Of a stretch of 64,000 nucleotides of DNA, positions 1 to 64,000 are shown in pieces (position 1 is the stretch's first letter; each line of letters opens with the position of its first letter). This DNA comes from an uncultured Bacteroidia bacterium (lineage in GTDB: Bacteria > Bacteroidota > Bacteroidia > Bacteroidales > UBA932). A model generated the notes under the pieces. That model did not search any database. It was not told where the DNA came from and saw nothing but the letters and a program-made list of their open reading frames with translations. The stretch spans positions 11,764-75,763 of the forward strand of contig CADAIT010000002.1 in assembly GCA_902788095.1 (NCBI GenBank). Direction: 5' to 3'. A program made the translations under genes and the position numbers.

Positions 1-203
1 AACAACTCTTCCAGGTTCAGCGCTTGAACGCCAAGGAACGCAAGGTCCTGGGCAAAGCGCGTGAAGACGTTAAAGTTGTTGAGCATGATGAAGCGGACGG
101 GGTAGCGGCAACGGAGGGGTTCACCATCCTCCATATCCCGCTTGATTTCCGTCAGCAGGTCATCATAGGACTCGAACTGAATGATTTTCTCTGTAGCGTC
201 CAT
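1..203 (-). CDS. pglZ: Probable BREX-4 PglZ phosphatase, N-terminal fragment (cut by window edge)
   Basis: Only 67 codons are in the window, starting with ATG at 203 and open at position 1. The start lies 3 bases after the brxC stop, so the genes are surely co-transcribed. The peptide begins MDATEKIIQFESYDDLLTEI and continues with YPVRFIMLNNF, a hydrophobic strand typical of a folded N-terminal domain. No catalytic motif is reached. The identification as PglZ (alkaline-phosphatase superfamily core protein of BREX) rests on gene order: type 4 BREX runs brxP, brxC/pglY, pglZ, brxL. It could be another BREX accessory gene. The open frame itself is certain, the name is an inference. Confidence 0.55.
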   Translation of the reverse strand, partial: MDATEKIIQFESYDDLLTEIKRDMEDGEPLRCRYPVRFIMLNNFNVFTRFAQDLAFLGVQALNLEEL

Positions 204-206
204 AGC

Positions 207-3200
207 TTACGATAGATAGTTGGAAATGAATTCGGCCACTTCCGGGTTGTTGTCGATGATGTCAAGCACAACTTTCTGCCAGAGAACGCCGGGCATATTG
301 GCTTCTTTGACAAGCGTCTTGGCCTTCTTGACGGCATCCGGGCTGACAGGCTTTGGAGCAGCAGGTGCAGGAGGCGTAAAGAACGGCGAAGCAGGCGTGC
401 TGGCAGGCTGTGTCGAAGTTCCGGCAGGAGATGATGGAGACGGCTGCGGTGCAGGAGCCGGATTCATCTGATCCCGCTTCATAATGTAGAAGTTGAGCAC
501 GCATTCGCGCACATCGGATTCCTTGCGGAAGGCAACCTCGGACTGAAGGTGCGAAATCTCTTCAAGCAGTTCATCCCACCAGTCTCGCTGAATCTTCACG
601 GTCTTGATGGAGCTGATGAAGTTCATAAAACCGTTTTCGTAGTTCTTTGGGCTGGAGACTAACTGGGCTATGTCGACCTTCTCGCTGTTGACAAGGCGGT
701 AGAGATTCTTAATCTTGGCAATGTCGGGATTCTGATCGGCCTCCAGTACTTCGATAAGAAGTTTGATGATCTCTGCACGCTTTTCATTGATATTGTCGCA
801 GTAGGTGAGTACCCAAAGCGGGTAACGGGACTTCTGCATACAGAACTCGTTGATACCCCAGCGGACGTTGCTAAGGCTCTTTACCTCCGGAATATCCTTG
901 ATAAACTGCAGCTGGAAGACCTCGTACAGTAACTGCGTCAGTTCGCTCTCCTCTTTGGAACCGAAACGGAGCATCAGTTTGTTGTTAGACTCAGAATGAC
1001 CGTCGTTCCACATTACGAAGAGGTCCTTGATCATATCGGCCAGCTTCTCGTCCGAAATCGGCTGTGAAATGGTCGTGACAAACAAGTCTGCCTTGTGCTT
1101 GCGCATTGCATAGGAGAAGGCGACCCAGTTGGCACGGCTGGGGAAGAATCCGAACGGAGGACGCATCAGAGGAGCAAACACCTCGGAGAGCGAGAACTTG
1201 TCCACATATTTTTTCTTGGCAGCCTCTATGCACTCGTCAACCTCGCTGCATACCTGGGCAATCCACGAGCCATTCGCAATGGCAGCAGGGGTCAGACGGC
1301 ATTCTTCATCAATGAGGTGATTGTCGTTTTCCTCGAAGATGTATTTTGCCGGCATATCAGAGCCGCTGAACTTGGTAAGTTTGTCGCGGGTCTGAGACTG
1401 GAGCATCTGGAGCACCAGGGCAGGGAAGTTCTTGTTAGCAAGGAAGGTGTTGGTTATGCCTCGGTAGGCCTTAACCGATTCCATACCCTTGGTGAATACC
1501 CTATGGCTGAATTTCTTATTGATGAGTGAGTATATGTTTCCGATGATGCCTTCACTGGTCTGCTCTCCATTGAAATAAAGAGTGAAAGAACCATTGATAA
1601 GGCGATTGCCCCACTTATTCACCAGCTGCTTGGCGGCCAGGTCACTTTCCTTCTCAATAGACTCCTGATAATGGCTCTTGGCAACATTATGGCTTGCGAG
1701 AAGGCTAATAAACTTAGACCGTGATTCGTTGGTGAATACCTCCGTCGGTATGATATGGATGGAGTTCAGGAATTCAGAAGAGAAGTCCTTTACTCGATTC
1801 TCGACAGCCCGGCGCTCTTCCTCTGTCACAGCCAGGTAAATGGCCACGTGGAGCGTATTCGGCTTTTCATTGGTGTATTTGTTCAGACGACTACGCAGCA
1901 CCGGCTCCGGGTCGGAGCAAGAGAAGAGCTGCGGCTCGCACTTGCGAATCAGGTAATCACCGACTACGAATAATTTGGTGAGGTTCGCCTTGACAGCAAA
2001 GTTATAGTTGAGGAAATCAAGCGCCGACTTGAACTGGGCCGCCACTTTCTCCTCTTCTTTCCGCAGTTCTGCCGGGTTAAGGGAGCTGACAGAAATCTTG
2101 AATTCGCCAAAGACGTCGCGGGCGATGATCTGATTGGTGTCCAGGAAGCGAAGGATGTCATCCATCTTCGGCTCCAGCCGGTCATCGGCGAATAGTCCAC
2201 GGATACTCTTCTCGTTAGGAGAGATGCGGGCAATCACATCCGTGCTCTTGGTTGCGAACTGAGTGGATAGGGTATTGAGCAGGAGAATTCCTTTATATAC
2301 GCGCACATAGTCGTCTCCGGCTTCCTCTACCCGGTGGATGTGATTCTGGAAGTTTGCGGTGAAGGCCCCACACTGAGGATTTGCCAGGAAACTCTCGAAG
2401 AAGAAGTCCCAGAGCCATTCCGCCGTAAGCAATGAGCGCTGCTCATACACATACTCGTCAGTAATGAATTTGCGGAAACCTTTCTTCTCGTCGTTCATAA
2501 AGTTGACAACGGAGCGATTGGCAGAGCCGACATAATCTGACAGCTTGGAGCAAAGGAATGCACTGTACGGGTGCATAGGGAAGAGGTTCGAGATTCCGGA
2601 ACGTTCTTCTTCAACGCCGCCCTCGCAAAGATAATCGATGAGTTCGTTGAGCCGGACAGTACGGTTGTAACGAAGCTGGTCGTATCCCACCTTGTCGGAC
2701 TTGATTTCGAATGTATGGCGCATCACGCGATACGTGGACACTTCGTCCATCATATAGCGTATGGTATCGAAGCGGTCATTCATCGTGCGGACATCGTCCT
2801 TCTTGCTGCCGCTGGCCACTTGGTCTTCTACTCGGTGAGAAATCAGGAACAGGAAGAGGTTGCAGCTCTGCGCCTTTTCGGCTATGTTCTGCAGAACGTT
2901 GATACGATCACTGCCGATGGCCTCCATGATGGAGGTAAACTCATCCCAGAAGATAATGAGACCGTCGGCAATTCCTTCGTCCTCGATGGCCTTTTCAACC
3001 TCGGCAAGCCACTCGCTGACGCTTTTAGATGTGAGGGTGACGCCCACGGTGTTGTAAAGCGCTTCCTCCAACTCCATATAGGTCTGGATGTCGTTGGCTT
3101 CAAGACGAGCGATCACTCTCTCCGGAGTAGGGGCGATGTCGTGCAGTTCATCGTGCTTATTGATGGCGTCCTGGGTGTAACTGTCGTGGTCCTTGACATA

Positions 3201-3680
3201 CTGAATGGCACTTTCAAAATCAGACTTCACCACGATATTACCATGACCGGCTGCCATCAGGGCGTTCTTTACTTCTCGCTGGAGAGAGAGGGAGAAGCGG
3301 CGCAGATCGTATGCGCCCTCGACACCCTTGATAACCACAGAGAAGAAATGCTTGTTTTTACGATAGTTAACGAGCTGGTTGCGCAGACTGGCGTCCTCGA
3401 TCTTCTTGGTGTAGAACTCAATGTCACCGAAACTGTCGCAGAGTAGATGCCGGACGACGGAACTGGCGTGGGATTTACCGGTTCCGAAGGTGCCCTGAAC
3501 CCAAATGCTTTTGCGCTTGGATTTGTCGGCGGAGGAGACTGCCGTAAGCGTACGCTGCAGCAGGTCGCAAAATTGGTGTGTGGGTATGAAGGATGCCCAG
3601 AGATTGTTGCTGGAATCTGCGGTAATGTCATATACCGGCAGGTAATCCTGCATTTGGATATAATCTGAATAACGTGCCAT
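207..3680 (-). CDS. brxC: BREX system P-loop ATPase BrxC/PglY
   Basis: This 1157-residue protein has an N-terminal P-loop NTPase with Walker A GTFGTGKS at residues 63-70 followed by H, the form seen in BrxC/PglY of BREX systems, and Walker B LIIFWDEF at 241-248. The remainder is a long helical region. Near the C-terminus there is a proline/alanine-rich linker (PAPAPQPSPSSPAG and on) before a last helical domain of about 50 residues. BrxC ATPases are essential core components of BREX phage-exclusion complexes in the cytoplasm. It lies 20 bases downstream of brxP and 3 bases upstream of the probable pglZ. A generic DUF499-like defence ATPase is the main alternative. The gene order makes BREX-4 the best reading. 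Confidence 0.8.
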   Translation of the reverse strand: MARYSDYIQMQDYLPVYDITADSSNNLWASFIPTHQFCDLLQRTLTAVSSADKSKRKSIWVQGTFGTGKSHASSVVRHLLCDSFGDIEFYTKKIEDASLRNQLVNYRKNKHFFSVVIKGVEGAYDLRRFSLSLQREVKNALMAAGHGNIVVKSDFESAIQYVKDHDSYTQDAINKHDELHDIAPTPERVIARLEANDIQTYMELEEALYNTVGVTLTSKSVSEWLAEVEKAIEDEGIADGLIIFWDEFTSIMEAIGSDRINVLQNIAEKAQSCNLFLFLISHRVEDQVASGSKKDDVRTMNDRFDTIRYMMDEVSTYRVMRHTFEIKSDKVGYDQLRYNRTVRLNELIDYLCEGGVEEERSGISNLFPMHPYSAFLCSKLSDYVGSANRSVVNFMNDEKKGFRKFITDEYVYEQRSLLTAEWLWDFFFESFLANPQCGAFTANFQNHIHRVEEAGDDYVRVYKGILLLNTLSTQFATKSTDVIARISPNEKSIRGLFADDRLEPKMDDILRFLDTNQIIARDVFGEFKISVSSLNPAELRKEEEKVAAQFKSALDFLNYNFAVKANLTKLFVVGDYLIRKCEPQLFSCSDPEPVLRSRLNKYTNEKPNTLHVAIYLAVTEEERRAVENRVKDFSSEFLNSIHIIPTEVFTNESRSKFISLLASHNVAKSHYQESIEKESDLAAKQLVNKWGNRLINGSFTLYFNGEQTSEGIIGNIYSLINKKFSHRVFTKGMESVKAYRGITNTFLANKNFPALVLQMLQSQTRDKLTKFSGSDMPAKYIFEENDNHLIDEECRLTPAAIANGSWIAQVCSEVDECIEAAKKKYVDKFSLSEVFAPLMRPPFGFFPSRANWVAFSYAMRKHKADLFVTTISQPISDEKLADMIKDLFVMWNDGHSESNNKLMLRFGSKEESELTQLLYEVFQLQFIKDIPEVKSLSNVRWGINEFCMQKSRYPLWVLTYCDNINEKRAEIIKLLIEVLEADQNPDIAKIKNLYRLVNSEKVDIAQLVSSPKNYENGFMNFISSIKTVKIQRDWWDELLEEISHLQSEVAFRKESDVRECVLNFYIMKRDQMNPAPAPQPSPSSPAGTSTQPASTPASPFFTPPAPAAPKPVSPDAVKKAKTLVKEANMPGVLWQKVVLDIIDNNPEVAEFISNYLS

Positions 3681-3700
3681 AGTTTCGTGTATCTGGGTGG

Positions 3701-6256
3701 TTAAAGCATCATCTTAATAATATCTGCGGAAGAGATGTCCTCTCGCAGATTAATGTTGTCGAGGCCCAAGTTGAGCTGAACATTCAATACGTGATTCCGC
3801 TCTTCCTGAAGGGTGCGAAGGATACGCTCAAATGCAGGACGATCTATACCAAACTGACGATAAATACCTTCATCTTGACCTTCCGAGAAAAACTCGGATA
3901 CTGTGAGGGAGCGACGATCTTTCCTCTCCGCATAAAGGTATAAGGAATAGGCGACGGCAGCGATGGAAACATCGTTGTATGTCTTTCTCATCACCGCCAA
4001 TTTTCCGCTTTCCTTAGCCAAAACGACAAGTAGCGGGTCACGGCTCAATGAACTCTCTTTGAATGTATTTATAAGTGAATTAAGAGGGTTGCTCAAAGTG
4101 CGGCCTTTGAGGTCAGGATATGAATCTTGGAGGATAACATCCATTTCCGCCCTCGAGTACATCCGCTCAAATCCAATAGCAGAATGGAACCAGTGACAAA
4201 TTTCAGAATTTGCGCACAGATTAATGAAGATAATCTCCCAAACCAGTTTGGGGTTTGTGGGATAAAGGGACATCAACTTCATACCAATTTCGGAAATCTC
4301 CTTGGTCTCTTCTTTGAGAATCTTAGCCTCTCGTAGCCAGTTAGTAAAAGGAGGAATCTGATAATCCATATTAAGGCCGTGCTCCTCGTTATCGAAGAAG
4401 GTCTCATAACTGTCAAAAAACTTGCGAAGCCAATTCTCGCGTAAGCCCATGCCGTCGTTGTAACGATTGATGCCGGATTTGGTCTGTTTCATATTGCTGG
4501 TGTTATTATTTGTCGGATTGTCGCCGTATGATGCGCTAACAGACGCTGCTGTAATGCAGCCCTTTTCATTGAAGTCAAGGCACTTGTAGCAGTGAACGCA
4601 TTTATTCTTATCCACAGATGCGATAGGAGTAACCGCCAGAGCGCCAGTAGGGCACTCGACCTCGCATACCTCGCAGTGGACGCAATATGTTGTTTTGAAG
4701 AGTATCTTCTTCAAACGGCTGATGAGAATAACGTCACCGCCAGTATCACCAAATTCAAAAGAAAGGGAGTCGTCTTTGAAATACTGTATCTTGAATGTGT
4801 AAACGACTTTGTTGTACTTCAGCTTCCCATCAATGATACTGTCATTTTGGGTGTATGTGTACGGACCGAGAATCTTAAGCCAGGTCAATAGACTCTCTTT
4901 CGGATTATGAAGAATAGCCTTGAATGTAGGATTGATGGAAACGATGTTGATCGTGGACTTCGTTTTCAAATCACGTCCGCCAGCTCTCATTTTCCATCGC
5001 CCAGTCTTAATGTAGTTTTGGACACCTTCAACATTGTTCGAATGAAGGCTATTCTCGATCCAGGAAATGAATGGTTTAATGGTCTCAGGATAGAGTTTCC
5101 CGCACAGGTCTTCACTCCAGCCAGAAGAATAGGGGCAAAGTATACACCCCACGCGAGACAGTCCTTTTCTATATGATTTATTGAAGGGGAGACCGTAGAG
5201 CAGAATGTATAGATAAATCTCGGTAGCGTTCCAATCAAGAATGGGACTGACGTTAATCATATTGTTATGCTTAACGTTTTTTCCAATCCGCGAACGACCC
5301 GAGCGGCTCACACTTTCTTCGGCACGAACTCCATCAAACAGTAGAACGTGAGGTTGTTTCTTGCCACCGTTAATCTCTTTTAGCTTCTTCGCCAGAGGAG
5401 CGGACTTCATTACGCTACAGCACCAACGATGGATGCGGCTCGGTGAGCCGAGGTTATCCCAATAATACATAATCGGCTGCTCGTTCCGGGCAACATAGAA
5501 AGCCAGTTTCGGGTATCGTTCGGTGTAGTATTTCTTTGTCTCCTCGTAGAGCTCAAGTGACGTGGGGAGCTCGTACCCAGTGTCAGAATAAATGACAGAA
5601 AAATCTGTGTTGGGGACTACACGAGCAACCAAATCAAGAAGAACCTGCGAATCCTTCCCGCCAGAGAATGAAACCACGAATTCATCTATCTTGCTGGCAA
5701 GCACGGCCCCCTTTCCTTGAGCATTTGCTTCGCTCTCGGGCATTATATCAAAGCTGTCGCAAGACTCTTTAACGACGACCTGCTTCTCTCCCGTTTTTTT
5801 CTCCAGGCGAGCTGCCAAGGCTTGGAAATCAATGTCGGGATTGGTCTCTGAAGCCTTCGTGATTCCCTTGTAACGTCGATAAATACTATTGATAAACTCC
5901 ATCGCCTCATGCTCTATTAAGAACATTGAGTCGTCATTCGCTTCGCGCAGAGCATCAATATCAATAGGGGTAAGGACAATATTCTTCCCTTCAGGAGTGA
6001 TAATGATTTCGGGATCATCATACAGGTTGCCACCTTTCACCTCCATCACAAGCACGCCACAATAGAAGTAGCGGCGGTCACAGGCCCACAGAAGGGGAGC
6101 CTCTGAGTGGGGATAGACCCAGCCCATATGATTTAATCCAAGGAGATCCAGCTCTTCGTAAAAAACTGGCCTCGGTGCTATGCCGAGGGCTTCTCCTGCC
6201 GATGACATCGTGAGTATCACTCCATTATGTGGTCTGTCCCAGACAATCTTGAACAT
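3701..6256 (-). CDS. brxP: BREX-4 BrxP: PAPS-reductase domain, 4Fe-4S centre and DUF4007 fused
   Basis: The start is set at ATG 6256 (MFKIVWDRPHNG), because a strong promoter places the transcript start near 6273; this gives 851 residues. After an N-terminal domain of about 190 residues comes the PAPS reductase/PP-loop signature SFSGGKDS (about 196-203), then YSDTGYELP and RIHRWCCSVMK. A cysteine pair CILCP follows. Further on is a ferredoxin-like set CVHCEVCEVECPTGAL plus CVHCYKCL (roughly residues 515-550). The last 250 or so residues (from NRYNDGMGLRENW) look like DUF4007. In type 4 BREX the usual methylase PglX is replaced by BrxP, a PAPS-reductase protein related to DndC of phosphorothioate modification. 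DNA sulfur chemistry is therefore plausible but unproven. It heads the cargo operon. Confidence 0.75.
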   Translation of the reverse strand: MFKIVWDRPHNGVILTMSSAGEALGIAPRPVFYEELDLLGLNHMGWVYPHSEAPLLWACDRRYFYCGVLVMEVKGGNLYDDPEIIITPEGKNIVLTPIDIDALREANDDSMFLIEHEAMEFINSIYRRYKGITKASETNPDIDFQALAARLEKKTGEKQVVVKESCDSFDIMPESEANAQGKGAVLASKIDEFVVSFSGGKDSQVLLDLVARVVPNTDFSVIYSDTGYELPTSLELYEETKKYYTERYPKLAFYVARNEQPIMYYWDNLGSPSRIHRWCCSVMKSAPLAKKLKEINGGKKQPHVLLFDGVRAEESVSRSGRSRIGKNVKHNNMINVSPILDWNATEIYLYILLYGLPFNKSYRKGLSRVGCILCPYSSGWSEDLCGKLYPETIKPFISWIENSLHSNNVEGVQNYIKTGRWKMRAGGRDLKTKSTINIVSINPTFKAILHNPKESLLTWLKILGPYTYTQNDSIIDGKLKYNKVVYTFKIQYFKDDSLSFEFGDTGGDVILISRLKKILFKTTYCVHCEVCEVECPTGALAVTPIASVDKNKCVHCYKCLDFNEKGCITAASVSASYGDNPTNNNTSNMKQTKSGINRYNDGMGLRENWLRKFFDSYETFFDNEEHGLNMDYQIPPFTNWLREAKILKEETKEISEIGMKLMSLYPTNPKLVWEIIFINLCANSEICHWFHSAIGFERMYSRAEMDVILQDSYPDLKGRTLSNPLNSLINTFKESSLSRDPLLVVLAKESGKLAVMRKTYNDVSIAAVAYSLYLYAERKDRRSLTVSEFFSEGQDEGIYRQFGIDRPAFERILRTLQEERNHVLNVQLNLGLDNINLREDISSADIIKMML

Positions 6257-6279
6257 AAAAATCCATTTATAACTGATGA

Positions 6280-6310
6280 CAAATATAGGCAAATATTTTG
6301 ATTTTACAAA
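6280..6310 (-). promoter_or_regulatory. Promoter of the BREX-4 cargo operon
   Basis: On the minus strand TTTG (plus 6307-6310), 19 bases, then TATATTTG (plus 6280-6287) matches the Bacteroidota -33/-7 consensus. The predicted transcript start is near 6273, about 17 bases before the brxP ATG at 6256. It shows that the cargo is transcribed independently of the element's replication genes. Confidence 0.7.
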
Positions 6311-6356
6311 TTCTGTGATTTTATTTTTATAGAAATTACGAGTTTATTTATTTGTG

Positions 6357-6385
6357 AAAAATAAGCCCCGCCGGAGTGGTGGGGC
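6357..6385 (-). terminator. Intrinsic terminator after the DUF3987 gene
   Basis: On the minus strand GCCCCACC, loop ACTCC, GGCGGGGC (plus 6365-6385, one mispair) is followed by TTATTTTT. It lies 7 bases after the stop of the DUF3987 gene and separates the element's core genes from the BREX operon. Confidence 0.75.
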
Positions 6386-6391
6386 CTATCA

Positions 6392-8155
6392 TCAGGGCTT
6401 GCGATACTGACCGTGGAACGCTCGGACCAGTTTTCCTTCTTTACAAAAGGTCTGTATGTATCGTTCGGCTGATCGCTGAGGGATATTGAGTTTCTGCGCC
6501 AGGGAGAGGTAGGTCTCCCGACTGAAATCTGGCGGCAACTGGTCGTAGAATGCTTGCTTAGCTTCCGTCTTCTCCGAGAGAGCGGATACCGCCGTCGAGG
6601 TAGGCAGGGACTCGAATACTTTCGCCGTATGTTTGAGAAGGACCTGAACCATCGACAATGCGTTCTGGAAGTCGGTATCGGAGCAGAAGACAATCTGCTG
6701 CATGGGCACGTTCTCCATGAAGCGCAGCGCCGTCATGACCATCGCGATACGGTAGGTGATCAACCCGAGACGGCGGATAGAACCGACAATGTCAAGGCCG
6801 TAGAGCTGGGCGTATTCCGTCTGGACGGAGCGGAAGAAATCATTGAATTCTTGCTCCTGAGGCGTCGTGAAGCGGAAGGTCATAGGTTCGGCTGCCTGCA
6901 TCTGTGTATAGAGGTAGTCGAACCGTTTGCCCAGCTCGTCAAAGCATTCCTCCATCGTCTTGTCAGAAGAACCGGCGAAGACATCGTTCCATACCAGGGC
7001 TACGTCGATGGAATAGAAGATGAACCTGCTGAAAAGACCATTTTCGGCATCCGGGATCAGGCTGAGCACCTGACGCGGAGTGCCGGACAGAACAGCGGAA
7101 AGGCGTGGTATCTTCAACTCTACAAACTCCCGGTCCTTGCGCCGGTTGTAGCTGATGGATTCGTGGTGAAACGCCTTGCGAAGCGCATCAGAATAGTTTC
7201 CGTGCTCGGACTTGAACGTGGTTGCGAGCGTGTCGCCCTCGGTTTCAAACATCAGGCCCACACCGTCGTTGTCGTTAAGCGTCTGGCACATGGCCGTGGC
7301 GCTGCTATTCGCCGGCATGATGAGTGTCTTCATCGCAACTTCCTTGGGACGGGACACCCCCTCCTTGCGGCTGCTCTTGAGAAACGCTGTCATCTCCTCA
7401 TCGTAGGTTGCCTTGAGCCGAGCGTATTCCTCACGGAGTTTCTCGTGAATGGGCATTACGATGTTTTTACAGAGGGAGAGGCGACCCTTGCCAGCAGACG
7501 CCTGGGCGGTCACGAATAAATAAAGGTTCGCGTACACGCGCCTGCGATCATATACGCCAGAGAAGTTCGGCAGGCACGCCGATATTGCCGTGACGGTGCC
7601 AAGAATCAGCAGGTCGGCATCCATCGCCGAGTTGGAGAAGGATACGATGCGCTGAAGGAAATCCGGGAGGTCACCTTTCACAAGATCGGAGAACGTGGGC
7701 ATTGGCTCTGGCGGGTCTTCTGCCGCAACCGCCATTTCCGCCACTGGCGGAGTTGGCGGAGGTGTGACGGATTGGCGCTTGATTGATACGGATACACCAG
7801 CCTGTTGAGCCAGGTGGAAGAAAGTGCTGATGTTTACCTTTCCGCTTCCTGTAGCCATGCAGGAGGAGTACTTCTTATCGGCTTCCTGCTCGTCATAACC
7901 GGGATAGAAGCGGCTAAGCCGCTGGAAATAGGAACGTCCAGCCTCGCCCAACTCTCCGGCAAGGGCGAAGCCGAGATCCAGCCAGTCCTGGTAGTTGGCG
8001 GTAATATCGATGCCAGCCGCCTCGATGCGCTGGGTGACGATTTCAATGTCGCTATCCTGAAGGTTCTCCGGAACAGCGACCGGTACTGAAGGAGCGGACT
8101 CCCTCTGCTGAGGCTGGGGAGTCCACTCGGTTAAGTTGAATTTCTTCTTGGTCAT
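6392..8155 (-). CDS. PriCT-2 / DUF3987 primase-helicase-like protein
   Basis: This 587-residue protein is of the kind found in Bacteroidota integrative elements and prophages. Residues about 35-120 (DIEIVTQRIEAAGIDITANY to FFHLAQQAG) resemble a PriCT-2 primase C-terminal domain. The rest (about 150-500) is DUF3987, with a degenerate P-loop-like ASAGKGRLS near residue 215. The C-terminal 60 residues look like a winged helix (SRETYLSLAQKLNIPQRSAE). The start overlaps the BT4734-like gene by 4 bases (ATGA at 8152-8155), implying translational coupling, and the two probably act together in element replication. No catalytic residues can be assigned with certainty. The activity is inferred from family context. 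Confidence 0.75.
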   Translation of the reverse strand: MTKKKFNLTEWTPQPQQRESAPSVPVAVPENLQDSDIEIVTQRIEAAGIDITANYQDWLDLGFALAGELGEAGRSYFQRLSRFYPGYDEQEADKKYSSCMATGSGKVNISTFFHLAQQAGVSVSIKRQSVTPPPTPPVAEMAVAAEDPPEPMPTFSDLVKGDLPDFLQRIVSFSNSAMDADLLILGTVTAISACLPNFSGVYDRRRVYANLYLFVTAQASAGKGRLSLCKNIVMPIHEKLREEYARLKATYDEEMTAFLKSSRKEGVSRPKEVAMKTLIMPANSSATAMCQTLNDNDGVGLMFETEGDTLATTFKSEHGNYSDALRKAFHHESISYNRRKDREFVELKIPRLSAVLSGTPRQVLSLIPDAENGLFSRFIFYSIDVALVWNDVFAGSSDKTMEECFDELGKRFDYLYTQMQAAEPMTFRFTTPQEQEFNDFFRSVQTEYAQLYGLDIVGSIRRLGLITYRIAMVMTALRFMENVPMQQIVFCSDTDFQNALSMVQVLLKHTAKVFESLPTSTAVSALSEKTEAKQAFYDQLPPDFSRETYLSLAQKLNIPQRSAERYIQTFCKEGKLVRAFHGQYRKP

Positions 8156-9126
8156 TTTTCAAGGAGTTTTGGATAGATGTACGCGTCGGGATCGAACGGA
8201 AGATAGCAGGCACGTGATACGTTGCTGCAGTTGATGTCCACGTCAATCCGGTAAGTGTAGGCGACATAGGCCGCTATTGACTCGTAGAAGCTCTTATGGG
8301 TGCCTTCCGTAATGTCAATGGGTATCACCCACTTCAAGCCGTCTCCGGAAGGGCTACGGAACAATAATTGGGTCTCAAAGTACTCGTCCTGCAGCAAACG
8401 CTGGAACAATCCCTCAAGGTCAGTCACGTGATCAAAGTCGATGCATATCAACCCGGAGTGCGCTACCAGATCCCTGTCGTTGCGGGTAGCAAACGTGCCG
8501 GAGAAGGTGGCATAGTCGAATGCTGTTGACTTGAAGCGCTTAGCGGCCTTCTTGTCAGTCATGGCGCGGAGCCGTTCGGTTCGTTCCCTGGCGTAATCGC
8601 TGGTGATGTACTTGTAGATGTCCACCACGTTGGCGGTACGACACGGCTTAAGATTCTGTATGGGCGCACGGAAGAAGGAGAAAGGCCGGATGGATATGGT
8701 CTCTTCCTTAGGCTCCTCCGTGGGCAGATCTTTCAGCTGTGCATATTTCCGGACGGAGTAGAAACTGCGTTCCTCGCCGATATGCAAGAACATCTCCTGG
8801 TTGAGCGTATCCAGCAGTTCGTCACCGGTCTGATGGTAGTGCAACTCGGCGAAATCAAATGCGTCGCCTTCAGGAATGGCACCGTCAAGGTCTTTATGCA
8901 AGGCCCATTCGGCAGACATCGCTTTCCCGGGAACTTCCTTGTGTAGCCATACGTGGAGTGTAGGCTTGTCGCCGTTGAACGGATTGCGGGTAAGCCCGCA
9001 ATCACGTCCGACGACTTTGAGAACGACTTCTCCGGGATAGTAAATCCGGAGGATGTGAGCGTAGATACCCAGCCCGTAGTGGGTTTTGGCGAGGACAGCC
9101 TCGCGTGTCAGCTTACTGTTCTCCAT
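8152..9126 (-). CDS. BT4734-like (VirE N-terminal / AEP primase-like) protein
   Basis: The start is taken at ATG 9126 (MENSKLTREAVLAKTHYGLG), which overlaps the preceding HTH gene by 14 bases; an ATG at 9171 would lengthen it by 15 residues. The 324-residue protein contains the BT4734/BF3469 signature: LICIDFDHV, LLFRSPSGDGLKWVIP and SRACYLPFDPDAY. These are the acidic, SGxGxK and R/D positions of archaeo-eukaryotic-type primase folds. In Bacteroidota mobile elements this protein precedes a PriCT/DUF3987 protein, as here. The inferred role is primer synthesis for element replication. Enzymatic activity has not been shown by anything in the sequence beyond the motifs. Confidence 0.75.
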   Translation of the reverse strand: MENSKLTREAVLAKTHYGLGIYAHILRIYYPGEVVLKVVGRDCGLTRNPFNGDKPTLHVWLHKEVPGKAMSAEWALHKDLDGAIPEGDAFDFAELHYHQTGDELLDTLNQEMFLHIGEERSFYSVRKYAQLKDLPTEEPKEETISIRPFSFFRAPIQNLKPCRTANVVDIYKYITSDYARERTERLRAMTDKKAAKRFKSTAFDYATFSGTFATRNDRDLVAHSGLICIDFDHVTDLEGLFQRLLQDEYFETQLLFRSPSGDGLKWVIPIDITEGTHKSFYESIAAYVAYTYRIDVDINCSNVSRACYLPFDPDAYIYPKLLEK

Positions 9127-9493
9127 AGCGCTCGCGGATGTTAAACATGACGTAATTGCTGCGGAGGACACGCTCCAGGTCGCGCTTGAGATACCAGATC
9201 TTGTTGCCGATCTTCGTATAGGGGATTGTGCCGTTGCTGCGGAGAGTCTGGAGGGTGCGAGGGCTGATGTGCAGTTTCTGCATCACTACCTGGCCATCAA
9301 TCCAGTCTTCAAGGAACGCGCGCTCACATAGGCAGTCCAGCTGCTCGTCGGTAAGGTCATCGATGCTGATGATCTTGCGTTTTAGGAGTTCTTCCTGAAT
9401 GAACGGGCACTGGCGGAGGACCTTAGCGAAATCGTCTGTGGGGTCGGCTGCTATCGCAACCATGATGTCCCCAATCTTCTTGGGCTCGCTCAT
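9113..9493 (-). CDS. HTH (excisionase-like) DNA-binding protein
   Basis: This 126-residue protein has a C-terminal MerR/Xis-like helix-turn-helix (about residues 65-110: GQVVMQKLHISPRTLQTLRS, GTIPYTKIGNKIWYLKRDLE). The N-terminal 60 residues are acidic and helical without a recognised domain. It overlaps the upstream HTH gene by 4 bases (9490-9493) and the downstream primase-like gene by 14 bases, so it sits in one tightly packed transcript. Small HTH proteins of this type next to a tyrosine integrase usually regulate excision or transcription of the element. Which of the two HTH proteins here is the real excisionase cannot be told. Confidence 0.75.
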   Translation of the reverse strand: MSEPKKIGDIMVAIAADPTDDFAKVLRQCPFIQEELLKRKIISIDDLTDEQLDCLCERAFLEDWIDGQVVMQKLHISPRTLQTLRSNGTIPYTKIGNKIWYLKRDLERVLRSNYVMFNIRERYGEQ

Positions 9494-9858
9494 TTTCCCA
9501 GACGTTTGCGGTTGACGTAATCCTCGGCTGCTGCTGCCATCTCGGCATCAGTGTCCTGGCGACCGGAATTCATCCATTCCTCAATTTCGGAACGCTTGAA
9601 GCTGAGCTTCTTGCCTTTCTTGTAATAGGGGATGAGACCGTTCCGAATCCAGCCATAAACGGTTGGTGCGGCGGGATGGTCTGGCAAGAAAGCCTGAAGT
9701 TCCTTGACGTCCATCCACTTGCTGGTGGGTTCAGGCGCGGGTGCCTGCTGTTGTTTTTCGAGTAGCGACTCGAGGCGGTCGACCTTGTCGACGAGATATG
9801 CCAAGGCTTTTGGCATATCGTTGAACGAAAGTTCGTTCGTGTTAAAACTCGCTGCCAT
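9490..9858 (-). CDS. HTH (HTH_17, excisionase-like) protein
   Basis: This 122-residue protein starts with an N-terminal coiled-coil-like stretch (KALAYLVDKVDRLESLLEKQ, about 15-37). It then has a helix-turn-helix of the HTH_17/AlpA type (WMDVKELQAFLPDHPAAPTV, YGWIRNGLIPYYKKGKKLSF, about 48-95) and a short basic tail. Upstream (9859-10090) are two hairpins that could be its operator. It is first in the transcript that runs through the second HTH gene, the primase-like gene and the DUF3987 gene. Proteins of this form act as excisionases or directionality factors in Bacteroidota integrative elements, which is the inferred role. Confidence 0.75.
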   Translation of the reverse strand: MAASFNTNELSFNDMPKALAYLVDKVDRLESLLEKQQQAPAPEPTSKWMDVKELQAFLPDHPAAPTVYGWIRNGLIPYYKKGKKLSFKRSEIEEWMNSGRQDTDAEMAAAAEDYVNRKRLGK

Positions 9859-9917
9859 TATTGCTCGTTTTAGCGGCGTTCATACTAAGACCTTCAAGCT
9901 TGCCGCAGAACGAGAAA

Positions 9918-9944
9918 GCCACTACTCGAACCTCGAATAGTGGC
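9918..9944. repeat. Imperfect hairpin upstream of the HTH operon
   Basis: GCCACTACTCGA (9918-9929) and TCGAATAGTGGC (9933-9944) form 12-base arms with one mismatch around a 3-base loop. It lies 60 bases upstream of the HTH gene start at 9858, so it may be an operator or a leader hairpin of that transcript. Confidence 0.6.
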
Positions 9945-9972
9945 ACAATAATCAGACGTTACTAAACAGTGA

Positions 9973-10010
9973 GAAAACGGTTATTTCTTGTAACCGAAAT
10001 AACCGTTTTC
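9973..10010. repeat. Perfect 15-bp inverted repeat between element genes
   Basis: GAAAACGGTTATTTC (9973-9987) and GAAATAACCGTTTTC (9996-10010) are exact inverted copies with an 8-base loop TTGTAACC, itself carrying half of the motif. It lies 80 bases after the stop of the 510-residue gene and 115 bases before the HTH operon. It could terminate the former or bind a regulator of the latter. There is no clean T-run immediately after the stem on either strand, which favours a protein-binding site. Confidence 0.65.
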
Positions 10011-10090
10011 ACCTCGTCTAATTGACTGATTTACAGGAGATATTTTTATATTCAAAATCTGCCAGTGACAGAAATAATAACCGCCGTAAC

Positions 10091-11623
10091 CTACTTCTTT
10101 TTGCTCAGGGCTACCATCTGCTGAACGTCCCTGTCGTACGTGGATGGTTTTTGCCATTTACATTTTATCGTCCTAAACTCACGGTCTCGGAATTGGAAGA
10201 ACACATCCTTGATGAAGGTTATCCACTCGTCTCGGGTCGGACGCATCGTGTACAGCTCTTTGTGCGTCAGGTAAAAGGTATGCTCTATGTGCTCGTTGGA
10301 TAGGTTTATCGTTGGAATCTGTTGAACATTGGGAGGCGTAGCATTATGCTCAACGAGATAGTCTATGTACGTCATCAGCCGGGTGAAATTCTCGTCACTC
10401 ATTATCTTCTCGTCTTGCAAATTGAACCCGGAGAAGTGAAGGAAACGTTTTCGGGCTTTCTGCTTGTTCTTATTCAGGTCTGACTTGGTCAGCTTCACAG
10501 GTATTGTCTTTCCGGCGCTACGGGAAAGCGGCGATGAAATGGGCGCGAAGGACTGGCTGATGTTTTGCTTGTATATCTCTTTCTGCTCCTTCAGGAACGC
10601 CAAAACCTGGGACGCCACTGAATCAGTGGATTTGCCCGAGATGCCCAGATCCGTCAATGTTCCAATCTCGCTTTCAACATAACGGAGTATTTCCCTGCCA
10701 TCCGACAATGCTATGATTTCGTCGCTTATCCTGTCTTTGATACTCTTGAACGAATAATCCTCATCGTCTATGGCGCTACTGTACAAGCTGTCTTCCACGA
10801 GGGAAATTGTGGGTTTGAGGGACGACAAAGAAGCGTGTTTACACGAATATAGCGGAGCAAGGAGGCTTGTGTCCGCTTCGTCCGCTATGACCGTCTGTTG
10901 AGCTGCATGGATGCTTTTCATCTCATCCACATAGGACTCCAGATGGTATTCCTTCGGGAACATTTCAAGCACATCGTTACAAAAGTCCCTGACGGGATCA
11001 ACGTCTTCCGGCTTGAGTACAGCATCGAACATAATGCCGATTTCGTAGTACAGCTTGCAGGCATATTGCCACAGGAATCTATAGATGCGATATACCATAT
11101 CATAAGCATCTTCATCTTCCGGTGGAACTTCGTCATATCGTATGTTTAGGGCCGGGTGTATCTTTTTATCGTTGATTTCGAAAGCAGCCCCAGATACGCG
11201 TTGGAGTTGCTTAAGAGTTTCTTTGACATCATCTCTCGTAAGATCATCATCTTCGCGGCTCGCGGCGTTCCTGAGTAACGTTTCTACGATACGATACCCT
11301 TCCCATATAATAATAGCATTGTAGTACCGTTCCACAGGAGTCCTGTTAATTGAATCCAATGGCAGCACGACGGGGAAGGTATCTCGTTTGATCGCAGTGT
11401 ACTTTGCCGCTGGTGTCATCCGCACCGGGATCTTCTTGGGAGCTGGCGGGAAGGATAGGGAAGTGTCACCCTGCAACTCGGCAGTTAACCACTCCTCGGC
11501 TTGCTCCAGGGAAGACGGAACATCATTGAAATGCTGTTTGACCAGATCGCTCAGATGCATAGTGACACTGCACGGTGGGTACAGGTCGCCTTCGTTGATC
11601 TTATGGTAGATGGTAATGTTCAT
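10091..11623 (-). CDS. Unknown 510-residue element protein
   Basis: I do not recognise this protein. It has no signal peptide or membrane segment and is soluble and charged. Acidic helical segments predominate in the first 300 residues. The C-terminal 130 residues are basic (TKSDLNKNKQKARKRFLHFS) and then end in a compact region (YMTRP-like, RDEWITFIKDVFFQFRDREF). It begins 2 bases after the integrase stop, so it is translated with the integrase. A conserved place directly after int in a Bacteroidota element suggests a role in recombination, replication control or transfer, but nothing in the sequence fixes it. Confidence 0.7.
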   Translation of the reverse strand: MNITIYHKINEGDLYPPCSVTMHLSDLVKQHFNDVPSSLEQAEEWLTAELQGDTSLSFPPAPKKIPVRMTPAAKYTAIKRDTFPVVLPLDSINRTPVERYYNAIIIWEGYRIVETLLRNAASREDDDLTRDDVKETLKQLQRVSGAAFEINDKKIHPALNIRYDEVPPEDEDAYDMVYRIYRFLWQYACKLYYEIGIMFDAVLKPEDVDPVRDFCNDVLEMFPKEYHLESYVDEMKSIHAAQQTVIADEADTSLLAPLYSCKHASLSSLKPTISLVEDSLYSSAIDDEDYSFKSIKDRISDEIIALSDGREILRYVESEIGTLTDLGISGKSTDSVASQVLAFLKEQKEIYKQNISQSFAPISSPLSRSAGKTIPVKLTKSDLNKNKQKARKRFLHFSGFNLQDEKIMSDENFTRLMTYIDYLVEHNATPPNVQQIPTINLSNEHIEHTFYLTHKELYTMRPTRDEWITFIKDVFFQFRDREFRTIKCKWQKPSTYDRDVQQMVALSKKK

Positions 11624-11625
11624 GC

Positions 11626-12741
11626 TTAGTCCTCCTTAATCTTTATTACTTCCGCTGCCTCACGTTTCTTCTTGTCTATGAGGTCGGCGTAGATTTGGGT
11701 TGTACTGACGTTCTTATGGGTAAGCATCTTGCTGACGGTGTAGATGTCGGCTCCGCCAGCAATGAGCTGCGTGGCGTAGGTATGGCGGAAGCAATGGAAG
11801 GTGATGTACTTGGTTATACCGGCCTGTTTGAGCCAGGGCTTCAGGTAAGTGTTGACCATGTTGCGGGTAAGACCTTTGAAAACAAGTCCGGATGAAGGTG
11901 GGCCGCATAGCGCAAGGGCCTCTTCGCTTATGGGGATTGTCGCTTCCGTGTCAGTCTTCTCGGTGCAGATTCGGATACACTTGCCGCCGTCCGGGAAATC
12001 TCTTACATCGTTCCAGGTTAGCGCGAGGATGTCACTGATTCTCAGACCGGTCAAGCAGCTGAATAGGGATGCTTCCCGCAGGACAGGAAACTCGCAGGGT
12101 GTATTGTAAAGTCGCCTCAATTCATCCATCGTAAGGTATTCTCGACGAGTCTCTTTCAGCTCTATCTTATCCAGATTGTCGTTGATGTTTTCTTTCAGGT
12201 AGCCTTCCTTGTAGGCTGATGCGAGAAAAGCCCGGAAGGTACTCCAATAGCCGGATGCTGAGTTCTGGGAGATCTGGAGTTTCTTACTATTAAGCCGCTT
12301 GGCGGTAAGCAGATACTCACGAAACCCGTTGCACAGCTCGACATTCAGATCCTTGAAGGCGCATTTGCCGTGGACGAACTTGTTGAAATGGTCGTAAGCG
12401 CCAAGCCATTTCGGCCCCTTGGTGAGCATCAGGGAGTAGAAGTATTCTACAGCATCCATCTTGGCTTTACTCTTGTCGATGAAGCCATATTGCTCGTTGA
12501 TAAGCGACAACTCTCGCTGGGCACGGATAGCCTCGGCTTGTTTCAGCTTGGTGGCGTTGATACGGCGCTCTTGTGCGGTACGCGGGCTCTTCATAATGTA
12601 GATGCCCAAGTATTCCCGCCGGCTCTCTTCTCCAGTGCGGGGGTTTTTGATGGCGGGGTAGAAGTCCAGGTAGAGGGATACCTTCCCGCTGGGGTATTCA
12701 CGTTTGCGAAGTGTTACTTTTGTGCTGCCCATAATAGTCAA
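11626..12741 (-). CDS. int: Tyrosine recombinase (integrase) of the element
   Basis: This 371-residue integrase has an N-terminal Arm-type domain (about 5-90), a SAM-like core-binding domain (about 95-190) and a C-terminal catalytic domain. The catalytic residues are visible: R234 in TGLRISD, H316 and R319 in HCFRH, H342 in LTHKN and the nucleophile Y351 in TTQIYADL. Translation starts at the ATG overlapping the stop of the upstream HTH gene (ATGA, 12738-12741); an internal ATG three codons later is also possible. It lies one gene from the junction with mnmE, so the attachment site is most likely the mnmE 3' end. It carries out integration and excision by strand exchange in the cytoplasm. Confidence 0.95.
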   Translation of the reverse strand: MTIMGSTKVTLRKREYPSGKVSLYLDFYPAIKNPRTGEESRREYLGIYIMKSPRTAQERRINATKLKQAEAIRAQRELSLINEQYGFIDKSKAKMDAVEYFYSLMLTKGPKWLGAYDHFNKFVHGKCAFKDLNVELCNGFREYLLTAKRLNSKKLQISQNSASGYWSTFRAFLASAYKEGYLKENINDNLDKIELKETRREYLTMDELRRLYNTPCEFPVLREASLFSCLTGLRISDILALTWNDVRDFPDGGKCIRICTEKTDTEATIPISEEALALCGPPSSGLVFKGLTRNMVNTYLKPWLKQAGITKYITFHCFRHTYATQLIAGGADIYTVSKMLTHKNVSTTQIYADLIDKKKREAAEVIKIKED

Positions 12742-13640
12742 CTACTTTTTCTGTTTGCGAGTATGTTGTCAACGTCTTCACGGATGAAATATACGAAATT
12801 TCCGCGTTTTATCCGAGGAACCTTGTGTTCTTTAAAGACACAGTAGAGGTGATTGCGGGAAAGTCCGTATTTATCAGTGATTTCCGCCATCGTGTAATAG
12901 AGGTCTTTCTCCACGTTCAGGCCCCTCGCTTCGTCCCAGTGGGTCTTGGAGATATAGGTGATGTTGTTCTTCTTCATTTTGGGAATCTTATGCTCCCGGA
13001 TGAAGTCACTGATGGACTCCGTACGCATTCCGGTAGCAGTACGGACCTCGTCGAAGGTGTACCACTCTGTGACGTGCGTATAGTCCTGATTGGAGAACAG
13101 GCGATGCATCACGTCCCGGTCATAGAAGCCGAGGGTACCAATCATGTGGGTCTTGATTCCGCGCTTTTTGAGCACGGAATAGAACCAGCTATAGGTGACA
13201 TCGTACTTTTCCATTACCTGTTCTCTTGTCATCCATTTGCCCAGATCGTCGCCAGGTCCCTGGATGGGGTTGCTTACATTGTAGTCTTCTGCTCGCTTGG
13301 CGGCCACTTTCTCCAAGTCTTCACGGGCAATGCGGACGGTCCGGAGCGAGAAGCGTTTCAGAGGGATGTCGTTCTCCTTGATAATCTTGTACAAGGTGTT
13401 CCGCGACATCTGGAGGAGTCGGGCGGCATCTGCAATGGTGAGGAAGTTTTTGTCGAGCAGGGCGAGACGTTCTCGCTCCCGGACATCATCCCCAAGATTC
13501 TGAAGCCGTTCATCGCGCAGCTTGTGCTTTTTGCTCAAGTTTGCGCATCTGGGGGAGCAGTAGCGAGTGACTGCGAAGTGGGATTCGAACTGGCATCCGC
13601 ACTGCTCACAAACTTTGAGGTAGAGTCTCTGCGTGTCCAT
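12738..13640 (-). CDS. Zinc-ribbon protein with several HTH modules, next to integrase
   Basis: This 300-residue protein opens with a zinc-finger-like motif (CEQCGCQF, then CSPRCAN, residues 12-34). At least three excisionase/MerR-like helix-turn-helix modules follow: FLTIADAARLLQMSRNTLYK (about 65), WMTREQVMEKYDVTYSWFYS (about 137), and YYTMAEITDKYGLSRNHLYC with a following wing (about 250). A weaker fourth is near 195 (YTFDEVRTATGMRTESISDF). Such tandem HTH arrays could contact several phased sites at once. It is the first gene inward from the junction, has its own promoter, and overlaps the integrase by 4 bases. It is inferred to be a directionality factor or repressor. Confidence 0.75.
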   Translation of the reverse strand: MDTQRLYLKVCEQCGCQFESHFAVTRYCSPRCANLSKKHKLRDERLQNLGDDVRERERLALLDKNFLTIADAARLLQMSRNTLYKIIKENDIPLKRFSLRTVRIAREDLEKVAAKRAEDYNVSNPIQGPGDDLGKWMTREQVMEKYDVTYSWFYSVLKKRGIKTHMIGTLGFYDRDVMHRLFSNQDYTHVTEWYTFDEVRTATGMRTESISDFIREHKIPKMKKNNITYISKTHWDEARGLNVEKDLYYTMAEITDKYGLSRNHLYCVFKEHKVPRIKRGNFVYFIREDVDNILANRKSS

Positions 13641-13683
13641 AGGGGTACTTGCGCAGCATAGTCTACTTTCTGCCGGTTTTCAA

Positions 13684-13720
13684 TGTTCAACGATGTTCAA
13701 GGTTGTTCAACGTTGTTCAA
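13684..13720. repeat. Four helically phased TGTTCAA direct repeats
   Basis: TGTTCAA occurs at 13684-13690, 13694-13700, 13704-13710 and 13714-13720, exactly 10 bases apart, in the leader between the promoter and the start of the zinc/HTH gene. The spacing puts the sites on one helix face. They are likely binding sites for the element's own HTH protein or the integrase arm domain. Confidence 0.75.
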
Positions 13721-13772
13721 TCCAACGAAGAGTTGCGCCTGAAGGTCGGTGACCAAGAACCCTTTTGTACCG

Positions 13773-13805
13773 CAAAGGTACAAATAAGGTACAAATACCG
13801 ACAAA
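13773..13805 (-). promoter_or_regulatory. Promoter of the zinc/HTH-integrase operon
   Basis: On the minus strand TTTG (plus 13802-13805), 21 bases, TACCTTTG (plus 13773-13780) fits the Bacteroidota consensus. Two extra TTTG copies lie between. Predicted start is near 13766, giving a leader of about 125 bases that contains the phased TGTTCAA repeats. Confidence 0.55.
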
Positions 13806-13903
13806 TAAGTTAAGAAATGCATCGAAATTTAACTGTTACACATAAAACCTCTGGACCTATAACGAGGTGAGTGTCAGTTAGATTCCGATAGTTTCCGTAA
13901 TTT

Positions 13904-13916
13904 ATTGATAATCAAT
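13904..13916. other. Candidate attachment-site region at the mnmE 3' end
   Basis: ATTGAT-A-ATCAAT (13904-13916) is a palindrome whose last base is the final base of the mnmE stop codon. Element sequence ends here and the mnmE coding end begins. The true crossover could instead lie within the last 20 bases of mnmE. Without the other junction the duplicated core cannot be defined. Confidence 0.35.
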
Positions 13917-15343
13917 TACTTTCCGATGCAATGCTTCGAGAAGATGGAGTGCAGAATGGTGTCGGGGTCCAGGAGGCCTGTGCCGAGAATGGTGTTGATG
14001 GCGGAGAGGCTGCGGCGGAGGTCTTCGGCCACGAGGTCGGTAGGGATGTTGCGGGTGAGGGAAGTGCGCACATCGTGGAGCGCAGCGGCGGCATTTGTGA
14101 GGGCTTCGAGGTGGCGGGTATTCGTAATGAACGTGGAATTTTCGTTGGGCACAAGGTCTTTCTCGGCCTCATACATGGCTTGTTTGAGCAGGTCGAGTCC
14201 TTTTTTCTCTTTCACAGCCACACTTATCGTAACACATTCATCGCCAACAGATAAAACATAATCGTTAGCGATAATAACATTTTTGTTAACCTCGTTTTCA
14301 GCACATTTGTCTGCCTTGTTCAAGAGCAGAATCAGCTTCTGCGATGCAAAATCCACCCGCTCGCAGAGCTGCTTCAAATTGGACAGAAGTTCATCCTCCT
14401 GCGCACTGCCGTCCAGCACGGCAATGACCAGCTGCGCCTCAGAAATTTTCCGGAATGTCCGGTCAATGCCCAAGGCTTCCACCGTATCGGCAGTGCTGCG
14501 GATGCCGGCGGTATCGATCATGCGGAAAAGGAGGCCGCCGATATTCAAGCATTCCTCAATGGTATCGCGCGTAGTACCCTCTGTATCCGAAACAATGGCG
14601 CGCTCCTCGCCGAGCAGAGCATTGAGCAGCGTACTTTTCCCGGCATTGACAGGGCCGACAATGACGGCCGGAATGCCGTTTTTGATGAGATTGCCCTGCC
14701 GGAACGAAGCCGCCAGTCCTTCGACGTGCGAGAGCGTGTTGTCCACCAGGGTAAGCAACTGGTCCCTGTTGGCAAACTCAACCTCCTCCTCGCTGAAATC
14801 CAGTTCAAGTTCCAGCAGGGACGCCATTTCCAGAAGTTCCTCACGAAGCAGCGCAAGTTCCTCTGAAACACCGCCTCGCAGTTGGTTCATAGCGACGCGA
14901 TGAGCGGCAGAAGAAGTCGAAGCAATGACATCCGCCACGGCCTCGGCCTGGGCAAGGTCCATTTTACCATTCAGAAAGGCGCGTCGGGTGAACTCGCCGG
15001 GCTCGGCAAAACGGGCGCCGGCCGCCATGAGCAGCTCAACCAATTTCGCCACAATGTAAGCCGATGCATGGGTGGAAATCTCTACGCTGTCCTCGCCGGT
15101 ATAGCTGTGCGGAGCCCGGAACACAGAAACGAGAACCTGGTCCAGAACACCTTTTCCAGACTCATGAACTTCTCCGTAATGAATGGTATAAGCCTTTGCA
15201 TCAGAGATGGTTCCGGACTTTAACGAAACCACTGCATCAACTATCCGGAAACACTCCGGACCGCTCAGCCGCACAATGGAAATTGCTCCGGTCCCAGGGG
15301 TGGTGGCCGGAGCGACAATGGTTTCCTGATAGAGATTCTTCAC
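13916..15343 (-). CDS. mnmE: tRNA modification GTPase MnmE
   Basis: MnmE with MnmG makes the 5-carboxymethylaminomethyl group on wobble uridine of tRNA. The protein has the N-terminal formyl-THF-binding domain, the G1 loop GPVNAGKST, the DTAGIR switch and NKADK (G4), and ends with the invariant CIGK, so the C-terminal catalytic cysteine is present. No ATG lies near the family's usual start. The best start is GTG at 15343 (VKNLYQETIVAPATTPGTGA), giving 475 residues, slightly longer than usual. That GTG lies inside a dispersed GTCATTCTGAACGAAG repeat. Rho ends 42 bases upstream, so rho-mnmE is probably one transcript. The 3' end is the boundary of the integrative element. Confidence 0.95.
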   Translation of the reverse strand: MKNLYQETIVAPATTPGTGAISIVRLSGPECFRIVDAVVSLKSGTISDAKAYTIHYGEVHESGKGVLDQVLVSVFRAPHSYTGEDSVEISTHASAYIVAKLVELLMAAGARFAEPGEFTRRAFLNGKMDLAQAEAVADVIASTSSAAHRVAMNQLRGGVSEELALLREELLEMASLLELELDFSEEEVEFANRDQLLTLVDNTLSHVEGLAASFRQGNLIKNGIPAVIVGPVNAGKSTLLNALLGEERAIVSDTEGTTRDTIEECLNIGGLLFRMIDTAGIRSTADTVEALGIDRTFRKISEAQLVIAVLDGSAQEDELLSNLKQLCERVDFASQKLILLLNKADKCAENEVNKNVIIANDYVLSVGDECVTISVAVKEKKGLDLLKQAMYEAEKDLVPNENSTFITNTRHLEALTNAAAALHDVRTSLTRNIPTDLVAEDLRRSLSAINTILGTGLLDPDTILHSIFSKHCIGK

Positions 15344-15358
15344 TTCGTTCAGAATGAC
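15333..15358 (-). repeat. Dispersed Bacteroidota repeat, copy 1 (mnmE start)
   Basis: On the minus strand it reads GTCATTCTGAACGAAGTGAA then GAATCT, matching the family consensus with two changes. It spans the mnmE start codon. A partial head copy (GTCTTTCTGAAC) lies just upstream. Confidence 0.8.
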
Positions 15359-15384
15359 ATAATGCAGTTCAGAAAGACAAGCGT

Positions 15385-17115
15385 TTAGTCGTATCTCCCG
15401 AAGCTGGACATGTTGTCTATAAGGTCCTTGTTGGTCTTGAACTCGTCCATGTGCTGCTGCATCCACGACATGGCCTCGACGGGGTTCATATCGGCAAGGA
15501 GTTTGCGCAGAATCCAGATACGGTTATTGGTGTATGCATCGTACAGGAGGTCGTCCCGGCGGGTAGAGGAAAGCACCAGGTTCACGGCAGGGAAAATACG
15601 CTTGTTGGCCAGGTTGCGATCCAGTTGGAGCTCCATGTTGCCGGTGCCCTTGAATTCCTCGAAGATGACGTCGTCCATCTTGGAACCGGTTTCTGTCAGG
15701 GCCGTGGCCAGGATGGTGAGCGAACCGCCGTTTTCGATGTTGCGGGCCGCGCCGAAGAAGCGTTTGGGCTTCTGCAGGGCGTTGGCGTCCACACCGCCGG
15801 TAAGCACCTTGCCGGAAGCCGGTTGTACGGTGTTATATGCACGGGCAAGACGGGTAATGGAATCCAGCAGGATGACAACGTCGTGACCGCATTCCACCAG
15901 GCGACGGGCTTTGTCCAGAACCATATTCGCCACTTTTACGTGCCTCTCGGCCGGCTCGTCGAAGGTAGAAGCAACCACTTCCGCCTTGACGGAGCGCTGC
16001 ATGTCCGTCACTTCTTCCGGACGTTCGTCAATCAGAAGAACAATCTCGTACACCTCCGGATGGTTGTCTGCGATGGCGTTGGCGATAGCCTTCAGCAGCA
16101 TGGTTTTACCGGTTTTGGGCTGGGCGACAATAAGGCCGCGCTGTCCCTTGCCGATGGGCGTGAACATATCCACTATGCGGATGCTCTGGTCTTTCTCGTG
16201 TCCGTGGCCCAGCAGATTGAATTTCTCCGTCGGGAACAGGGGAGTGAGGAAGTCGAACGGAACGCGGTCGCGTACAAATTCCGGTGTACGTCCGTTGATG
16301 AACTTGATTTTTACCAGTGGGAAGTATTTGTCTCCTTCGCGCGGAGGACGGATTTCGCCGGTAACGGTATCTCCGTTCTTGAGGGCGTTCTGCTTGATTT
16401 GCTGCTGGGAAACGTAAATGTCGTCGGGGGAGTTCAGATAATTGTAGTCCGAACTGCGCAGGAACCCATAGCCGTCCGGCATGATTTCCAGGACGCCGGT
16501 AGCTTCCACGGAACCTTCGAATTCGATTCGCTGGGGACGTTGCGCCTGCTGAGACTGTTGCGGTTGCTGCTGCCCTTTATTCCGCTGCTTACCCTCTTTG
16601 GGACGCGTTTCTTCCACTTTGGGCTCTGCATCCTCTTTCTGGGCGTCGTCGTCTTTCAGGTCGTCGAAAAGGGAATGGATAAACTGTTTCCCGTCCACGG
16701 CGGGCTGCTCCTTGCTCTCCTCGGGCTTTTTTTCCACGGGTGCAGGTTCGGCAGCGGCAGACTTGGGCTTGCGTCCACGTTTTTTGGCCGGTTTGCTTTC
16801 ATCCGCGGGCTTTTCAGCCTTGGGTGCAGGCTTGCTTTCCTCGGCGTTTGCTTTGGGCTTGGCGGCGGCCTTTTTTTCTTCTGCCGGCTTTTCCGCTACA
16901 GGTTTGTCCGCCTTGCGCGGCCGGCCGCGTTTTTTCTGCTTGGGCTGCTCCTCTGCCGTTGGATTTTGCGAAGCGATAGTAGCCTGCGCATCCAAAATGG
17001 CAAAACCGAGCGTGGGCAGATCCATTTTTTTTGCGCCTTTGATATTAAGAGAATCACCGAGGGCTCTCAACTGCTCCTCGCTCATCTCATTCAGCTCTTG
17101 TAATTTATAGGGCAT
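15385..17115 (-). CDS. rho: Transcription termination factor Rho
   Basis: Rho is a hexameric RNA-dependent ATPase/helicase that ends transcription. The 576-residue protein has a SAP-like N-terminus ([20 protein letters not shown]), then an insertion of about 150 residues that is rich in K, P, A and E and carries two basic KRGRPRK-type AT-hook-like motifs. Such charged insertions are common in Bacteroidota and Actinobacteria Rho. The cold-shock-like RNA-binding domain follows ([15 protein letters not shown], about 205). The ATPase core has Walker [11 protein letters not shown] and Walker [16 protein letters not shown]. It has its own promoter and is followed by mnmE. Confidence 0.97.
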
Positions 17116-17170
17116 AAAATGAAAGAAATGTTTTCAGTAAGAAGAGGGCAATCCGACCGGTTTGCCTGCG

Positions 17171-17200
17171 CAAAGATAGATAAATAAATTGATATTGCAA
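17171..17200 (-). promoter_or_regulatory. rho promoter
   Basis: On the minus strand TTG (plus 17198-17200), 19 bases, TATCTTTG (plus 17171-17178). Predicted start is near 17164, leaving a leader of about 49 bases to the rho ATG at 17115. Confidence 0.7.
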
Positions 17201-17217
17201 AAAAACGGCCTTCAATA

Positions 17218-20100
17218 TTATTGCAGGAGATTGTCCATGTAACTGTCGCTCTTCTTGAAGCGCAGCAGGTCCGCCAGAGCCGATGCATTGGCCGCGATAC
17301 GGAAACTGTACGATTTGTACGTTCCCATCGGCACCCATGTGACGGCAATGTTGAAGCAATGCAGGTCATAGGATGCGCTGAACTGCGTGGTGGTGAACTT
17401 CATCGCCATGATGTCGAAGCCCGTCGTGGCCTGAATGCTCAGGCGCGGAGTAAGTTTGACATTGCCGCTCAGGTTAATGGTTTGGGTGAATCTGTTGTTC
17501 ACGACCAGCTCCTGCGTGGTGCTCTGATATGTATAGCTCCTGGCATAGTTGAACGAGTAGCTTACGTTCACCGACCAGGGCGAATTGGGGTTCATGTAGT
17601 AAACATAACCGCCGGGGATATATTCACCTGTAAGGGGATGATAGTAAATGCGTTGATACGAATTGGCGTCGGAGTTGCCGCCCTGATTGTCCTTGGAGCC
17701 GTCATTTCCGTTGATGGAACCTTTGCCGTTCCAGGAGAAGGAAGCGGAGAGGGAAGCGTTGGTCAGACGCAGCGGAACACCCGTAGCCACGATGTTGAAC
17801 TTGTTGATTTTCCGGCCTCTTTCATCGATGGCATAGGGATCGAAGTTCAGGTTTCCGCTGATATTCACCTTGTTGAAGAGGTTGGTCGAGGCAGATATAC
17901 CCACGTTCTGCATGCGCAGGGAGTCCGCCAGGAAGTTGTAGCTGGTGTTGATGTTGAGCTGGTCCAGCAGCTTGACTTTTTTGGAGCCGGTACCGGTCGT
18001 ATCCTTGAGGTCCTGCACCTTGGCTTCCAAGTTGTTGCCGATACTGATAGACAAGGTGCCGCTCTTTCCGCGTCCGGGCGGGGATACCGAGTTGTGATGG
18101 CCGGCGACACTGTAAATATTGTACTGGCTTTCCGCATGATAGGACCCCCGCTTGTCGTAATAGGCGTCCAGCGTCCGCCAGCCGTTGAACGACGTCCCCT
18201 TTTCCGGACTGAAACTCAAAGACAGCGACGGCGTTATCACGTGCCGGATGGCCTGTACCTTCCGGTGCTTGCCGAAGTTGAACATGCCATAGATACGCGT
18301 ACTGGCCGATACGCTGCCGGAGTACGTATGCGTAACGCCGAATCCGTTGAACGCGGTTCCGGGGTCCGTAACCATCTTCTGGGCCATCACCTGGTTCCCT
18401 TCCTTGTCGGTGACCAAAATGGGGTTTCCGTTCTCGTCAAGCTCGTTTTCAAGATATTGGCGCCCTTTATTGAACATCCAGTTCATGCCATAGGTGACGC
18501 TGGGCGTAACATTGATGTATTTGAACAGCGTAAAGTTGGGCAGGCCAATCTGGAAATTGTGCGACATGCCGTTGGAGAGCCGTTCCAGGGCTTTGACGCC
18601 CAGGGAGTCGCCAAATTCCTTTTCGCGATATACTGCGCCCGCCTTGTTGGTCTTGTAAACAAAATGGCCGTCCTCCATCTTGTAATCCTGCAAATCCCGC
18701 ATCTTGAAGCTGATTCTGTTCTGCAGGGAGGTGGAGTAGCCGAAAGAGATTTTCTCGTAGAATTTCTCCTTGCCCACGCGTTCTTTCCGCTTGAAAGGAT
18801 AGAAACGCGTGACATTGAACGTGACGTTGGGCAGGGTGAAGGAATAGCTGGAGTCCCGCGTGTTCTGGTTGTGCATGGCGTTCACGCTCAAACTGAACTT
18901 GCCGTTCCAGTTGTGTGAATAAGAGATGGAGGAACCCACCTGGTTTTGCTGGGCATCCGTTACAGAACGGGCGTTGTAGCGGTTATTGGACGGGGAGGAA
19001 AAGTTGACCGAGGCGCTGAACGTCGTCCCCGGATGGGACTTGGCATCCTGCGAATGTGACCAGCGGAAGCCGAAGTTCTGCGACTGGACGAAGTCCGTAC
19101 TTCCTTTTTCACCTGTCTGGTCGTTTGAGAAAGTGAAGGACAGGTTTCCGTTAAACTTGTAATTGACTTTATACCGGGAGTTTACATCCACCGACCAAGA
19201 GCCCAGTGTATAATAGCTGCCCGTGAGGGAAAGGTCGAAATAGTCTCCGAACACAAAGTACATGCCCATGTCCCTGGCATAGAAGCCGCGGGCCTGCTCT
19301 TCACCGAAGGTGGGCATCAGCAGACCCGTTGCCCGCGACGGCTTCTTAGGCACGAAGCCGAAGGGAAGGCCGATAGGAATGGGCACACCCGCCACCACGG
19401 GCCAGGCCGGGCCGAACACGGTTTTTTGCGAAGGTTTGGTAATCACCTTGGCCAGGCTCAGCTTCAGGTAATAGTGCGGATCCTCCAGGTCGCATACGGT
19501 GTAAATGCCGTCGCGCATATTGATGGATTTATCCGGCTCCATCTTGATTTTCTTGCCCTGCAGCAAACCTTCCGCCTCTTTGGTGACCATGTTGGTAATG
19601 CGGGCCTTCTGGGTGTTGAAGTTGTAGTACAACTCGTCCATTTTGTAGTTCTGGCCGCCCTCGGTCATTTCCGGCAGGCCCTCCATCTCTCCGGTTGCCG
19701 GATTCTTGCGGCCGCAGGCATATACCGTATTGGTTTCCATGTTGTATTCCAGGTAATCGGCCGTAAGTTTCATGTTCTGGTACGTCACCGTAGCGCCGCC
19801 GTAATAGTAAATCATGCGCTTGCCGTTGCTGAAATCCGTGATGATGGAGTCCTTGGCCGTGGTGAATGCAGGACGTTCCAGTGAACTTTTCTGGAGCAGG
19901 TTCAGGGAATCCGCCTTGGCAGTGGCGATGGAATCGGCCCGCAACACAGAATCCCGCGAGGCGGCGGACAAGGAGGAATCCGGCAGCATGGTCCGGAGGG
20001 AGTCCGGGACCTGTCGATAACGCCGGGCCTGCAAATGCGCTGCACAGACAGTGAGAATAAGCACTGTCATGAACAGATATTGCAGGAACTTCTTTGGCAT
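17218..20100 (-). CDS. lptD: LPS-assembly outer-membrane protein, LptD-like
   Basis: This 960-residue protein has a signal peptide (MPKKFLQYLFMTVLILTVCA, ending before LQARR). An N-terminal OstA/LptA-like region follows (about 85-260: GKRMIYYYGGATVTYQNMKL, and a phrase typical of Bacteroidota LptD, PIGLPFGFVP, near 240). A large beta-barrel with alternating aromatic strands completes it. LptD with LptE inserts lipopolysaccharide in the outer leaflet of the outer membrane. It is divergent from the amidase gene and has its own promoter. The barrel carries many glycine/asparagine-rich loops, as usual in the phylum. LptE is not in the window. Confidence 0.85.
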   Translation of the reverse strand: MPKKFLQYLFMTVLILTVCAAHLQARRYRQVPDSLRTMLPDSSLSAASRDSVLRADSIATAKADSLNLLQKSSLERPAFTTAKDSIITDFSNGKRMIYYYGGATVTYQNMKLTADYLEYNMETNTVYACGRKNPATGEMEGLPEMTEGGQNYKMDELYYNFNTQKARITNMVTKEAEGLLQGKKIKMEPDKSINMRDGIYTVCDLEDPHYYLKLSLAKVITKPSQKTVFGPAWPVVAGVPIPIGLPFGFVPKKPSRATGLLMPTFGEEQARGFYARDMGMYFVFGDYFDLSLTGSYYTLGSWSVDVNSRYKVNYKFNGNLSFTFSNDQTGEKGSTDFVQSQNFGFRWSHSQDAKSHPGTTFSASVNFSSPSNNRYNARSVTDAQQNQVGSSISYSHNWNGKFSLSVNAMHNQNTRDSSYSFTLPNVTFNVTRFYPFKRKERVGKEKFYEKISFGYSTSLQNRISFKMRDLQDYKMEDGHFVYKTNKAGAVYREKEFGDSLGVKALERLSNGMSHNFQIGLPNFTLFKYINVTPSVTYGMNWMFNKGRQYLENELDENGNPILVTDKEGNQVMAQKMVTDPGTAFNGFGVTHTYSGSVSASTRIYGMFNFGKHRKVQAIRHVITPSLSLSFSPEKGTSFNGWRTLDAYYDKRGSYHAESQYNIYSVAGHHNSVSPPGRGKSGTLSISIGNNLEAKVQDLKDTTGTGSKKVKLLDQLNINTSYNFLADSLRMQNVGISASTNLFNKVNISGNLNFDPYAIDERGRKINKFNIVATGVPLRLTNASLSASFSWNGKGSINGNDGSKDNQGGNSDANSYQRIYYHPLTGEYIPGGYVYYMNPNSPWSVNVSYSFNYARSYTYQSTTQELVVNNRFTQTINLSGNVKLTPRLSIQATTGFDIMAMKFTTTQFSASYDLHCFNIAVTWVPMGTYKSYSFRIAANASALADLLRFKKSDSYMDNLLQ

Positions 20101-20124
20101 TTACGAGTATTTTTGCTATATTTG
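20093..20124 (+). promoter_or_regulatory. Promoter of the amidase gene
   Basis: TTTG (20093-20096), 20 bases, TATATTTG (20117-20124). The -33 element lies inside the first codons of lptD. Predicted start is near 20131, with a leader of about 54 bases to the amidase ATG at 20185. Confidence 0.7.
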
Positions 20125-20142
20125 TGCAATAAATATAAGGTA

Positions 20143-20173
20143 CAAAATTACGATTTATTCTACAATTTTCAAA
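20143..20173 (-). promoter_or_regulatory. lptD promoter
   Basis: On the minus strand TTTG (plus 20170-20173), 19 bases, TAATTTTG (plus 20143-20150). Predicted start is near 20136, with a leader of about 36 bases. It faces the amidase promoter and the two transcripts start only a few bases apart. Confidence 0.7.
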
Positions 20174-20184
20174 ACCAAGCTGTC

Positions 20185-21339
20185 ATGAAGCCATCCTTCC
20201 GTAGCCATATAACAGCCATTTTGGCCGCGCTTGTTCTTGCAATCCCCGTGCCTGCCCAACAAAAAAACGCCGACATACGATTGAAGACAGTGGTTATCGA
20301 CCCCGGGCATGGCGGCAAGGATTCCGGATGTATAAGCCGGGACAAGAAGACTTTTGAAAAAGACATCACGCTGGATATCGGAAAGCGGCTCGCCCAGAAG
20401 ATATCCGCCGCCTATCCGGATGTGGACGTTCGGATGACCCGTTCCAGCGACGTTTTCGTAGAACTGGAAAACAGGGCCGTCTTTGCCAATAAAGCCAATG
20501 CGAACCTGTTTATTTCCATCCATGTCAATTCCGTAGAAAAGGGGACTACGGCCAACGGCTATTCCATTCACTGCCTGGGCCAGTCCCAGCGGAAAGGGAA
20601 CGACCTCTATTCCAAGAACCTGGATTTGGTAAAGCGTGAAAACTCCGTCATCATGCTGGAAGACAATTACCAGACCACCTACCAGGGCTATAATCCCGAC
20701 GACCCGCAGTCGTCCATCATTTTCAGTCTCATGCAAAACGCCCACCTGGGCAACAGCCTGGCCTTTGCCGAGAACGTGGCCGATGCCATGGGCAACAAGC
20801 CCATCCGCCACAGCCGCGGCGTTTCGCAAGATCCGTTCTGGGTACTCTGGCGCACAGCCATGCCCTCCGTGCTCATAGAAGTGGGGTTCATCACCAATCC
20901 CGATGACCTGGCCACCATGCGCAGCCCGGAAGGACGTGACGGCATCGCCGAAAATATCCTGAACGCGTTCCGCGTGTTCAAAACCCGGTACGACGGTTCC
21001 CTGCAGGTGCAGCATCAGTCACAGGAGACCGCTCCCGTACAAAGCACGGAGCCTCAGGCGACGGCGGCAGAAACGTCCTTTGAACAACCGGTAAAGGAAG
21101 AAGCCGGCCCCTTGTATGGCGTTCAGGTCCTCGTCTCCTCCAAGGAAATGGCGCCGGAAGACCCCTTCTTCTGCGGCTTCAGGCCAATCGTGGTTAAAGT
21201 CGGCAGAATGTACAAATATATTATAGGGACTTCACACTCGCTCAGGGAGGTAAAAAAGAATTATCACCGCTACCAGGAAAAATTCCCGGATAATTTCATC
21301 GTAAAAATAGAGGATGGAAAAACCGTTCCGGTCCGCTGA
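20185..21339 (+). CDS. N-acetylmuramoyl-L-alanine amidase (Amidase_3) with C-terminal SPOR-like domain
   Basis: This amidase cleaves the amide bond between MurNAc and the stem peptide of peptidoglycan, acting in the periplasm during cell separation. The 384-residue protein starts at ATG 20185 with a signal peptide (HITAILAALVLAIPVPAQQ). The catalytic domain (about 30-265) shows the zinc ligands VVIDPGHGGKDSG, the glutamate in FEKDITLDIG, SIHVNS, and the final glutamate in VLIEVGFITNP. A low-complexity Q/T/E-rich linker leads to a C-terminal domain (about 310-384: YGVQVLVSSKE) resembling SPOR peptidoglycan-binding domains. The start was chosen because the upstream in-frame codons precede the promoter start. 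Confidence 0.92.
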   Translation: MKPSFRSHITAILAALVLAIPVPAQQKNADIRLKTVVIDPGHGGKDSGCISRDKKTFEKDITLDIGKRLAQKISAAYPDVDVRMTRSSDVFVELENRAVFANKANANLFISIHVNSVEKGTTANGYSIHCLGQSQRKGNDLYSKNLDLVKRENSVIMLEDNYQTTYQGYNPDDPQSSIIFSLMQNAHLGNSLAFAENVADAMGNKPIRHSRGVSQDPFWVLWRTAMPSVLIEVGFITNPDDLATMRSPEGRDGIAENILNAFRVFKTRYDGSLQVQHQSQETAPVQSTEPQATAAETSFEQPVKEEAGPLYGVQVLVSSKEMAPEDPFFCGFRPIVVKVGRMYKYIIGTSHSLREVKKNYHRYQEKFPDNFIVKIEDGKTVPVR

Positions 21340-21629
21340 AATTTCGGCACTACAGTAGGCTGCATGTGGGGAAAAGGCGAACAAATCTAATTTAGAATAA
21401 GTAAAAATAAGAAATTTCGCCTCCCTTAAACAGAAGGCAACACCACCCGTGTAAAGTGCTTAAATTCAGCATATTGATAAAATTTATATTTTAGGCTTCT
21501 TTGCAATTAAAATAAACATAAAAAAATTTAAAAGCAAGAGCAAATTACATTTTTTATCAATTTTTTTTCATCCATATTTGCAAAAGCATTAACACCAAAA
21601 CCTCAGCTTTTGCAAGTACCCCTCCCGGA
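21340..21629. other. AT-rich intergenic region upstream of dnaA
   Basis: These 290 bases hold no gene. The second half is very AT-rich. GCAAAAGC (21580-21587) and GCTTTTGC (21606-21613) form an 8-base inverted repeat just before the dnaA start. A partial -7 box (CATATTTG, 21573-21580) overlaps it. I found no TTATCCACA-type DnaA boxes, so I do not call an origin. Confidence 0.6.
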
Positions 21630-23057
21630 ATGACAGACCAGGAAAGACATATTGCGGTATGGAATAACTGTCTGCAGATCATTGCCAACAACATTGATCC
21701 GCAGCAGTATAATACCTGGTTCAAGAGCATCCGTCCGGTTGCCTTGGACGGCATCCGTCTTACGGTGGAGGTTCCCTCGGATTTTTTCCGTGAATATCTG
21801 GAAGAACGTTACCGGGATTTGCTTCGCATGACCATCCGTCGTGCCATCGGGGCCGATGCACAGCTTTTCTATCTGGTGCGTCCGGTTCAAAACAGGGAAG
21901 GCATGGTGCTGCCTGCCGGGCAAAGCGCCACGCCCACCAATAACCCGGTATCCATTCCCACCTATCAGCCTTCCGGCACGCCCAGTCACTTTGTATTCCC
22001 CGGGACGCAGCGCCTCCGGATCAATCCGCGCCTGAATCCCGTTTACAGTTTTGGCAACCTGGTGGAAGGGGAGTGTAACAAACTTGGGGTAAACGCCGGC
22101 GAAAGCATTTCCATGGCGCCCGGCAAAACGCCGTTCAATCCGCTCTTCCTGTTCGGCGGCCCCGGCCTGGGCAAGACGCACATCGCCCAAGCCATCGGCA
22201 TCGCCATCAAAGAGCGCCATCAGGACTTGCAAGTCCTCTATGTGAGCGGCAACGAATTCAAAACGCAGTACATGGATGCCGTAAAAGGCAACCGCATCGT
22301 GGATTTCATTGCCTTTTACCAGCGCATCGACGTTCTCATCGTGGACGATATCCAGGACTTGGTGGGACAGGGCTCCCAGAACACTTTCTTCAACGTGTTC
22401 AACCACCTGCACCAGAACGGGAAACAGCTCATTTTCACCAGTGACCGCGCTCCGGTGGACCTGCAGAATTTTGAGGAACGGCTCCTGTCCCGCTTCAAGT
22501 GGGGACTGTCGGCGGAACTCACGCGTCCCGACTATAAAACCCGCCTGGAAATGCTGCGTTCACGCGCCCTGCGGGAAGGGGTTTCCCTGAGCGAGGACGT
22601 ACTCACGTTCCTGGCGTCCCGTATCAAAACCAACTTCCGCGAACTGGAAGGCGCACTTACGTCACTGGTCGCCTATGCCACGCTCGGACACCGCGAAATC
22701 GACGTGGAGCTGGCCCAGAGCGTCACCGGCAACATCGTTGGCGAGCAAAGTACGGAAGTCACCATCGGCACCGTGATAAAAACCGTGTGCGAATACTTCA
22801 ACATCACGCGGGACATGCTGCTCTCCAAAACCCGCAAGCGTCAGATTGTACAAGCCCGTCAAATTGCCATGTACGAGTGCCGCAACCTCATCCAGAACTG
22901 CTCGCTGAATACAATCGGCGCGGAACTGGGCGGCAAAGACCATGCAACCGTCCTGCATTCCTGCAGCACCGTGCAGGACCTCATGTCCACGGACAAACTC
23001 TTCCGTCAGTGGGTGGATGACATCGAGAACATGATTGTCGTTCCCGTGGAACGTTAG
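21630..23057 (+). CDS. dnaA: Chromosomal replication initiator DnaA
   Basis: DnaA binds origin boxes and melts oriC. The 475-residue protein has domain I (about 1-85), a short linker, the AAA+ domain with Walker A FGGPGLGKTH (about 170) and Walker B VLIVDDIQDL (about 235), and the domain IV DNA-binding helices, with GGKDHATVLHSC (family signature) near 440. The ATG at 21630 gives the normal N-terminus (MTDQERHIAVWNNCLQIIAN). It is a single-gene unit closed by an intrinsic terminator. Confidence 0.97.
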   Translation: MTDQERHIAVWNNCLQIIANNIDPQQYNTWFKSIRPVALDGIRLTVEVPSDFFREYLEERYRDLLRMTIRRAIGADAQLFYLVRPVQNREGMVLPAGQSATPTNNPVSIPTYQPSGTPSHFVFPGTQRLRINPRLNPVYSFGNLVEGECNKLGVNAGESISMAPGKTPFNPLFLFGGPGLGKTHIAQAIGIAIKERHQDLQVLYVSGNEFKTQYMDAVKGNRIVDFIAFYQRIDVLIVDDIQDLVGQGSQNTFFNVFNHLHQNGKQLIFTSDRAPVDLQNFEERLLSRFKWGLSAELTRPDYKTRLEMLRSRALREGVSLSEDVLTFLASRIKTNFRELEGALTSLVAYATLGHREIDVELAQSVTGNIVGEQSTEVTIGTVIKTVCEYFNITRDMLLSKTRKRQIVQARQIAMYECRNLIQNCSLNTIGAELGGKDHATVLHSCSTVQDLMSTDKLFRQWVDDIENMIVVPVER

Positions 23058-23062
23058 CTTAA

Positions 23063-23094
23063 AGTCCGGCTCAAAAAAGGGCCGGGCTTTTTTT
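23063..23094 (+). terminator. dnaA terminator
   Basis: AGTCCGGCTC (23063-23072), loop AAAAAA, GGGCCGGGCT (23079-23088) pair with two G-U wobbles and are followed by a run of seven T. It starts 6 bases after the dnaA stop. Confidence 0.85.
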
Positions 23095-23144
23095 ATTCTC
23101 CTTTTTTCGCTATATTTACAAATCGTAATAAAGCCTGAAAAAAT

Positions 23145-24572
23145 ATGAACGCAACATCCGTACTCGAATTCTTTAAGGAAATCACCCGCATTCCGCGTGA
23201 ATCAGGGCATGAGGGTCCCATGATTGAATATCTGCAGCAGTTCGCCGCCAAGCACAAGCTTGCTTGCAAAACGGACAAAACCGGCAACGTGCTTATCGTA
23301 AAGGAAGCCGCCAAGGGCAAGGAAAATGTGCCCACGCTGGTCCTGCAGGCCCATCAGGACATGGTATGTGAGAAAAACCCGGATTTCGCGTTCGATTTTC
23401 TTACGCAGCCCATCCCGTACGAAATTGAAGACGGCTGGATGATAGCCAAGAACACCACCCTGGGCGCGGACGACGGCATCGGCATTGCCGCCTGCCTGGC
23501 CCTTCTGGCCGGAAAAGAGCCCATGGGAAAACTGGAGTGCCTGTTCACCATCTCGGAAGAAACCGGCATGGACGGCGCCTTCGGCCTGGAAGAGGGATTC
23601 TTTGACGGAAAAATCCTCATCAACCTGGATTCGGAAGACGAAGGCCAGATGTTCATCGGCTGCGCCGGCGGCATGGATACCACCGCCAGCTTCACCTTTG
23701 AACGCGAGCCCCTGCGCAAGGGCTATAAAACATTGAAAATCGCCGTTACGGGTGCCCAGGGCGGCCATAGCGGGGACGATATCAACAAAGAACGCTGCAA
23801 TGCCCTGCAGCAATTGGTTCGCTTCCTCTACACCGAAATGCAGTATGATTTCCAGCTCATCACCCTGGACGGCGGCAACAAGCCCAACGCCATCTGCCGC
23901 CACGCAGAGGCCGTCCTGGCTGTCCCTGCCGACGAAGTGGAAGAAATGCAGGAAGACGTCAAAGCCTTCAGCAAGCTGCTGGAAGCGGAATTCGCCGTCT
24001 CGGATGCAGGCGTAAAAGCCATCTGCAGCCCGGTGGAATGTGCCGACAAAGCCATTGCGGAAGGAGATGCCGCCAACCTGATTGCCACCTTGCTGGCGTG
24101 CCCGCACGGCGTAGAGAAGGTTTCGGTGGACATCCCCGGCCTGGTGGAAACCTCCACCAACCTGGCCGCCGCCCATATCAAGGAAAATACGCTCACCGTC
24201 ATCACCAGCCAGCGCAGCTCCGTGGTATCGGAACTGCACGCCATGGCGGAGAAGGTGGAAGCCGCGTTTTTCCTGGGCTCCTTCGATGTGGAGCACCATG
24301 GCGAGTATCCCGGCTGGAAGCCCAACCTGAACTCCCGCATCCTGGAGCATACCGTGGCCTCCTACAAGAAGCTCTTCGGCCACGAACCGGAAGTGAAAGC
24401 CATCCATGCTGGCCTGGAATGCGGCCTGTTCCTGGAAAAATTCCCGGATTTGGACATGATTTCCTTCGGTCCCACGCTGCGCGGCGTCCATGCTCCCGGA
24501 GAAAAACTGGACCTGGCCTCTCTCGATAAATTTGTAGCCCACCTGAACGATATAGTCCTGAATTTCGAATGA
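23145..24572 (+). CDS. pepD: Aminoacyl-histidine dipeptidase PepD (M20 family)
   Basis: This 475-residue cytosolic metallopeptidase hydrolyses Xaa-His (carnosine-type) dipeptides. It has the M20 metal-site signatures VLQAHQDMVCEK (about 65-75), TTLGADDGIGIAA (about 105-117) and TISEETGMDGA (about 135-145). The lid domain follows (GAQGGHSGDDIN), and the final histidine lies in ISFGPTLRGVHAPGE near the C-terminus. Length and order match the family. The stop overlaps the start of rpe by 4 bases, so the two are translationally coupled. Confidence 0.93.
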   Translation: MNATSVLEFFKEITRIPRESGHEGPMIEYLQQFAAKHKLACKTDKTGNVLIVKEAAKGKENVPTLVLQAHQDMVCEKNPDFAFDFLTQPIPYEIEDGWMIAKNTTLGADDGIGIAACLALLAGKEPMGKLECLFTISEETGMDGAFGLEEGFFDGKILINLDSEDEGQMFIGCAGGMDTTASFTFEREPLRKGYKTLKIAVTGAQGGHSGDDINKERCNALQQLVRFLYTEMQYDFQLITLDGGNKPNAICRHAEAVLAVPADEVEEMQEDVKAFSKLLEAEFAVSDAGVKAICSPVECADKAIAEGDAANLIATLLACPHGVEKVSVDIPGLVETSTNLAAAHIKENTLTVITSQRSSVVSELHAMAEKVEAAFFLGSFDVEHHGEYPGWKPNLNSRILEHTVASYKKLFGHEPEVKAIHAGLECGLFLEKFPDLDMISFGPTLRGVHAPGEKLDLASLDKFVAHLNDIVLNFE

Positions 24573-25234
24573 CCCTGGTAGCTCCTTCCATCCTGGCTGC
24601 AGATTTTCTGCACCTGCAAAAAGACGTGGATATCGTAAACGCCCGTGCCGATATTTTCCACCTGGATATCATGGACGGCTCCTTCGTGCCCAACATTTCC
24701 TTCGGTTTTCCGGTAGTGGAAGCCATTGCCAAACAGGCCCGGAAGCCCTTGGACGTGCATCTGATGATTGTGCATCCCGAAAAATACGTGGAGCGCTTCG
24801 CCAAGGCCGGGGCCTCCATGATAAGCTTCCATTACGAGGCCGCCGGAGAGGGGAGTGCCGCCCTGCTCCGTACCATACAGGGCCTGGGCGTGAAGGCGGG
24901 CATCGTGATCAATCCGGACTGCCCCGTGGAAGCCATTTTTCCGCTGCTGCCCATGGCCAACTATGTGCTCATCATGAGCGTATTTGCCGGATTCGGCGGG
25001 CAAAAATTCATTCCGGAGAGCCTGGAACGGATTCATGCCGTCCGCACGGAGCTGGACCGTCTGGGACGCCCGGAGGTTCCCGTGGAAGTGGACGGAGGCA
25101 TCGGCCCTGCCAATGCGGCGGAAGTAGTACATGCCGGTGCCGGTATTCTGGTGGCCGGAAGTTCGGTTTTCAAGGCATCGGATCCCGCTGGCGCCATCCT
25201 CGCCATGCAGCATGCTGACAAAATGGCAGAGTAA
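24569..25234 (+). CDS. rpe: Ribulose-phosphate 3-epimerase
   Basis: It interconverts ribulose-5-phosphate and xylulose-5-phosphate in the pentose phosphate pathway. The 221-residue TIM barrel shows VAPSILAADFLHLQKD at the start, HLDIMDGSFVPNISFG with the metal-binding H and D (about 31-46), DVHLMI (about 63), MSVFAGFGGQKF (about 136) and the second catalytic aspartate in EVDGGIG (about 172). The ATG overlaps the pepD stop by 4 bases. Confidence 0.95.
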   Translation: MTLVAPSILAADFLHLQKDVDIVNARADIFHLDIMDGSFVPNISFGFPVVEAIAKQARKPLDVHLMIVHPEKYVERFAKAGASMISFHYEAAGEGSAALLRTIQGLGVKAGIVINPDCPVEAIFPLLPMANYVLIMSVFAGFGGQKFIPESLERIHAVRTELDRLGRPEVPVEVDGGIGPANAAEVVHAGAGILVAGSSVFKASDPAGAILAMQHADKMAE

Positions 25235-25245
25235 ACAGATGGCTT

Positions 25246-25253
25246 TATTTTTG
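25246..25253 (+). promoter_or_regulatory. Possible -7 box before rsfS
   Basis: TATTTTTG fits TAnnTTTG and lies 27 bases before the rsfS start, but no TTG was found at the right distance upstream. It may give rsfS-ftsH-cdsA-psd a promoter of their own. Confidence 0.35.
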
Positions 25254-25279
25254 CTCATACACGGACAAAACAAATTAGT

Positions 25280-25663
25280 ATGATAACGCACGATTTACGG
25301 CTGCTTGCCGACGCTATTTATGAAAAGAAGGGGGAACATGTCGTTTCCCTGGACCTGCGCTCCATCGACGGCGCCATCACGGATTTCTTCGTGGTGTGCG
25401 ACGGTTCCAACACCACGCAGGTAGGCGCCATCGCAGACAATATCGCAGAAAAAATGAAGGCGGAGGGGCATACGCTCTACCGCTCGCAGGGAGAGGGCAA
25501 CAACTTCTGGATTATCCAGGACTATGGCAATATCGTAGTGCACATCTTCCTCAAGGAATACCGTGAATTCTACCGCCTGGAAGAGCTCTGGGCCGATGTT
25601 CCCCGCAAGGAATACAAGGAACGCCGGGTCCCCAGGGCGTCCGCAGGCAAAACCGAAGAATAA
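25280..25663 (+). CDS. rsfS: Ribosomal silencing factor RsfS
   Basis: RsfS binds uL14 on the 50S subunit and blocks subunit joining when nutrients run low. The 127-residue protein matches the family throughout: LRSIDGAITDFFVVCDGSNT (about 28-47), YRSQGEGNNFWIIQDYGNIV (about 73-92) and HIFLKEYREFYRLEELW. The basic tail (RRVPRASAGKTEE) is extra. ftsH starts 3 bases downstream, so they are an operon. Confidence 0.93.
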   Translation: MITHDLRLLADAIYEKKGEHVVSLDLRSIDGAITDFFVVCDGSNTTQVGAIADNIAEKMKAEGHTLYRSQGEGNNFWIIQDYGNIVVHIFLKEYREFYRLEELWADVPRKEYKERRVPRASAGKTEE

Positions 25664-25666
25664 TCC

Positions 25667-27616
25667 ATGGCAGAAAAGAGAAAAATAAGCTTCAATTTTT
25701 CCTGGCTGTACTTCCTGATTCTTTTGGGAATCGGGTATTTGCTTTTCAATAACCAGATGAGCTCGGCGCCGGAAAAGATAGAATGGACGGAAGTCCAGAC
25801 CATGATTGCGGAAGGCGACGTGGCAGAGATTGATTTCGTCCGCAACGACTTCAAGGGCGAGGTCAAACTGCGTCCGGAAAAGCTGTCCAAATATGTGAAC
25901 AAGTTTCCGGGGGGGACGCCTCCCCGCCGCGCGCCGCATTTCTATTTCCTGGTGTCGTCCAAGTTCGACCCGGAAACCACATTCGGCGCTCTGAACGCGG
26001 AACTTGCGCCTGTAGAGCAGTTCAAGGTGGTTGTCAAGAACGAGGAACACATCTGGGGCGATATTTTCCAGATGATTTTCCCGCTTCTTATCTTCATCCT
26101 GTTCTGGGTATGGATGTTCCGCGGCATGAACCGCGGGATGGGCGGTCCCGGAGGCCCTGGCGGCATGAACCCGTTCAATGCAGGCAAGGCCAACACGCGG
26201 GAAGCGGACAAGAATGAGGTGAAGGTCACCTTCAAGGATGTGGCCGGCCTGTACGGCGCAAAGGAGGAGGTGATGGAAATCGTGGACTTCCTCAAGAATC
26301 CCGAGAAATATACCGCCCTGGGCGGAAAAATCCCCAAAGGTGCATTGCTGGTAGGCCCTCCGGGAACCGGTAAAACCCTGCTGGCCAAAGCCGTGGCAGG
26401 GGAGGCCAACGTCCCGTTCTTCTCCATCTCCGGCTCGGACTTCGTGGAAATGTTCGTGGGCGTGGGCGCGTCACGCGTACGCGACTTGTTCCGTCAGGCC
26501 AAGGAAAAGGCGCCTTGCATCGTCTTTATCGACGAAATCGACGCCGTAGGCCGTGCACGGGCCAAGAACGGAGGCTTCTCTTCAAATGACGAGCGCGAAA
26601 ACACGCTGAATCAGCTGCTTACGGAAATGGACGGTTTTGGAACCAACAGCGGCGTCATCGTCCTGGCCGCCACCAACCGCTCCGATATTCTGGACCAGGC
26701 CCTGATGCGTGCCGGCCGCTTCGACCGCCAGATTCACGTGGAACTGCCGGAACTCAAGGAACGCGAGGAAATCTTCAAGGTGCACCTGCGTAACATCAAG
26801 CTGGGAGAAGACTTCTCCGTGGAATTCATGGCCAAGCATACGCCCGGTTTCTCCGGGGCCGATATCGCCAATGTGTGCAACGAGGCAGCGCTTACCGCCG
26901 CCCGCCGGGACCACAAGGCCGTGATGCAGCAGGACTTCCTGGATGCCGTGGACCGCATTATCGGCGGCCTGGAGCGCAAGTCCAATACCATCATGACGCC
27001 GGCCGAAAAACGCACCACGGCGTATCACGAAGCCGGTCATGCCCTGGTGGGCTGGCTGCTTCCGTACGCAGACCCGGTGTTCAAGGTATCCATCATCCCG
27101 CGCGGCAATGCCCTGGGCCTTACCTGGAGCCTGCCGGAGGAACGCAAGAACTGGAGCCGGAGCGTCATGATGGACCACATGTGCCAGCTCATCGGCGGAC
27201 GCGTAGCGGAGGAAATCCTCAATGGAGAGCCCTCTACAGGCGCTTTGAACGACCTGGAGCGCATGACCGGCATGGCTTATGCCATGGTGCAGTATTACGG
27301 TATGAGCGACAAAGTGGGCGCCCTGAGCTTCTACGATTCCACCGGTTCTCGCGGCTACAACCTGGTAAAACCGTATTCGGAGAAAACGGCGGAAATCATG
27401 GATCAGGAAGTGAAGGCCCTGGTGAAGGAGGTGCACGACCGCACGCGCAAGTTAATTGACGATAATAAAGAAGGTTTCATGCGTCTGGGTGCGTATCTTT
27501 TGGAAAAAGAAGTTATCTTTGCAGAAGATATCGAACAAATCCTGGGGCCCAAGGTGAAACCCGCCGCGGACGACCAGTTTGTTCAGGAAGAACAAGAAGT
27601 ACCTGCAGAGGCATGA
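25667..27616 (+). CDS. ftsH: ATP-dependent zinc metalloprotease FtsH
   Basis: FtsH is a membrane-anchored AAA+ protease that degrades misfolded membrane proteins and regulatory proteins. The 649-residue protein has two transmembrane segments ([15 protein letters not shown] near 15-30 and [16 protein letters not shown] near 133-148). The AAA+ module has Walker A GPPGTGKT and Walker [13 protein letters not shown] with the SRH arginines. The protease domain has the zinc motif HEAGH (about 454). The C-terminal E/V-rich tail is usual. The stop overlaps the cdsA start by 4 bases. Confidence 0.97.
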
Positions 27617-28446
27617 ACACAACCGTAACACGCAGCCTGTCCGGCATCGTTTTCCTGGCAGTCATGATTGGCTGCCTTCTTGAGGTCAGGTACCTGTTCC
27701 CGTTTCTGTTCCTGTTTATCCAAGCGCAGATGCTGCGGGAATTCTACCAGATTACCCTGGGGAACAAGCACAAAGCCGTGCAGAAAGCCGCCGAATTCCT
27801 GGCCATGACGGCTTTTGGCCTGGTGTGGTTGTCTCTTGGCCCCAAGCCGCTTCTTCCCGTCAAGTACTTCAGTATTCTTCTCCCGCTGCTGGTGGGCCTT
27901 CTCATCTGGATGGTCGTGGACCATAAAGATTTCAAGGAGTATGCCTATGTGCTGGCCGGCTTGCTTTACATCGGCCTGCCGCTTGCACTTTCTCCGTTTG
28001 TAGTAAGCACAGGGGAGGGCGGCTACAGTGGCCTCCTGATGCTTTCCTTCTTTGTCATCATCTGGTCTTCGGATGTGGGGGCATACTGCTTCGGCATGCT
28101 CTTCGGCCAGAAAATCTGGCCGGCCAAGATGTGCCCGGAAATCTCTCCCAAGAAGTCCTGGGCGGGCTTTTTCGGCGGCTGGCTCACCGTGCTGGCGGCT
28201 GCTTACATTCTGCTACGAACCGGCATGATGGACTTGCCGCTGGTGCATCTGCTCGTCATGGCCAGCCTCATGCACATTACGGGCGTGTTCGGGGATTTGT
28301 TTGAATCTCTGTGGAAACGTCAGTTCGGCGTAAAAGACTCCGGAAGCATCATGCCGGGCCACGGCGGCCTGCTGGACCGTTTCGACAGCGCTTTGTTCGC
28401 CATCCCCACTGCGTATGTTTACCTGATGCTGTTTGAATTGGTGTAA
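27613..28446 (+). CDS. cdsA: Phosphatidate cytidylyltransferase
   Basis: It makes CDP-diacylglycerol from phosphatidate and CTP, the branch point for phosphatidylethanolamine and other phospholipids. The 277-residue inner-membrane protein has about eight hydrophobic helices. It carries the CdsA signature in the C-terminal half: SSDVGAYCFGMLFG, SPKKSWAGFFGG and the last motif DSGSIMPGHGGLLDRFDS (about 238-255), with the metal-binding aspartates in place. It is coupled to ftsH by a 4-base overlap and followed by psd, the next enzyme but one in the pathway. Confidence 0.95.
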   Translation: MNTTVTRSLSGIVFLAVMIGCLLEVRYLFPFLFLFIQAQMLREFYQITLGNKHKAVQKAAEFLAMTAFGLVWLSLGPKPLLPVKYFSILLPLLVGLLIWMVVDHKDFKEYAYVLAGLLYIGLPLALSPFVVSTGEGGYSGLLMLSFFVIIWSSDVGAYCFGMLFGQKIWPAKMCPEISPKKSWAGFFGGWLTVLAAAYILLRTGMMDLPLVHLLVMASLMHITGVFGDLFESLWKRQFGVKDSGSIMPGHGGLLDRFDSALFAIPTAYVYLMLFELV

Positions 28447-28489
28447 GTGGTCAGGGAACGTGATATAACTTTTGATTATTGAAAAAAAG

Positions 28490-29161
28490 ATGAAGTGGAT
28501 TAAGATAGACAATGATTCGTATGGAACCATCCTCACAAGCTGGTGTATCTGTGCCGTCCTTATTTTTCTCACGGCCCGATACATCCCGCTCCTGTGGCTG
28601 AGTATCCCCTTGTGCGCCGCCATGGTTATTTTCATGGTTTTCATCACCTGGTTCTTCCGGGTTCCCAACCGTGAAACGCCCTTTACGGACAATAAGCGAC
28701 TGGTCACTTCCGTGGCCGACGGCAAGGTCGTCATTGTGGAAAAAGTCTTCGAGAAAGAGTACCTGAAACGCGAGTGCGTCCAGATTTCCGTTTACATGAA
28801 TTTCTTCGATGTCCACTGCAACTTCTGGCCCATTACCGGCGAGGTTACTTATTATAAATACCATCCCGGCAAATACCTTCTGGCGTTTCACCCCAAGTCC
28901 TCGGAGCTTAACGAACATTCCTCTTCCTGCTTGAAGAACGAATACGGAGAGATTTTCTTCAAACAAATTGCCGGCACCTTTGCCCGCCGTATCGTCTGCT
29001 ATTCGGAACCCGGAAGAATGGAGTATCGCGGGGACCAGTGCGGCGTTATCAAATTCGGCTCCCGCATAGACTTGTTTGTCCCGCTGGAAGCCGAAGTAAA
29101 AGTGAAGGTGGGAGACAAGGTCCGCGCCGTGGAAAGCATCCTGGCAGTTCTTCCGGAATAA
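28490..29161 (+). CDS. psd: Phosphatidylserine decarboxylase
   Basis: It converts phosphatidylserine to phosphatidylethanolamine. This is the short Psd type (223 residues from ATG 28490; a TTG six codons earlier is possible but less likely). Two hydrophobic segments lie near the N-terminus (ILTSWCICAVLIFL and WLSIPLCAAMVIFMVF). Motifs are SVADGKVV, VFMNFFDVH-like (YMNFFDVHCNFWP) and the self-cleavage site GVIKFGSRID, where the Gly-Ser bond is cut to make the pyruvoyl group. It closes the rpe-to-psd transcript and faces ispG. Confidence 0.94.
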   Translation: MKWIKIDNDSYGTILTSWCICAVLIFLTARYIPLLWLSIPLCAAMVIFMVFITWFFRVPNRETPFTDNKRLVTSVADGKVVIVEKVFEKEYLKRECVQISVYMNFFDVHCNFWPITGEVTYYKYHPGKYLLAFHPKSSELNEHSSSCLKNEYGEIFFKQIAGTFARRIVCYSEPGRMEYRGDQCGVIKFGSRIDLFVPLEAEVKVKVGDKVRAVESILAVLPE

Positions 29162-29192
29162 ATCCTTCGTCACTTTGTTCCTCAGGATGACA
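29162..29192 (-). repeat. Dispersed repeat, variant copy after psd
   Basis: ATCCTTCGTCACTTTGTTCC then TCAGGATGACA is the inverted-orientation variant of the dispersed repeat. It begins directly after the psd stop and faces copy 2. Together they could form a long imperfect stem between the convergent genes psd and ispG. Confidence 0.65.
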
Positions 29193-29217
29193 CCCTTGTC
29201 ACTCTCAGGAGAACATT

Positions 29218-29243
29218 GTCATTCTGAGCGAAGCGAAGAATCT
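29218..29243 (+). repeat. Dispersed repeat, copy 2 (ispG 3' end)
   Basis: GTCATTCTGAGCGAAGCGAA then GAATCT matches the consensus exactly. It encodes the last residues of IspG (DSSLRSE) and contains its stop codon. Confidence 0.85.
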
Positions 29244-30511
29244 TTTTTAATAAGCTCGACGAGCTTGTCAACAGCCTCGTCCTCGGGTATATGCCTGAGG
29301 ACGGGTTCTTTTTTGCGGTAAAGCGTCACTTTGCCGGCGCCTTCACCCACATAGCCGTAGTCGGCATCGGCCATTTCGCCGGGACCGTTGACGATGCAGC
29401 CCATCACGGCGATGACCACGTCCTTGAAACCGGCCGTGGCGGCCTTTACCTTATTGAATGTGTTTTCCAGGTCGTAGAGCGTGCGTCCGCAGCCCGGGCA
29501 GGCAATGTACTCCGGCTTGTAGAAACGGCGCCGGCAAGCCTGCATAATCTCGTCCTTGAGGTATGCGTCCTGCAAGGGGATATCGTCAAGCTCGTGATTG
29601 AGCAGGGGAGCGCCCCAGTCGCAGGCGGCACGCAGAATAGATTCTTCGCGTTCGCTCAGAATGACAGAAGGAGCGCCAGAAACGGCAGTAGGGCCGCTCG
29701 GGACGGCAGGACCGTAGCGACGGGCCAGATACTGCGCCACGGGAATCTCGTTGGCAGGGTCTTCCGTCAGGGAAACACGGATCGTATTGCCGATACCCTC
29801 TTCCAGAAGCGTGGAAATGGCCACGCAGGACTTGATGCGGCCGCTGTCTCCGTTTCCCGCCTCCGTAACGCCGACATGCAGCGGAAATACGAGCCCTTTT
29901 TCCTGCATCATGTGGGCCAGTTCGCGGTACGCCTGCACCATCACGACGGTATTGGAAGCCTTCAGGGACACCACGGCATTGTAGAAACCTGCATCGGCAC
30001 ACATCTGTATCCACTCCATGGCCGCCAGCGCCATGGCCTGCGGGGTATTGCCGTATTTTTCGACGATATACTTGCCCAGCGAGCCATGGTTCAGCCCAAT
30101 CCGGATGGCCCGGTCGTACTGCTTGCACCTGGCCAAAAACTGCCCGAAGAGCTGTCGCGCCTTTTCGTGGTCCGGATGGAAATTGCCCGGGTTGATACGG
30201 ATTTTCTCCACCACCGGAACCACGGCCATGGCCACCTCAGAAGAGAAATGAATGTCGGCCACCAGCGGCGTCCGGATGCCTTCCGCCCGCAGCGTGTCAT
30301 GAATTTTCTGCAAGGCCGGGACATCCGACAGGGAAGGAACGGTAATGCGGATAAGCTGCGAGCCGACAGCGGCCAGCCGGCGGCACTGCGCCACCGTTGC
30401 ATCGACATCGGCCGTACGGGTGTTGCACATGGTCTGGACCACGATGGGGTGGCCGCTTCCTATGAGGATTTCGCCCACACGGACGGTACGGGTTTCCAAT
30501 ACGTTTCTCAT
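29219..30511 (-). CDS. ispG: 4-hydroxy-3-methylbut-2-en-1-yl diphosphate synthase, shortened form
   Basis: IspG is the 4Fe-4S enzyme that reduces MEcPP to HMBPP in the MEP isoprenoid pathway. The 430-residue protein starts at ATG 30511. It has the N-terminal barrel (QTMCNTRTADVDATVAQCRR, LVADIHFSS, KIRINPGN) and the C-terminal cluster domain with the ligands CPGCGRTLYDL and VMGCIVNGPGE. The wording of the C-terminal domain is that of the large plant/Chlamydia/Bacteroidota type, which normally carries a central A* barrel and is about 600 residues. Here most of A* appears absent. At that point sits a dispersed repeat encoding SVILSEREESI. A second repeat forms the C-terminal tail. It is the last gene of the ligA operon. 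Confidence 0.92.
   Translation of the reverse strand: MRNVLETRTVRVGEILIGSGHPIVVQTMCNTRTADVDATVAQCRRLAAVGSQLIRITVPSLSDVPALQKIHDTLRAEGIRTPLVADIHFSSEVAMAVVPVVEKIRINPGNFHPDHEKARQLFGQFLARCKQYDRAIRIGLNHGSLGKYIVEKYGNTPQAMALAAMEWIQMCADAGFYNAVVSLKASNTVVMVQAYRELAHMMQEKGLVFPLHVGVTEAGNGDSGRIKSCVAISTLLEEGIGNTIRVSLTEDPANEIPVAQYLARRYGPAVPSGPTAVSGAPSVILSEREESILRAACDWGAPLLNHELDDIPLQDAYLKDEIMQACRRRFYKPEYIACPGCGRTLYDLENTFNKVKAATAGFKDVVIAVMGCIVNGPGEMADADYGYVGEGAGKVTLYRKKEPVLRHIPEDEAVDKLVELIKKDSSLRSE
29639..29665 (-). repeat. Dispersed repeat, copy 3 (inside ispG)
   Basis: On the minus strand GTCATTCTGAGCGAACGCGA then AGAATCT. It is in frame within ispG and encodes the peptide VILSEREESI between the N-terminal barrel and the cluster domain. 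Confidence 0.85.
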
Positions 30512-31365
30512 GGTTTCTGTTGTTCTTCTTCCATCATTTTTCTGGCCAGTCTGCGCAGCTGTGCGCGCGTATGGCCATATCGGGGCGTCAGCTGGTAATA
30601 CACGCCGAGGGTAACGGTCCCGTCCAACGGGTAGCCGAAACGATAATAAAACGGACTGGCATAGTCCCGCTGCCAGAACGAGCCCCAGCCCCATTTCAGG
30701 TTCACGTTCAAATGAATTTCGATGGGGTTGAACACCAGTCCCATGCCCAGGCCGCCCATCAATCCGTAGGTCCAGCGGAGGTCGTAGTCGCGGAACGCCG
30801 TCTGGTATTCTTCGTAGCTGGAACCCTTATATGCATCGTCCAGAACCCTGTTGATGCTGGTCCGATAACCGCCGAACAGTCCCAGTTTGGCCAGCAGTTT
30901 GAAATGCTCGCCGATGTCAAAGTGCATGTGCGTAAGGAGAAAGGCCTCCGGCACGCGCAGCATGGCCTTGTATGCACCCGATTCCGTGGAACGATAGCCC
31001 GTCTCCTTGTTGGTCTTGAACTCATACCCTTCATAATTCTGCTGGGCGCCTATCTCCAGGCCCATGTACGGCATGATTCCGAACATGGAGAACTGACGGA
31101 TGAGGGAAAAACCATATACCGGAAGTTGGAACTGGGCGATGGTAAGACGGGAAGGATTCCAGTAACCGAATTGGAGCGACGCCCCTCCGTAAACGCCGAC
31201 CATCCAATAGTCGTTGGGCTTGCGGACCTGCAGTTTCAGGCTGTCCAGGTATTCGTTGGTTATGGTATCGGGAAGGGAGAAGAACTCCTTGTCCAGGTCC
31301 ACCTGGGCAAAGGAAAGCGTACAAGCCGAAAAGAGGCCGAGGGCTATGCTGATCAGGCGCTTCAT
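30508..31365 (-). CDS. Putative outer-membrane beta-barrel protein
   Basis: This 285-residue protein has a signal peptide (MKRLISIALGLFSACTLSFA, cut before QVDLD). Alternating amphipathic strands rich in G, Y and F follow (WMVGVYGGASLQFGYW, GIMPYMGLEIGAQQNYEGYE, YGLMGGLGMGLVF, TVTLGVYYQLTPRYG), the pattern of PorT-like barrels. The tail is basic and helical (AQLRRLARKMMEEEQQ), which is unusual after a last strand. It overlaps ispG by 4 bases downstream and the lipoprotein gene by 4 bases upstream. The function is unknown. Confidence 0.75.
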   Translation of the reverse strand: MKRLISIALGLFSACTLSFAQVDLDKEFFSLPDTITNEYLDSLKLQVRKPNDYWMVGVYGGASLQFGYWNPSRLTIAQFQLPVYGFSLIRQFSMFGIMPYMGLEIGAQQNYEGYEFKTNKETGYRSTESGAYKAMLRVPEAFLLTHMHFDIGEHFKLLAKLGLFGGYRTSINRVLDDAYKGSSYEEYQTAFRDYDLRWTYGLMGGLGMGLVFNPIEIHLNVNLKWGWGSFWQRDYASPFYYRFGYPLDGTVTLGVYYQLTPRYGHTRAQLRRLARKMMEEEQQKP

Positions 31366-33161
31366 TGAAACATCTCCTCCAAATCGATTTGCCAGACCAT
31401 CTCGGCGCGTTCCAGCACTTTAATGAGGAACTGGTCGTTCACTTTGAAGAAACGGACCTTTTCCGGCTGCTTATGTTCCAGCAGGATGCCCGTGTCCACC
31501 AGGTTGTTCCGGTTCTTGTCTTCCGTTATCCTTATACAGTAGCTCCCGGTTTTCAGATAAGGATAGACCACCGTACCGTCCTTGTCCACAATGAAGGAAC
31601 GTATCACCTTGTCCCGTTTTTCCGAGAGCAGGTCCAGGATATACTTGTTCTTCACATTGGAGAGCTGCAGGGTGATGGAACTCAGCTTTTCATCGTTGGG
31701 CAAGGTCACCTTCAGCTCCGTACTGTCATTGTAGAACCCGTTCACATCGCGGAAGCGGCGGTGGGGAATTTTCAGGAAATAGTCATAGCCCAGCTGCATT
31801 TTTTCCTCCGGGAAAATGTTGAAACGACGCAGGTTCGTGCTGTCCTGCACCACCCTCACTTTCCCCCCGGCTTCCTGCTGACGCGGGTTTACGCTGCGGA
31901 ATTGCAGTGATTCCCAGGCGCTTTCAATGAGCGGATACTTGAACTCAATCTCGTAACCATATTGCTCGATGGTGGTGGGCTCGGCCTTGGTGGTCATGAC
32001 GGCGATGGTGTCCTCGTGCTTGCGATTGCGCGTACTGGATTCCTTTTTCATGAGTTCTGCACGCAGTTCCTTGCCGATTGCGAGTTTCACTTCTTCCTGC
32101 GTGGTGACCAGTTTGCCGGTCGTGTCCGTCTTGTCGTATTTGAGCAGCAGTTTCAGGGTATCCGGCATTTTCCGCTGGTCGTTCACCCACAGTTCCAGGG
32201 AATCCCGCTGCAGGTTGAACTGCGAAATCAGTTTCTCGCGGGGCAGTCCCTTGATACGCATGTCGTGAATCACCGCATCCGGCGCCATGAAAGTGAGATA
32301 GGCCGTCCGCAGGCCTACGCGCTCCTTCTTCACAATCATCTGCTTGGAAGGCTTTTCGCGGAACAGGTTCAAGTCGAAATCCGTCTTTCGGGCCAGGCAC
32401 AGGGCCGTATCCTTCATGTCGAACTTCTTGAATTCATACAGACTGTCGTTGAATACCGTTTTGGGACGGAAGAGGGAATCCAGGAACGCGATACGCTCGC
32501 TCTCCGGGTCGTACATGTTGTTGTTGTTTTCATCCTTGACAGCATATACGCGATAAATGGTATCCTGGATGTTCCTGAGGCTGAAATAGCCCCAATCGTC
32601 GGTTTTTGCGGCGGCTACGGGCCGTTTCAGGAATACGGCGGAGTCGGCTTGGTCCTTATACAGCATGACCGTAATGCCCTTCATGGGATTCAGCGTGTTG
32701 CAATCCTGGACAAGGCCGCTCAAGCACATGGAATCAATCTGCGAACCGGTGGAAAACACCAGCGTGAAACCGGGGAACAGGTTGCCTTCGTTGTTGTCGG
32801 CAATGGCGCCGGTCAGGTCCAGCGTATAGGTGGTGTTGGAATCCAGATCGCTCTGGAACGACACTTCCACCGACTTTCCCTTGATAACCGCCTTGGGACG
32901 TTTTTCCATGGGGGGAGACAGGTAAATGCCGTTGGCGTCCTTGATTTTCACATATTCGTTGAACGTGAAACGGATTTTGGTCTTATGCACCCCCACATTC
33001 ACCGAACCCGGCAGCGGAAACACTTTGGTGAGCACCGGCGGAATGGTATCCTTGGCGCCACCGGAGGGCGGGGTGGTGGTATTGGCACACGCCTGCGGGA
33101 ACATGAGAGAACCCAGAATGAGGGCCGCGGGGATGAGCGGCAGCAGTTTTTTCAGACTCAT
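31362..33161 (-). CDS. Lipoprotein with N-terminal Ig-like domain
   Basis: The start is set at ATG 33161, where ATGA overlaps the rel stop; longer upstream reading would run inside rel. The 599-residue protein has a lipoprotein signal (MSLKKLLPLIPAALILGSLM, cysteine in PQAC at residue 26). A bacterial Ig-like (Big_5) domain follows (about 35-130: DTIPPVLTKVFPLPGSVNVG, IRFTFNEYV). A carboxypeptidase-regulatory-like region is near 150-230, including a calcium-type DENNNNMYD. The remainder is beta-rich. Such proteins are conserved surface or periplasmic lipoproteins in Bacteroidota with no assigned function. It ends overlapping the barrel gene by 4 bases. Confidence 0.8.
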   Translation of the reverse strand: MSLKKLLPLIPAALILGSLMFPQACANTTTPPSGGAKDTIPPVLTKVFPLPGSVNVGVHKTKIRFTFNEYVKIKDANGIYLSPPMEKRPKAVIKGKSVEVSFQSDLDSNTTYTLDLTGAIADNNEGNLFPGFTLVFSTGSQIDSMCLSGLVQDCNTLNPMKGITVMLYKDQADSAVFLKRPVAAAKTDDWGYFSLRNIQDTIYRVYAVKDENNNNMYDPESERIAFLDSLFRPKTVFNDSLYEFKKFDMKDTALCLARKTDFDLNLFREKPSKQMIVKKERVGLRTAYLTFMAPDAVIHDMRIKGLPREKLISQFNLQRDSLELWVNDQRKMPDTLKLLLKYDKTDTTGKLVTTQEEVKLAIGKELRAELMKKESSTRNRKHEDTIAVMTTKAEPTTIEQYGYEIEFKYPLIESAWESLQFRSVNPRQQEAGGKVRVVQDSTNLRRFNIFPEEKMQLGYDYFLKIPHRRFRDVNGFYNDSTELKVTLPNDEKLSSITLQLSNVKNKYILDLLSEKRDKVIRSFIVDKDGTVVYPYLKTGSYCIRITEDKNRNNLVDTGILLEHKQPEKVRFFKVNDQFLIKVLERAEMVWQIDLEEMFQ

Positions 33162-35419
33162 AGCTCGGTTCTTATTACAGATTCTATGCCTTCGATGGCA
33201 GACAGTTTCTTTATCATCTGATTCAGGATGTCGCGCGACTGCACGTAAAGGTCGATATAGCCTTCGAACACGCCGCCGTCCGCCTGCAGTGACAGGCGGC
33301 GCATGTTCACGCCCATTACCAGCGACAAATAACGGGAAATCTCGTTGAGCATTCCCACGCGGTCCAGTCCCTTGAGGGTGATGCGGACCAGGAAGGAATT
33401 GTCCTCCGCCTGTTCCAGCCACTTGGGAACGACCACCCAGTCTCCGTGCATGGCGGCGATGCTTTCGGCCACCGGACAGGCTTTTTTGTGTACGGTGACG
33501 CTGCCGTCGGGCGCCTTGAAACCCACCACCGGGTCTCCGGGAATGGGATTGCAGCAGCTGGCGATGGAGAAGCGGGGACCGTCCGGGTCGGAACTGCCGA
33601 TGATGAAAGTCTCCGCCGCAGGATGCGTTTCGGTCGCTTGTCCGGCGTCTTCCATCCGCAAAGCGCGTCGCAGCCAGGCCAGACGGCTGCCGGACTGCTT
33701 TTTCAAGGCCTCCGGCACCTGGTCCAGGCTCAGGTTGCCCAGGCCGATGCCGTAGTACATCTCCTCGCGGGTATCCACGCCATAGGCCGCCTGCAGACGC
33801 TGGAGATTTCGCTCGTCGTTCTCAATGCCCAGCGATACAAGCGTGTTCTCCAAGGTTTTCTTGCCGAAGTCGGCCGTCTGCTTGCGCTGCGCCTTGAAGT
33901 AATCCATGACAAGGGTGCGGGCGCGGCGTGTGGTCAGGAATTTAAGCCACTCCGGCTGCGGCTTGGCGTCTTCCGCGGTAATAATCTCCACCTTGTCGCC
34001 GGTTTTGAGCACGTGGCTCAGGGTTACCAGGCGCTGGTTCACCTTGGCGGCAATGGACTTGTTTCCTATCTCCGTATGAATCAGATAGGCGAAGTCCAGG
34101 GCCGTGGCGCCCTTGGGAATGCTCCGCTGGTCGCCCTTGGGAGTGAATACGTATATTTCGGTGGCTGTAAGGTCGTTGTGGATAATGTCCAGCAGTTCCA
34201 TCGCGTTGACATCCGGATTTACCAGAATTTCCTTGATGCGTTCCAGCCACGCATCCATTTCGTAATCGCCTTCGCCCAGGTAGCCGTGGCGCTTGTACAT
34301 CCAGTGCGCGGCAATGCCTTTCTCGGCGATGTCGTCCATGCGGCGGGTACGGATCTGCACTTCCACCCAAACGCCCGACTCGCTGAGCAAGGTGCAGTGA
34401 AGTGCCTCATAACCATTTGATTTGGGGTGCTTCACCCAGTCGCGCAAGCGTTCCGGCATGTACCGGTACAGGCCCGTGATGATGGAGAAGATATGGTAAC
34501 ACTGGTCGCGTTCGCTCTCGGGGGAGTTTTGATTGGCGTCAAAGATGATGCGGATGGCATACAGGTCATATACTTCGTCAAAAGCAATCTGCTTCTGCTG
34601 CATCTTCCGCCACACCGAATAAGGGGTTTTCACCCGTTTCTTTATCTCGAACTTGAAGCCGGTCTTGGAAAGCGCCTCTTCAATGGGAATGATAAACTGG
34701 GCCATTTCCGCGCCTTTTTCCTGCACGCTCAGGTCGATGCGGGCCTTGATTTCCTCATAGGCGACCGGCTCATTGTATCGCAGCCAGATATTTTCCAGTT
34801 CACTTTTGATGCTGTAAAGCCCCAGCCGGTGCGCCAGCGGAATGAAGATGAACATGGTCTCCGACAGAATCTTGTCGCGCTTGTGCTCCGGCATGTGTTC
34901 AATCGTACGGCAGTTGTGAAGCCGGTCCGCCAGTTTGATAAGCACCACGCGGACATCGTCGTTCATGGTAAGCAGGATGCGCTTGAAATTCTCCGCCTGG
35001 AGGCTCTGCTGGGTGATGTCAACCACGCCGCGGGCCTTTTGCTCGTTGTCCAGCACCGTCTTGATTTTGGTAAGGCCGTCCACCAGCGAGGCAATTTTGT
35101 TGCCGAAATGTTCACGGATGTCGTCGATGGTATAGTCGGTGTCTTCCACGACGTCGTGCAGCAGGGCGGCCGATATGGACTTGTATCCCAGGCCGATGTC
35201 GTCCACGACAATCTGGGCCACCGCAATGGGATGCAGCATGTAAGGTTCTCCGCTGCGGCGGCGCACATTGCTGTGGGCCGAATTCGCAAAATCGAAGGCA
35301 CGACGCACCACTTCCAGTTCCGCGGCGTTGGCACACCGTTTTTCCGCCGATGCATACAGCTTATCGTACGCCTGGCCTATAACCTCGTAATCCTTTTCTG
35401 TGAACTGGGAAAAACTCAT
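33158..35419 (-). CDS. rel: Bifunctional (p)ppGpp synthetase/hydrolase
   Basis: It controls the stringent response by making and degrading (p)ppGpp. The 753-residue protein has the N-terminal HD hydrolase domain with AALLHDVVEDTD (about 85-96), so hydrolysis is likely intact. The synthetase domain contains EVYDLYAIRIIFD (about 270). The TGS domain has VFTPKGDQRSIPKGATALDF (about 405), followed by a helical/zinc region with FSIASCCNPIPGDPVVGF. The C-terminal ACT domain is near 680-750. Both catalytic halves are present. It lies 19 bases after ligA. Confidence 0.95.
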   Translation of the reverse strand: MSFSQFTEKDYEVIGQAYDKLYASAEKRCANAAELEVVRRAFDFANSAHSNVRRRSGEPYMLHPIAVAQIVVDDIGLGYKSISAALLHDVVEDTDYTIDDIREHFGNKIASLVDGLTKIKTVLDNEQKARGVVDITQQSLQAENFKRILLTMNDDVRVVLIKLADRLHNCRTIEHMPEHKRDKILSETMFIFIPLAHRLGLYSIKSELENIWLRYNEPVAYEEIKARIDLSVQEKGAEMAQFIIPIEEALSKTGFKFEIKKRVKTPYSVWRKMQQKQIAFDEVYDLYAIRIIFDANQNSPESERDQCYHIFSIITGLYRYMPERLRDWVKHPKSNGYEALHCTLLSESGVWVEVQIRTRRMDDIAEKGIAAHWMYKRHGYLGEGDYEMDAWLERIKEILVNPDVNAMELLDIIHNDLTATEIYVFTPKGDQRSIPKGATALDFAYLIHTEIGNKSIAAKVNQRLVTLSHVLKTGDKVEIITAEDAKPQPEWLKFLTTRRARTLVMDYFKAQRKQTADFGKKTLENTLVSLGIENDERNLQRLQAAYGVDTREEMYYGIGLGNLSLDQVPEALKKQSGSRLAWLRRALRMEDAGQATETHPAAETFIIGSSDPDGPRFSIASCCNPIPGDPVVGFKAPDGSVTVHKKACPVAESIAAMHGDWVVVPKWLEQAEDNSFLVRITLKGLDRVGMLNEISRYLSLVMGVNMRRLSLQADGGVFEGYIDLYVQSRDILNQMIKKLSAIEGIESVIRTEL

Positions 35420-35438
35420 CTATTCAAACTCTAATTTC

Positions 35439-37586
<2,148 letters not shown>

Positions 37587-37658
37587 TCACTACATTCCTG
37601 TTCCGCACAGCTATTCAGCGCACCTCTCCGCATCGTGTTCTTATCCCGGTCCCGCCAG

Positions 37659-37808
37659 TGCCACACTTTGCGGCCAAACTGCTCCGCTGGCGGACCTTTT
37701 GGACCGCCAATGCCACACTTTGCAGCCAAACTGCTCCGCTGGCGGACCTTTTGGACTACCAGTGCCACATTTTGCCGCAAAATCGTGCCGCTGGAAGTCC
37801 CAATGGCG
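37659..37808. repeat. Three 52-bp tandem direct repeats
   Basis: TGCCACACTTTGCGGCCAAA recurs at 37659 and, with one change, at 37711, and a diverged third copy (TGCCACATTTTGCCGCAAAA) begins at 37763. The period is 52 bases. Each unit holds CTGCTCCGCTGGCGGACC or a relative. No open frame here looks like a real protein. The copies are contiguous and without spacers, so this is not a CRISPR. Confidence 0.8.
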
Positions 37809-37890
37809 CACGGCGGCATTTTGCCTCAAGAGCTGATTTTTGTCCAAATACTTGTCCACATCGTTTATAATTTCGGAACGCAGGATGTGC

Positions 37891-37898
37891 TAACTTTG
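37891..37898 (+). promoter_or_regulatory. -7 box before the gene remnant
   Basis: TAACTTTG is a perfect TAnnTTTG, 53 bases before the ATG at 37951. There is no convincing -33 element. Confidence 0.45.
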
Positions 37899-37950
37899 CA
37901 GCCAGAAAGGCTTGCAGGCCCAAGACCCGGAGCAAAAAATGTAAAGAATT

Positions 37951-38132
37951 ATGGAACAGAAATTTTGTCAGATCTGCGGTATGCCGCATCGAAGGAAATG
38001 ATTTGGCGCAAGGGTGACACACAATACTATCCCGCCGGTGTGACTGATCCCAACTGCTGTGTGCTGAAATTCACCGCCGACGACGGTCGTTTCTACAGCG
38101 ATTTCTACCCCCGCAGTTTTGTGATTGAGTGA
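37951..38132 (+). pseudogene. Frameshifted chimeric gene remnant
   Basis: From ATG 37951 the frame reads MEQKFCQICGMPHRRK then stops. This looks like the first residues of small zinc-ribbon proteins that begin with CxxCGMP. The +2 frame over the same and following bases gives KEMIWRKGDTQYYPAGVTDP and continues to FYPRSFVIE before a stop at 38132. That segment has the codon use and composition of a genuine C-terminus of a small globular protein, which I cannot name with confidence. A single frameshift near 37990, perhaps with an internal deletion, would join the two. A promoter-like box lies upstream. A short working gene in the second frame is less likely because it lacks a good start. Confidence 0.45.
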
Positions 38133-38216
38133 TAAAACACGAAATCAATCCCTAAGAGACCCGTCGGGCCATCGCTTTCGAGCTGTGGATGAAATCGTCC
38201 ATGCCGATGGAGCAAG
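38133..38216. other. Spacer after the gene remnant
   Basis: I see no gene, repeat or terminator in these 84 bases between the remnant and the YolD-like gene, which converge here. Confidence 0.5.
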
Positions 38217-38384
38217 TCAGTAATTCTCCTCGTTTTTCTCCCGGTTCTCATCAATTACCTCCTCATAACCCTTCAGGGCGGCGAAGGGAGCGAACTGAGC
38301 GGCACGGTCCGCACGGGCCATGCGAGGATGCTTCTTGGAGTTTGGATGTTCCAAAAAAATGATGTCGTCGTACGGGGTGTTCAT
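38217..38384 (-). CDS. Small YolD-like protein coupled to Y-family polymerase
   Basis: This 55-residue gene starts at ATG 38384, overlapping the polymerase stop by 4 bases (ATGA), and ends at 38217. It reads MNTPYDDIIFLEHPNSKKHP, then RMARADRAAQFAPFAAL, then an acidic helical end (GYEEVIDENREKNEENY). The core KKHPRM...DRAAQFAPFAAL is the signature of YolD-like proteins that sit next to UvrX/YqjW-type DNA polymerases, chiefly in Firmicutes. The role is presumed to be regulation or assistance of the polymerase in translesion synthesis. The pairing and overlap make it a real gene despite its size. Confidence 0.85.
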   Translation of the reverse strand: MNTPYDDIIFLEHPNSKKHPRMARADRAAQFAPFAALKGYEEVIDENREKNEENY

Positions 38385-39748
38385 TCGTGGTGTCCTCCTA
38401 TCTGCCGATTACGTTCGCGGGCGGTGGCGCCCTCCTCGAAATTCATCCCTTTCAGAATGGCGTTCTTGCCAAATTTCCGTCGTATTTCCAGTATGGTCTC
38501 CTGTTGCTTCCGTTCGCGGGAAGTATCCACCGGTTCCTCGAACAAACTCAACTGAGTGCCGTCTATTTCCTCTTCTTTCTTGACGATGGAAGCAATCACA
38601 TAAATCCTTCGGACGCACAGTTTCTTATCAATTATTCTGTCGAAGAGTTCCATGGCTCCTTTGAGCAGGATGGAGGTGGCCGACGTGGCAAAAGGCAGAT
38701 TGATGGAACCGTGTGCCGGCTTGGGTGTAGGACGGCCGTACCAGTCCCGTACCATAGGCCCGTTTCCTTTGCCGGCTTCGTAGCCGATATGCAGGACCAA
38801 CTGCGTGGTAACCAGGCGTTTTTCCACCAGGTCCAGCGACAGCGAATCCGTCATTTCGCGCACGATGAGGCGGGCTTTTTCGTACGGATACGGTTCCATG
38901 AGCACCTGTCCGCTGGAAAGGCTGCTTGCACTGGGCCTGTAAGACTTGATGTCGGCCATGGTGCACGGTTCCCAGCCCCAGGCGTGGTCAATGAGCAGTT
39001 CTGCATTGATACCGAAGAGCTTATAAAGCACTTCCTCGTTTTTCAGCGACATGCGCGCCACGTCCCCGAGGGTGAACATGCCGGCACTTGCAAGCCGCGC
39101 CTCGGTGCCGTGTCCGATGCGCCAAAAGTCCGTCAGGGGCTTGTGGGTCCAGTATTTCTGCCGATAACTCAGCTCCGTAAGATCGGCGATGCGCACGCCG
39201 TCCTTGTCGGCCTGCTGATGTTTGGCCTCGATGTCCATCGCCACCTTCGCCAGATACAGGTTGGGGCCGATTCCCGCCGTCGCCGTGACGCCGGTCTCCT
39301 TCAGCACTTCCTGAATCAGGTGCATCGCCAGCGTATGGGCGTCCATGCCGTACATGCGCAGGTACTCCGTCGCATCGATGAACACCTCGTCGATGGAATA
39401 GACATGGATGTCTTCCGGAGCAATGTAGCGGAGGTACACGCCGTACACTTGTCCGCTCACTTCCAGATACTTGGCCATGCGGGGTTTAGCCGTGATAAAG
39501 TCCAGTTCCAGGCGCGGATTTTCCCGCTTGAGGCGGGCGATCCGCTGCTTTACTTCAAACAGCCGGGGACGTCCGGGAATGCCGTATGCCTTCAGGGCGG
39601 GGGAGACGGCCAGGCAGATGGTCTTGTCCGTGCGGGAGTCGTCGGCCACCACCAGGCGCGTAGTGAGCGCATCCAGCCCTCGTTCCACGCATTCCACCGA
39701 TGCGTAGAACGACTTCAGGTCAATGGCTATATAGGTCTTTTCCTCCAC
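38381..39748 (-). CDS. Y-family (UvrX/YqjW-type) DNA polymerase
   Basis: Y-family polymerases copy damaged DNA. The 455-residue protein starts MEEKTYIAIDLKSFYASVEC, with the metal-binding aspartate (D10) and steric-gate region. The second active-site pair is in VYSIDEVFID (about 113-122). A little-finger domain with AYEAGKGNG-like text occupies the second half. The fold is the DinB/UmuC type but longer than DinB. It belongs to the group that travels with YolD-like partners on plasmids, prophages and conjugative elements, mostly in Firmicutes. The C-terminal QLSLFEEP may be a beta-clamp-binding motif. It follows the phosphotransferase gene by 2 bases. Confidence 0.9.
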   Translation of the reverse strand: MEEKTYIAIDLKSFYASVECVERGLDALTTRLVVADDSRTDKTICLAVSPALKAYGIPGRPRLFEVKQRIARLKRENPRLELDFITAKPRMAKYLEVSGQVYGVYLRYIAPEDIHVYSIDEVFIDATEYLRMYGMDAHTLAMHLIQEVLKETGVTATAGIGPNLYLAKVAMDIEAKHQQADKDGVRIADLTELSYRQKYWTHKPLTDFWRIGHGTEARLASAGMFTLGDVARMSLKNEEVLYKLFGINAELLIDHAWGWEPCTMADIKSYRPSASSLSSGQVLMEPYPYEKARLIVREMTDSLSLDLVEKRLVTTQLVLHIGYEAGKGNGPMVRDWYGRPTPKPAHGSINLPFATSATSILLKGAMELFDRIIDKKLCVRRIYVIASIVKKEEEIDGTQLSLFEEPVDTSRERKQQETILEIRRKFGKNAILKGMNFEEGATARERNRQIGGHHE

Positions 39749-39750
39749 TG

Positions 39751-40605
39751 TTATGCCAGGAGCTCATCCATCCGGCTCCTGCAGAAATCCAGGAACTGGG
39801 GATGCTCGTTGGGATGAAAGTAATAGGTGCGAACCACATCCAGGGCGGAAAGGGGATTCAGTTTCTGCTCCAGGGCCGACAGGTCTTCCATTCCCGTATA
39901 GGCCCTGGCGAAAGCTTTCCAGAAGGCCGCCATCTGTTCCACGTTCATGTGGGTAAGATCCTGGACTGCGGGAATCAGGCTGTCTATCATCATCATCTTG
40001 TACAGATGGGCCAGGTCTATGACAGGGTCTCCCACGCACAGCCAGCCCAGGTCTATCCAGTAGGGCTCTTCCCGGGAAAGGATCAGGTTTCCCGGCTGGA
40101 GGTCTCCATGCACGGCGGTAGCCGTATCGGCCATTCCGTCCACCAGGGAATACAACTGCTCCCGCTGGGCTTCCGACACAAACGGAGCAAAGGCCACGGC
40201 CTCCCTCAGAAGGGGCTTCAGGGAAGGGACATAGCGACTTACGGAAAGGGGATGCGCGTGCAGCTGGTGGCTGTACTCTGCCATCAGGGCGGCAAATTCG
40301 GGAATGCGCTCCGGCTCATCGGCACAAAGGCGGGAAAAGGATTTTTTATCCTCTATCCTTTCTGCAATATAGCCGTGATTCTGGCCGTCGCGCACTATTT
40401 CATAGACCTCAGGGACAGGAAGGCCAGCTTCATAGGCCGCCCTGGAAGCATAGAACTCCTGTTCTATCTTTTCGGCCGACGAGAGGGTACCGTGCACCAG
40501 TTTGAGCAGTTTTCCCGGATGGGCATCCGAGATAAAAGCCTGCCCGTTGAAACCTTCGCCCACCTGCGTCCAGGCCGACAGATCTATTTGAGGATAATTC
40601 TGCAT
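39751..40605 (-). CDS. Phosphotransferase (APH/choline-kinase fold)
   Basis: The start is put at ATG 40605 (MQNYPQIDLSAWTQVGEGFN), giving 284 residues. The kinase-like fold has a glycine-rich start (VGEGFNGQAFI), the ATP-binding lysine in KLLKLVHG, the catalytic loop AVHGDLQPGNLIL (about 173-185) and the metal-binding WIDLGWLCVGDPVIDLAHL. It resembles the sporadically distributed TIGR02172-type phosphotransferases rather than characterised drug-resistance enzymes. The substrate is unknown. It lies 2 bases upstream of the Y-family polymerase and opens the minus-strand group of three. No resistance phenotype should be inferred. Confidence 0.85.
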   Translation of the reverse strand: MQNYPQIDLSAWTQVGEGFNGQAFISDAHPGKLLKLVHGTLSSAEKIEQEFYASRAAYEAGLPVPEVYEIVRDGQNHGYIAERIEDKKSFSRLCADEPERIPEFAALMAEYSHQLHAHPLSVSRYVPSLKPLLREAVAFAPFVSEAQREQLYSLVDGMADTATAVHGDLQPGNLILSREEPYWIDLGWLCVGDPVIDLAHLYKMMMIDSLIPAVQDLTHMNVEQMAAFWKAFARAYTGMEDLSALEQKLNPLSALDVVRTYYFHPNEHPQFLDFCRSRMDELLA

Positions 40606-40690
40606 ATGAAAATACGTGTTATTGCCGTAAAGGTAGGCAATCCTTCCCGATTTGCCAAACACAAATAGCCCACATATCAGGAAAAATGAC

Positions 40691-40698
40691 TATCTTTG
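40691..40698 (+). promoter_or_regulatory. -7 box of the pfp operon
   Basis: TATCTTTG is a perfect TAnnTTTG. The predicted start near 40705 gives a 33-base leader to the ATG at 40738. No clear TTG at -33. Confidence 0.55.
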
Positions 40699-40737
40699 CA
40701 TAATTTAACGGAAGTTGTTTTAACATCTATACATTTT

Positions 40738-41967
40738 ATGAAAGATTCTATCATTATCCTTTGTGGCGGTGGCCCGGCTCCGGGCATGAACACCGTGGTT
40801 ATGTCTGTAGCTAAGACCTTCCTTAGCAATGGTTACCGGGTAATCGGCCTTCACGGTGGTTACAGCGGTCTTTTCTCCAAGAACCCGCGCACAGAGGACA
40901 TCGATTTCTTCAAGGCCGACGCCTACTTCAACCGAGGCGGTTCCTACCTCCAGATGAGCCGTTTCAAGCCCACCGACAAGGATTTCGAGGAGAACTTCAA
41001 TCTGGGCCTGTTCCAGGACAACAACATCAAACTGCTGGTAACGGTGGGTGGCGACGACACCGCCTCTACTGCCAACCGTATCGCCAAGTTCCTGGAAGCC
41101 AAGCAATATCCCATCCGCAACATTCACGTTCCCAAGACCATCGATAACGACCTTCCGCTGCCTCAGAATGCCCCGACCTTCGGCTTCAACAGCGCCAAGG
41201 ACGAGGGTGCCCACCTGGCCCGCACCATTTATGAGGATGCCCGCACCAGCGGCAACTGGCTCATCATCAGCGCCATGGGTCGCAGCGCCGGTCATCTGGC
41301 CCTGGGTATCGGCGAGGCTACGCACTGCCCCATGACCATTATCCCGGAAATGTTCAACAAGACGGAAATATCCCTGGACAAGATTGTGAAGCTGGCCCTG
41401 AGCGCCATCATCAAGCGCAAGCTCATGGGTATCGGTTACGGCACCGTAGTTGTGGCCGAAGGCGTGTTCCACGACCTGGATCCCCAGGAAATCAAGAGCG
41501 CCGGCGTGTCCATGACCTACGACGAGCACGGCCATCCCGAGCTCGGGAAAATCTCCAAGGCAGTGCTTTTCAATGACATCCTGGAGAAGGAATTCAAGAA
41601 AACCGGCCTCAAAGTCAAGACCCGCCCGGTGGAAATCGGCTACGATGTCCGCTGCCAGGATCCCATCGGCTATGACCTTACCTACTGCACGGAGCTGGCC
41701 ATGGGCGCCTACGAACTCTTCGCCAAGGGCGAGACCGGCTGCATGGTCTATGTGGACGCCTTCGGTGAGGCCCACCCGCTGTACCTGAAAGACCTCCAGC
41801 AGGCTGACGGAAAAATTCCGCCGCGCCGGGTGAACATCGACGGCGGCACCGCCCAGAATTACTTCGAGCACATCTGCCACTTCATCACCCCCGCGGACTA
41901 CGAAGCCGCCAAGGAATACGTGGCGGATCCCGCCGCCTACGACTTCAAGATAATCTTGAACTGGTAG
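40738..41967 (+). CDS. pfp: 6-phosphofructokinase, PPi-dependent type
   Basis: It phosphorylates fructose-6-phosphate in glycolysis, or runs in reverse. From ATG 40738 the protein has 409 residues. The N-terminal nucleotide/PPi site is ILCGGGPAPGMNTVV. TVGGDDTAS with aspartate after GGD, and PKTIDND with lysine instead of glycine, are the marks of pyrophosphate-dependent enzymes. AMGRSAGHLALGIG and EVYR-like sugar-phosphate sites follow. It is first in a run with a GH13 enzyme (1 base apart) and an FMN-binding protein. Confidence 0.92.
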   Translation: MKDSIIILCGGGPAPGMNTVVMSVAKTFLSNGYRVIGLHGGYSGLFSKNPRTEDIDFFKADAYFNRGGSYLQMSRFKPTDKDFEENFNLGLFQDNNIKLLVTVGGDDTASTANRIAKFLEAKQYPIRNIHVPKTIDNDLPLPQNAPTFGFNSAKDEGAHLARTIYEDARTSGNWLIISAMGRSAGHLALGIGEATHCPMTIIPEMFNKTEISLDKIVKLALSAIIKRKLMGIGYGTVVVAEGVFHDLDPQEIKSAGVSMTYDEHGHPELGKISKAVLFNDILEKEFKKTGLKVKTRPVEIGYDVRCQDPIGYDLTYCTELAMGAYELFAKGETGCMVYVDAFGEAHPLYLKDLQQADGKIPPRRVNIDGGTAQNYFEHICHFITPADYEAAKEYVADPAAYDFKIILNW

Positions 41968-41968
41968 C

Positions 41969-43390
41969 ATGAAATTCATTATTTACCAGGTTCTTCCCCG
42001 CCTTTGGGGAAGCGGTAAATTTTCTTCCATCGACGCCGGGTCCTTCCAGTATTGGAAAGGGCTCGGCGCCGATTATATCTGGTACACCGGCGTCATCCGG
42101 CATGCCAGCGCCGGCTCGGGAGAAAAGGTGGTGAAAGGGGAGGCCGGGAGCCCTTATGCCATTACGGACTATTACGACGTGAACCCGTACATGGCCGATG
42201 TCCCGGAGCGGCGGATGGAAGAATTCGAGGGCCTGGTGAGGCGCACGCACGAGGCCGGTCTCAAGTGCATCGTGGACTTTGTGCCCAACCACGTGGCCCG
42301 CGAATACCGCGGGGATTTGGGGGCGGGGGACGATGTTACGACGCACTGGGCCCCGGAAAACGATTTTTTCTACTATCCGGGACAGGCGCTGCGGCTTCCC
42401 ATCAACCCCAAGGGGTATGAAGAAATGCCCGCCAAAGCCTCCGGCAACTGCTTCACGCCCACGCCCGGCATCAACGACTGGTGGGAAACCGTCAAGCTGA
42501 ACTACTGCGACTTCCATACCGGCACCTGGGACAAAATGCGCGACATCGTCCGTTTCTGGGCGGCCAAGGGTGTGGACGGCTTCCGCTGCGACATGGTGGA
42601 GCTGGTGCCGCCGCAGTTCATGCAGTGGCTCATCCGGAGCATCAAGTCGGAATTTCCTTCGGTCATCTTTGTCGCGGAGGTTTACCAGAAAGAAAAATAC
42701 CGGATGTACGTAGAGGAAGTCGGCTTTGATTTCCTTTATGATAAATGCGGTCTATACGACACTTTGCGTGCCGTTACCTGCAGCGGAGCTTCGGCAAAAG
42801 GCATTTCCTGGAACTGGCAGTTCCTGAGCGATTTGCAGCCCCACATGCTCAACTTCCTGGAGAACCACGACGAGCAGCGCGTGGCCTCCGACTTTTTCTG
42901 CGGATCGGCCCAGGCCGGCTATGCAGCCCTCGCGGTGAGCGCCCTGTTGAACACCGCCCCCTTCATGCTCTACTTCGGGCAGGAGATGGGGGAGCGCGGC
43001 ATGCAGCAGGAAGGTTTCAGCGGCTTGGACGGACGTACCTCCATCTTTGACTGGTGTACGGTGCCGGCGCTTCAGGACCCGGACGAACACGTCCGCAAAC
43101 GCTACCGGGAAGTGCTTACGCTGGCCGGCAAGCCTGAATTTGCGGAAGGACGCACCTTCGACCTGTGTTATTGCCAGAAAACGGGGGAGTTCAACCCCGA
43201 CCGCCATTTTGCCTTCCTCCGCAGCGACGGCAAGCACACCATCCTGGTCGTCTCCAACTTCGGCGACGCGGCGGACATTACCGTCCGCATCCCTGCAGAG
43301 GCCCTGGAGTATCTTGGCGTGAAACCGGCCTGCACGGCATATACCCTGAACGTAAGAGAAAAAGACTTCCAAGTGATTGAAATCCGATAG
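41969..43390 (+). CDS. Cytoplasmic GH13 (alpha-amylase family) glycoside hydrolase
   Basis: This 473-residue protein has no signal peptide, so it acts in the cytoplasm on maltodextrin, trehalose-type or glycogen-derived substrates. GH13 regions are all visible: DFVPNHVAREY (region I), GFRCDMVEL with the nucleophile aspartate (region II, about 206), FVAEVY with the acid/base glutamate (region III, about 234) and FLENHDEQR (region IV, about 300). A short beta domain follows at the C-terminus. It starts 1 base after pfp, which suggests that the freed sugar feeds glycolysis directly. The exact specificity cannot be read from the sequence. Confidence 0.9.
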   Translation: MKFIIYQVLPRLWGSGKFSSIDAGSFQYWKGLGADYIWYTGVIRHASAGSGEKVVKGEAGSPYAITDYYDVNPYMADVPERRMEEFEGLVRRTHEAGLKCIVDFVPNHVAREYRGDLGAGDDVTTHWAPENDFFYYPGQALRLPINPKGYEEMPAKASGNCFTPTPGINDWWETVKLNYCDFHTGTWDKMRDIVRFWAAKGVDGFRCDMVELVPPQFMQWLIRSIKSEFPSVIFVAEVYQKEKYRMYVEEVGFDFLYDKCGLYDTLRAVTCSGASAKGISWNWQFLSDLQPHMLNFLENHDEQRVASDFFCGSAQAGYAALAVSALLNTAPFMLYFGQEMGERGMQQEGFSGLDGRTSIFDWCTVPALQDPDEHVRKRYREVLTLAGKPEFAEGRTFDLCYCQKTGEFNPDRHFAFLRSDGKHTILVVSNFGDAADITVRIPAEALEYLGVKPACTAYTLNVREKDFQVIEIR

Positions 43391-43393
43391 TTT

Positions 43394-43783
43394 ATGAAAA
43401 AAATCTTCTCGTTGACGCTGATATCGGCCCTTTGCCTGGCCTTTGCCCCGGGAGAGCCCGTGATGAGTGAAAAGGACGGCATGATACTGGTGAACACCAC
43501 CACGCTTTGCGCCAAATACGATGGCTACAACGGTCCTACGCCCGTCATCCTCTATCTGAAAGACAAGAAGGTTGCGAAGGTGGAAGCCCTTCCCAATAAC
43601 GAGACGCCCGGCTACTTCGAACTGCTGAATGACGAGGATTTTTTCACACGCTGGAACGGGCTCACGGCCGACAAGGCATTGGAGCTGGAAGTGGACACCG
43701 TGAGCGGCGCCACTTGGTCCTCCGACGCCATCATCCACAACGTCCGGAAAGGACTCATTTACTATCTGGAAAACGCTAAATAG
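43394..43783 (+). CDS. Secreted FMN-binding domain protein
   Basis: This 129-residue protein has a signal peptide (MKKIFSLTLISALCLAFAPG) and one FMN_bind domain. The flavinylation motif DTVSGATWSSDAI is near residues 100-112; FMN is covalently attached to the threonine in such motifs by ApbE-type transferases. Periplasmic FMN-binding proteins carry electrons in respiratory or reductase chains. No ApbE is in the window. It begins 3 bases after the GH13 gene but its link to sugar use is unclear. Its end overlaps the convergent TrmH-type gene by 8 bases. Confidence 0.88.
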   Translation: MKKIFSLTLISALCLAFAPGEPVMSEKDGMILVNTTTLCAKYDGYNGPTPVILYLKDKKVAKVEALPNNETPGYFELLNDEDFFTRWNGLTADKALELEVDTVSGATWSSDAIIHNVRKGLIYYLENAK

Positions 43784-44507
43784 TGCGCCGCCTGAACTCC
43801 GCCACGGTAATGGCGGTGGCGACGGCGGCGTTGAGGGATTCGGAACCGGGGTCGTCGGCAGGGAAGGGGGGAATGTAGAGACGCTCGCTTACGCAGGCCG
43901 CCGTGGCGGCGGAGATGCCGTTGGCCTCGTTGCCGATTACAATCACGGAAGGCCTTTCCACGCCGTTGGAGAGGCTTTTTTCATAGATGTTCTCCCCGTC
44001 CAGAAAAGTGCCATACACGGCGCCGCCGGCCTGCAGGGCGCTTTGGCAGAGGGCGGGGATGTCCGTATAATGAAACTTGACACGGAAAATGGCGCCCATC
44101 GTTGCCTGCACCACTTTGGGGTTGAAAACGTCCACCGTGTCTTCCGAGGCAAATACGGCGTCGATTCCGAACCAGTCGGCCACGCGGAGGATGGTGCCCA
44201 GGTTGCCCGGGTCCCGGATGCCGTCCAGGGCCAGGAAAAGCCCGGATGCCGGCAGGACAGCCGACGCCAAGTCTGCCGGACGCTCCACGGTGGCCAGCAC
44301 CGGAGAAGGGGAGGAGAGACTGCTCATGCGGACCATTGCGGCCTCGCCGACGTCTTCCGTCCGATACACGTCCCGCACCTTGAAACGGGAATGCAGGGCC
44401 TCGGAAACCAGTTTTTCTCCCTCCACCACAAATACACCATACTCATCACGGAACTTCTTCTGTGACAGCGACTTCACGAACTTGATTTCGGCCGAGGAAA
44501 GTGTCAT
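43776..44507 (-). CDS. TrmH/SpoU-family RNA 2'-O-methyltransferase
   Basis: This SAM-dependent SPOUT enzyme methylates a ribose 2'-OH in rRNA or tRNA; the target is not certain. The 243-residue protein has an N-terminal substrate-binding domain (EYGVFVVEGEKLVSEAL). The SPOUT domain has the three SpoU motifs: LDGIRDPGNLGTILRVAD (about 95-112), VIVIGNEANGIS (about 188-199) and IPPFPADDPGSESLNAAVAT (about 212-231). The start codon ATG lies inside a dispersed repeat copy. It lies just downstream of speA and may be co-transcribed with it. Confidence 0.9.
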   Translation of the reverse strand: MTLSSAEIKFVKSLSQKKFRDEYGVFVVEGEKLVSEALHSRFKVRDVYRTEDVGEAAMVRMSSLSSPSPVLATVERPADLASAVLPASGLFLALDGIRDPGNLGTILRVADWFGIDAVFASEDTVDVFNPKVVQATMGAIFRVKFHYTDIPALCQSALQAGGAVYGTFLDGENIYEKSLSNGVERPSVIVIGNEANGISAATAACVSERLYIPPFPADDPGSESLNAAVATAITVAEFRRRTI

Positions 44508-44528
44508 TCTGAGTGAAGCGAAGAATCT
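44503..44528 (+). repeat. Dispersed repeat, copy 5 (TrmH-type gene start)
   Basis: GTCATTCTGAGTGAAGCGAA then GAATCT. The CAT at 44505-44507 is the start codon of the TrmH-type gene on the minus strand, and the other end touches the speA stop at 44529. Confidence 0.85.
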
Positions 44529-45929
44529 CTATTTATATCCTAACAGTTTCAGCATGCTGTCTGCCGACTGCTCCTCCGCAAATACGCTGGTAACCAGATT
44601 CCCTTCCTTGTCCCGGTCGATGAGGATGTGCCTGGGGGAAGGCATGAGGCAGTGCTTGATGCCGCCGAAGCCCGACAGGGCCTCCTGATACGCTCCCGTA
44701 TGGAAGAAACCGATATACAGGTTTTCCCGGCGGCTGCGGATGGTGGGCAGGAAGATGGCGTTGGCATGATAATCGGCATTGTAGAAGTCCTGGCTGTCGC
44801 AGGTGAGACCGCCCAGGAACACGCGCTGATACTCATCGTTCCACTTGTTGATGGGCAACAGGATGAAGCGCTGGTTCAAGCCCCAGGTATCCGGCAGGCA
44901 GGTCATGAAACTGTTGTCGATCATGTACCACTTCTCGCGGTCGTTCTGCTGCTTGATGTCCAGAATCTTGAAGATGGTGGCGCCGCTTTCTCCCACGGTG
45001 AAGGAGCCGAATTCCGTGAAGATGTCCGGCTCTTCCACGCCCATGGCATTGCAGGTGACCTTGATCTGGTTGATAATCTCTTCCACCATGTACTCGTAGT
45101 CGAACTCCTGGGCCAGGGAGGTCTTGTTGGGAAGACCGCCGCCGATATTGAGGCTGTCCAGCTCCGGGCAGATGGCCTTGAGTTCGCAGTACACCTTCAC
45201 GCACTTGGACAGTTCGTTCCAATAGTAAGCGGTGTCCCGGATACCGGTGTTGATGAAGAAATGCAGCATCTTCAGGTGGAAGTTGGGATACTTGGCCACC
45301 GTTTCACGATAGAATTTGAGGATGTCCGAATAGCGGATGCCCAGACGGGAGGTATAGAAATCGAAGTTGGGCTCTTCTTCCGAGGCAATGCGGATGCCCA
45401 TCATGGTATCCTCTTCGATAAGGTCCGCCAGGTCTTCGAACTCGTTCTTGTTGTCCAGCACGGGAATGATGTTCTTCCAGCCGTCCTTGCGCAGTTTCGC
45501 GATGTTCTGGATATACTGGGGGCGCTTGAAGCCGTTGCAGATGATGTAGAGCTCTTCCTTGTTCACCGACCCGTCGCGTCCCAGGGCTTCCACGAGGTCC
45601 AGGTCATAGGCCGATGAGGTTTCCAGATGCACGTCGTTCTTGAGGGCCTCGTGAACCACGAAGGCAAACTGGGAACTCTTGGTGCAGTAGCTATAGTGAT
45701 AATCTCCCTGATAGTCGGCCTTCGCCATGGCCACCTTGAACAGGCGTTTGGCACGTTGGATTTGCGAAGAAATTTTTGGCAAGTAAGTGATTTTGAGCGG
45801 CGTTCCGTATTTTTCAATGATTTCCATCAGGTCGATGTCATTGAACATAAGGTTTCCGTCCACCACCATGAACTCATCCTGCGGAAAGTCAAAGGTCTGG
45901 TCGATTAGGTCGATGTACTTGTTTTTCAT
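44529..45929 (-). CDS. speA: Arginine decarboxylase-like PLP enzyme (short type)
   Basis: It is a fold III PLP decarboxylase of the alanine-racemase/ODC class, probably converting arginine to agmatine for polyamine synthesis. The start ATG 45929 (MKNKYIDLIDQTFDFPQDEF) gives 466 residues, the length of the Bacteroidota form, shorter than the 630-residue E. coli SpeA. The PLP lysine is in HYSYCTKSSQ (about 93); the glycine-rich phosphate loop is LNIGGGLPN. FTEFGSFTVGESG and CDSQDFYNAD are the substrate-site region. It has its own promoter, divergent from tamL. Substrate preference between arginine and a related diamino acid is not provable here. Confidence 0.85.
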   Translation of the reverse strand: MKNKYIDLIDQTFDFPQDEFMVVDGNLMFNDIDLMEIIEKYGTPLKITYLPKISSQIQRAKRLFKVAMAKADYQGDYHYSYCTKSSQFAFVVHEALKNDVHLETSSAYDLDLVEALGRDGSVNKEELYIICNGFKRPQYIQNIAKLRKDGWKNIIPVLDNKNEFEDLADLIEEDTMMGIRIASEEEPNFDFYTSRLGIRYSDILKFYRETVAKYPNFHLKMLHFFINTGIRDTAYYWNELSKCVKVYCELKAICPELDSLNIGGGLPNKTSLAQEFDYEYMVEEIINQIKVTCNAMGVEEPDIFTEFGSFTVGESGATIFKILDIKQQNDREKWYMIDNSFMTCLPDTWGLNQRFILLPINKWNDEYQRVFLGGLTCDSQDFYNADYHANAIFLPTIRSRRENLYIGFFHTGAYQEALSGFGGIKHCLMPSPRHILIDRDKEGNLVTSVFAEEQSADSMLKLLGYK

Positions 45930-45959
45930 CCCTGCTATAAACTGTGTTAAAAAATCACG

Positions 45960-45967
45960 CAAATATA
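45960..45967 (-). promoter_or_regulatory. speA -7 box
   Basis: On the minus strand TATATTTG, 31 bases before the speA ATG. The predicted start near 45953 is divergent from tamL. Confidence 0.5.
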
Positions 45968-45979
45968 AGTAAAAAGTAT

Positions 45980-45987
45980 TACTTTTG
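45980..45987 (+). promoter_or_regulatory. tamL -7 box, near-leaderless
   Basis: TACTTTTG fits TAnnTTTG and ends 5 bases before the tamL ATG at 45993, so the transcript would start at or very near the initiation codon. Confidence 0.45.
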
Positions 45988-45992
45988 TAAGA

Positions 45993-48179
45993 ATGAAACG
46001 GAGGAAAGTCATATTTCTTTGCATTTGTGCGGTTTTGTCGGTCGCCTGCAGCGTTACCCGGTCGCTCAAAGACGGAGAATACCTCCTTCGCAAGAATCAG
46101 GTGAAGGTGGACGACCCCGGTTTCGACGCCGGCAGCCTCATGTCCTATATCGCCCAACGGCCCAACTCATACCTGCTCGGCGTAAACCCGCTGCTGTCCG
46201 TGTATAACTGGAGCGGGGAAGGCAAGACCAAACTGGGCCGGTTCGTGCAAAGCGTGGGCGTGGCGCCCGTGGTTTATGACCCCGCACTGGTGGAAAAGAG
46301 CATCGGCAGCATCGAGAACCACCTGCGCTATATCGGCTATTATGGTTCCCAGGTAGAGAGCCGGGTGCAGGTAAAGGGCCGCAAGGTGTACGTGAACTAT
46401 TATGTCGCGCTGGGGAAGCGCTATACCATCAGCGCCATCGACTATGACTTGCCGGAATATGGCAGCCTGAAGCAGGAATTCATGGAGGACCTGCCGCACA
46501 GTACCGTTGCGGTAGGGGATTATCTGGCGGAGAGCGACCTCGAAAAAGAGGCGGAGCGCAGCGCCCTGATGTACCGCAACAAAGGCTATTACGGCATGTC
46601 CAAGAGCTATTATTTCTTCGAGGCCGATACCTTGTCGCGTGACGGGACCGCCAAGCTCCGGTACAACATCCGCGACTACGCCCTCGGAGATCCGGCTTCC
46701 ACCGCGCGCCAGCACCGGAAATTCACCCTGGACAAGGTGCAGATTACCCATCCGGAGAAGCTGAAAATCAGGCGCAGCACCCTGGAAAACATGAATACCC
46801 TGCGTCCCGGCCAGCCCTACAGCGAACAGGAAGTGAACACCACCTATACGCGCCTGGCCAACCTGGGCATGCTGTCCGGCGTAAACGTGAACATACAACC
46901 CAGCTCGGACAATACCGTAAATGCCGACATTTCGCTGCGAAACTCCCGCCTGCAATCCATCAAGGCCGACCTGGAAGGGTCTTTCAACTCTACGGGCCTG
47001 TTCGGCATTTCCCCGCAAATCAACTATTACCACAAAAACATCTTCCACGGGGGAGAACGGCTCAACGTGGGTATCAAGGGCAACTTCCAGTTCAAGCCCG
47101 GAGACAAAGCCTATTCCACGGAACTGGGTATCACCACATCCATCCGCTTCCCGCAGTTTCTGGGACTGCCCAACCGTATTTTCAAAGGCCCGTACATTCC
47201 AACCACGGACGTATCCCTGGCCTTTACCTACCAGGACCGGCCGGAATTCCGCCGCACCCTGATTACCACCGCAATTACTTACAACGGCCGCGTGGGGAAA
47301 GACTTCTATTACCAGTTTTCGCCCTTCCGTCTCAATATCGCGCGCCTGTTCAACATCAACACAGAATTCCTCTCCCAAATCATCATTGCCAACCCCTTTA
47401 TCATGAATGCCTATATGGGCCGCTTCGACCAAGGGGTAAACGGTATGGTATATTACACCACCAACGCTTCCGCCGTTCCGCTTACTTCCTATCACTACGT
47501 CCGCTTCGGCGTGGACCTTTCCGGCAACTTTCTCAGCCTGTTCAACAAGCTGATGCCCGTGGACGAGGCCGGCATGCGAACCATCTGGTCCACGCCCTAT
47601 GCCCAATATGTGCGTGCCGAACTCAATGTGGGCAAGGTGTTTCGCTTTGGTGCCGAGGAGCAGCACGCCCTCGCCCTGCACCTGGTGGCCGGCGCCGGTT
47701 ACGGCTATGGCAATTCGAGCACAATGCCTGTAGAGAAGCTGTTTTACTGCGGTGGCTCCACGTCCATGCGCGGCTGGCAGGCCCGCACCCTGGGACCGGG
47801 CAATTCGGAGCTCCTAACGGTCTTCTCCATTCCCAGCCAAATCGGCGACATGAAACTGGAGGCCAATGTCGAGTACCGTTTTCCCCTCGTATGGAAACTG
47901 GAAGGAGCGCTCTTTGTCGATGCCGGCAATATCTGGAATATCCCCCGCAAGGAAGTGAACGATACGACGGGGGTCTTCAGTTTCAATAACTTAGGGGAAT
48001 CCATCGGCCTGGACTGGGGCCTCGGCATCCGTATGAACCTGGGCTTTCTGCTCATCCGCGTCGATGGCGGCCTCCGGCTCCACGACCCCGCCCGGGCGGA
48101 AGGCAATCGTTGGGTTCCCGTCCGCGAGTGGTTCCCGAAGAACTACGCCATCCACTTCGGCGTGGGTTATCCTTTCTGA
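45993..48179 (+). CDS. tamL: TamL: lipoprotein BamA/TamA-family outer-membrane protein
   Basis: TamL is the lipidated Bacteroidota counterpart of TamA, an Omp85-family barrel that works with TamB in outer-membrane biogenesis. The 728-residue protein has a lipoprotein signal (MKRRKVIFLCICAVLSVACS, cysteine at 19) followed by the family phrase SLKDGEYLLRKNQV. POTRA domains follow (about 100-320: YTISAIDYDLPEYG, FTLDKVQITHPEKL). The 16-strand barrel has the FYCGGSTSMRGW (RGF-type) loop near 585 and a C-terminal strand ending in F. The stop overlaps the convergent rarA by 13 bases. No tamB is visible in the window. Confidence 0.9.
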   Translation: MKRRKVIFLCICAVLSVACSVTRSLKDGEYLLRKNQVKVDDPGFDAGSLMSYIAQRPNSYLLGVNPLLSVYNWSGEGKTKLGRFVQSVGVAPVVYDPALVEKSIGSIENHLRYIGYYGSQVESRVQVKGRKVYVNYYVALGKRYTISAIDYDLPEYGSLKQEFMEDLPHSTVAVGDYLAESDLEKEAERSALMYRNKGYYGMSKSYYFFEADTLSRDGTAKLRYNIRDYALGDPASTARQHRKFTLDKVQITHPEKLKIRRSTLENMNTLRPGQPYSEQEVNTTYTRLANLGMLSGVNVNIQPSSDNTVNADISLRNSRLQSIKADLEGSFNSTGLFGISPQINYYHKNIFHGGERLNVGIKGNFQFKPGDKAYSTELGITTSIRFPQFLGLPNRIFKGPYIPTTDVSLAFTYQDRPEFRRTLITTAITYNGRVGKDFYYQFSPFRLNIARLFNINTEFLSQIIIANPFIMNAYMGRFDQGVNGMVYYTTNASAVPLTSYHYVRFGVDLSGNFLSLFNKLMPVDEAGMRTIWSTPYAQYVRAELNVGKVFRFGAEEQHALALHLVAGAGYGYGNSSTMPVEKLFYCGGSTSMRGWQARTLGPGNSELLTVFSIPSQIGDMKLEANVEYRFPLVWKLEGALFVDAGNIWNIPRKEVNDTTGVFSFNNLGESIGLDWGLGIRMNLGFLLIRVDGGLRLHDPARAEGNRWVPVREWFPKNYAIHFGVGYPF

Positions 48180-49468
48180 TAATACTTGGGCCAGCAGGCT
48201 TCGAGATAGGCCCGGAGCACGTTTTCGTGCTTGTTGGGCTGGGGTTCATAGAACACCGTTCCGCGAAGGGCGTCCGGCAGGAACTCCATATCCACAAAAT
48301 GGCCGGGATAGTCATGGGCGTACTTGTAACCGTCGCTGTAGCCCAGTTCCTCCATCAGTTTGGTAGGCGCGTTCCGGATGGGGAGGGGGACAGGCAGGTT
48401 GCCCGTCTCCTTCACCTTGGCCAGGGCATTTTCCAGGGCCATGTAGGAACCGTTGCTCTTGGGGGAGGAGGCCAGATATACGGTGGTTTCCGCCAGGGGA
48501 ATCCGGCCTTCCGGCATGCCGATTTTGCTTACGACCTCAAAGCAGGCGTTGGCCAGCAGCAAGGCATTGGGATTCGCAAGCCCTACGTCCTCGGATGCGC
48601 TCAGGCACAGCCGGCGGGCGATGAACAAGGGGTCCTCACCCCCGTCAATCATGCGCGCCAGATAATAAATGGCCGCATTGGGGTCGCTGCCGCGGATACT
48701 TTTGATAAAGGCCGATATAATGTCATAGTGCATCTCGCCATCCTTGTCATATATCGCCATGTTTTCCTGCACCGAGGCCGTTACCGAAGCGTTGTCAATT
48801 ACGATGGGAGACTGCCCGCCCAGGGCGTCCACTACCAGTTCCAGCACATTGAGCAGCTTGCGGGCGTCGCCGCCGCTGTAGCGCATCAGGGCTTCGCTCT
48901 CCTTTACCTGAATATCCTTTTCCTTCAGCAGGACGTCTTCCTTCAGCGCACGGTCCAGCAGAATTTGCAAATCGCTCTTTTCAAGCGGTTTAAGTACAAA
49001 CACCTGGCAGCGGGAGAGCAGGGGGGTGATGACCTCGAAAGAGGGATTCTCCGTTGTCGCGCCTATCAGGACAATCGTGCCGTTTTCCACGGCGCCCAAG
49101 AGGGCATCCTGCTGGGCCTTGTTGAAACGGTGGATTTCGTCGATAAATAGGATGGGCGCCCCTTTTTGCCGAAAAAGGGCGTTTCCCTGCGCCTTGTCAA
49201 ACACTTCGCGGACATCTTTCACCCCGGCAGTCACTGCCGAAAGTGTGTAGAAATCGCGGTCCAGCGTTTCCGCAATGATATGCGCCAAGGTCGTTTTTCC
49301 TACGCCGGGAGGTCCCCAGAGGATGAACGAGCTCAGGTTGCCGCTCTCAATCATCTTGCGCAGGATACAACCCTGGCCCACCAAATGCTGCTGTCCCACG
49401 TATTGGGCCAGTGTCCGGGGCCGCATCCGTTCCGGAAGGGGAGGCAAGAGGGAGGATTGGGCGCTCAT
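48167..49468 (-). CDS. rarA: Replication-associated recombination protein RarA
   Basis: RarA is a clamp-loader-like AAA+ ATPase that acts at stalled forks. The 433-residue protein has [20 protein letters not shown] at the start, Walker [13 protein letters not shown] (about 50), Walker [20 protein letters not shown] (about 105), sensor 1 [10 protein letters not shown], and the MgsA C-terminal tetramerisation region ([28 protein letters not shown]). It overlaps the tamL end by 13 bases and lies immediately after the acetyltransferase gene. Confidence 0.95.
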
Positions 49469-50599
49469 TTAGATTTCTTTGCCGAATACACGGCGGCGAC
49501 GTTTGAATTCCTTCTGGTAGATGTTCCAGATATTTTGCACCGATGCGTTGGTTTCCATCTCCGCGTTGGATTCACCGTATTTGAAGCCGCCTTTTATGAG
49601 ATTGGGTATGATTTCGTTGAACAGCATGGCATGTACGCCCCGGTTCCGATAGTCCGGGTCCACGGCGATCAGCATGAGTTCCAGGGCTTCTTCGTGCTTG
49701 ATGTACATGGATTTGACCAGGTGCCACCAACCGGTGGGGAACAGGTACCCATTGCCTTTTTTTACGGCATGGGCGATGGAAGGCATGGTGACCGCAAGGG
49801 CCACCAGCTTGCCGTCGGCGTCTTCCACCACCGTAAGGTATTTCATGTCCAGGATGCCCAGGAAGGAATCGATATAGTGATTGATTACTTCCGGAGGAAG
49901 CACGGTGAAATCGAAGAGCGTGCAGTAGGTCCGATTCACCAGGTCGAAGAGTTTGCGGCCGTATCCGCCCTGTTTGATTTCTTTTTTGCTGACCTTGCGG
50001 ATGTGCAGGTTGTAACGTTCAGAAACCAGTTTGGCGGCCTTCACCACCTTTTCCGGAACCTGGTCGGGGACAAATATGCGATACTCCAGCCAGTCGTTGA
50101 CTTTTTGCATGCCCAGCGCCTCGAAATGTTCACCGTAATACGGATAATTGTACTTGAGCATGAAGGAGGAAATGTCGTCGAAGCCTTCCACGACGCATCC
50201 TTCGTTGTCAAAATCGGTGAATCCAAGGGGACCGGCGATACTGGTCATGCCGTTTTCCTTGCCGAATGCAATGACGGCATCTATCAGCGCCTTGGAAACT
50301 TCTTTGTCGTCAATGAAATCTACCCAGCCGAAACGGACCTCTGCATGATTCCAGTCGCGGTTGGCGATATGGTTGATGATGGCTGCGATGCGTCCCACCA
50401 GCTTGCCGTCTTTGTATGCCAGGAACTTGCGGGAAAGCGCGTACTTGTCCATGGGATTCTTCCCGGAATCCAGCGTGGTCATTTCGTCCGCATACAGGTT
50501 GGGGACATAATATGGGCAGTTTTTGTACAGTTCGAGGGGGAACTTGACAAACTTCTTGAGTTCCGCTCTGGTTTCGACCGTTTTAATTTCTACTGACAT
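49469..50599 (-). CDS. GNAT-fold acetyltransferase-like protein
   Basis: The start is ATG 50599 (MSVEIKTVETRAELKKFVKF), giving 376 residues; an ATG at 50614 is possible because the promoter start is near 50618. Two related halves appear. The first has AYKDGKLVGRIAAIINH and FGWVDFIDD (about 60-95), the second VVEDADGKLVALAVTMP and LMLIAVDPDYRNRGVHAML (about 265-340), the latter being the GNAT acetyl-CoA motif (RNRGVH in place of RGxGxG). Proteins of this type are common in Bacteroidota with unknown substrates. The stop abuts rarA. Confidence 0.75.
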   Translation of the reverse strand: MSVEIKTVETRAELKKFVKFPLELYKNCPYYVPNLYADEMTTLDSGKNPMDKYALSRKFLAYKDGKLVGRIAAIINHIANRDWNHAEVRFGWVDFIDDKEVSKALIDAVIAFGKENGMTSIAGPLGFTDFDNEGCVVEGFDDISSFMLKYNYPYYGEHFEALGMQKVNDWLEYRIFVPDQVPEKVVKAAKLVSERYNLHIRKVSKKEIKQGGYGRKLFDLVNRTYCTLFDFTVLPPEVINHYIDSFLGILDMKYLTVVEDADGKLVALAVTMPSIAHAVKKGNGYLFPTGWWHLVKSMYIKHEEALELMLIAVDPDYRNRGVHAMLFNEIIPNLIKGGFKYGESNAEMETNASVQNIWNIYQKEFKRRRRVFGKEI

Positions 50600-50624
50600 G
50601 TTGTGTTTAGGCATATTTAGCTTA

Positions 50625-50632
50625 CAAATATA
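50625..50632 (-). promoter_or_regulatory. -7 box of the acetyltransferase-rarA transcript
   Basis: On the minus strand TATATTTG, with predicted start near 50618 and a leader of about 19 bases to ATG 50599. Confidence 0.5.
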
Positions 50633-50648
50633 AGTATTTTTGCCTGAA

Positions 50649-50682
50649 TAAAAAACGCAGTGCCTGTAAAAAGACACTGCGT
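50649..50682 (-). terminator. Terminator of the barrel-lipoprotein pair
   Basis: On the minus strand ACGCAGTGTC, loop TTTTTACA, GGCACTGCGT (plus 50655-50682, one mismatch), then TTTTTTATT. It lies 25 bases after the lipoprotein stop and directly upstream of the next promoter. Confidence 0.8.
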
Positions 50683-50707
50683 GAGGCAGGGGAGAGGACG
50701 ATTCTCC

Positions 50708-51562
50708 TTATTGTGCGGGTGAAAGGATGAAGCGGACCTTTCCTTTGTACGTCCTGGAATTGGAAGACACTTCGGCATCCAGGCTGAATTCAATCTGATT
50801 CTTGCCCAGGCCGGGATTGGTGTTGATGGTGCCGCTGGCCTTGCCGCTGAAGAGTTCGATGCCGATGGCGCCGGAGAGTTCATAGTTGATCTTGCCGTTC
50901 TCGGAGAGGGACATCGTTCCGACCAGCGAAGGTTTGGAAGTAAAAGCGATTTCAACGGTTTTGGCCATGGTGAAGTTGATTTCTTTCACCACGTATCCGG
51001 CCACGGCCTCGTCCTTGAGGTCGACGTTGCCTTTCTGCTCCAGTTCCTTCAGAATGGCAGGAATGTCACAGCCGTCTTTGACGACGCCTACACTGGTTTT
51101 ACCGTCGAAGGAAACGGAAACATCCGTTTTGTCAATGCGCCAGGCACGGGCTAAAGTGGTATAGAAATCGTTAGCCGGGAAGATAGGGGCCTCCGTAAAG
51201 GAAACGACAATGTCCTCGCCGCTGGTTCTCTTGATGGTTACCTGATTACCGTTGATGGTGACGGTACCAAAGCCGTTCAGGGTATATACGTTGCCCGCCA
51301 CAGTGTAAAGGCCACGGATGAATTCCACGGATTCGTCGGCTTTTATTATCTGATTACGGACAATATAACGGCCGCTCTCGGTGAATTCCACGAAGTCGAT
51401 ACCGGGATTACTGGAAGAACTGTCCAGCAGGAGTTTCTTGGCCTGTGCCGCATGCTGGGGAGCGGGAAGCACCACGCCAGAAGAAGAAGAGGAAGTCTTA
51501 TCGCATGAAGCGGTGAAAAACAGGGCTGTCGCAGCAGCTGCGAGGAAGAGTATTTTTTTCAT
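50708..51562 (-). CDS. Lipoprotein of unknown function (beta-rich)
   Basis: This 284-residue protein has a lipoprotein signal (MKKILFLAAAATALFFTASC, cysteine at 20), then a serine-rich spacer. Repeated beta strands follow, forming perhaps a two-domain barrel or propeller-like fold (GNVYTLNGFGTVTINGNQVT, MSLSENGKINYELSGAIGIE). I do not recognise a family with certainty; small DUF4925-type lipoproteins of the phylum are similar in layout. It begins 29 bases after the barrel protein and shares its terminator, so the two probably act together at the outer membrane. Confidence 0.75.
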   Translation of the reverse strand: MKKILFLAAAATALFFTASCDKTSSSSSGVVLPAPQHAAQAKKLLLDSSSSNPGIDFVEFTESGRYIVRNQIIKADESVEFIRGLYTVAGNVYTLNGFGTVTINGNQVTIKRTSGEDIVVSFTEAPIFPANDFYTTLARAWRIDKTDVSVSFDGKTSVGVVKDGCDIPAILKELEQKGNVDLKDEAVAGYVVKEINFTMAKTVEIAFTSKPSLVGTMSLSENGKINYELSGAIGIELFSGKASGTINTNPGLGKNQIEFSLDAEVSSNSRTYKGKVRFILSPAQ

Positions 51563-51591
51563 AGTATTAAATATAACTTATTAATTATCAG

Positions 51592-52392
51592 TTAGAAAAT
51601 GGGAATGAAGACATTGAGTTTCAGCATGGGCATCACGGGAATTTTGCTCACGGAATCCACAGCGCCCTTGTCCTGGTTGTCCAGCATGGCGCTGGTCAGG
51701 AGCACCGGCTTTCCATTCTCGTTGAGGGTATAGTCGTATGACTGCAGTTTGGCATTTCCGGTGTAAATCACACCCATGTCGAAGGTGACGCTGACGCGTT
51801 TGTCGTGACGGATGGGACGGCCGAAACCGATGCCCAGGTACGGACGGACGACATTGTAGGAGACATCGGCAAAGCAATGGCCATTTTTATCCGAGGAAAT
51901 GCGGGACGCTGAATTGTCTTTCTGCAGTTCGAAATAATAGCTGGCATATTCGTCGGAACGGAGCACCTTGCTCATGTCAACATCGGCAGCGAGAAACTTG
52001 GGGTCGCAGAAATAGAGGCCCACGGTGAAGTGGAAAGGCGTGTTTTTGCCGGGGAAAATGTCGAACAGCAACTTGCCGCCGCCTAAATTGAAATAGGTTT
52101 TGGCCGACACGGCTTCACGAAGCGGACGGACGTCGTTTTCGTTTATCTTGATGGTTTCGGGAATGCTTGAGAATGAAGAGCCTTTGAAACCCAGCACCGG
52201 AGGTATGAAGAGGGAATAGCCCGCATGGATTTGCACATACGGAGTCAGGTTGGTGGCAACTTCCACACCAATACCATCCAGACCGATGGTAGGAGCGACA
52301 GACAGATGCGTAAAAATCTGATTGTCCTGTGCGCGCACGCAAAAGACCGAAAGAGTAAGCAGCGCTGTAATGAGAGCGAACGTTTTTTTCAT
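51592..52392 (-). CDS. Putative outer-membrane beta-barrel protein
   Basis: The start is ATG 52392, with a signal peptide (MKKTFALITALLTLSVFCVR, cut before QDNQ), giving 266 residues. It consists of alternating strands (FTHLSVAPTIGLDGIGVEVA, YVQIHAGYSLFIPPVLGF, FHFTVGLYFC, YLGIGFGRPI, VTFDMGVIYTG) and ends in phenylalanine (VFIPIF), as required by BAM. This is the small PorT-like barrel class. An extension upstream would read through the divergent promoter region. It forms a pair with the downstream lipoprotein. The function is unknown. Confidence 0.8.
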   Translation of the reverse strand: MKKTFALITALLTLSVFCVRAQDNQIFTHLSVAPTIGLDGIGVEVATNLTPYVQIHAGYSLFIPPVLGFKGSSFSSIPETIKINENDVRPLREAVSAKTYFNLGGGKLLFDIFPGKNTPFHFTVGLYFCDPKFLAADVDMSKVLRSDEYASYYFELQKDNSASRISSDKNGHCFADVSYNVVRPYLGIGFGRPIRHDKRVSVTFDMGVIYTGNAKLQSYDYTLNENGKPVLLTSAMLDNQDKGAVDSVSKIPVMPMLKLNVFIPIF

Positions 52393-52554
52393 AGATTCGT
52401 TGTTTTTATTTTTGGCAAAAATACGAAAAATCTTTGCATCCACAACATAAAACCACTGAAATTGTTGCCTTTTGCTCTTGATTTTGCTCAAATGGTACTT
52501 TTTTCCTCAAAATAATTTTGACTACATTTGTTACACAATTTATATTATGTTAAC

Positions 52555-52585
52555 TTGTGCAAATAAAAAGTTTCCCCTACCTTTG
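52555..52585 (+). promoter_or_regulatory. Promoter of the RlmD-type gene
   Basis: TTG (52555-52557), 20 bases, TACCTTTG (52578-52585). Predicted start is near 52592, 12 bases before the ATG at 52604. A second perfect -7 box, TACATTTG, lies at 52523-52530. Confidence 0.7.
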
Positions 52586-52603
52586 TACGGCAATACAAAC
52601 AAT

Positions 52604-54013
52604 ATGTCCAAGAAAAGAATCGATCTCCTGCTGGAAAACGTCACCATCGAATCGGTGGCAGCCGAAGGCAAAACGCTCACACATGTGGACGGCATGGTGG
52701 TTTTCGTAGATTTCGCCGTGCCCGGAGACATTGTGGATATCCAGGTGTATAAAAAGAAGAAAAATTACATGGAAGGCTTCATCAAGCGCATTGTGAAGCC
52801 CTCGGAACACCGCCTGGAGCCTTTCTGCCAGCATTTTGGCGTATGTGGCGGGTGCCGATGGCAGCCTTTGCCCTATGAAATGCAGCTGGAAGCCAAACGC
52901 CGGCAAGTGGAAGACCAATTGGTACGCATCGGACACCTGGACGTGCCGGAAATCAGGCCCACACTCCCCTCCGAACGTATTCGGTTCTATCGTAACAAAC
53001 TGGAATTCAGCGCTTCCGACAAGCGCTGGTTGCTGAAGGACGAGGACCCGGCCGCCATTCCCGAAAACGACCGCATGGGCCTGGGCTTCCATGTGGGGAA
53101 ATTCTTCGACAAGGTCCTGGACATCAAGCAATGCCACCTGCAGCCGGAGCCGAGTAACGCTATTCGACTGTTTATCAAGCAATTCTGCATTGAAAACGGC
53201 TATGAATTCTACAATATACGGGAAAACCGGGGCTATTTCCGCAACATGTTTGTCCGTACCACGGAAAAAGGGGAAGTCATGCTTATCATTGTCTTCGCCT
53301 ATGAGGACGAAAAGCGCAGAAAAGCCCTTCTGGACGCACTGATTTCCCGTTTTCCCGCCATCAGCAGCCTGTATTACGTCATCAACGAGAAGGTGAACGA
53401 CTCTATATCCGACCAATCCCCTATCCTCTATCACGGGAACGAGGCCATTTACGAGGAAATGGAGGGACTGCGTTTCAAAATCGGCCCTAAATCCTTCTAC
53501 CAGACCAATTCCCTGCAGGCATACCGTCTGTACGGCGTAGCCCGGGAATTCGCCGCCCTTACGGGCAAAGAGGTGGTCTATGACCTTTATACCGGCACCG
53601 GCACCATCGCCCAGTTTGTAAGCAGAAAAGCCAGCAAAGTGATTGGTATTGAATATGTTCCGGAAGCCATAGAAGATGCCGAATGCAATGCTGCCGCCAA
53701 CGGCATCGGCAATTGTACTTTCTTTGCCGGCGACATGAAAGACGTGCTCAACGAGTCATTTATCCGCACCCACGGCAAACCGGATGTGATTATCCTGGAT
53801 CCGCCCCGGGCGGGTATCCACCCGGGCGTGGCCCATGTCATACTGAAAGCCGCCCCGCAGCGGATGGTGTATGTAAGCTGCAATCCTGCCTCCCAGGCAC
53901 GTGATTTGGCCATTTTGTGTCAGGATTACCGCATTACGGCCGTGCAGCCGGTAGATATGTTCCCACATACCATGCACGTGGAAAACGTGGTTGCACTGGA
54001 AAGGAAAGCCTGA
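52604..54013 (+). CDS. rlmD: 23S rRNA (uracil-5)-methyltransferase, RlmD/RumA type
   Basis: It makes 5-methyluridine in 23S rRNA. The start ATG 52604 (MSKKRIDLLLENVTIESVAA) is set by the promoter, giving 469 residues. It has the TRAM domain (about 1-65). The 4Fe-4S cysteines are in CQHFGVCGGCRWQPL (about 78-92). The SAM-binding domain has YDLYTGTGTIAQF (about 326) and IGIEYVPEAIEDA. The catalytic loop DPPRAGIHPG is near 400 and the nucleophilic cysteine in YVSCNPASQARD. Which uridine is modified cannot be told; RlmD-like paralogues exist in the phylum. Confidence 0.92.
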   Translation: MSKKRIDLLLENVTIESVAAEGKTLTHVDGMVVFVDFAVPGDIVDIQVYKKKKNYMEGFIKRIVKPSEHRLEPFCQHFGVCGGCRWQPLPYEMQLEAKRRQVEDQLVRIGHLDVPEIRPTLPSERIRFYRNKLEFSASDKRWLLKDEDPAAIPENDRMGLGFHVGKFFDKVLDIKQCHLQPEPSNAIRLFIKQFCIENGYEFYNIRENRGYFRNMFVRTTEKGEVMLIIVFAYEDEKRRKALLDALISRFPAISSLYYVINEKVNDSISDQSPILYHGNEAIYEEMEGLRFKIGPKSFYQTNSLQAYRLYGVAREFAALTGKEVVYDLYTGTGTIAQFVSRKASKVIGIEYVPEAIEDAECNAAANGIGNCTFFAGDMKDVLNESFIRTHGKPDVIILDPPRAGIHPGVAHVILKAAPQRMVYVSCNPASQARDLAILCQDYRITAVQPVDMFPHTMHVENVVALERKA

Positions 54014-56269
54014 TCAGAATGCACGGATCGGCGCCCGCAGGATTTCCTCGCGGGCGTCTTCGTACAATACCCGCGCCTCCAGCGTATGCTCCCCTTCCGG
54101 CAATTCCAAACGGGTGCCCTGCAGGGTTTCTCCATCCAACTTCCAGGTAACGGTGTCAATACGCGTGTTCTCCGGCACCTGCACCTGCAACGCAAAGGAC
54201 TCGCCCGCCATGAGCGCTCCTGCGGGCAAGACGATGCAGGCATAGCCCATCTGCGCCAGATTCTCCGCCGGTACTTCTTCCAGGCGGGTTTGCAGCATGA
54301 GATCCATGTAGAAACCGGCTTTCTTGTTGTACAGGGGCTTCCAGTCCACATTCTCCATGCTGAAAGGCGCATAGAAACTGTTGCCTGAGTTCCCCGGATA
54401 AACAACCGAAAACGGGTTGTTGTCGCCCATCTCCTGAAATCCGTAGCCCACATAGATATCCTGTCCCTCCGGAATGCGGAAATCGGCCTCCAGCGGGACG
54501 GAGACGGGCAGATACTCCCCTGCCTCCGGCTTTCCCGCATCCTGGGTCAGCTGCCGGCTGGTCCCGACGTCCAGGGTAATATACAGATTACCAAGCGTCT
54601 CCGGGTTAGAAACATAAGGGAAACAGACCACCTCGGTCAGCCGGCGGCCCACGTAGGGGGCCAAATCGTCGGCGGTAAAGCGGACGGCGGCCATCAGGGG
54701 TTCCTTGGACGCCGGTGAATAATACCCGTTGTTCAGGCCCGGGTCGTAGGTATAATAGAAGGTGCCGGCCGGTTCCTGGTTTTTCGCCAGGAAATGGTAT
54801 TCGCATACCAGCCGGGATTTGGCCAGTTCCGTTTCCCGTTTTATGGTACGATACCCGGATTTGGATACCTCGACCGTCCAGCAGGCCACATTTTCCAGCA
54901 CTGCCTCAAGCTGATAGTACCCGTACATGTCACTGTACCCGGAAACCGCCGGATCCTCGCCGGCATACAGCTGCACCAGCGCATTTTGCACGGGAGCCCC
55001 GGTCTGGTCCAGCACAAGGCCGCACAGGACGTGCCGCGAAGCGCTTTCCAGCACCCGAAAACGGATACGGTCCTGTTCCAGGTCCACGCAGCTGATGGCC
55101 AGCTGACCGCTCTCCCCTTCCCAGTCTTCCGGAAGGAAGCTGTGTACGTTGCCGGAACCCGGAAACAGAAGGGCGCCCGGATTCAGCGAAACGACGTTGT
55201 AGTTGTGCGGTTCCATGGGCGGGACCACGTAGCAGCATGGATGCGACCCATAGGCGTTCACACGGTTGGAAGCACGCCAGTCCGCCCAGTAAAAAGAGGC
55301 CGGATGGCCGTACACATCCCGCTCGGAGCCATCTACATGGTACACAAGCAAGCCCATGGGAAGAGACGCGTAATAGAAATACTCCCCTTCCGTGCGGGTG
55401 GGACTGACAGCCGTTTCACCGAACGGAAGCTGCATCCAGCCTTCCTGCAACGGTTTCAACTGCTCCGCCGGCATCCAGCCCAGCAGCATTTTCTCAATCG
55501 CCAGCAACGGCGGCGGAGCGTCACCCTCTTTGCTATAGAGCCCGCCGGCCATCACGGAAAACTGATACATGCCTCCGGCAAGGCCGTTTTTGGCGCCGTC
55601 GGTGTCATAAAGGTCCGGCAGGCCCAGCGCATGGCCCATCTCATGGATTACAGGGCCGATTCCCACCACCTGCGCACCCTCCGTTCCCCGCAGCTCCGAG
55701 GTGCAGAAATAATAGCCGAGTCCCATTCCGTCGAAACGGGCATCGACAATTTCCGGCTCCGTGCAAGTCCGGATATCGGCATGATGCGACCAGATGGCGT
55801 CCGCACCCGCACCGCCGGCCTGGTCATAGCCGGCATAAAAATACAGGACAAGGTCCAGGATGCCGTCGCCATCGGCGTCGTAGGAGGCAAAATCCACTTC
55901 CCCTTCCAACTGCCAGCAGGCCTCCAGCAGGACGCGTTCGGGCGCTTCATCGCCCAGCCGCTCCCCTTTCTCCATACGGTCTTTTCCATAGGCCGCAATC
56001 GGTTTATCCAGCAAGACCGGACCGTAAACGTCGAAAACGGGACGGAAAAGCCCGTTGGAATTTTCGTCGAAATACTTGCTCACTTCCGTGTTCAGAAGGG
56101 TGGAAATCTGGGTTTTCGGCTCTTCCAGGGTGAAACGGATATTGCGAAATTCCACCAGAACGGTGAAAATATGCGGTTCCCCTGCCGGATGCACCGCCTG
56201 ACCAGGCGTTTGACCCCAGCCCAGGACGCTTCCAAGCAGCAGAAACCCTATGAACAAGCAGCGCTTCAT
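54014..56269 (-). CDS. Secreted M6-family metalloprotease
   Basis: This 751-residue protein has a signal peptide (MKRCLFIGFLLLGSVLGWGQ). An immune-inhibitor-A-like M6 catalytic domain follows (about 35-330), with the zinc motif VIHEMGHALGLPDLYD (about 208-223) and the calcium-site-like DADGDGILDLVLYFY before it. Later come a carboxypeptidase-regulatory-like beta domain (about 410-470: GLVLDQTGAPVQNALVQLYA), a jelly-roll-like domain (about 520-660) and a final Ig-like domain ending at the C-terminus. There is no Por secretion tail visible. It lies 21 bases after a small lipoprotein gene in the same transcript. Substrate unknown. Confidence 0.88.
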   Translation of the reverse strand: MKRCLFIGFLLLGSVLGWGQTPGQAVHPAGEPHIFTVLVEFRNIRFTLEEPKTQISTLLNTEVSKYFDENSNGLFRPVFDVYGPVLLDKPIAAYGKDRMEKGERLGDEAPERVLLEACWQLEGEVDFASYDADGDGILDLVLYFYAGYDQAGGAGADAIWSHHADIRTCTEPEIVDARFDGMGLGYYFCTSELRGTEGAQVVGIGPVIHEMGHALGLPDLYDTDGAKNGLAGGMYQFSVMAGGLYSKEGDAPPPLLAIEKMLLGWMPAEQLKPLQEGWMQLPFGETAVSPTRTEGEYFYYASLPMGLLVYHVDGSERDVYGHPASFYWADWRASNRVNAYGSHPCCYVVPPMEPHNYNVVSLNPGALLFPGSGNVHSFLPEDWEGESGQLAISCVDLEQDRIRFRVLESASRHVLCGLVLDQTGAPVQNALVQLYAGEDPAVSGYSDMYGYYQLEAVLENVACWTVEVSKSGYRTIKRETELAKSRLVCEYHFLAKNQEPAGTFYYTYDPGLNNGYYSPASKEPLMAAVRFTADDLAPYVGRRLTEVVCFPYVSNPETLGNLYITLDVGTSRQLTQDAGKPEAGEYLPVSVPLEADFRIPEGQDIYVGYGFQEMGDNNPFSVVYPGNSGNSFYAPFSMENVDWKPLYNKKAGFYMDLMLQTRLEEVPAENLAQMGYACIVLPAGALMAGESFALQVQVPENTRIDTVTWKLDGETLQGTRLELPEGEHTLEARVLYEDAREEILRAPIRAF

Positions 56270-56290
56270 TTACTTAATTTTCGCATGTGT

Positions 56291-56743
56291 TTATTGTTCC
56301 AGCACAAAATAAATATCGTCACTCTCCTTCAGCCAGACTTTGTCTCCCTTAACCCGGACGACCTGCAGCCGGTAAGGAATGCACATCCGGGTAAATCCAT
56401 GGTCCGCTACCAGAAACAACGCGTCGAACGACATTTTCTCCGTCAGCGGGCGCGGAAGGCCGCACAGGCTTGCAACCCGCGCATAGGCCGGTTGTACCAT
56501 GCGAAGATTCTGCCGATTGTTCCCATAATGCAGGATGCCCAGCTGCCAGCCGTCCCGCAGCACCAGGTCCCCGCCGGGCACCCCATAGGCCCCCGGCTCT
56601 TCCGTCTGCAGGATGGGGTCTTCCTCTACTTCTACCGGGACCGGTTTGTCCACCTCCTCATGCGGAATCTCCTCCCGGCATGCGCAAAGGAAAAACAAGG
56701 CCGGGAAAAGGCACAATAAAGCCGATATGGAAAAACTTCGCAT
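56291..56743 (-). CDS. Small lipoprotein
   Basis: The start is ATG 56743 (MRSFSISALLCLFPALFFLC), giving 150 residues with a lipoprotein cysteine at about 22 (FLCAC). A short acidic and proline-rich spacer leads to a compact domain (about 60-150: GDLVLRDGWQLGILHYGNNR, GFTRMCIPYRLQVVRVKGDK). The family is not recognised. The gene is directly upstream of the M6 protease and shares its promoter, so it may be a partner or inhibitor at the outer membrane; this is inference from position only. Confidence 0.75.
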   Translation of the reverse strand: MRSFSISALLCLFPALFFLCACREEIPHEEVDKPVPVEVEEDPILQTEEPGAYGVPGGDLVLRDGWQLGILHYGNNRQNLRMVQPAYARVASLCGLPRPLTEKMSFDALFLVADHGFTRMCIPYRLQVVRVKGDKVWLKESDDIYFVLEQ

Positions 56744-56764
56744 CTTTTTAGTCCTGATACTCCA

Positions 56765-56772
56765 CAAATATA
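56765..56772 (-). promoter_or_regulatory. -7 box of the lipoprotein-M6 protease transcript
   Basis: On the minus strand TATATTTG, 22 bases before ATG 56743, back to back with the exchanger promoter. Confidence 0.5.
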
Positions 56773-56785
56773 CATAAAAAATCAC

Positions 56786-56793
56786 TAATTTTG
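56786..56793 (+). promoter_or_regulatory. -7 box of the exchanger gene
   Basis: TAATTTTG, with predicted start near 56800 and a leader of about 15 bases to ATG 56815. Confidence 0.5.
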
Positions 56794-56814
56794 TGCCCTG
56801 TAAAACGAACATAC

Positions 56815-57771
56815 ATGATTATACAGATTCTTTTATTGCTCGTAGGGCTCGCTCTGGTAGTTTTCGGGGCCGATTATCTGGTGGAAGGCGCTTCGGCCGT
56901 CGCCCGCAAGTTTGGACTCAGCGAATTTGTCATCGGACTGACTATCGTGGGCATGGGGACCTCGGCGCCGGAAATGGTGGTCAGCTTCATCGGCGCCGCG
57001 CAGGGCAATGCCGACATCGCCCTGGGCAATGTCGTCGGTTCCAATATTTTCAACACGCTGCTCATCCTGGGACTTACGGCCCTGATTCTCCCCATGGGCA
57101 TAAGCGCGGACAACCGCAGGAAGGACATCCCCGTCAATATCTTAACGACCATACTGCTCATTGTTTTGGGACTGGAGCACACCCTCTTCGGCTTCGGAAC
57201 GGACGGGCTCAGCCGCCTGGACGGTGCCATTCTCGTGGTCCTGTTCATCGCCTACATGTGGTCCTCCTTTACAAAGAAAACAGCTGAAACAACGCAGGAA
57301 AACGAAGCAAAGCCCATCAAGCCCTGGCTCGCCGCCATCATGATTATAGGCGGTTTGGGAGGCCTTGTGGCCGGAGGCAACTTGTTCGTCAATGCCGCCA
57401 CGGCCATCGCCAAGGCACTGGGCGTGAGCGACAAATTCATCGCCATCACCATCCTGGCCGGAGGCACTTCCATGCCGGAATTGGCCACCTGCGTCGCGGC
57501 GGCCATCAAAAAGAAAGGGCAGCTGGCGCTGGGAAACATCATCGGCTCCAACATCTTCAACATCCTGCTTATCCTGGGCGGCAGTGCGCTCATCCACCCT
57601 CTTTCTTTTGCCGATATCACCTATGTGGACTTAGGCATCCTGCTCGCAAGCGCCCTGGCGCTGCTCACGGCTTGTTATATCGGCAAAAAAAACAGCCTGG
57701 ACCGTTTGGACGGCAGTCTGTTTCTCTTGTTATGGGGCGGCTATATGGCCTGGCTTATTGTGAATCTGTAA
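56815..57771 (+). CDS. Calcium/sodium antiporter (CaCA family)
   Basis: This inner-membrane exchanger moves Ca2+ out against Na+ or H+. The 318-residue protein has two homologous halves of five helices in inverted topology. The alpha-1 repeat has MGTSAPEMVVSFIGA with GNVVGSNIFNTLLILG (about 47-90), and the alpha-2 repeat AGGTSMPELATCVAA with GNIIGSNIFNILLILG (about 219-263). Both repeats keep the cation-binding glutamate. The start at ATG 56815 follows from the promoter. The stop overlaps the convergent acyltransferase by 17 bases. Confidence 0.93.
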   Translation: MIIQILLLLVGLALVVFGADYLVEGASAVARKFGLSEFVIGLTIVGMGTSAPEMVVSFIGAAQGNADIALGNVVGSNIFNTLLILGLTALILPMGISADNRRKDIPVNILTTILLIVLGLEHTLFGFGTDGLSRLDGAILVVLFIAYMWSSFTKKTAETTQENEAKPIKPWLAAIMIIGGLGGLVAGGNLFVNAATAIAKALGVSDKFIAITILAGGTSMPELATCVAAAIKKKGQLALGNIIGSNIFNILLILGGSALIHPLSFADITYVDLGILLASALALLTACYIGKKNSLDRLDGSLFLLLWGGYMAWLIVNL

Positions 57772-58906
57772 GCTGTTCTTTGGACAGAACCGGATTACTG
57801 TAAATGTGCAGGAAAATGTCCCTGAGTTCATGTTTGTTCAGGGACGGTTCCACCATGAGCAGGCGCTGGGCAATGTAGGATTTGAAGGTTTCCAGGTCCT
57901 CGGCGGTGTACCGGTCTGCGTACTTCTTGCAGCCATTCACCATATCATAGGCCATATAATTGGTTTTCCACAGCTTGTAGCCGCTGATAATCCTGCGGTC
58001 CACAGCGTGGCGGATGAGCTGGTAGCGGTCGTTTTTGTCGCAGTGCGCCGCAGCCCGGATTTCCTCTTCCGTAAGGGGGTCGTCAATGCTCAGGTGCACG
58101 TTCCCCTTGTATTGCTTGATGCCCATCATGATGCTCTCCAAATCCTCCGTCTCCCCTTTCACATATTTTCGGGTGCGTGAAATGAGGAGTTCACGGGCCT
58201 TGAGTATGTCGCACGGCTCATACTCGTAGGAAATGCTGATGGGAATAATGTTCAGGTCCATGAAATTTTGCACGAAATCACCCGTTCCGCTCATGTCCAG
58301 CATTTTTAACAGGCCCTGCTCAGTAGTGTCCAGACCATCTTTGGTCCGGCCCTGGCGCTGTGCAATCCAGACGGAAGCCGTGCCGGAGGTTACGGTTTCC
58401 CGGATATAGCGGCTGAGCAGCTGCGAGGACAAGTACAACTCACGGGCCGATATGCCACGAATCACCTTGATCATGCGGTTGGAGCGGATAAGCAGCTCCA
58501 CCGACTTCACCTTGAGAAGGTTGTCGCCCACGCAAATCTGTGTTTCCGGCATGTGGTAACGTTGGAGCGTTATTTGCGTAAGCGCCGGATCCAGGATGAT
58601 GTCCCGGTGATTGGACATGGCCACATACTTGCGTTTCAGGTTCTGCAACTTCTCAAAACCATCATAGGTATATTCCTTCATGCTGGTGTCCACCACCCAG
58701 TTGATGGCCTTGGACATGACCACACCCTGGAATTCGTCCACGGTATGGATGCTGCGCAAGACCTCGCCCAGAAAGCCCTCCGGTTTATCCGGAAAGATGA
58801 ATTTGGACACCCACTTGGTATTGGGGTGATTGGAAAGCCGTGTCAGGGCGGCCGCCGCTTCTTCGTCTGTAAAAGGAGCTATATCAGAAAATTCACTCAA
58901 ATCCAT
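57755..58906 (-). CDS. Glycerol-phosphate acyltransferase-like protein (PlsC fold)
   Basis: This 383-residue protein has the acyltransferase motif VAMSNHRDIILDP (about 95-107), a variant HxxxxD in which NHRDIILD supplies histidine and aspartate. SVWIAQRQGRTKDG (about 177-190) is a second conserved acyltransferase block. The last 120 residues are helical. No transmembrane segment is seen. It may be a peripheral membrane enzyme for 1-acylglycerol-3-phosphate or lipid-A-type acylation; substrate uncertain. It overlaps the exchanger gene at its 3' end. Confidence 0.8.
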   Translation of the reverse strand: MDLSEFSDIAPFTDEEAAAALTRLSNHPNTKWVSKFIFPDKPEGFLGEVLRSIHTVDEFQGVVMSKAINWVVDTSMKEYTYDGFEKLQNLKRKYVAMSNHRDIILDPALTQITLQRYHMPETQICVGDNLLKVKSVELLIRSNRMIKVIRGISARELYLSSQLLSRYIRETVTSGTASVWIAQRQGRTKDGLDTTEQGLLKMLDMSGTGDFVQNFMDLNIIPISISYEYEPCDILKARELLISRTRKYVKGETEDLESIMMGIKQYKGNVHLSIDDPLTEEEIRAAAHCDKNDRYQLIRHAVDRRIISGYKLWKTNYMAYDMVNGCKKYADRYTAEDLETFKSYIAQRLLMVEPSLNKHELRDIFLHIYSNPVLSKEQLTDSQ

Positions 58907-58934
58907 TTCCTTGTTGAATTAGTTATCTTCTCCA

Positions 58935-58942
58935 CAAAGCTA
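58935..58942 (-). promoter_or_regulatory. -7 box of the acyltransferase gene
   Basis: On the minus strand TAGCTTTG, 29 bases before ATG 58906. The upstream stretch is T-rich with no clear -33. Confidence 0.45.
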
Positions 58943-58962
58943 CAAAAAATAAAACAATAAAC

Positions 58963-60171
58963 CTATCTCCGCTCCAACAAAGAACTGTCTCCGTAGCTCA
59001 AGAAACGGAATCCGTGCTGGAGGGCGTAGTCGTAAATGGTGCGCCAATCGCCTTTTACAAAAGCAGATACAAGCAGAATCAAGGTACTCTCCGGCTGGTG
59101 GAAATTGGTCACCAGTTTATCGACAATCCGGAACGGAAAGCCCGGGACGATGATGATGCGCGTGCCGCCGGCCAAATTTTCCAGTCCCTCGCGGTCCATG
59201 TAGCGGATAAGCGCTTCCAGGGCCTCTTCCGTGCTGTACGGGTATTCCCGCGTGTACGGGGCCCACTGTTCGACATCGGCAGGATGCCCGTTCTCCAGGC
59301 AGCTCACGCCCATGTAATAAAGGGATTCCAGCGTACGGACGGAGGTGGTTCCCACAGCGACGACGGACGAGGGGGCCGCCTTCAGGCGCTGCAGCAGTTC
59401 TTTGGATACCGAAAAGGGCTCCCGATGCATGGGGTGTTCGCTTACCAGGGAGCTTTTAACGGGCAAAAAAGTACCGGCACCCACATGCAGGCAAACCGTG
59501 CGGATGTCAATCCCTTTTTCTCGGATGCGCCCCAGCACGTCCTCCGTGAAGTGCAAGCCGGCCGTAGGAGCCGCTACTGACCCGCGGATGCGCGCATATA
59601 AAGTCTGGTAGCGCTCCGTGTCAATTTGCTCGGATTCACGGTTCAAATAGGGCGGAATGGGTACCGTACCGGCCATTTCCAGCACGCGGGAGAACGGAGA
59701 AGCGTCTTTCCAGGTAAAACGGACCACGCCGGTCTGTCCATCCCGATGTTCCAGGCGGGCTTCCAGTCCCAGGGAAACTATATCGGCACGATTATCGGGA
59801 TTATAGAGGTGCAAAACGTCTGATTTCCATTTTTTTGCATTGCCGATGACACACTTCCAGGAGGTGGTGTCGGTAGCGCAGAACGCCGTGTTGTATTCTA
59901 CGGGCTGAACGGGCTCCAGACAGAAAATCTCAATGTGCGCTCCGGTTTCCCGTACAAAATGCAGACGGGCGGGTACGACTTTGGTATCATTGAAAATCAT
60001 GAGGGAGCCTTCTGGGAGTAGTTCCGGCAACTGGCGGAAGACATACTCGTTGACAGCGCCGTCTTTGTAGTGCAGTAGTTTGGACGCATCACGCTCCGGC
60101 AGCGGATATTTCGCGATTCTATCGTCCTCCAGGCCGTAATTATAGTCTTCGATATGAATTTCCGGTATCAT
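58963..60171 (-). CDS. queA: S-adenosylmethionine:tRNA ribosyltransferase-isomerase QueA
   Basis: QueA makes epoxyqueuosine in tRNA from preQ1 by transferring the ribosyl part of SAM. The start ATG 60171 (MIPEIHIEDYNYGLEDDRIA) gives 402 residues, within the family's usual range for Bacteroidota. Motifs include YPLPERDASKLLHY, MIFNDTKVVPARL, SVAAPTAGLHFTEDVL (about 225-240), THVGAGTF-like LHVGAGTFLPV and FHQPESTLILLVSAF near the end. It is preceded by a promoter and appears monocistronic; other queuosine genes are not in the window. Confidence 0.95.
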   Translation of the reverse strand: MIPEIHIEDYNYGLEDDRIAKYPLPERDASKLLHYKDGAVNEYVFRQLPELLPEGSLMIFNDTKVVPARLHFVRETGAHIEIFCLEPVQPVEYNTAFCATDTTSWKCVIGNAKKWKSDVLHLYNPDNRADIVSLGLEARLEHRDGQTGVVRFTWKDASPFSRVLEMAGTVPIPPYLNRESEQIDTERYQTLYARIRGSVAAPTAGLHFTEDVLGRIREKGIDIRTVCLHVGAGTFLPVKSSLVSEHPMHREPFSVSKELLQRLKAAPSSVVAVGTTSVRTLESLYYMGVSCLENGHPADVEQWAPYTREYPYSTEEALEALIRYMDREGLENLAGGTRIIIVPGFPFRIVDKLVTNFHQPESTLILLVSAFVKGDWRTIYDYALQHGFRFLSYGDSSLLERR

Positions 60172-60190
60172 CAGAATTGTAAATTTCGTG

Positions 60191-60198
60191 CAAAGGTA
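60191..60198 (-). promoter_or_regulatory. queA -7 box
   Basis: On the minus strand TACCTTTG, 20 bases before ATG 60171. There is no TTG at the ideal distance. Confidence 0.5.
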
Positions 60199-60213
60199 CA
60201 GCAATTCTTGCAA

Positions 60214-60622
60214 ATAGGGAAATCTCGCGTAAAATAAAATAATTCACGTCAAGCAGTTTACAAAAATGAAATTATACGGCTTGTAAATTGTGTCAAATTA
60301 TGAAATTGCCAACAGCTTGCTAAAACCTTGCCCATCCTTTTGCTAAAATCCAATAAGAAAAACTTATAAACGATTTTAGCAAATTGTCTTTTATTTGATA
60401 ATCAGTAAGTTATATTGTTTAGTTAAAGCTGAAGATGATTAACCGGTATCCAATGTATCGGCTTCAACAGTCAAGAGTCGCTTCAAATGCATTTAGAATG
60501 TATTATATTTTAATAGAGATATACTATAAATCAAATGGTTAATTTAGATTATGCGTAGAAATACTTTAACTAAATTTTCTATATATTTATACAAATATTC
60601 ATACATCTTGGTATCGTTGCAC
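60214..60622. other. AT-rich regulatory gap before the HTH gene
   Basis: No credible gene lies in this gap. It holds an inverted repeat TTTACAA/TTGTAAA (60257-60263 and 60281-60287). It also holds the element TTGCTAAAATC/GATTTTAGCAA (60340-60350 and 60372-60382), with a further direct TTGCTAAAA at 60317-60325. The upstream ATG at 60551 precedes the promoter and its frame is not protein-like until the HTH start. Confidence 0.65.
60317..60382. repeat. TTGCTAAAA direct/inverted repeat cluster
   Basis: TTGCTAAAA at 60317, a perfect 11-base inverted pair TTGCTAAAATC (60340-60350) and GATTTTAGCAA (60372-60382). It is a candidate operator for the downstream HTH regulator. Confidence 0.65.
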
Positions 60623-60653
60623 TTGTATTTTTCGAATAACTTGTTTAGATTTG
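60623..60653 (+). promoter_or_regulatory. Promoter of the HTH regulator
   Basis: TTG (60623-60625), 20 bases, TAGATTTG (60646-60653). Predicted start near 60660 supports ATG 60674 as the gene start. Confidence 0.7.
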
Positions 60654-60673
60654 TGAAAGTAAATTTTAGGAAA

Positions 60674-61021
60674 ATGAATCGTCGTCTTTTACAGTTTTTG
60701 CAGGCTGAGAATCTTACGCAGACACAGTTTGCGGATACACTTTCCGTAGCACGCGGGAGCGTCTCCCACATTTTGGCCGGTCGCAACAAACCCGGCTACG
60801 ATTTTCTGGAAAGTCTGCTGCTCCACTTTCCTCGCCTGAATCTGGAATGGCTGTTAACGGGAAAAGGGCGTATGTACAAGGACCTCCCTCCCGAAGGGAT
60901 CCAGGATCCGGCACAACTGGAGCTGTTCTCGATGCCCGTTCCCGCGGAACCGAGAAAACTGGAAAAGATTATTGTCTATTACGACGACAATACTTTCCAG
61001 GAATTCCGTACATCCGAATGA
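60674..61021 (+). CDS. XRE-family HTH DNA-binding protein
   Basis: The start is ATG 60674 (MNRRLLQFLQAENLTQTQFA), giving 115 residues. An XRE-type helix-turn-helix fills residues 5-65 (LTQTQFADTLSVARGSVSHI, LAGRNKPGYDFLESLLLHFP, then LNLEWLLTGKGRMY, the usual end of this domain). The C-terminal 40 residues carry a short basic strand segment (RKLEKIIVYYDDNTFQEF). This form is a common small Bacteroidota regulator. Inverted repeats in the 350-base region upstream suggest autoregulation, though this is not proven. It precedes the dehydrogenase-like gene by 21 bases. Confidence 0.85.
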   Translation: MNRRLLQFLQAENLTQTQFADTLSVARGSVSHILAGRNKPGYDFLESLLLHFPRLNLEWLLTGKGRMYKDLPPEGIQDPAQLELFSMPVPAEPRKLEKIIVYYDDNTFQEFRTSE

Positions 61022-61042
61022 TTATTTTGCTAATTTTGCAGC

Positions 61043-61702
61043 ATGAGAAAGAAAAAATCACTCGCCCGGGAGGTCGTGGGACTCAAATTCGCGAATCCTG
61101 TGGGGTTGACGGAAAGCACGGAAAGGTTCCAAAAGTGCTCCCTGTGGGCCCCCAAGGCCGGTTTTATCGTGGCTACACCCCCCAAAGAGAAGCTTATCGA
61201 GTGGAGTGCAAAATTAAAGCGAATCTCTGAACGGAGCCTGCTGGGGGTCAACCTGAACGAAGACATTGTCCGCTCTTTCTCCCTTCTGTACGACTTCGCC
61301 CATTTCATCATCCTGGATCCGGATTCCAACAACGGCATCCAGTCGGCAGATATTTCGGACATCACGGAACTGATTGACGAAATCGTGGGCCTGCGCCTGT
61401 GTTACGAACGCTATACTCCTGTCTTTTTACGGCTCTCACATGTGGAAACACCGGATGAACTTCGTCCTCTGTGCAGTTATGCACGCCTGTCCGGCCTGGA
61501 CGGACTGGTTGCATCCAATCCGGAAAAAGTGCGTATGACACTCGCTGAATGTCAGTATCGCGTACCGGTCATCGGCGTAGCGGACAGCGTGGAATCGGCC
61601 CTGCAGGAGCTGCAGGACGGAGCTTCACTGGTACAGACGGAACTGCGGCCGCTCGCCTTGAAAAAACTTCTTAAAACGCTTGAAAACACGCCTGAAGAAT
61701 GA
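61043..61702 (+). CDS. Degenerate dihydroorotate-dehydrogenase-like protein
   Basis: This 219-residue protein aligns by eye with class 2 PyrD barrels but is shorter and altered. GLKFANPVGL opens like GLxFxNPVGLAAG, LLGVNLNED matches GINIGKN, and VPVIGVADSVESALQELQDG with ASLVQTEL matches the C-terminal FMN phosphate region. The catalytic serine loop NxSSPNTPGLR is replaced by LDPDSNNGIQ and the lysine of the KxxPD segment by RLSHVE. It is therefore unlikely to oxidise dihydroorotate; FMN binding may also be lost. A TAATTTTG box ends 4 bases before the ATG. It overlaps cinA by 4 bases. Confidence 0.75.
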   Translation: MRKKKSLAREVVGLKFANPVGLTESTERFQKCSLWAPKAGFIVATPPKEKLIEWSAKLKRISERSLLGVNLNEDIVRSFSLLYDFAHFIILDPDSNNGIQSADISDITELIDEIVGLRLCYERYTPVFLRLSHVETPDELRPLCSYARLSGLDGLVASNPEKVRMTLAECQYRVPVIGVADSVESALQELQDGASLVQTELRPLALKKLLKTLENTPEE

Positions 61703-62958
61703 TTGACGCATGTATTTGCACCATCGGCGATGAAATCCTCATCGGACAGGTGCTTGACACCAACTCTTCCCATCTGGCCGTGGCCCTGGAAGAAGCCGGC
61801 ATCCATGTAAAACGCATGATTTCACTGGGAGACGACAAAGTTGAAATATCCACCATCCTGAAACGGGAACTGGCCCAGAACGCAATTGTCATCTCTACAG
61901 GCGGGCTTGGCCCCACCAAGGACGACATCACCAAAGCCGTACTGGGGGAAATTTCCGGCGCCAAAAGCATGGTAACGCACCCCGGACAGTTGGAAATGGT
62001 CCATAAGATCCTGCAAAGCCGCGGCTTGGACGTCCTGCCCTCCAACCTGGCACAAGCAGAGGTCCCGGATACGGCGGAAGTTATCGTAAACCGCCTTGGA
62101 ACGGCCCCTATCATGGTTTTCCGCCATGTTCAGGGCGGCGGTACGCTGTACGCGCTGCCGGGCGTTCCGCACGAAGCCACCGGAGCCATCCCTTCCGTGA
62201 TGCAGGACATCCGCCATCACCAGCCGTTGGACTCCATACGGCACCGGAATATCATGGTGTATGGCATTGCGGAATCGGCCCTCTCGGAGCAAATTGCCCC
62301 CTGGGAAGACGCCCTGCCGGCCGACATGCACCTGGCATACCTCCCCAATCCGCTTACGGGCATCCGCCTGCGCCTCTCCATTTACGGCGGTGACGCCCGG
62401 GAGCAAGAGGTACGCATGGAACAGCAGTTAGACCAGCTGAAAACCCTTTTAGGGCCGCTTATGTACGCCGATACGGACTCCGACCTGGAAACCACCGTCG
62501 GCGAGCTGCTCAAGGCCGCAGGAAAGACCCTCTCGCTTGCGGAATCCTGCACCGGCGGTGAGATTGCCCATCTTATTACTTCCGTTCCGGGTTCATCGGC
62601 CTACTTCCTGGGGTCGGTGACTTCTTATGCCATCCCGGTAAAGGAATCCGTTTTAGGGGTATCCCCGGCCCTCATCCGGGAAAAAGGCGTGGTGAGCAGT
62701 GAAGTAGCCGCTGCCATGGCGGAGGGTGTCCGACGCCTCACCGGCAGCGATTACGCCGTTTCCACCACAGGCCTGGCGGGACCTGCCGGCGATGAGTGCA
62801 ATCCGGTGGGAACCGTGTGGATTGGCGTAGCCGGACCCAAGGGAACGCGCACTGTTTCCTACTGCTACAAAAATGACCGCAAACGCAATATCGAGCGTTT
62901 TGCAGCCTCTGCACTCAACTTTCTGCGGCTCACCCTGCAAAATGAGTTAAATCATTGA
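61699..62958 (+). CDS. cinA: CinA-family protein (nicotinamide-nucleotide amidase)
   Basis: The 419-residue protein has the N-terminal MoCF-like domain (IDACICTIGDEILIGQVLDT, STGGLGPTKDD near 75; roughly 1-170), which in some CinA proteins is an ADP-ribose pyrophosphatase. The C-terminal amidase domain (about 265-415: LSLAESCTGGEIAHLITSVP, STTGLAGPAGDECNPVGTVW) recycles NMN to nicotinate mononucleotide in the NAD salvage cycle. Catalytic serine and lysine positions are present. The start overlaps the upstream gene by 4 bases. A bidirectional terminator follows. Confidence 0.94.
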   Translation: MIDACICTIGDEILIGQVLDTNSSHLAVALEEAGIHVKRMISLGDDKVEISTILKRELAQNAIVISTGGLGPTKDDITKAVLGEISGAKSMVTHPGQLEMVHKILQSRGLDVLPSNLAQAEVPDTAEVIVNRLGTAPIMVFRHVQGGGTLYALPGVPHEATGAIPSVMQDIRHHQPLDSIRHRNIMVYGIAESALSEQIAPWEDALPADMHLAYLPNPLTGIRLRLSIYGGDAREQEVRMEQQLDQLKTLLGPLMYADTDSDLETTVGELLKAAGKTLSLAESCTGGEIAHLITSVPGSSAYFLGSVTSYAIPVKESVLGVSPALIREKGVVSSEVAAAMAEGVRRLTGSDYAVSTTGLAGPAGDECNPVGTVWIGVAGPKGTRTVSYCYKNDRKRNIERFAASALNFLRLTLQNELNH

Positions 62959-62970
62959 TATACAATAAAA

Positions 62971-63012
62971 GTAACACAAATGTTATGATTGAAAACATTT
63001 GTGTTACTTTTT
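62971..63012. terminator. Bidirectional terminator between cinA and the dipeptidase
   Basis: GTAACACAAATGTT (62971-62984) and AACATTTGTGTTAC (62994-63007) are exact inverted 14-base arms. The plus side continues with TTTTT, the minus side with TTTTATT. It lies between convergent genes and can end both transcripts. Confidence 0.9.
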
Positions 63013-63024
63013 GCTAAAAATTCT

Positions 63025-64000
63025 CTAATCGACTAATTCAGAGCATTTTACAATTCTATTCCAAACAGCCATCAAATTGCCGCCGGAAACCTTTTCAATC
63101 TCCGTTTCCGCGTATCCGCGGGAGCGCATTTCATCCCATAGCACCGCCATTTTGGACACATTTTCCAGTCCGGCCGGAGGCACGAGAATTCCGTCAAAAT
63201 CGCTGCCGATTCCCACGTGGTCGATGCCGGCAAAACGGACGGCATGGTCAATGTGGTCCACAATCTCCTTGACACCCGGACGCCGGATTTCAAGCAGGCG
63301 GTCTTGCATCTTGTTCCAGGCATCCGCCCGCTCCCGGTCCGCCGGATTCTGGATGAAGCGCTCTTCGACGGCTTCGGCCTCGTCCATGCGTGCGGCGTCT
63401 GCAGGATTTGTAGCAAAGTCATCGCTCAGGAAAGCGGGATAAAAATTGATGCCCACATAACCGTCTTTCTCCCCCAGCGCCTGAAGCATCTCATCCGTCA
63501 GGTTGCGGCGATGTCCGCACAGAGCCCTGCAACAGGAATGTGTGGCGACGATGGGGGCCCGGGACAGTTTGATACAGTCCCAGAAGGTTTTGTCGGAGGC
63601 ATGGGACAGGTCTATCATCATGCCCAAGGCATTCATTTCGGCAATCACCTGCTTGCCGAAGGGGCTCAAACCGCCCCATTTCCGCCCCTCCGCAGCACTG
63701 TCGGCAATGGCATTGTCGCCATTGTGCGTAAGGGTTACATAGCTTACTCCCAGGCGGAAGAAAGTACGCAGAAGCGAAAGCGATTCCTGAATGGGCGCTC
63801 CGTTTTCCATCCCCATGAAAATGGAGATAAGCCCCTCGGCCTTGTTCTTGGCTGCTTCCTCGGGCGAAAACGCCAATGCCGCGTAATCCGGATTGGCATC
63901 TACGGCATCATAGACCGCCGAAACCATTTCCAACGCGTATCGCGTTGCGGCGTCCGGAGCCATGGAGGCCGGCGTATATAACGCGAAAAACGAGCCGTCC
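63025..64000 (-). CDS. Membrane dipeptidase (peptidase M19), C-terminal part
   Basis: The gene is cut by the right edge. The visible 324 codons start with DGSFFALYTPASM and end with the stop at 63025. M19 renal-dipeptidase motifs are present: the second-half metal ligands and conserved segments YVTLTHNGDNAIADS, GMMIDLSHASDKTFWD, PIVATHSCCRALCGHRRNLT and HVGIGSDFDG. The N-terminal HxD ligands and any signal peptide are outside the window. The enzyme hydrolyses dipeptides, including those with a D-residue, usually in the periplasm as a lipoprotein or secreted protein. It shares a terminator with cinA. Confidence 0.92.
   Translation of the reverse strand, partial: DGSFFALYTPASMAPDAATRYALEMVSAVYDAVDANPDYAALAFSPEEAAKNKAEGLISIFMGMENGAPIQESLSLLRTFFRLGVSYVTLTHNGDNAIADSAAEGRKWGGLSPFGKQVIAEMNALGMMIDLSHASDKTFWDCIKLSRAPIVATHSCCRALCGHRRNLTDEMLQALGEKDGYVGINFYPAFLSDDFATNPADAARMDEAEAVEERFIQNPADRERADAWNKMQDRLLEIRRPGVKEIVDHIDHAVRFAGIDHVGIGSDFDGILVPPAGLENVSKMAVLWDEMRSRGYAETEIEKVSGGNLMAVWNRIVKCSELVD

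Follow-up and report, generated by a model that had tools for sequence, protein, structure and literature searches.

A BREX type 4 operon with an apparently exchanged BrxP interior and an added Argonaute gene on a putative integrative element

Gene content and layout of the operon

The window, which is the whole stretch of 64,000 nucleotides analysed here, opens within a minus-strand operon located next to the integrase, primase and mnmE genes (Table 1). All four core genes of a BREX system were recovered with type-aware profiles, with brxP and brxC inside the window and pglZ and brxL just to its left. The brxP product matches the PADLOC BrxP profile across almost its full length (837 bits) and the Pfam PAPS_reduct model (116 bits). 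Its DUF4007-like region is matched by a PADLOC BrxP profile and gives sub-threshold hits to Pfam DUF4007 (21.9 and 22.9 bits, cut-off 27). BrxC carries a GTFGTGKS motif and scores 455 bits with the PADLOC BrxC-PglY profile and only 15.5 bits with NCBIfam BREX_BrxC (cut-off 400). The next gene begins 3 nt past brxC, at position 203, and the portion beyond the left edge of the window reaches 566 bits with BREX_PglZ_4 (NF033445, cut-off 140). Its product has alkaline-phosphatase-type motifs, and a search of the same genome with the general PglZ model PF08665 gave no match. Adjoining pglZ is brxL, which is recognized by TIGR02688 (438 bits, cut-off 329) and by Pfam BrxL_ATPase (371 bits).

A sequence-only reading of this DNA had proposed a type 4 system from brxP, brxC (pglY) and the new start 3 bases on, and had predicted that the gene running off the left edge encodes PglZ. 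Both proposals are confirmed at the level of sequence by the order P-C-Z-L and by profile matches to all four families. The same reading expected a Lon-like BrxL protease farther left. The gene is indeed present after pglZ, but its 477-aa product has no Lon protease domain. BrxL proteins of type 4 systems usually lack this domain. When the PADLOC methyltransferase profiles were searched against the seven operon proteins, nothing was found beyond a weak 15-bit match to the brxP product. The possibility that pglZ is broken was rejected, as the N-terminus missing from the left piece coincides with an assembly gap of 23 N, which lies within pglZ immediately beyond the left edge of the window, and the gene is an open 810-aa frame in a sister element (locus L158/L039). 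For brxP, the ATG at 6256 is the likely coding start rather than a TTG at position 6292, judged from homologues and from the position of the promoter motif, which places the TTG upstream of the expected transcript start.

Beyond brxL, the operon continues on the same strand with genes for a 949-aa protein, a long Argonaute and a 445-aa protein. The gaps between successive genes are 20, 3, 3, 4, 10 and 56 nt, from which all seven genes, including the Argonaute gene, are predicted to form one transcription unit. The sequence-only reading did not include these three non-BREX genes, which extend the operon past four genes. It did propose a separate TTTG-N19 promoter and an insulating terminator, and both have a counterpart in Table 1. 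The promoter motif, with TATATTTG, is exact, and across both strands of 75.7 kb there are five motifs with spacers of 19-21 where 0.39 are expected from a first-order Markov model. The hairpin upstream of this motif leads into UUAUUUUU, and it is absent from the list produced by a simple terminator scan.

Table 1. Features of the BREX operon and the neighbouring element, in window coordinates
Feature	Coordinates	Strand	Basis
pglZ, 5ˊ end; the gene extends beyond the left edge to contig position 9494 (L001) and spans a 23-N gap	1..203	-	profile
brxC (pglY), 1157-aa P-loop protein with Walker A and B type motifs	207..3680	-	profile and motifs
brxP, 851 aa, with a PAPS-reductase domain, cysteines of ferredoxin type and a DUF4007-like region at the C-terminus	3701..6256	-	profiles and motifs
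Exchanged brxP interior, residues about 200-775; most divergent about 376-515 and 551-750	3932..5659	-	comparison with sister and other systems
Bacteroidota-type promoter motif of the BREX operon, TTTG-N19-TATATTTG	6280..6310	-	exact match; simulated local chance 0.0018 of one promoter motif in this AT-rich strand of 135 nt
Terminator-like hairpin between the primase gene and the BREX operon	6360..6390	-	dG -19.2 kcal/mol, z -4.4, U-rich 3ˊ side
Element backbone: PriCT_2 and DUF3987 protein (primase type)	6392..8155	-	
Element backbone: BT4734-like_N protein	8152..9171	-	
Element backbone: two HTH_17 proteins	9113..9858	-	
Element backbone: 510-aa protein without Pfam match; homologues in G013 (26%) and G902 (98%) elements	10091..11623	-	
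Tyrosine integrase of the element	11626..12741	-	
HTH protein of the element	12738..13640	-	
mnmE, with the element against its 3ˊ end	13916..15328	-	

The operon appears to be carried by an integrative element that sits against the 3ˊ end of mnmE. A related arrangement of the integrase and the mnmE side is found in G013. The proposal of an integrative element stands for the integrase and primase module beside mnmE, but the left end was not found in L001. No second, att-like copy was seen on the distal side, and the repeat search gave only chance-like repeats of up to 14 nt before the contig ends. The source bacterium is of a gut type, and a BREX type 4 system and an Argonaute-type protein occur together on its mobile element.

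The Argonaute and its companion genes

Relatives of the Argonaute were analysed as the best 80 of 126, of which one locus (L046) was removed because it has no Argonaute frame of more than 250 aa, and one retained locus (L069) has a frame of only 270 aa. Genes at the resulting 79 loci were labelled from blastp clusters with one annotated representative per cluster, and at least 3 kb of upstream sequence is present at 69 of them. The guide-pocket residues YKQK (Y419, K423, Q434 and K461) are conserved in 79 of the 80 aligned rows, with the other row a gap. Position 482 is G in 79 rows; at position 548, 78 rows have Y and one has F, the remaining row again being a gap. We take these positions to be the first and third D of the catalytic DEDX tetrad. 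This long Argonaute is therefore predicted to be nuclease-dead with an intact guide pocket. Its best matches among solved structures are AF1318 (AfAgo) and EcAgo. Two structure predictions made without an alignment had mean pLDDT values of 46 and 36 and were left unused.

We think it rather probable that the Argonaute and the BREX system are mere neighbours on a common mobile element, each acting alone. Within the best 80 of 126 relatives, homologues of the element primase, BT4734-like protein or integrase are present at 45 of the 79 loci and mnmE at nine, and seven loci carry an integrase and a primase with only ORFs shorter than 150 aa between the primase and the Argonaute gene. The single transcription unit judged from the gaps in the present operon argues against such independence. 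This Argonaute family resides on the same class of element and often adjoins restriction-modification genes (best 80 of 126). Distant relatives were found in three plasmid records, and a search of viral contigs yielded 118 pattern matches and no relatives. A subgroup of the long-B prokaryotic Argonautes has been linked to og_54 (VirE-N) (PMC10620215). Our data suggest that these VirE-N-associated long-B Argonautes move with a class of element that frequently brings them together with defences based on modification, and that the gene listed as their partner belongs to the element backbone.

It is distinctly doubtful that the Argonaute, the 949-aa protein and the 445-aa protein are working parts of BREX, the Argonaute directing PglZ and BrxL to invading DNA. 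The close spacing on one strand is consistent with this idea, as is the retention of the three genes alongside brxC, pglZ and brxL in the sister element, where the proteins are 90-100% identical. However, neither the 949-aa gene nor the Argonaute gene is found in the fetched stretches of any of 11 other BREX type 4 loci readable past brxL, one of which shows only 0.5 kb beyond this gene (three more loci are cut off earlier). Likewise, no match to brxC, pglZ or brxL is present at 78 of the 79 Argonaute loci (best 80 of 126), among which L117 has a partial PAPS-reductase-like match to brxP only. From the stretches read at these 11 loci, we therefore rejected the Argonaute and the 949-aa protein as conserved parts of BREX type 4, and the Argonaute is best regarded as a probable add-on of this operon rather than a BREX component. 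The 445-aa and 949-aa proteins were also rejected as standing partners of this Argonaute family, since they have a match at only one of the 79 loci, the sister (best 80 of 126).

Relatives of about 480-590 aa that correspond to residues about 409-870 of the 949-aa protein, its C-terminal half, occur in six near genomes (7 of 150 counting its own match). In three of the six, they adjoin genes that were judged by eye to encode ribosomal proteins. The 949-aa protein has no match among plasmids, and a search of the 150 near genomes with the 445-aa protein returned only its own copy. Our literature search, which covered texts other than supplementary files, revealed nothing on BREX together with Argonaute and BrxP.

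The interior of BrxP in related systems

All sequences compared are assemblies, several of them metagenomic. The own and sister elements encode nearly identical BrxC (99%), PglZ (98%) and BrxL (100%) proteins, whereas their BrxP proteins are only 59% identical. In 150-nt bins, nucleotide identity is 94-100% for the backbone (one edge bin 90%) and 89-99% for brxC, and falls to 41-68% in most bins of the brxP interior. The PAPS-reductase domain (BrxP residues 191-375) is 65% identical. Four-fold sites, summed over bins, differ at 114 of 202 positions in brxP and at 97 of 495 in brxC, with 17/29, 17/28 and 19/26 in the brxP bins starting from residues 101, 201 and 301. Because these differences are so much more frequent in brxP than in brxC, they indicate replacement rather than point mutation, and the low BrxP identity reflects an interior swapped for that of a distant homologue.

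The same region was examined in 13 BREX type 4 systems. This set omits L154, which has diverged too far, and L140 and L166, which are truncated and lack brxP; L165 does not contribute to the brxC comparisons, its brxC being split over two ORFs, and L149 is retained despite a short brxC ORF. The weaker PglZ-BrxL loci L119-L121 are also outside the analysis. In a tree of BrxP residues 201-790, the own protein groups with L151 (support 100/99) and the sister with L164 (100/100). For this span, grouping of own with sister is rejected (AU p 4.16e-52), whereas it is not rejected for whole-length BrxP (p 0.368). The segment limits used in these comparisons were chosen after the identity profile had been seen. 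All four pairs with the most similar BrxL proteins have BrxP ends that are 81-87% identical and interiors (376-750) that are 37-45% identical. Over 78 pairs, Mantel correlation with BrxL is 0.89 for the BrxP ends (0 of 5000 permutations reach the value) and 0.36 for the interior (22 of 5000). Rank correlations over the same pairs are 0.57 with BrxL and 0.71 with PglZ for the interior, compared to 0.71 and 0.91 for the ends. BrxP is the sole variable part seen in the own-L158 and L152-L165 pairs (the latter compared without BrxC). In L151-L153 and L148-L164, identity also drops to 50-62% in the middle of PglZ and to 46-67% at the end of BrxC. These comparisons show the BrxP interior to be exchanged among systems that are otherwise related, with the ends remaining with the operon. 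The exchanged block comprises the PAPS-reductase domain, the segment that follows and the greater part of the DUF4007-like region. Divergence is greatest past the PAPS-reductase domain and in the N-terminal two thirds of the DUF4007-like region.

Surfaces of defence proteins that are attacked by inhibitors are known to be exchanged, and the BrxP interior might diversify to evade anti-BREX proteins of phages while the recognized motif is unchanged. The PAPS-reductase domain, which need not read sequence, is part of the exchanged block, and PglZ also varies in two of the four close pairs. We nevertheless consider this explanation unlikely, as PglZ and BrxL are not exchanged in the own/sister pair and the most divergent parts include two thirds of a region described as DNA-binding in the part of PMC12839542 covered. 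A chimera of metagenome assembly is very improbable: both sequences were taken from genome assemblies and the sister record carries the label Oscillospiraceae, where nearly all other Argonaute relatives found are Bacteroidota, but both brxP genes are open for 850-851 codons with the change in identity inside the gene, and three more genome pairs have the same pattern.

Proposed function and comparison with known systems

We consider it probable that this locus is a BREX type 4 phage-defence operon, of the phosphorothioation type, on an element beside mnmE, in which the exchanged BrxP interior sets the target and the three 3ˊ genes form an accessory layer. From roles given in the literature, BrxP and BrxC together would place the sulfur mark on host DNA, and unmarked DNA would be acted on by PglZ and BrxL, again with BrxC. 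Because the BrxP interior is swapped between systems, it likely determines which DNA sequences receive the self mark, such that BrxP likely holds an exchangeable sequence-specificity region. Exchange of this block would then re-target the system, much as HsdS exchange does in type I restriction. The 949-aa protein, the putatively nuclease-dead Argonaute with its guide pocket and the 445-aa protein might add a layer of defence from a shared transcription unit. A bolder version could as readily prove wrong as right, namely that BrxP is the specificity subunit of BREX type 4, re-targeted by recombining its interior (the part following the PAPS-reductase domain plus the first two thirds of the DUF4007-like, DNA-binding region) from a shared allele pool as a phosphorothioation counterpart of HsdS exchange, and that a guide-loaded, nuclease-dead Argonaute from the same transcript adds a second layer guided by sequence.

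The BREX part of this locus is of a known kind, and the BrxP exchange and the Argonaute add-on appear to be new. In the portions of the literature covered, no statement was found on what decides the sequences marked by BREX type 4. The natural pair described above, nearly identical outside the BrxP interior, provides a ready-made test of this choice. If BrxP is indeed an exchangeable specificity module, a single gene could predict phosphorothioate motifs in gut bacteria.

The operon resembles known BREX type 4 (brxPCZL) systems in gene order, in all four families and in its short BrxL. The BrxP architecture, with PAPS-reductase, ferredoxin-type and DUF4007-like parts, also corresponds to that given in the part of PMC12839542 covered. 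It differs by its three extra genes, including the Argonaute gene, by the lack of a cysteine desulfurase gene in the operon, and by a BrxP interior that is exchanged between the systems compared. The Argonaute is similar to the long-B og_54 proteins, as far as these are described in the part of PMC10620215 covered, in its full length, lost catalytic positions, YK-type guide pocket and upstream BT4734-like gene. In contrast to that group, the BT4734-like gene here looks like element backbone rather than a partner, and no recognized nuclease, Sir2 or membrane partner gene is present at this locus. A likeness to Ssp and Dnd phosphorothioation systems is seen in matches of BrxP to SspD (52 bits) and DndC (32 bits) and of BrxC to SspC (81 bits), although these scores are far below those of the BREX profiles, and PglZ and BrxL are present. 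In type I restriction-modification systems, the target domains of HsdS are exchanged. The likeness, as a comparison of how the systems work only, is that a single subunit is swapped and the remaining ones are kept; BrxP has no HsdS family among the matches listed, and the mark expected for the present system is backbone sulfur rather than a methyl group.

The BREX-4 operon and its integrative element

The BREX operon, on the minus strand, exits the window at its left end, where the adjoining sequence of the same contig (L001) carries the later genes. From brxP through the gene for a 445-aa protein, the intergenic gaps are 20, 3, 3, 4, 10, and 56 nt. PADLOC profiles score 837 bits for BrxP, 455 for BrxC, 257 for PglZ, and 658 for BrxL. 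The NCBIfam models for BREX-4 PglZ and for BrxL match at 566 bits (cut-off 140) and 438 bits (cut-off 329), respectively. The NCBIfam BrxC model is a poor match to this BrxC (15.5 bits, cut-off 400) and the general Pfam PglZ model has no match anywhere in the genome, so the gene calls depend on the remaining profiles. We also searched the four proteins for what we take to be the relevant active-site motifs. BrxP contains motifs of this type (SGGKDS and CVHCEVCEVECP), BrxC and BrxL have P-loops, and PglZ carries DALGY, TIPS, SDHG, and HGGCTPEE.

The gene order brxP-brxC-pglZ-brxL and these profile matches bear out the sequence-only reading, which had assigned the operon to type 4 and expected a PglZ and a Lon-like BrxL protease left of the window. 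The type 4 pglZ extends into that sequence; brxL is present there as well, but its product has no Lon domain. This short BrxL and the BrxP fusion both fit the type 4 architecture in the available text of PMC12839542. To the extent that sequence permits, the BREX-4 identity is established. Because an assembly gap of 23 N, immediately left of the window, interrupts pglZ, the N-terminus is missing from the left piece of PglZ. The entire locus has its nearest relative in the sister element on CANQBA010000043.1 (isolate name Lapin-005; L039 and L158), where pglZ is open (810 aa) and its product is 98% identical across 744 shared residues.

Coordinates of the operon and of further features
Feature	Location	Strand	Remark
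Hairpin	window 6390-6360	-	
Promoter motif	window 6310-6280	-	
brxP	window 3701-6256	-	first gene in transcription order
brxC	window 207-3680	-	second gene
pglZ	window 203 to contig 9494	-	third gene
Assembly gap	contig 11741-11763		within pglZ
brxL	L001:8057-9490	-	fourth gene
949-aa protein gene	L001:5203-8052	-	fifth gene
Argonaute gene, 722 aa	L001:3024-5192	-	sixth gene
445-aa protein gene	L001:1630-2967	-	seventh gene
Vat-type gene	L001:73-723	+	left of window, at contig end
AbiH gene	L039:14711-15565	+	sister element
BREX-4 operon	L147:689-4627	-	same family; continues into PbeA-like and PbeC/LmuB-like genes
Deaminase + HATPase_c_4 protein	L108:7783-9279	+	Argonaute locus

The promoter and terminator claimed for the operon were both recovered. 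The promoter motif matches exactly, with an in-place chance of 0.0018, and the terminator hairpin folds at -19.2 kcal/mol (z -4.4). This hairpin is absent from the list of a simple terminator scan, probably because of a stem mismatch. In the ORF list, brxP begins at a TTG that precedes the expected start of the transcript; the start of the sister BrxP corresponds to the ATG at 6256.

Upstream of the operon are genes for a PriCT_2/DUF3987 protein, a BT4734-like protein, HTH proteins, and a tyrosine integrase. The element ends at the 3' side of mnmE, where a genome of the same genus (G013) also carries a related element, with 58% identity in the integrase, 48% in the BT4734-like protein, and 45% in the primase. 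Its cargo position holds type II methyltransferase and restriction genes and a related Argonaute (35%). The other end of the element had been expected further left, but L001 yielded no second copy of the mnmE end. Past the 445-aa gene, the plus strand carries genes for a 256-aa accessory protein, with matches in 5 of 91 genus genomes (own included), and for an adjoining streptogramin A acetyltransferase of the Vat family. The latter scores 308 bits on the general Vat model (cut-off 300) and is under the cut-offs of the listed named alleles.

Block exchange inside brxP

The locus and its sister are near identical from a 510-aa backbone gene through the 445-aa gene, except inside brxP. In 150-nt bins, identity is 94-100% in the backbone (one edge bin 90%) and 89-99% in brxC. 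Protein identity is 99% for BrxC, 98% for PglZ, 100% for BrxL, 98% for the 949-aa protein, 94% for Argonaute, and 90% over 400 residues for the 445-aa protein. Within brxP, the bins at window positions 3901-6000 fall to 41-68% (one bin 79%), the bordering bins are 84% and 78%, and the next bin on each side is 96%. Four-fold degenerate sites (bins summed) differ at 114 of 202 positions in brxP versus 97 of 495 in brxC, with 15 of 44 in the first brxP bin and 8 of 17 in the last. This excess indicates that the brxP sequence was replaced by that of a distant homologue. Whole BrxP is 59% identical to that of the sister and 62% to that of another BREX-4 locus, L151, though BrxC is just 49% identical to that of L151.

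The same pattern recurs among the 13 systems with a full brxP (78 pairs). We compared the BrxP ends (residues 1-200 and 751-851) with the interior (376-750), limits that were picked after the profile was viewed. In the four pairs with the highest BrxL similarity (own-L158, L152-L165, L151-L153, and L148-L164), the ends are 82, 87, 81, and 83% identical and the interior 37, 41, 39, and 45%. As expected if alleles are shared between different systems, own and L151 have 63% identity at the ends and 57% in the interior. For L158 and L164, likewise, identity in 50-residue bins is 56-68% at the ends and, for most interior bins, 41-68%, with a single bin at 31%. In a tree built on residues 201-790, own groups with L151 (100/99) and L158 with L164 (100/100). 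The AU test rejects own with L158 for these residues (p 4.16e-52) and does not reject it for the whole-BrxP tree (p 0.368).

Across the 78 pairs, Mantel correlation with BrxL is 0.89 for the ends (0 of 5000 permutations) and 0.36 for the interior (22 of 5000). Rank correlations for ends and interior are 0.71 and 0.57 with BrxL and 0.91 and 0.71 with PglZ; in the 32 pairs with BrxL identity of at least 60%, those with BrxL are 0.67 and -0.41. The interior therefore partly follows the common history, with a much looser link among near relatives. Only BrxP stands out in own-L158 and L152-L165 (the latter without a BrxC comparison), and in L151-L153 and L148-L164 the PglZ middle (50-62%) and the BrxC end (46-67%) vary too.

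Taken at the level of sequence, these comparisons demonstrate block exchange inside brxP. Divergence is greatest in two stretches. One, residues 376-515, follows the PAPS-reductase domain; the other, residues 551-750, overlaps the DUF4007-like region (PADLOC ~598-849, 851-aa numbering) across the N-terminal two thirds of that region. According to the available text of PMC12839542, DUF4007 is a BrxA-like group of three DNA-binding domains, and BrxP has an extra alpha+beta domain. We propose that target recognition would reside in the interior, and contacts to BrxC or other partners in the conserved ends. In Dnd systems, a role of DndE in target specificity has been suggested (PMC10853773, available in part). 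Our literature search, in sources available in part, found no published statement that BrxP sets BREX-4 specificity. The exchange and the specificity hypothesis that follows from it are the chief new point.

BREX-4 distribution and the genes behind brxL

Matches above the cut-off of the type 4 PglZ profile occur in 2 of 150 near, 10 of 398 family, 6 of 393 order, and 3 of 395 phylum genomes, in overlapping samples that each include the own genome. Among 14 further BREX-4 loci (L128, L140, L147-L154, and L163-L166), the P-C-Z-L order is conserved in every one readable for it. ORFs of 97-243 aa occur between brxP and brxC (L147, L149, and L163) or between brxC and pglZ (L128), and brxC is split over two ORFs in L165, while that of L149 is short. 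Neither the 949-aa protein nor Argonaute has a match in any of the 14 retrieved stretches, of which 11 extend downstream of brxL (only 0.5 kb in L150). The operon of L147 runs on into genes for a PbeA-like helicase and a PbeC/LmuB-like ATPase, possibly a restriction module attached to BREX-4, and L154 has a class-V aminotransferase (cysteine-desulfurase type) downstream of brxL. The stretch that follows brxL thus resembles a slot for accessory genes. In the sister, the 445-aa homologue is followed by an AbiH gene (Pfam 162 bits) and an unmatched ORF of 302 aa, where the own element holds other genes. Relatives of the C-terminal half of the 949-aa protein form a Bacteroidota family of ~480-590 aa (L122-L127); L122, the sole member scanned, has weak, below-cut-off matches resembling sigma-70 region 4 and helicase-associated domains.

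Argonaute was aligned with its homologues from 79 loci, drawn from the best 80 of 126 relatives. Guide-pocket residues Y, K, Q, and K are present in 79 of 80 rows, with a gap in the remaining one; the first catalytic position is G (79 rows) and the third is Y (78) or F (1). Among solved structures, AF1318 and EcAgo match Argonaute best. Type I or III restriction-modification genes are among the six nearest upstream ORFs of the same-strand run in 39 of 79 loci, and within the two nearest in 28. Backbone genes of this element class are found in 45 loci and mnmE in nine; brxC, pglZ, and brxL occur in the sister only. A deaminase plus HATPase_c_4 protein, defined by a homologue cluster with one annotated member, recurs near Argonaute in 10 of the 79 loci (L108 and nine others).

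BT4734-like_N is presumably the present name of VirE_N. The available text of PMC10620215 links a long-B Argonaute subgroup to og_54, a VirE-N protein of unknown function usually encoded 2-8 genes upstream. If the two names are equivalent, og_54 would be the element's own gene, and the relevant pairing would be that of Argonaute with defence cargo. HsdS and type III restriction proteins are already listed in Argonaute operons (PMC6299218, available in part), and therefore the Argonaute-restriction link is partly known. The word BREX is absent from the main text of that paper, and the main text of PMC12839542 mentions neither argonaute nor PIWI. As far as seen, the Argonaute-bearing BREX-4 operon is a new arrangement, though an accessory one.
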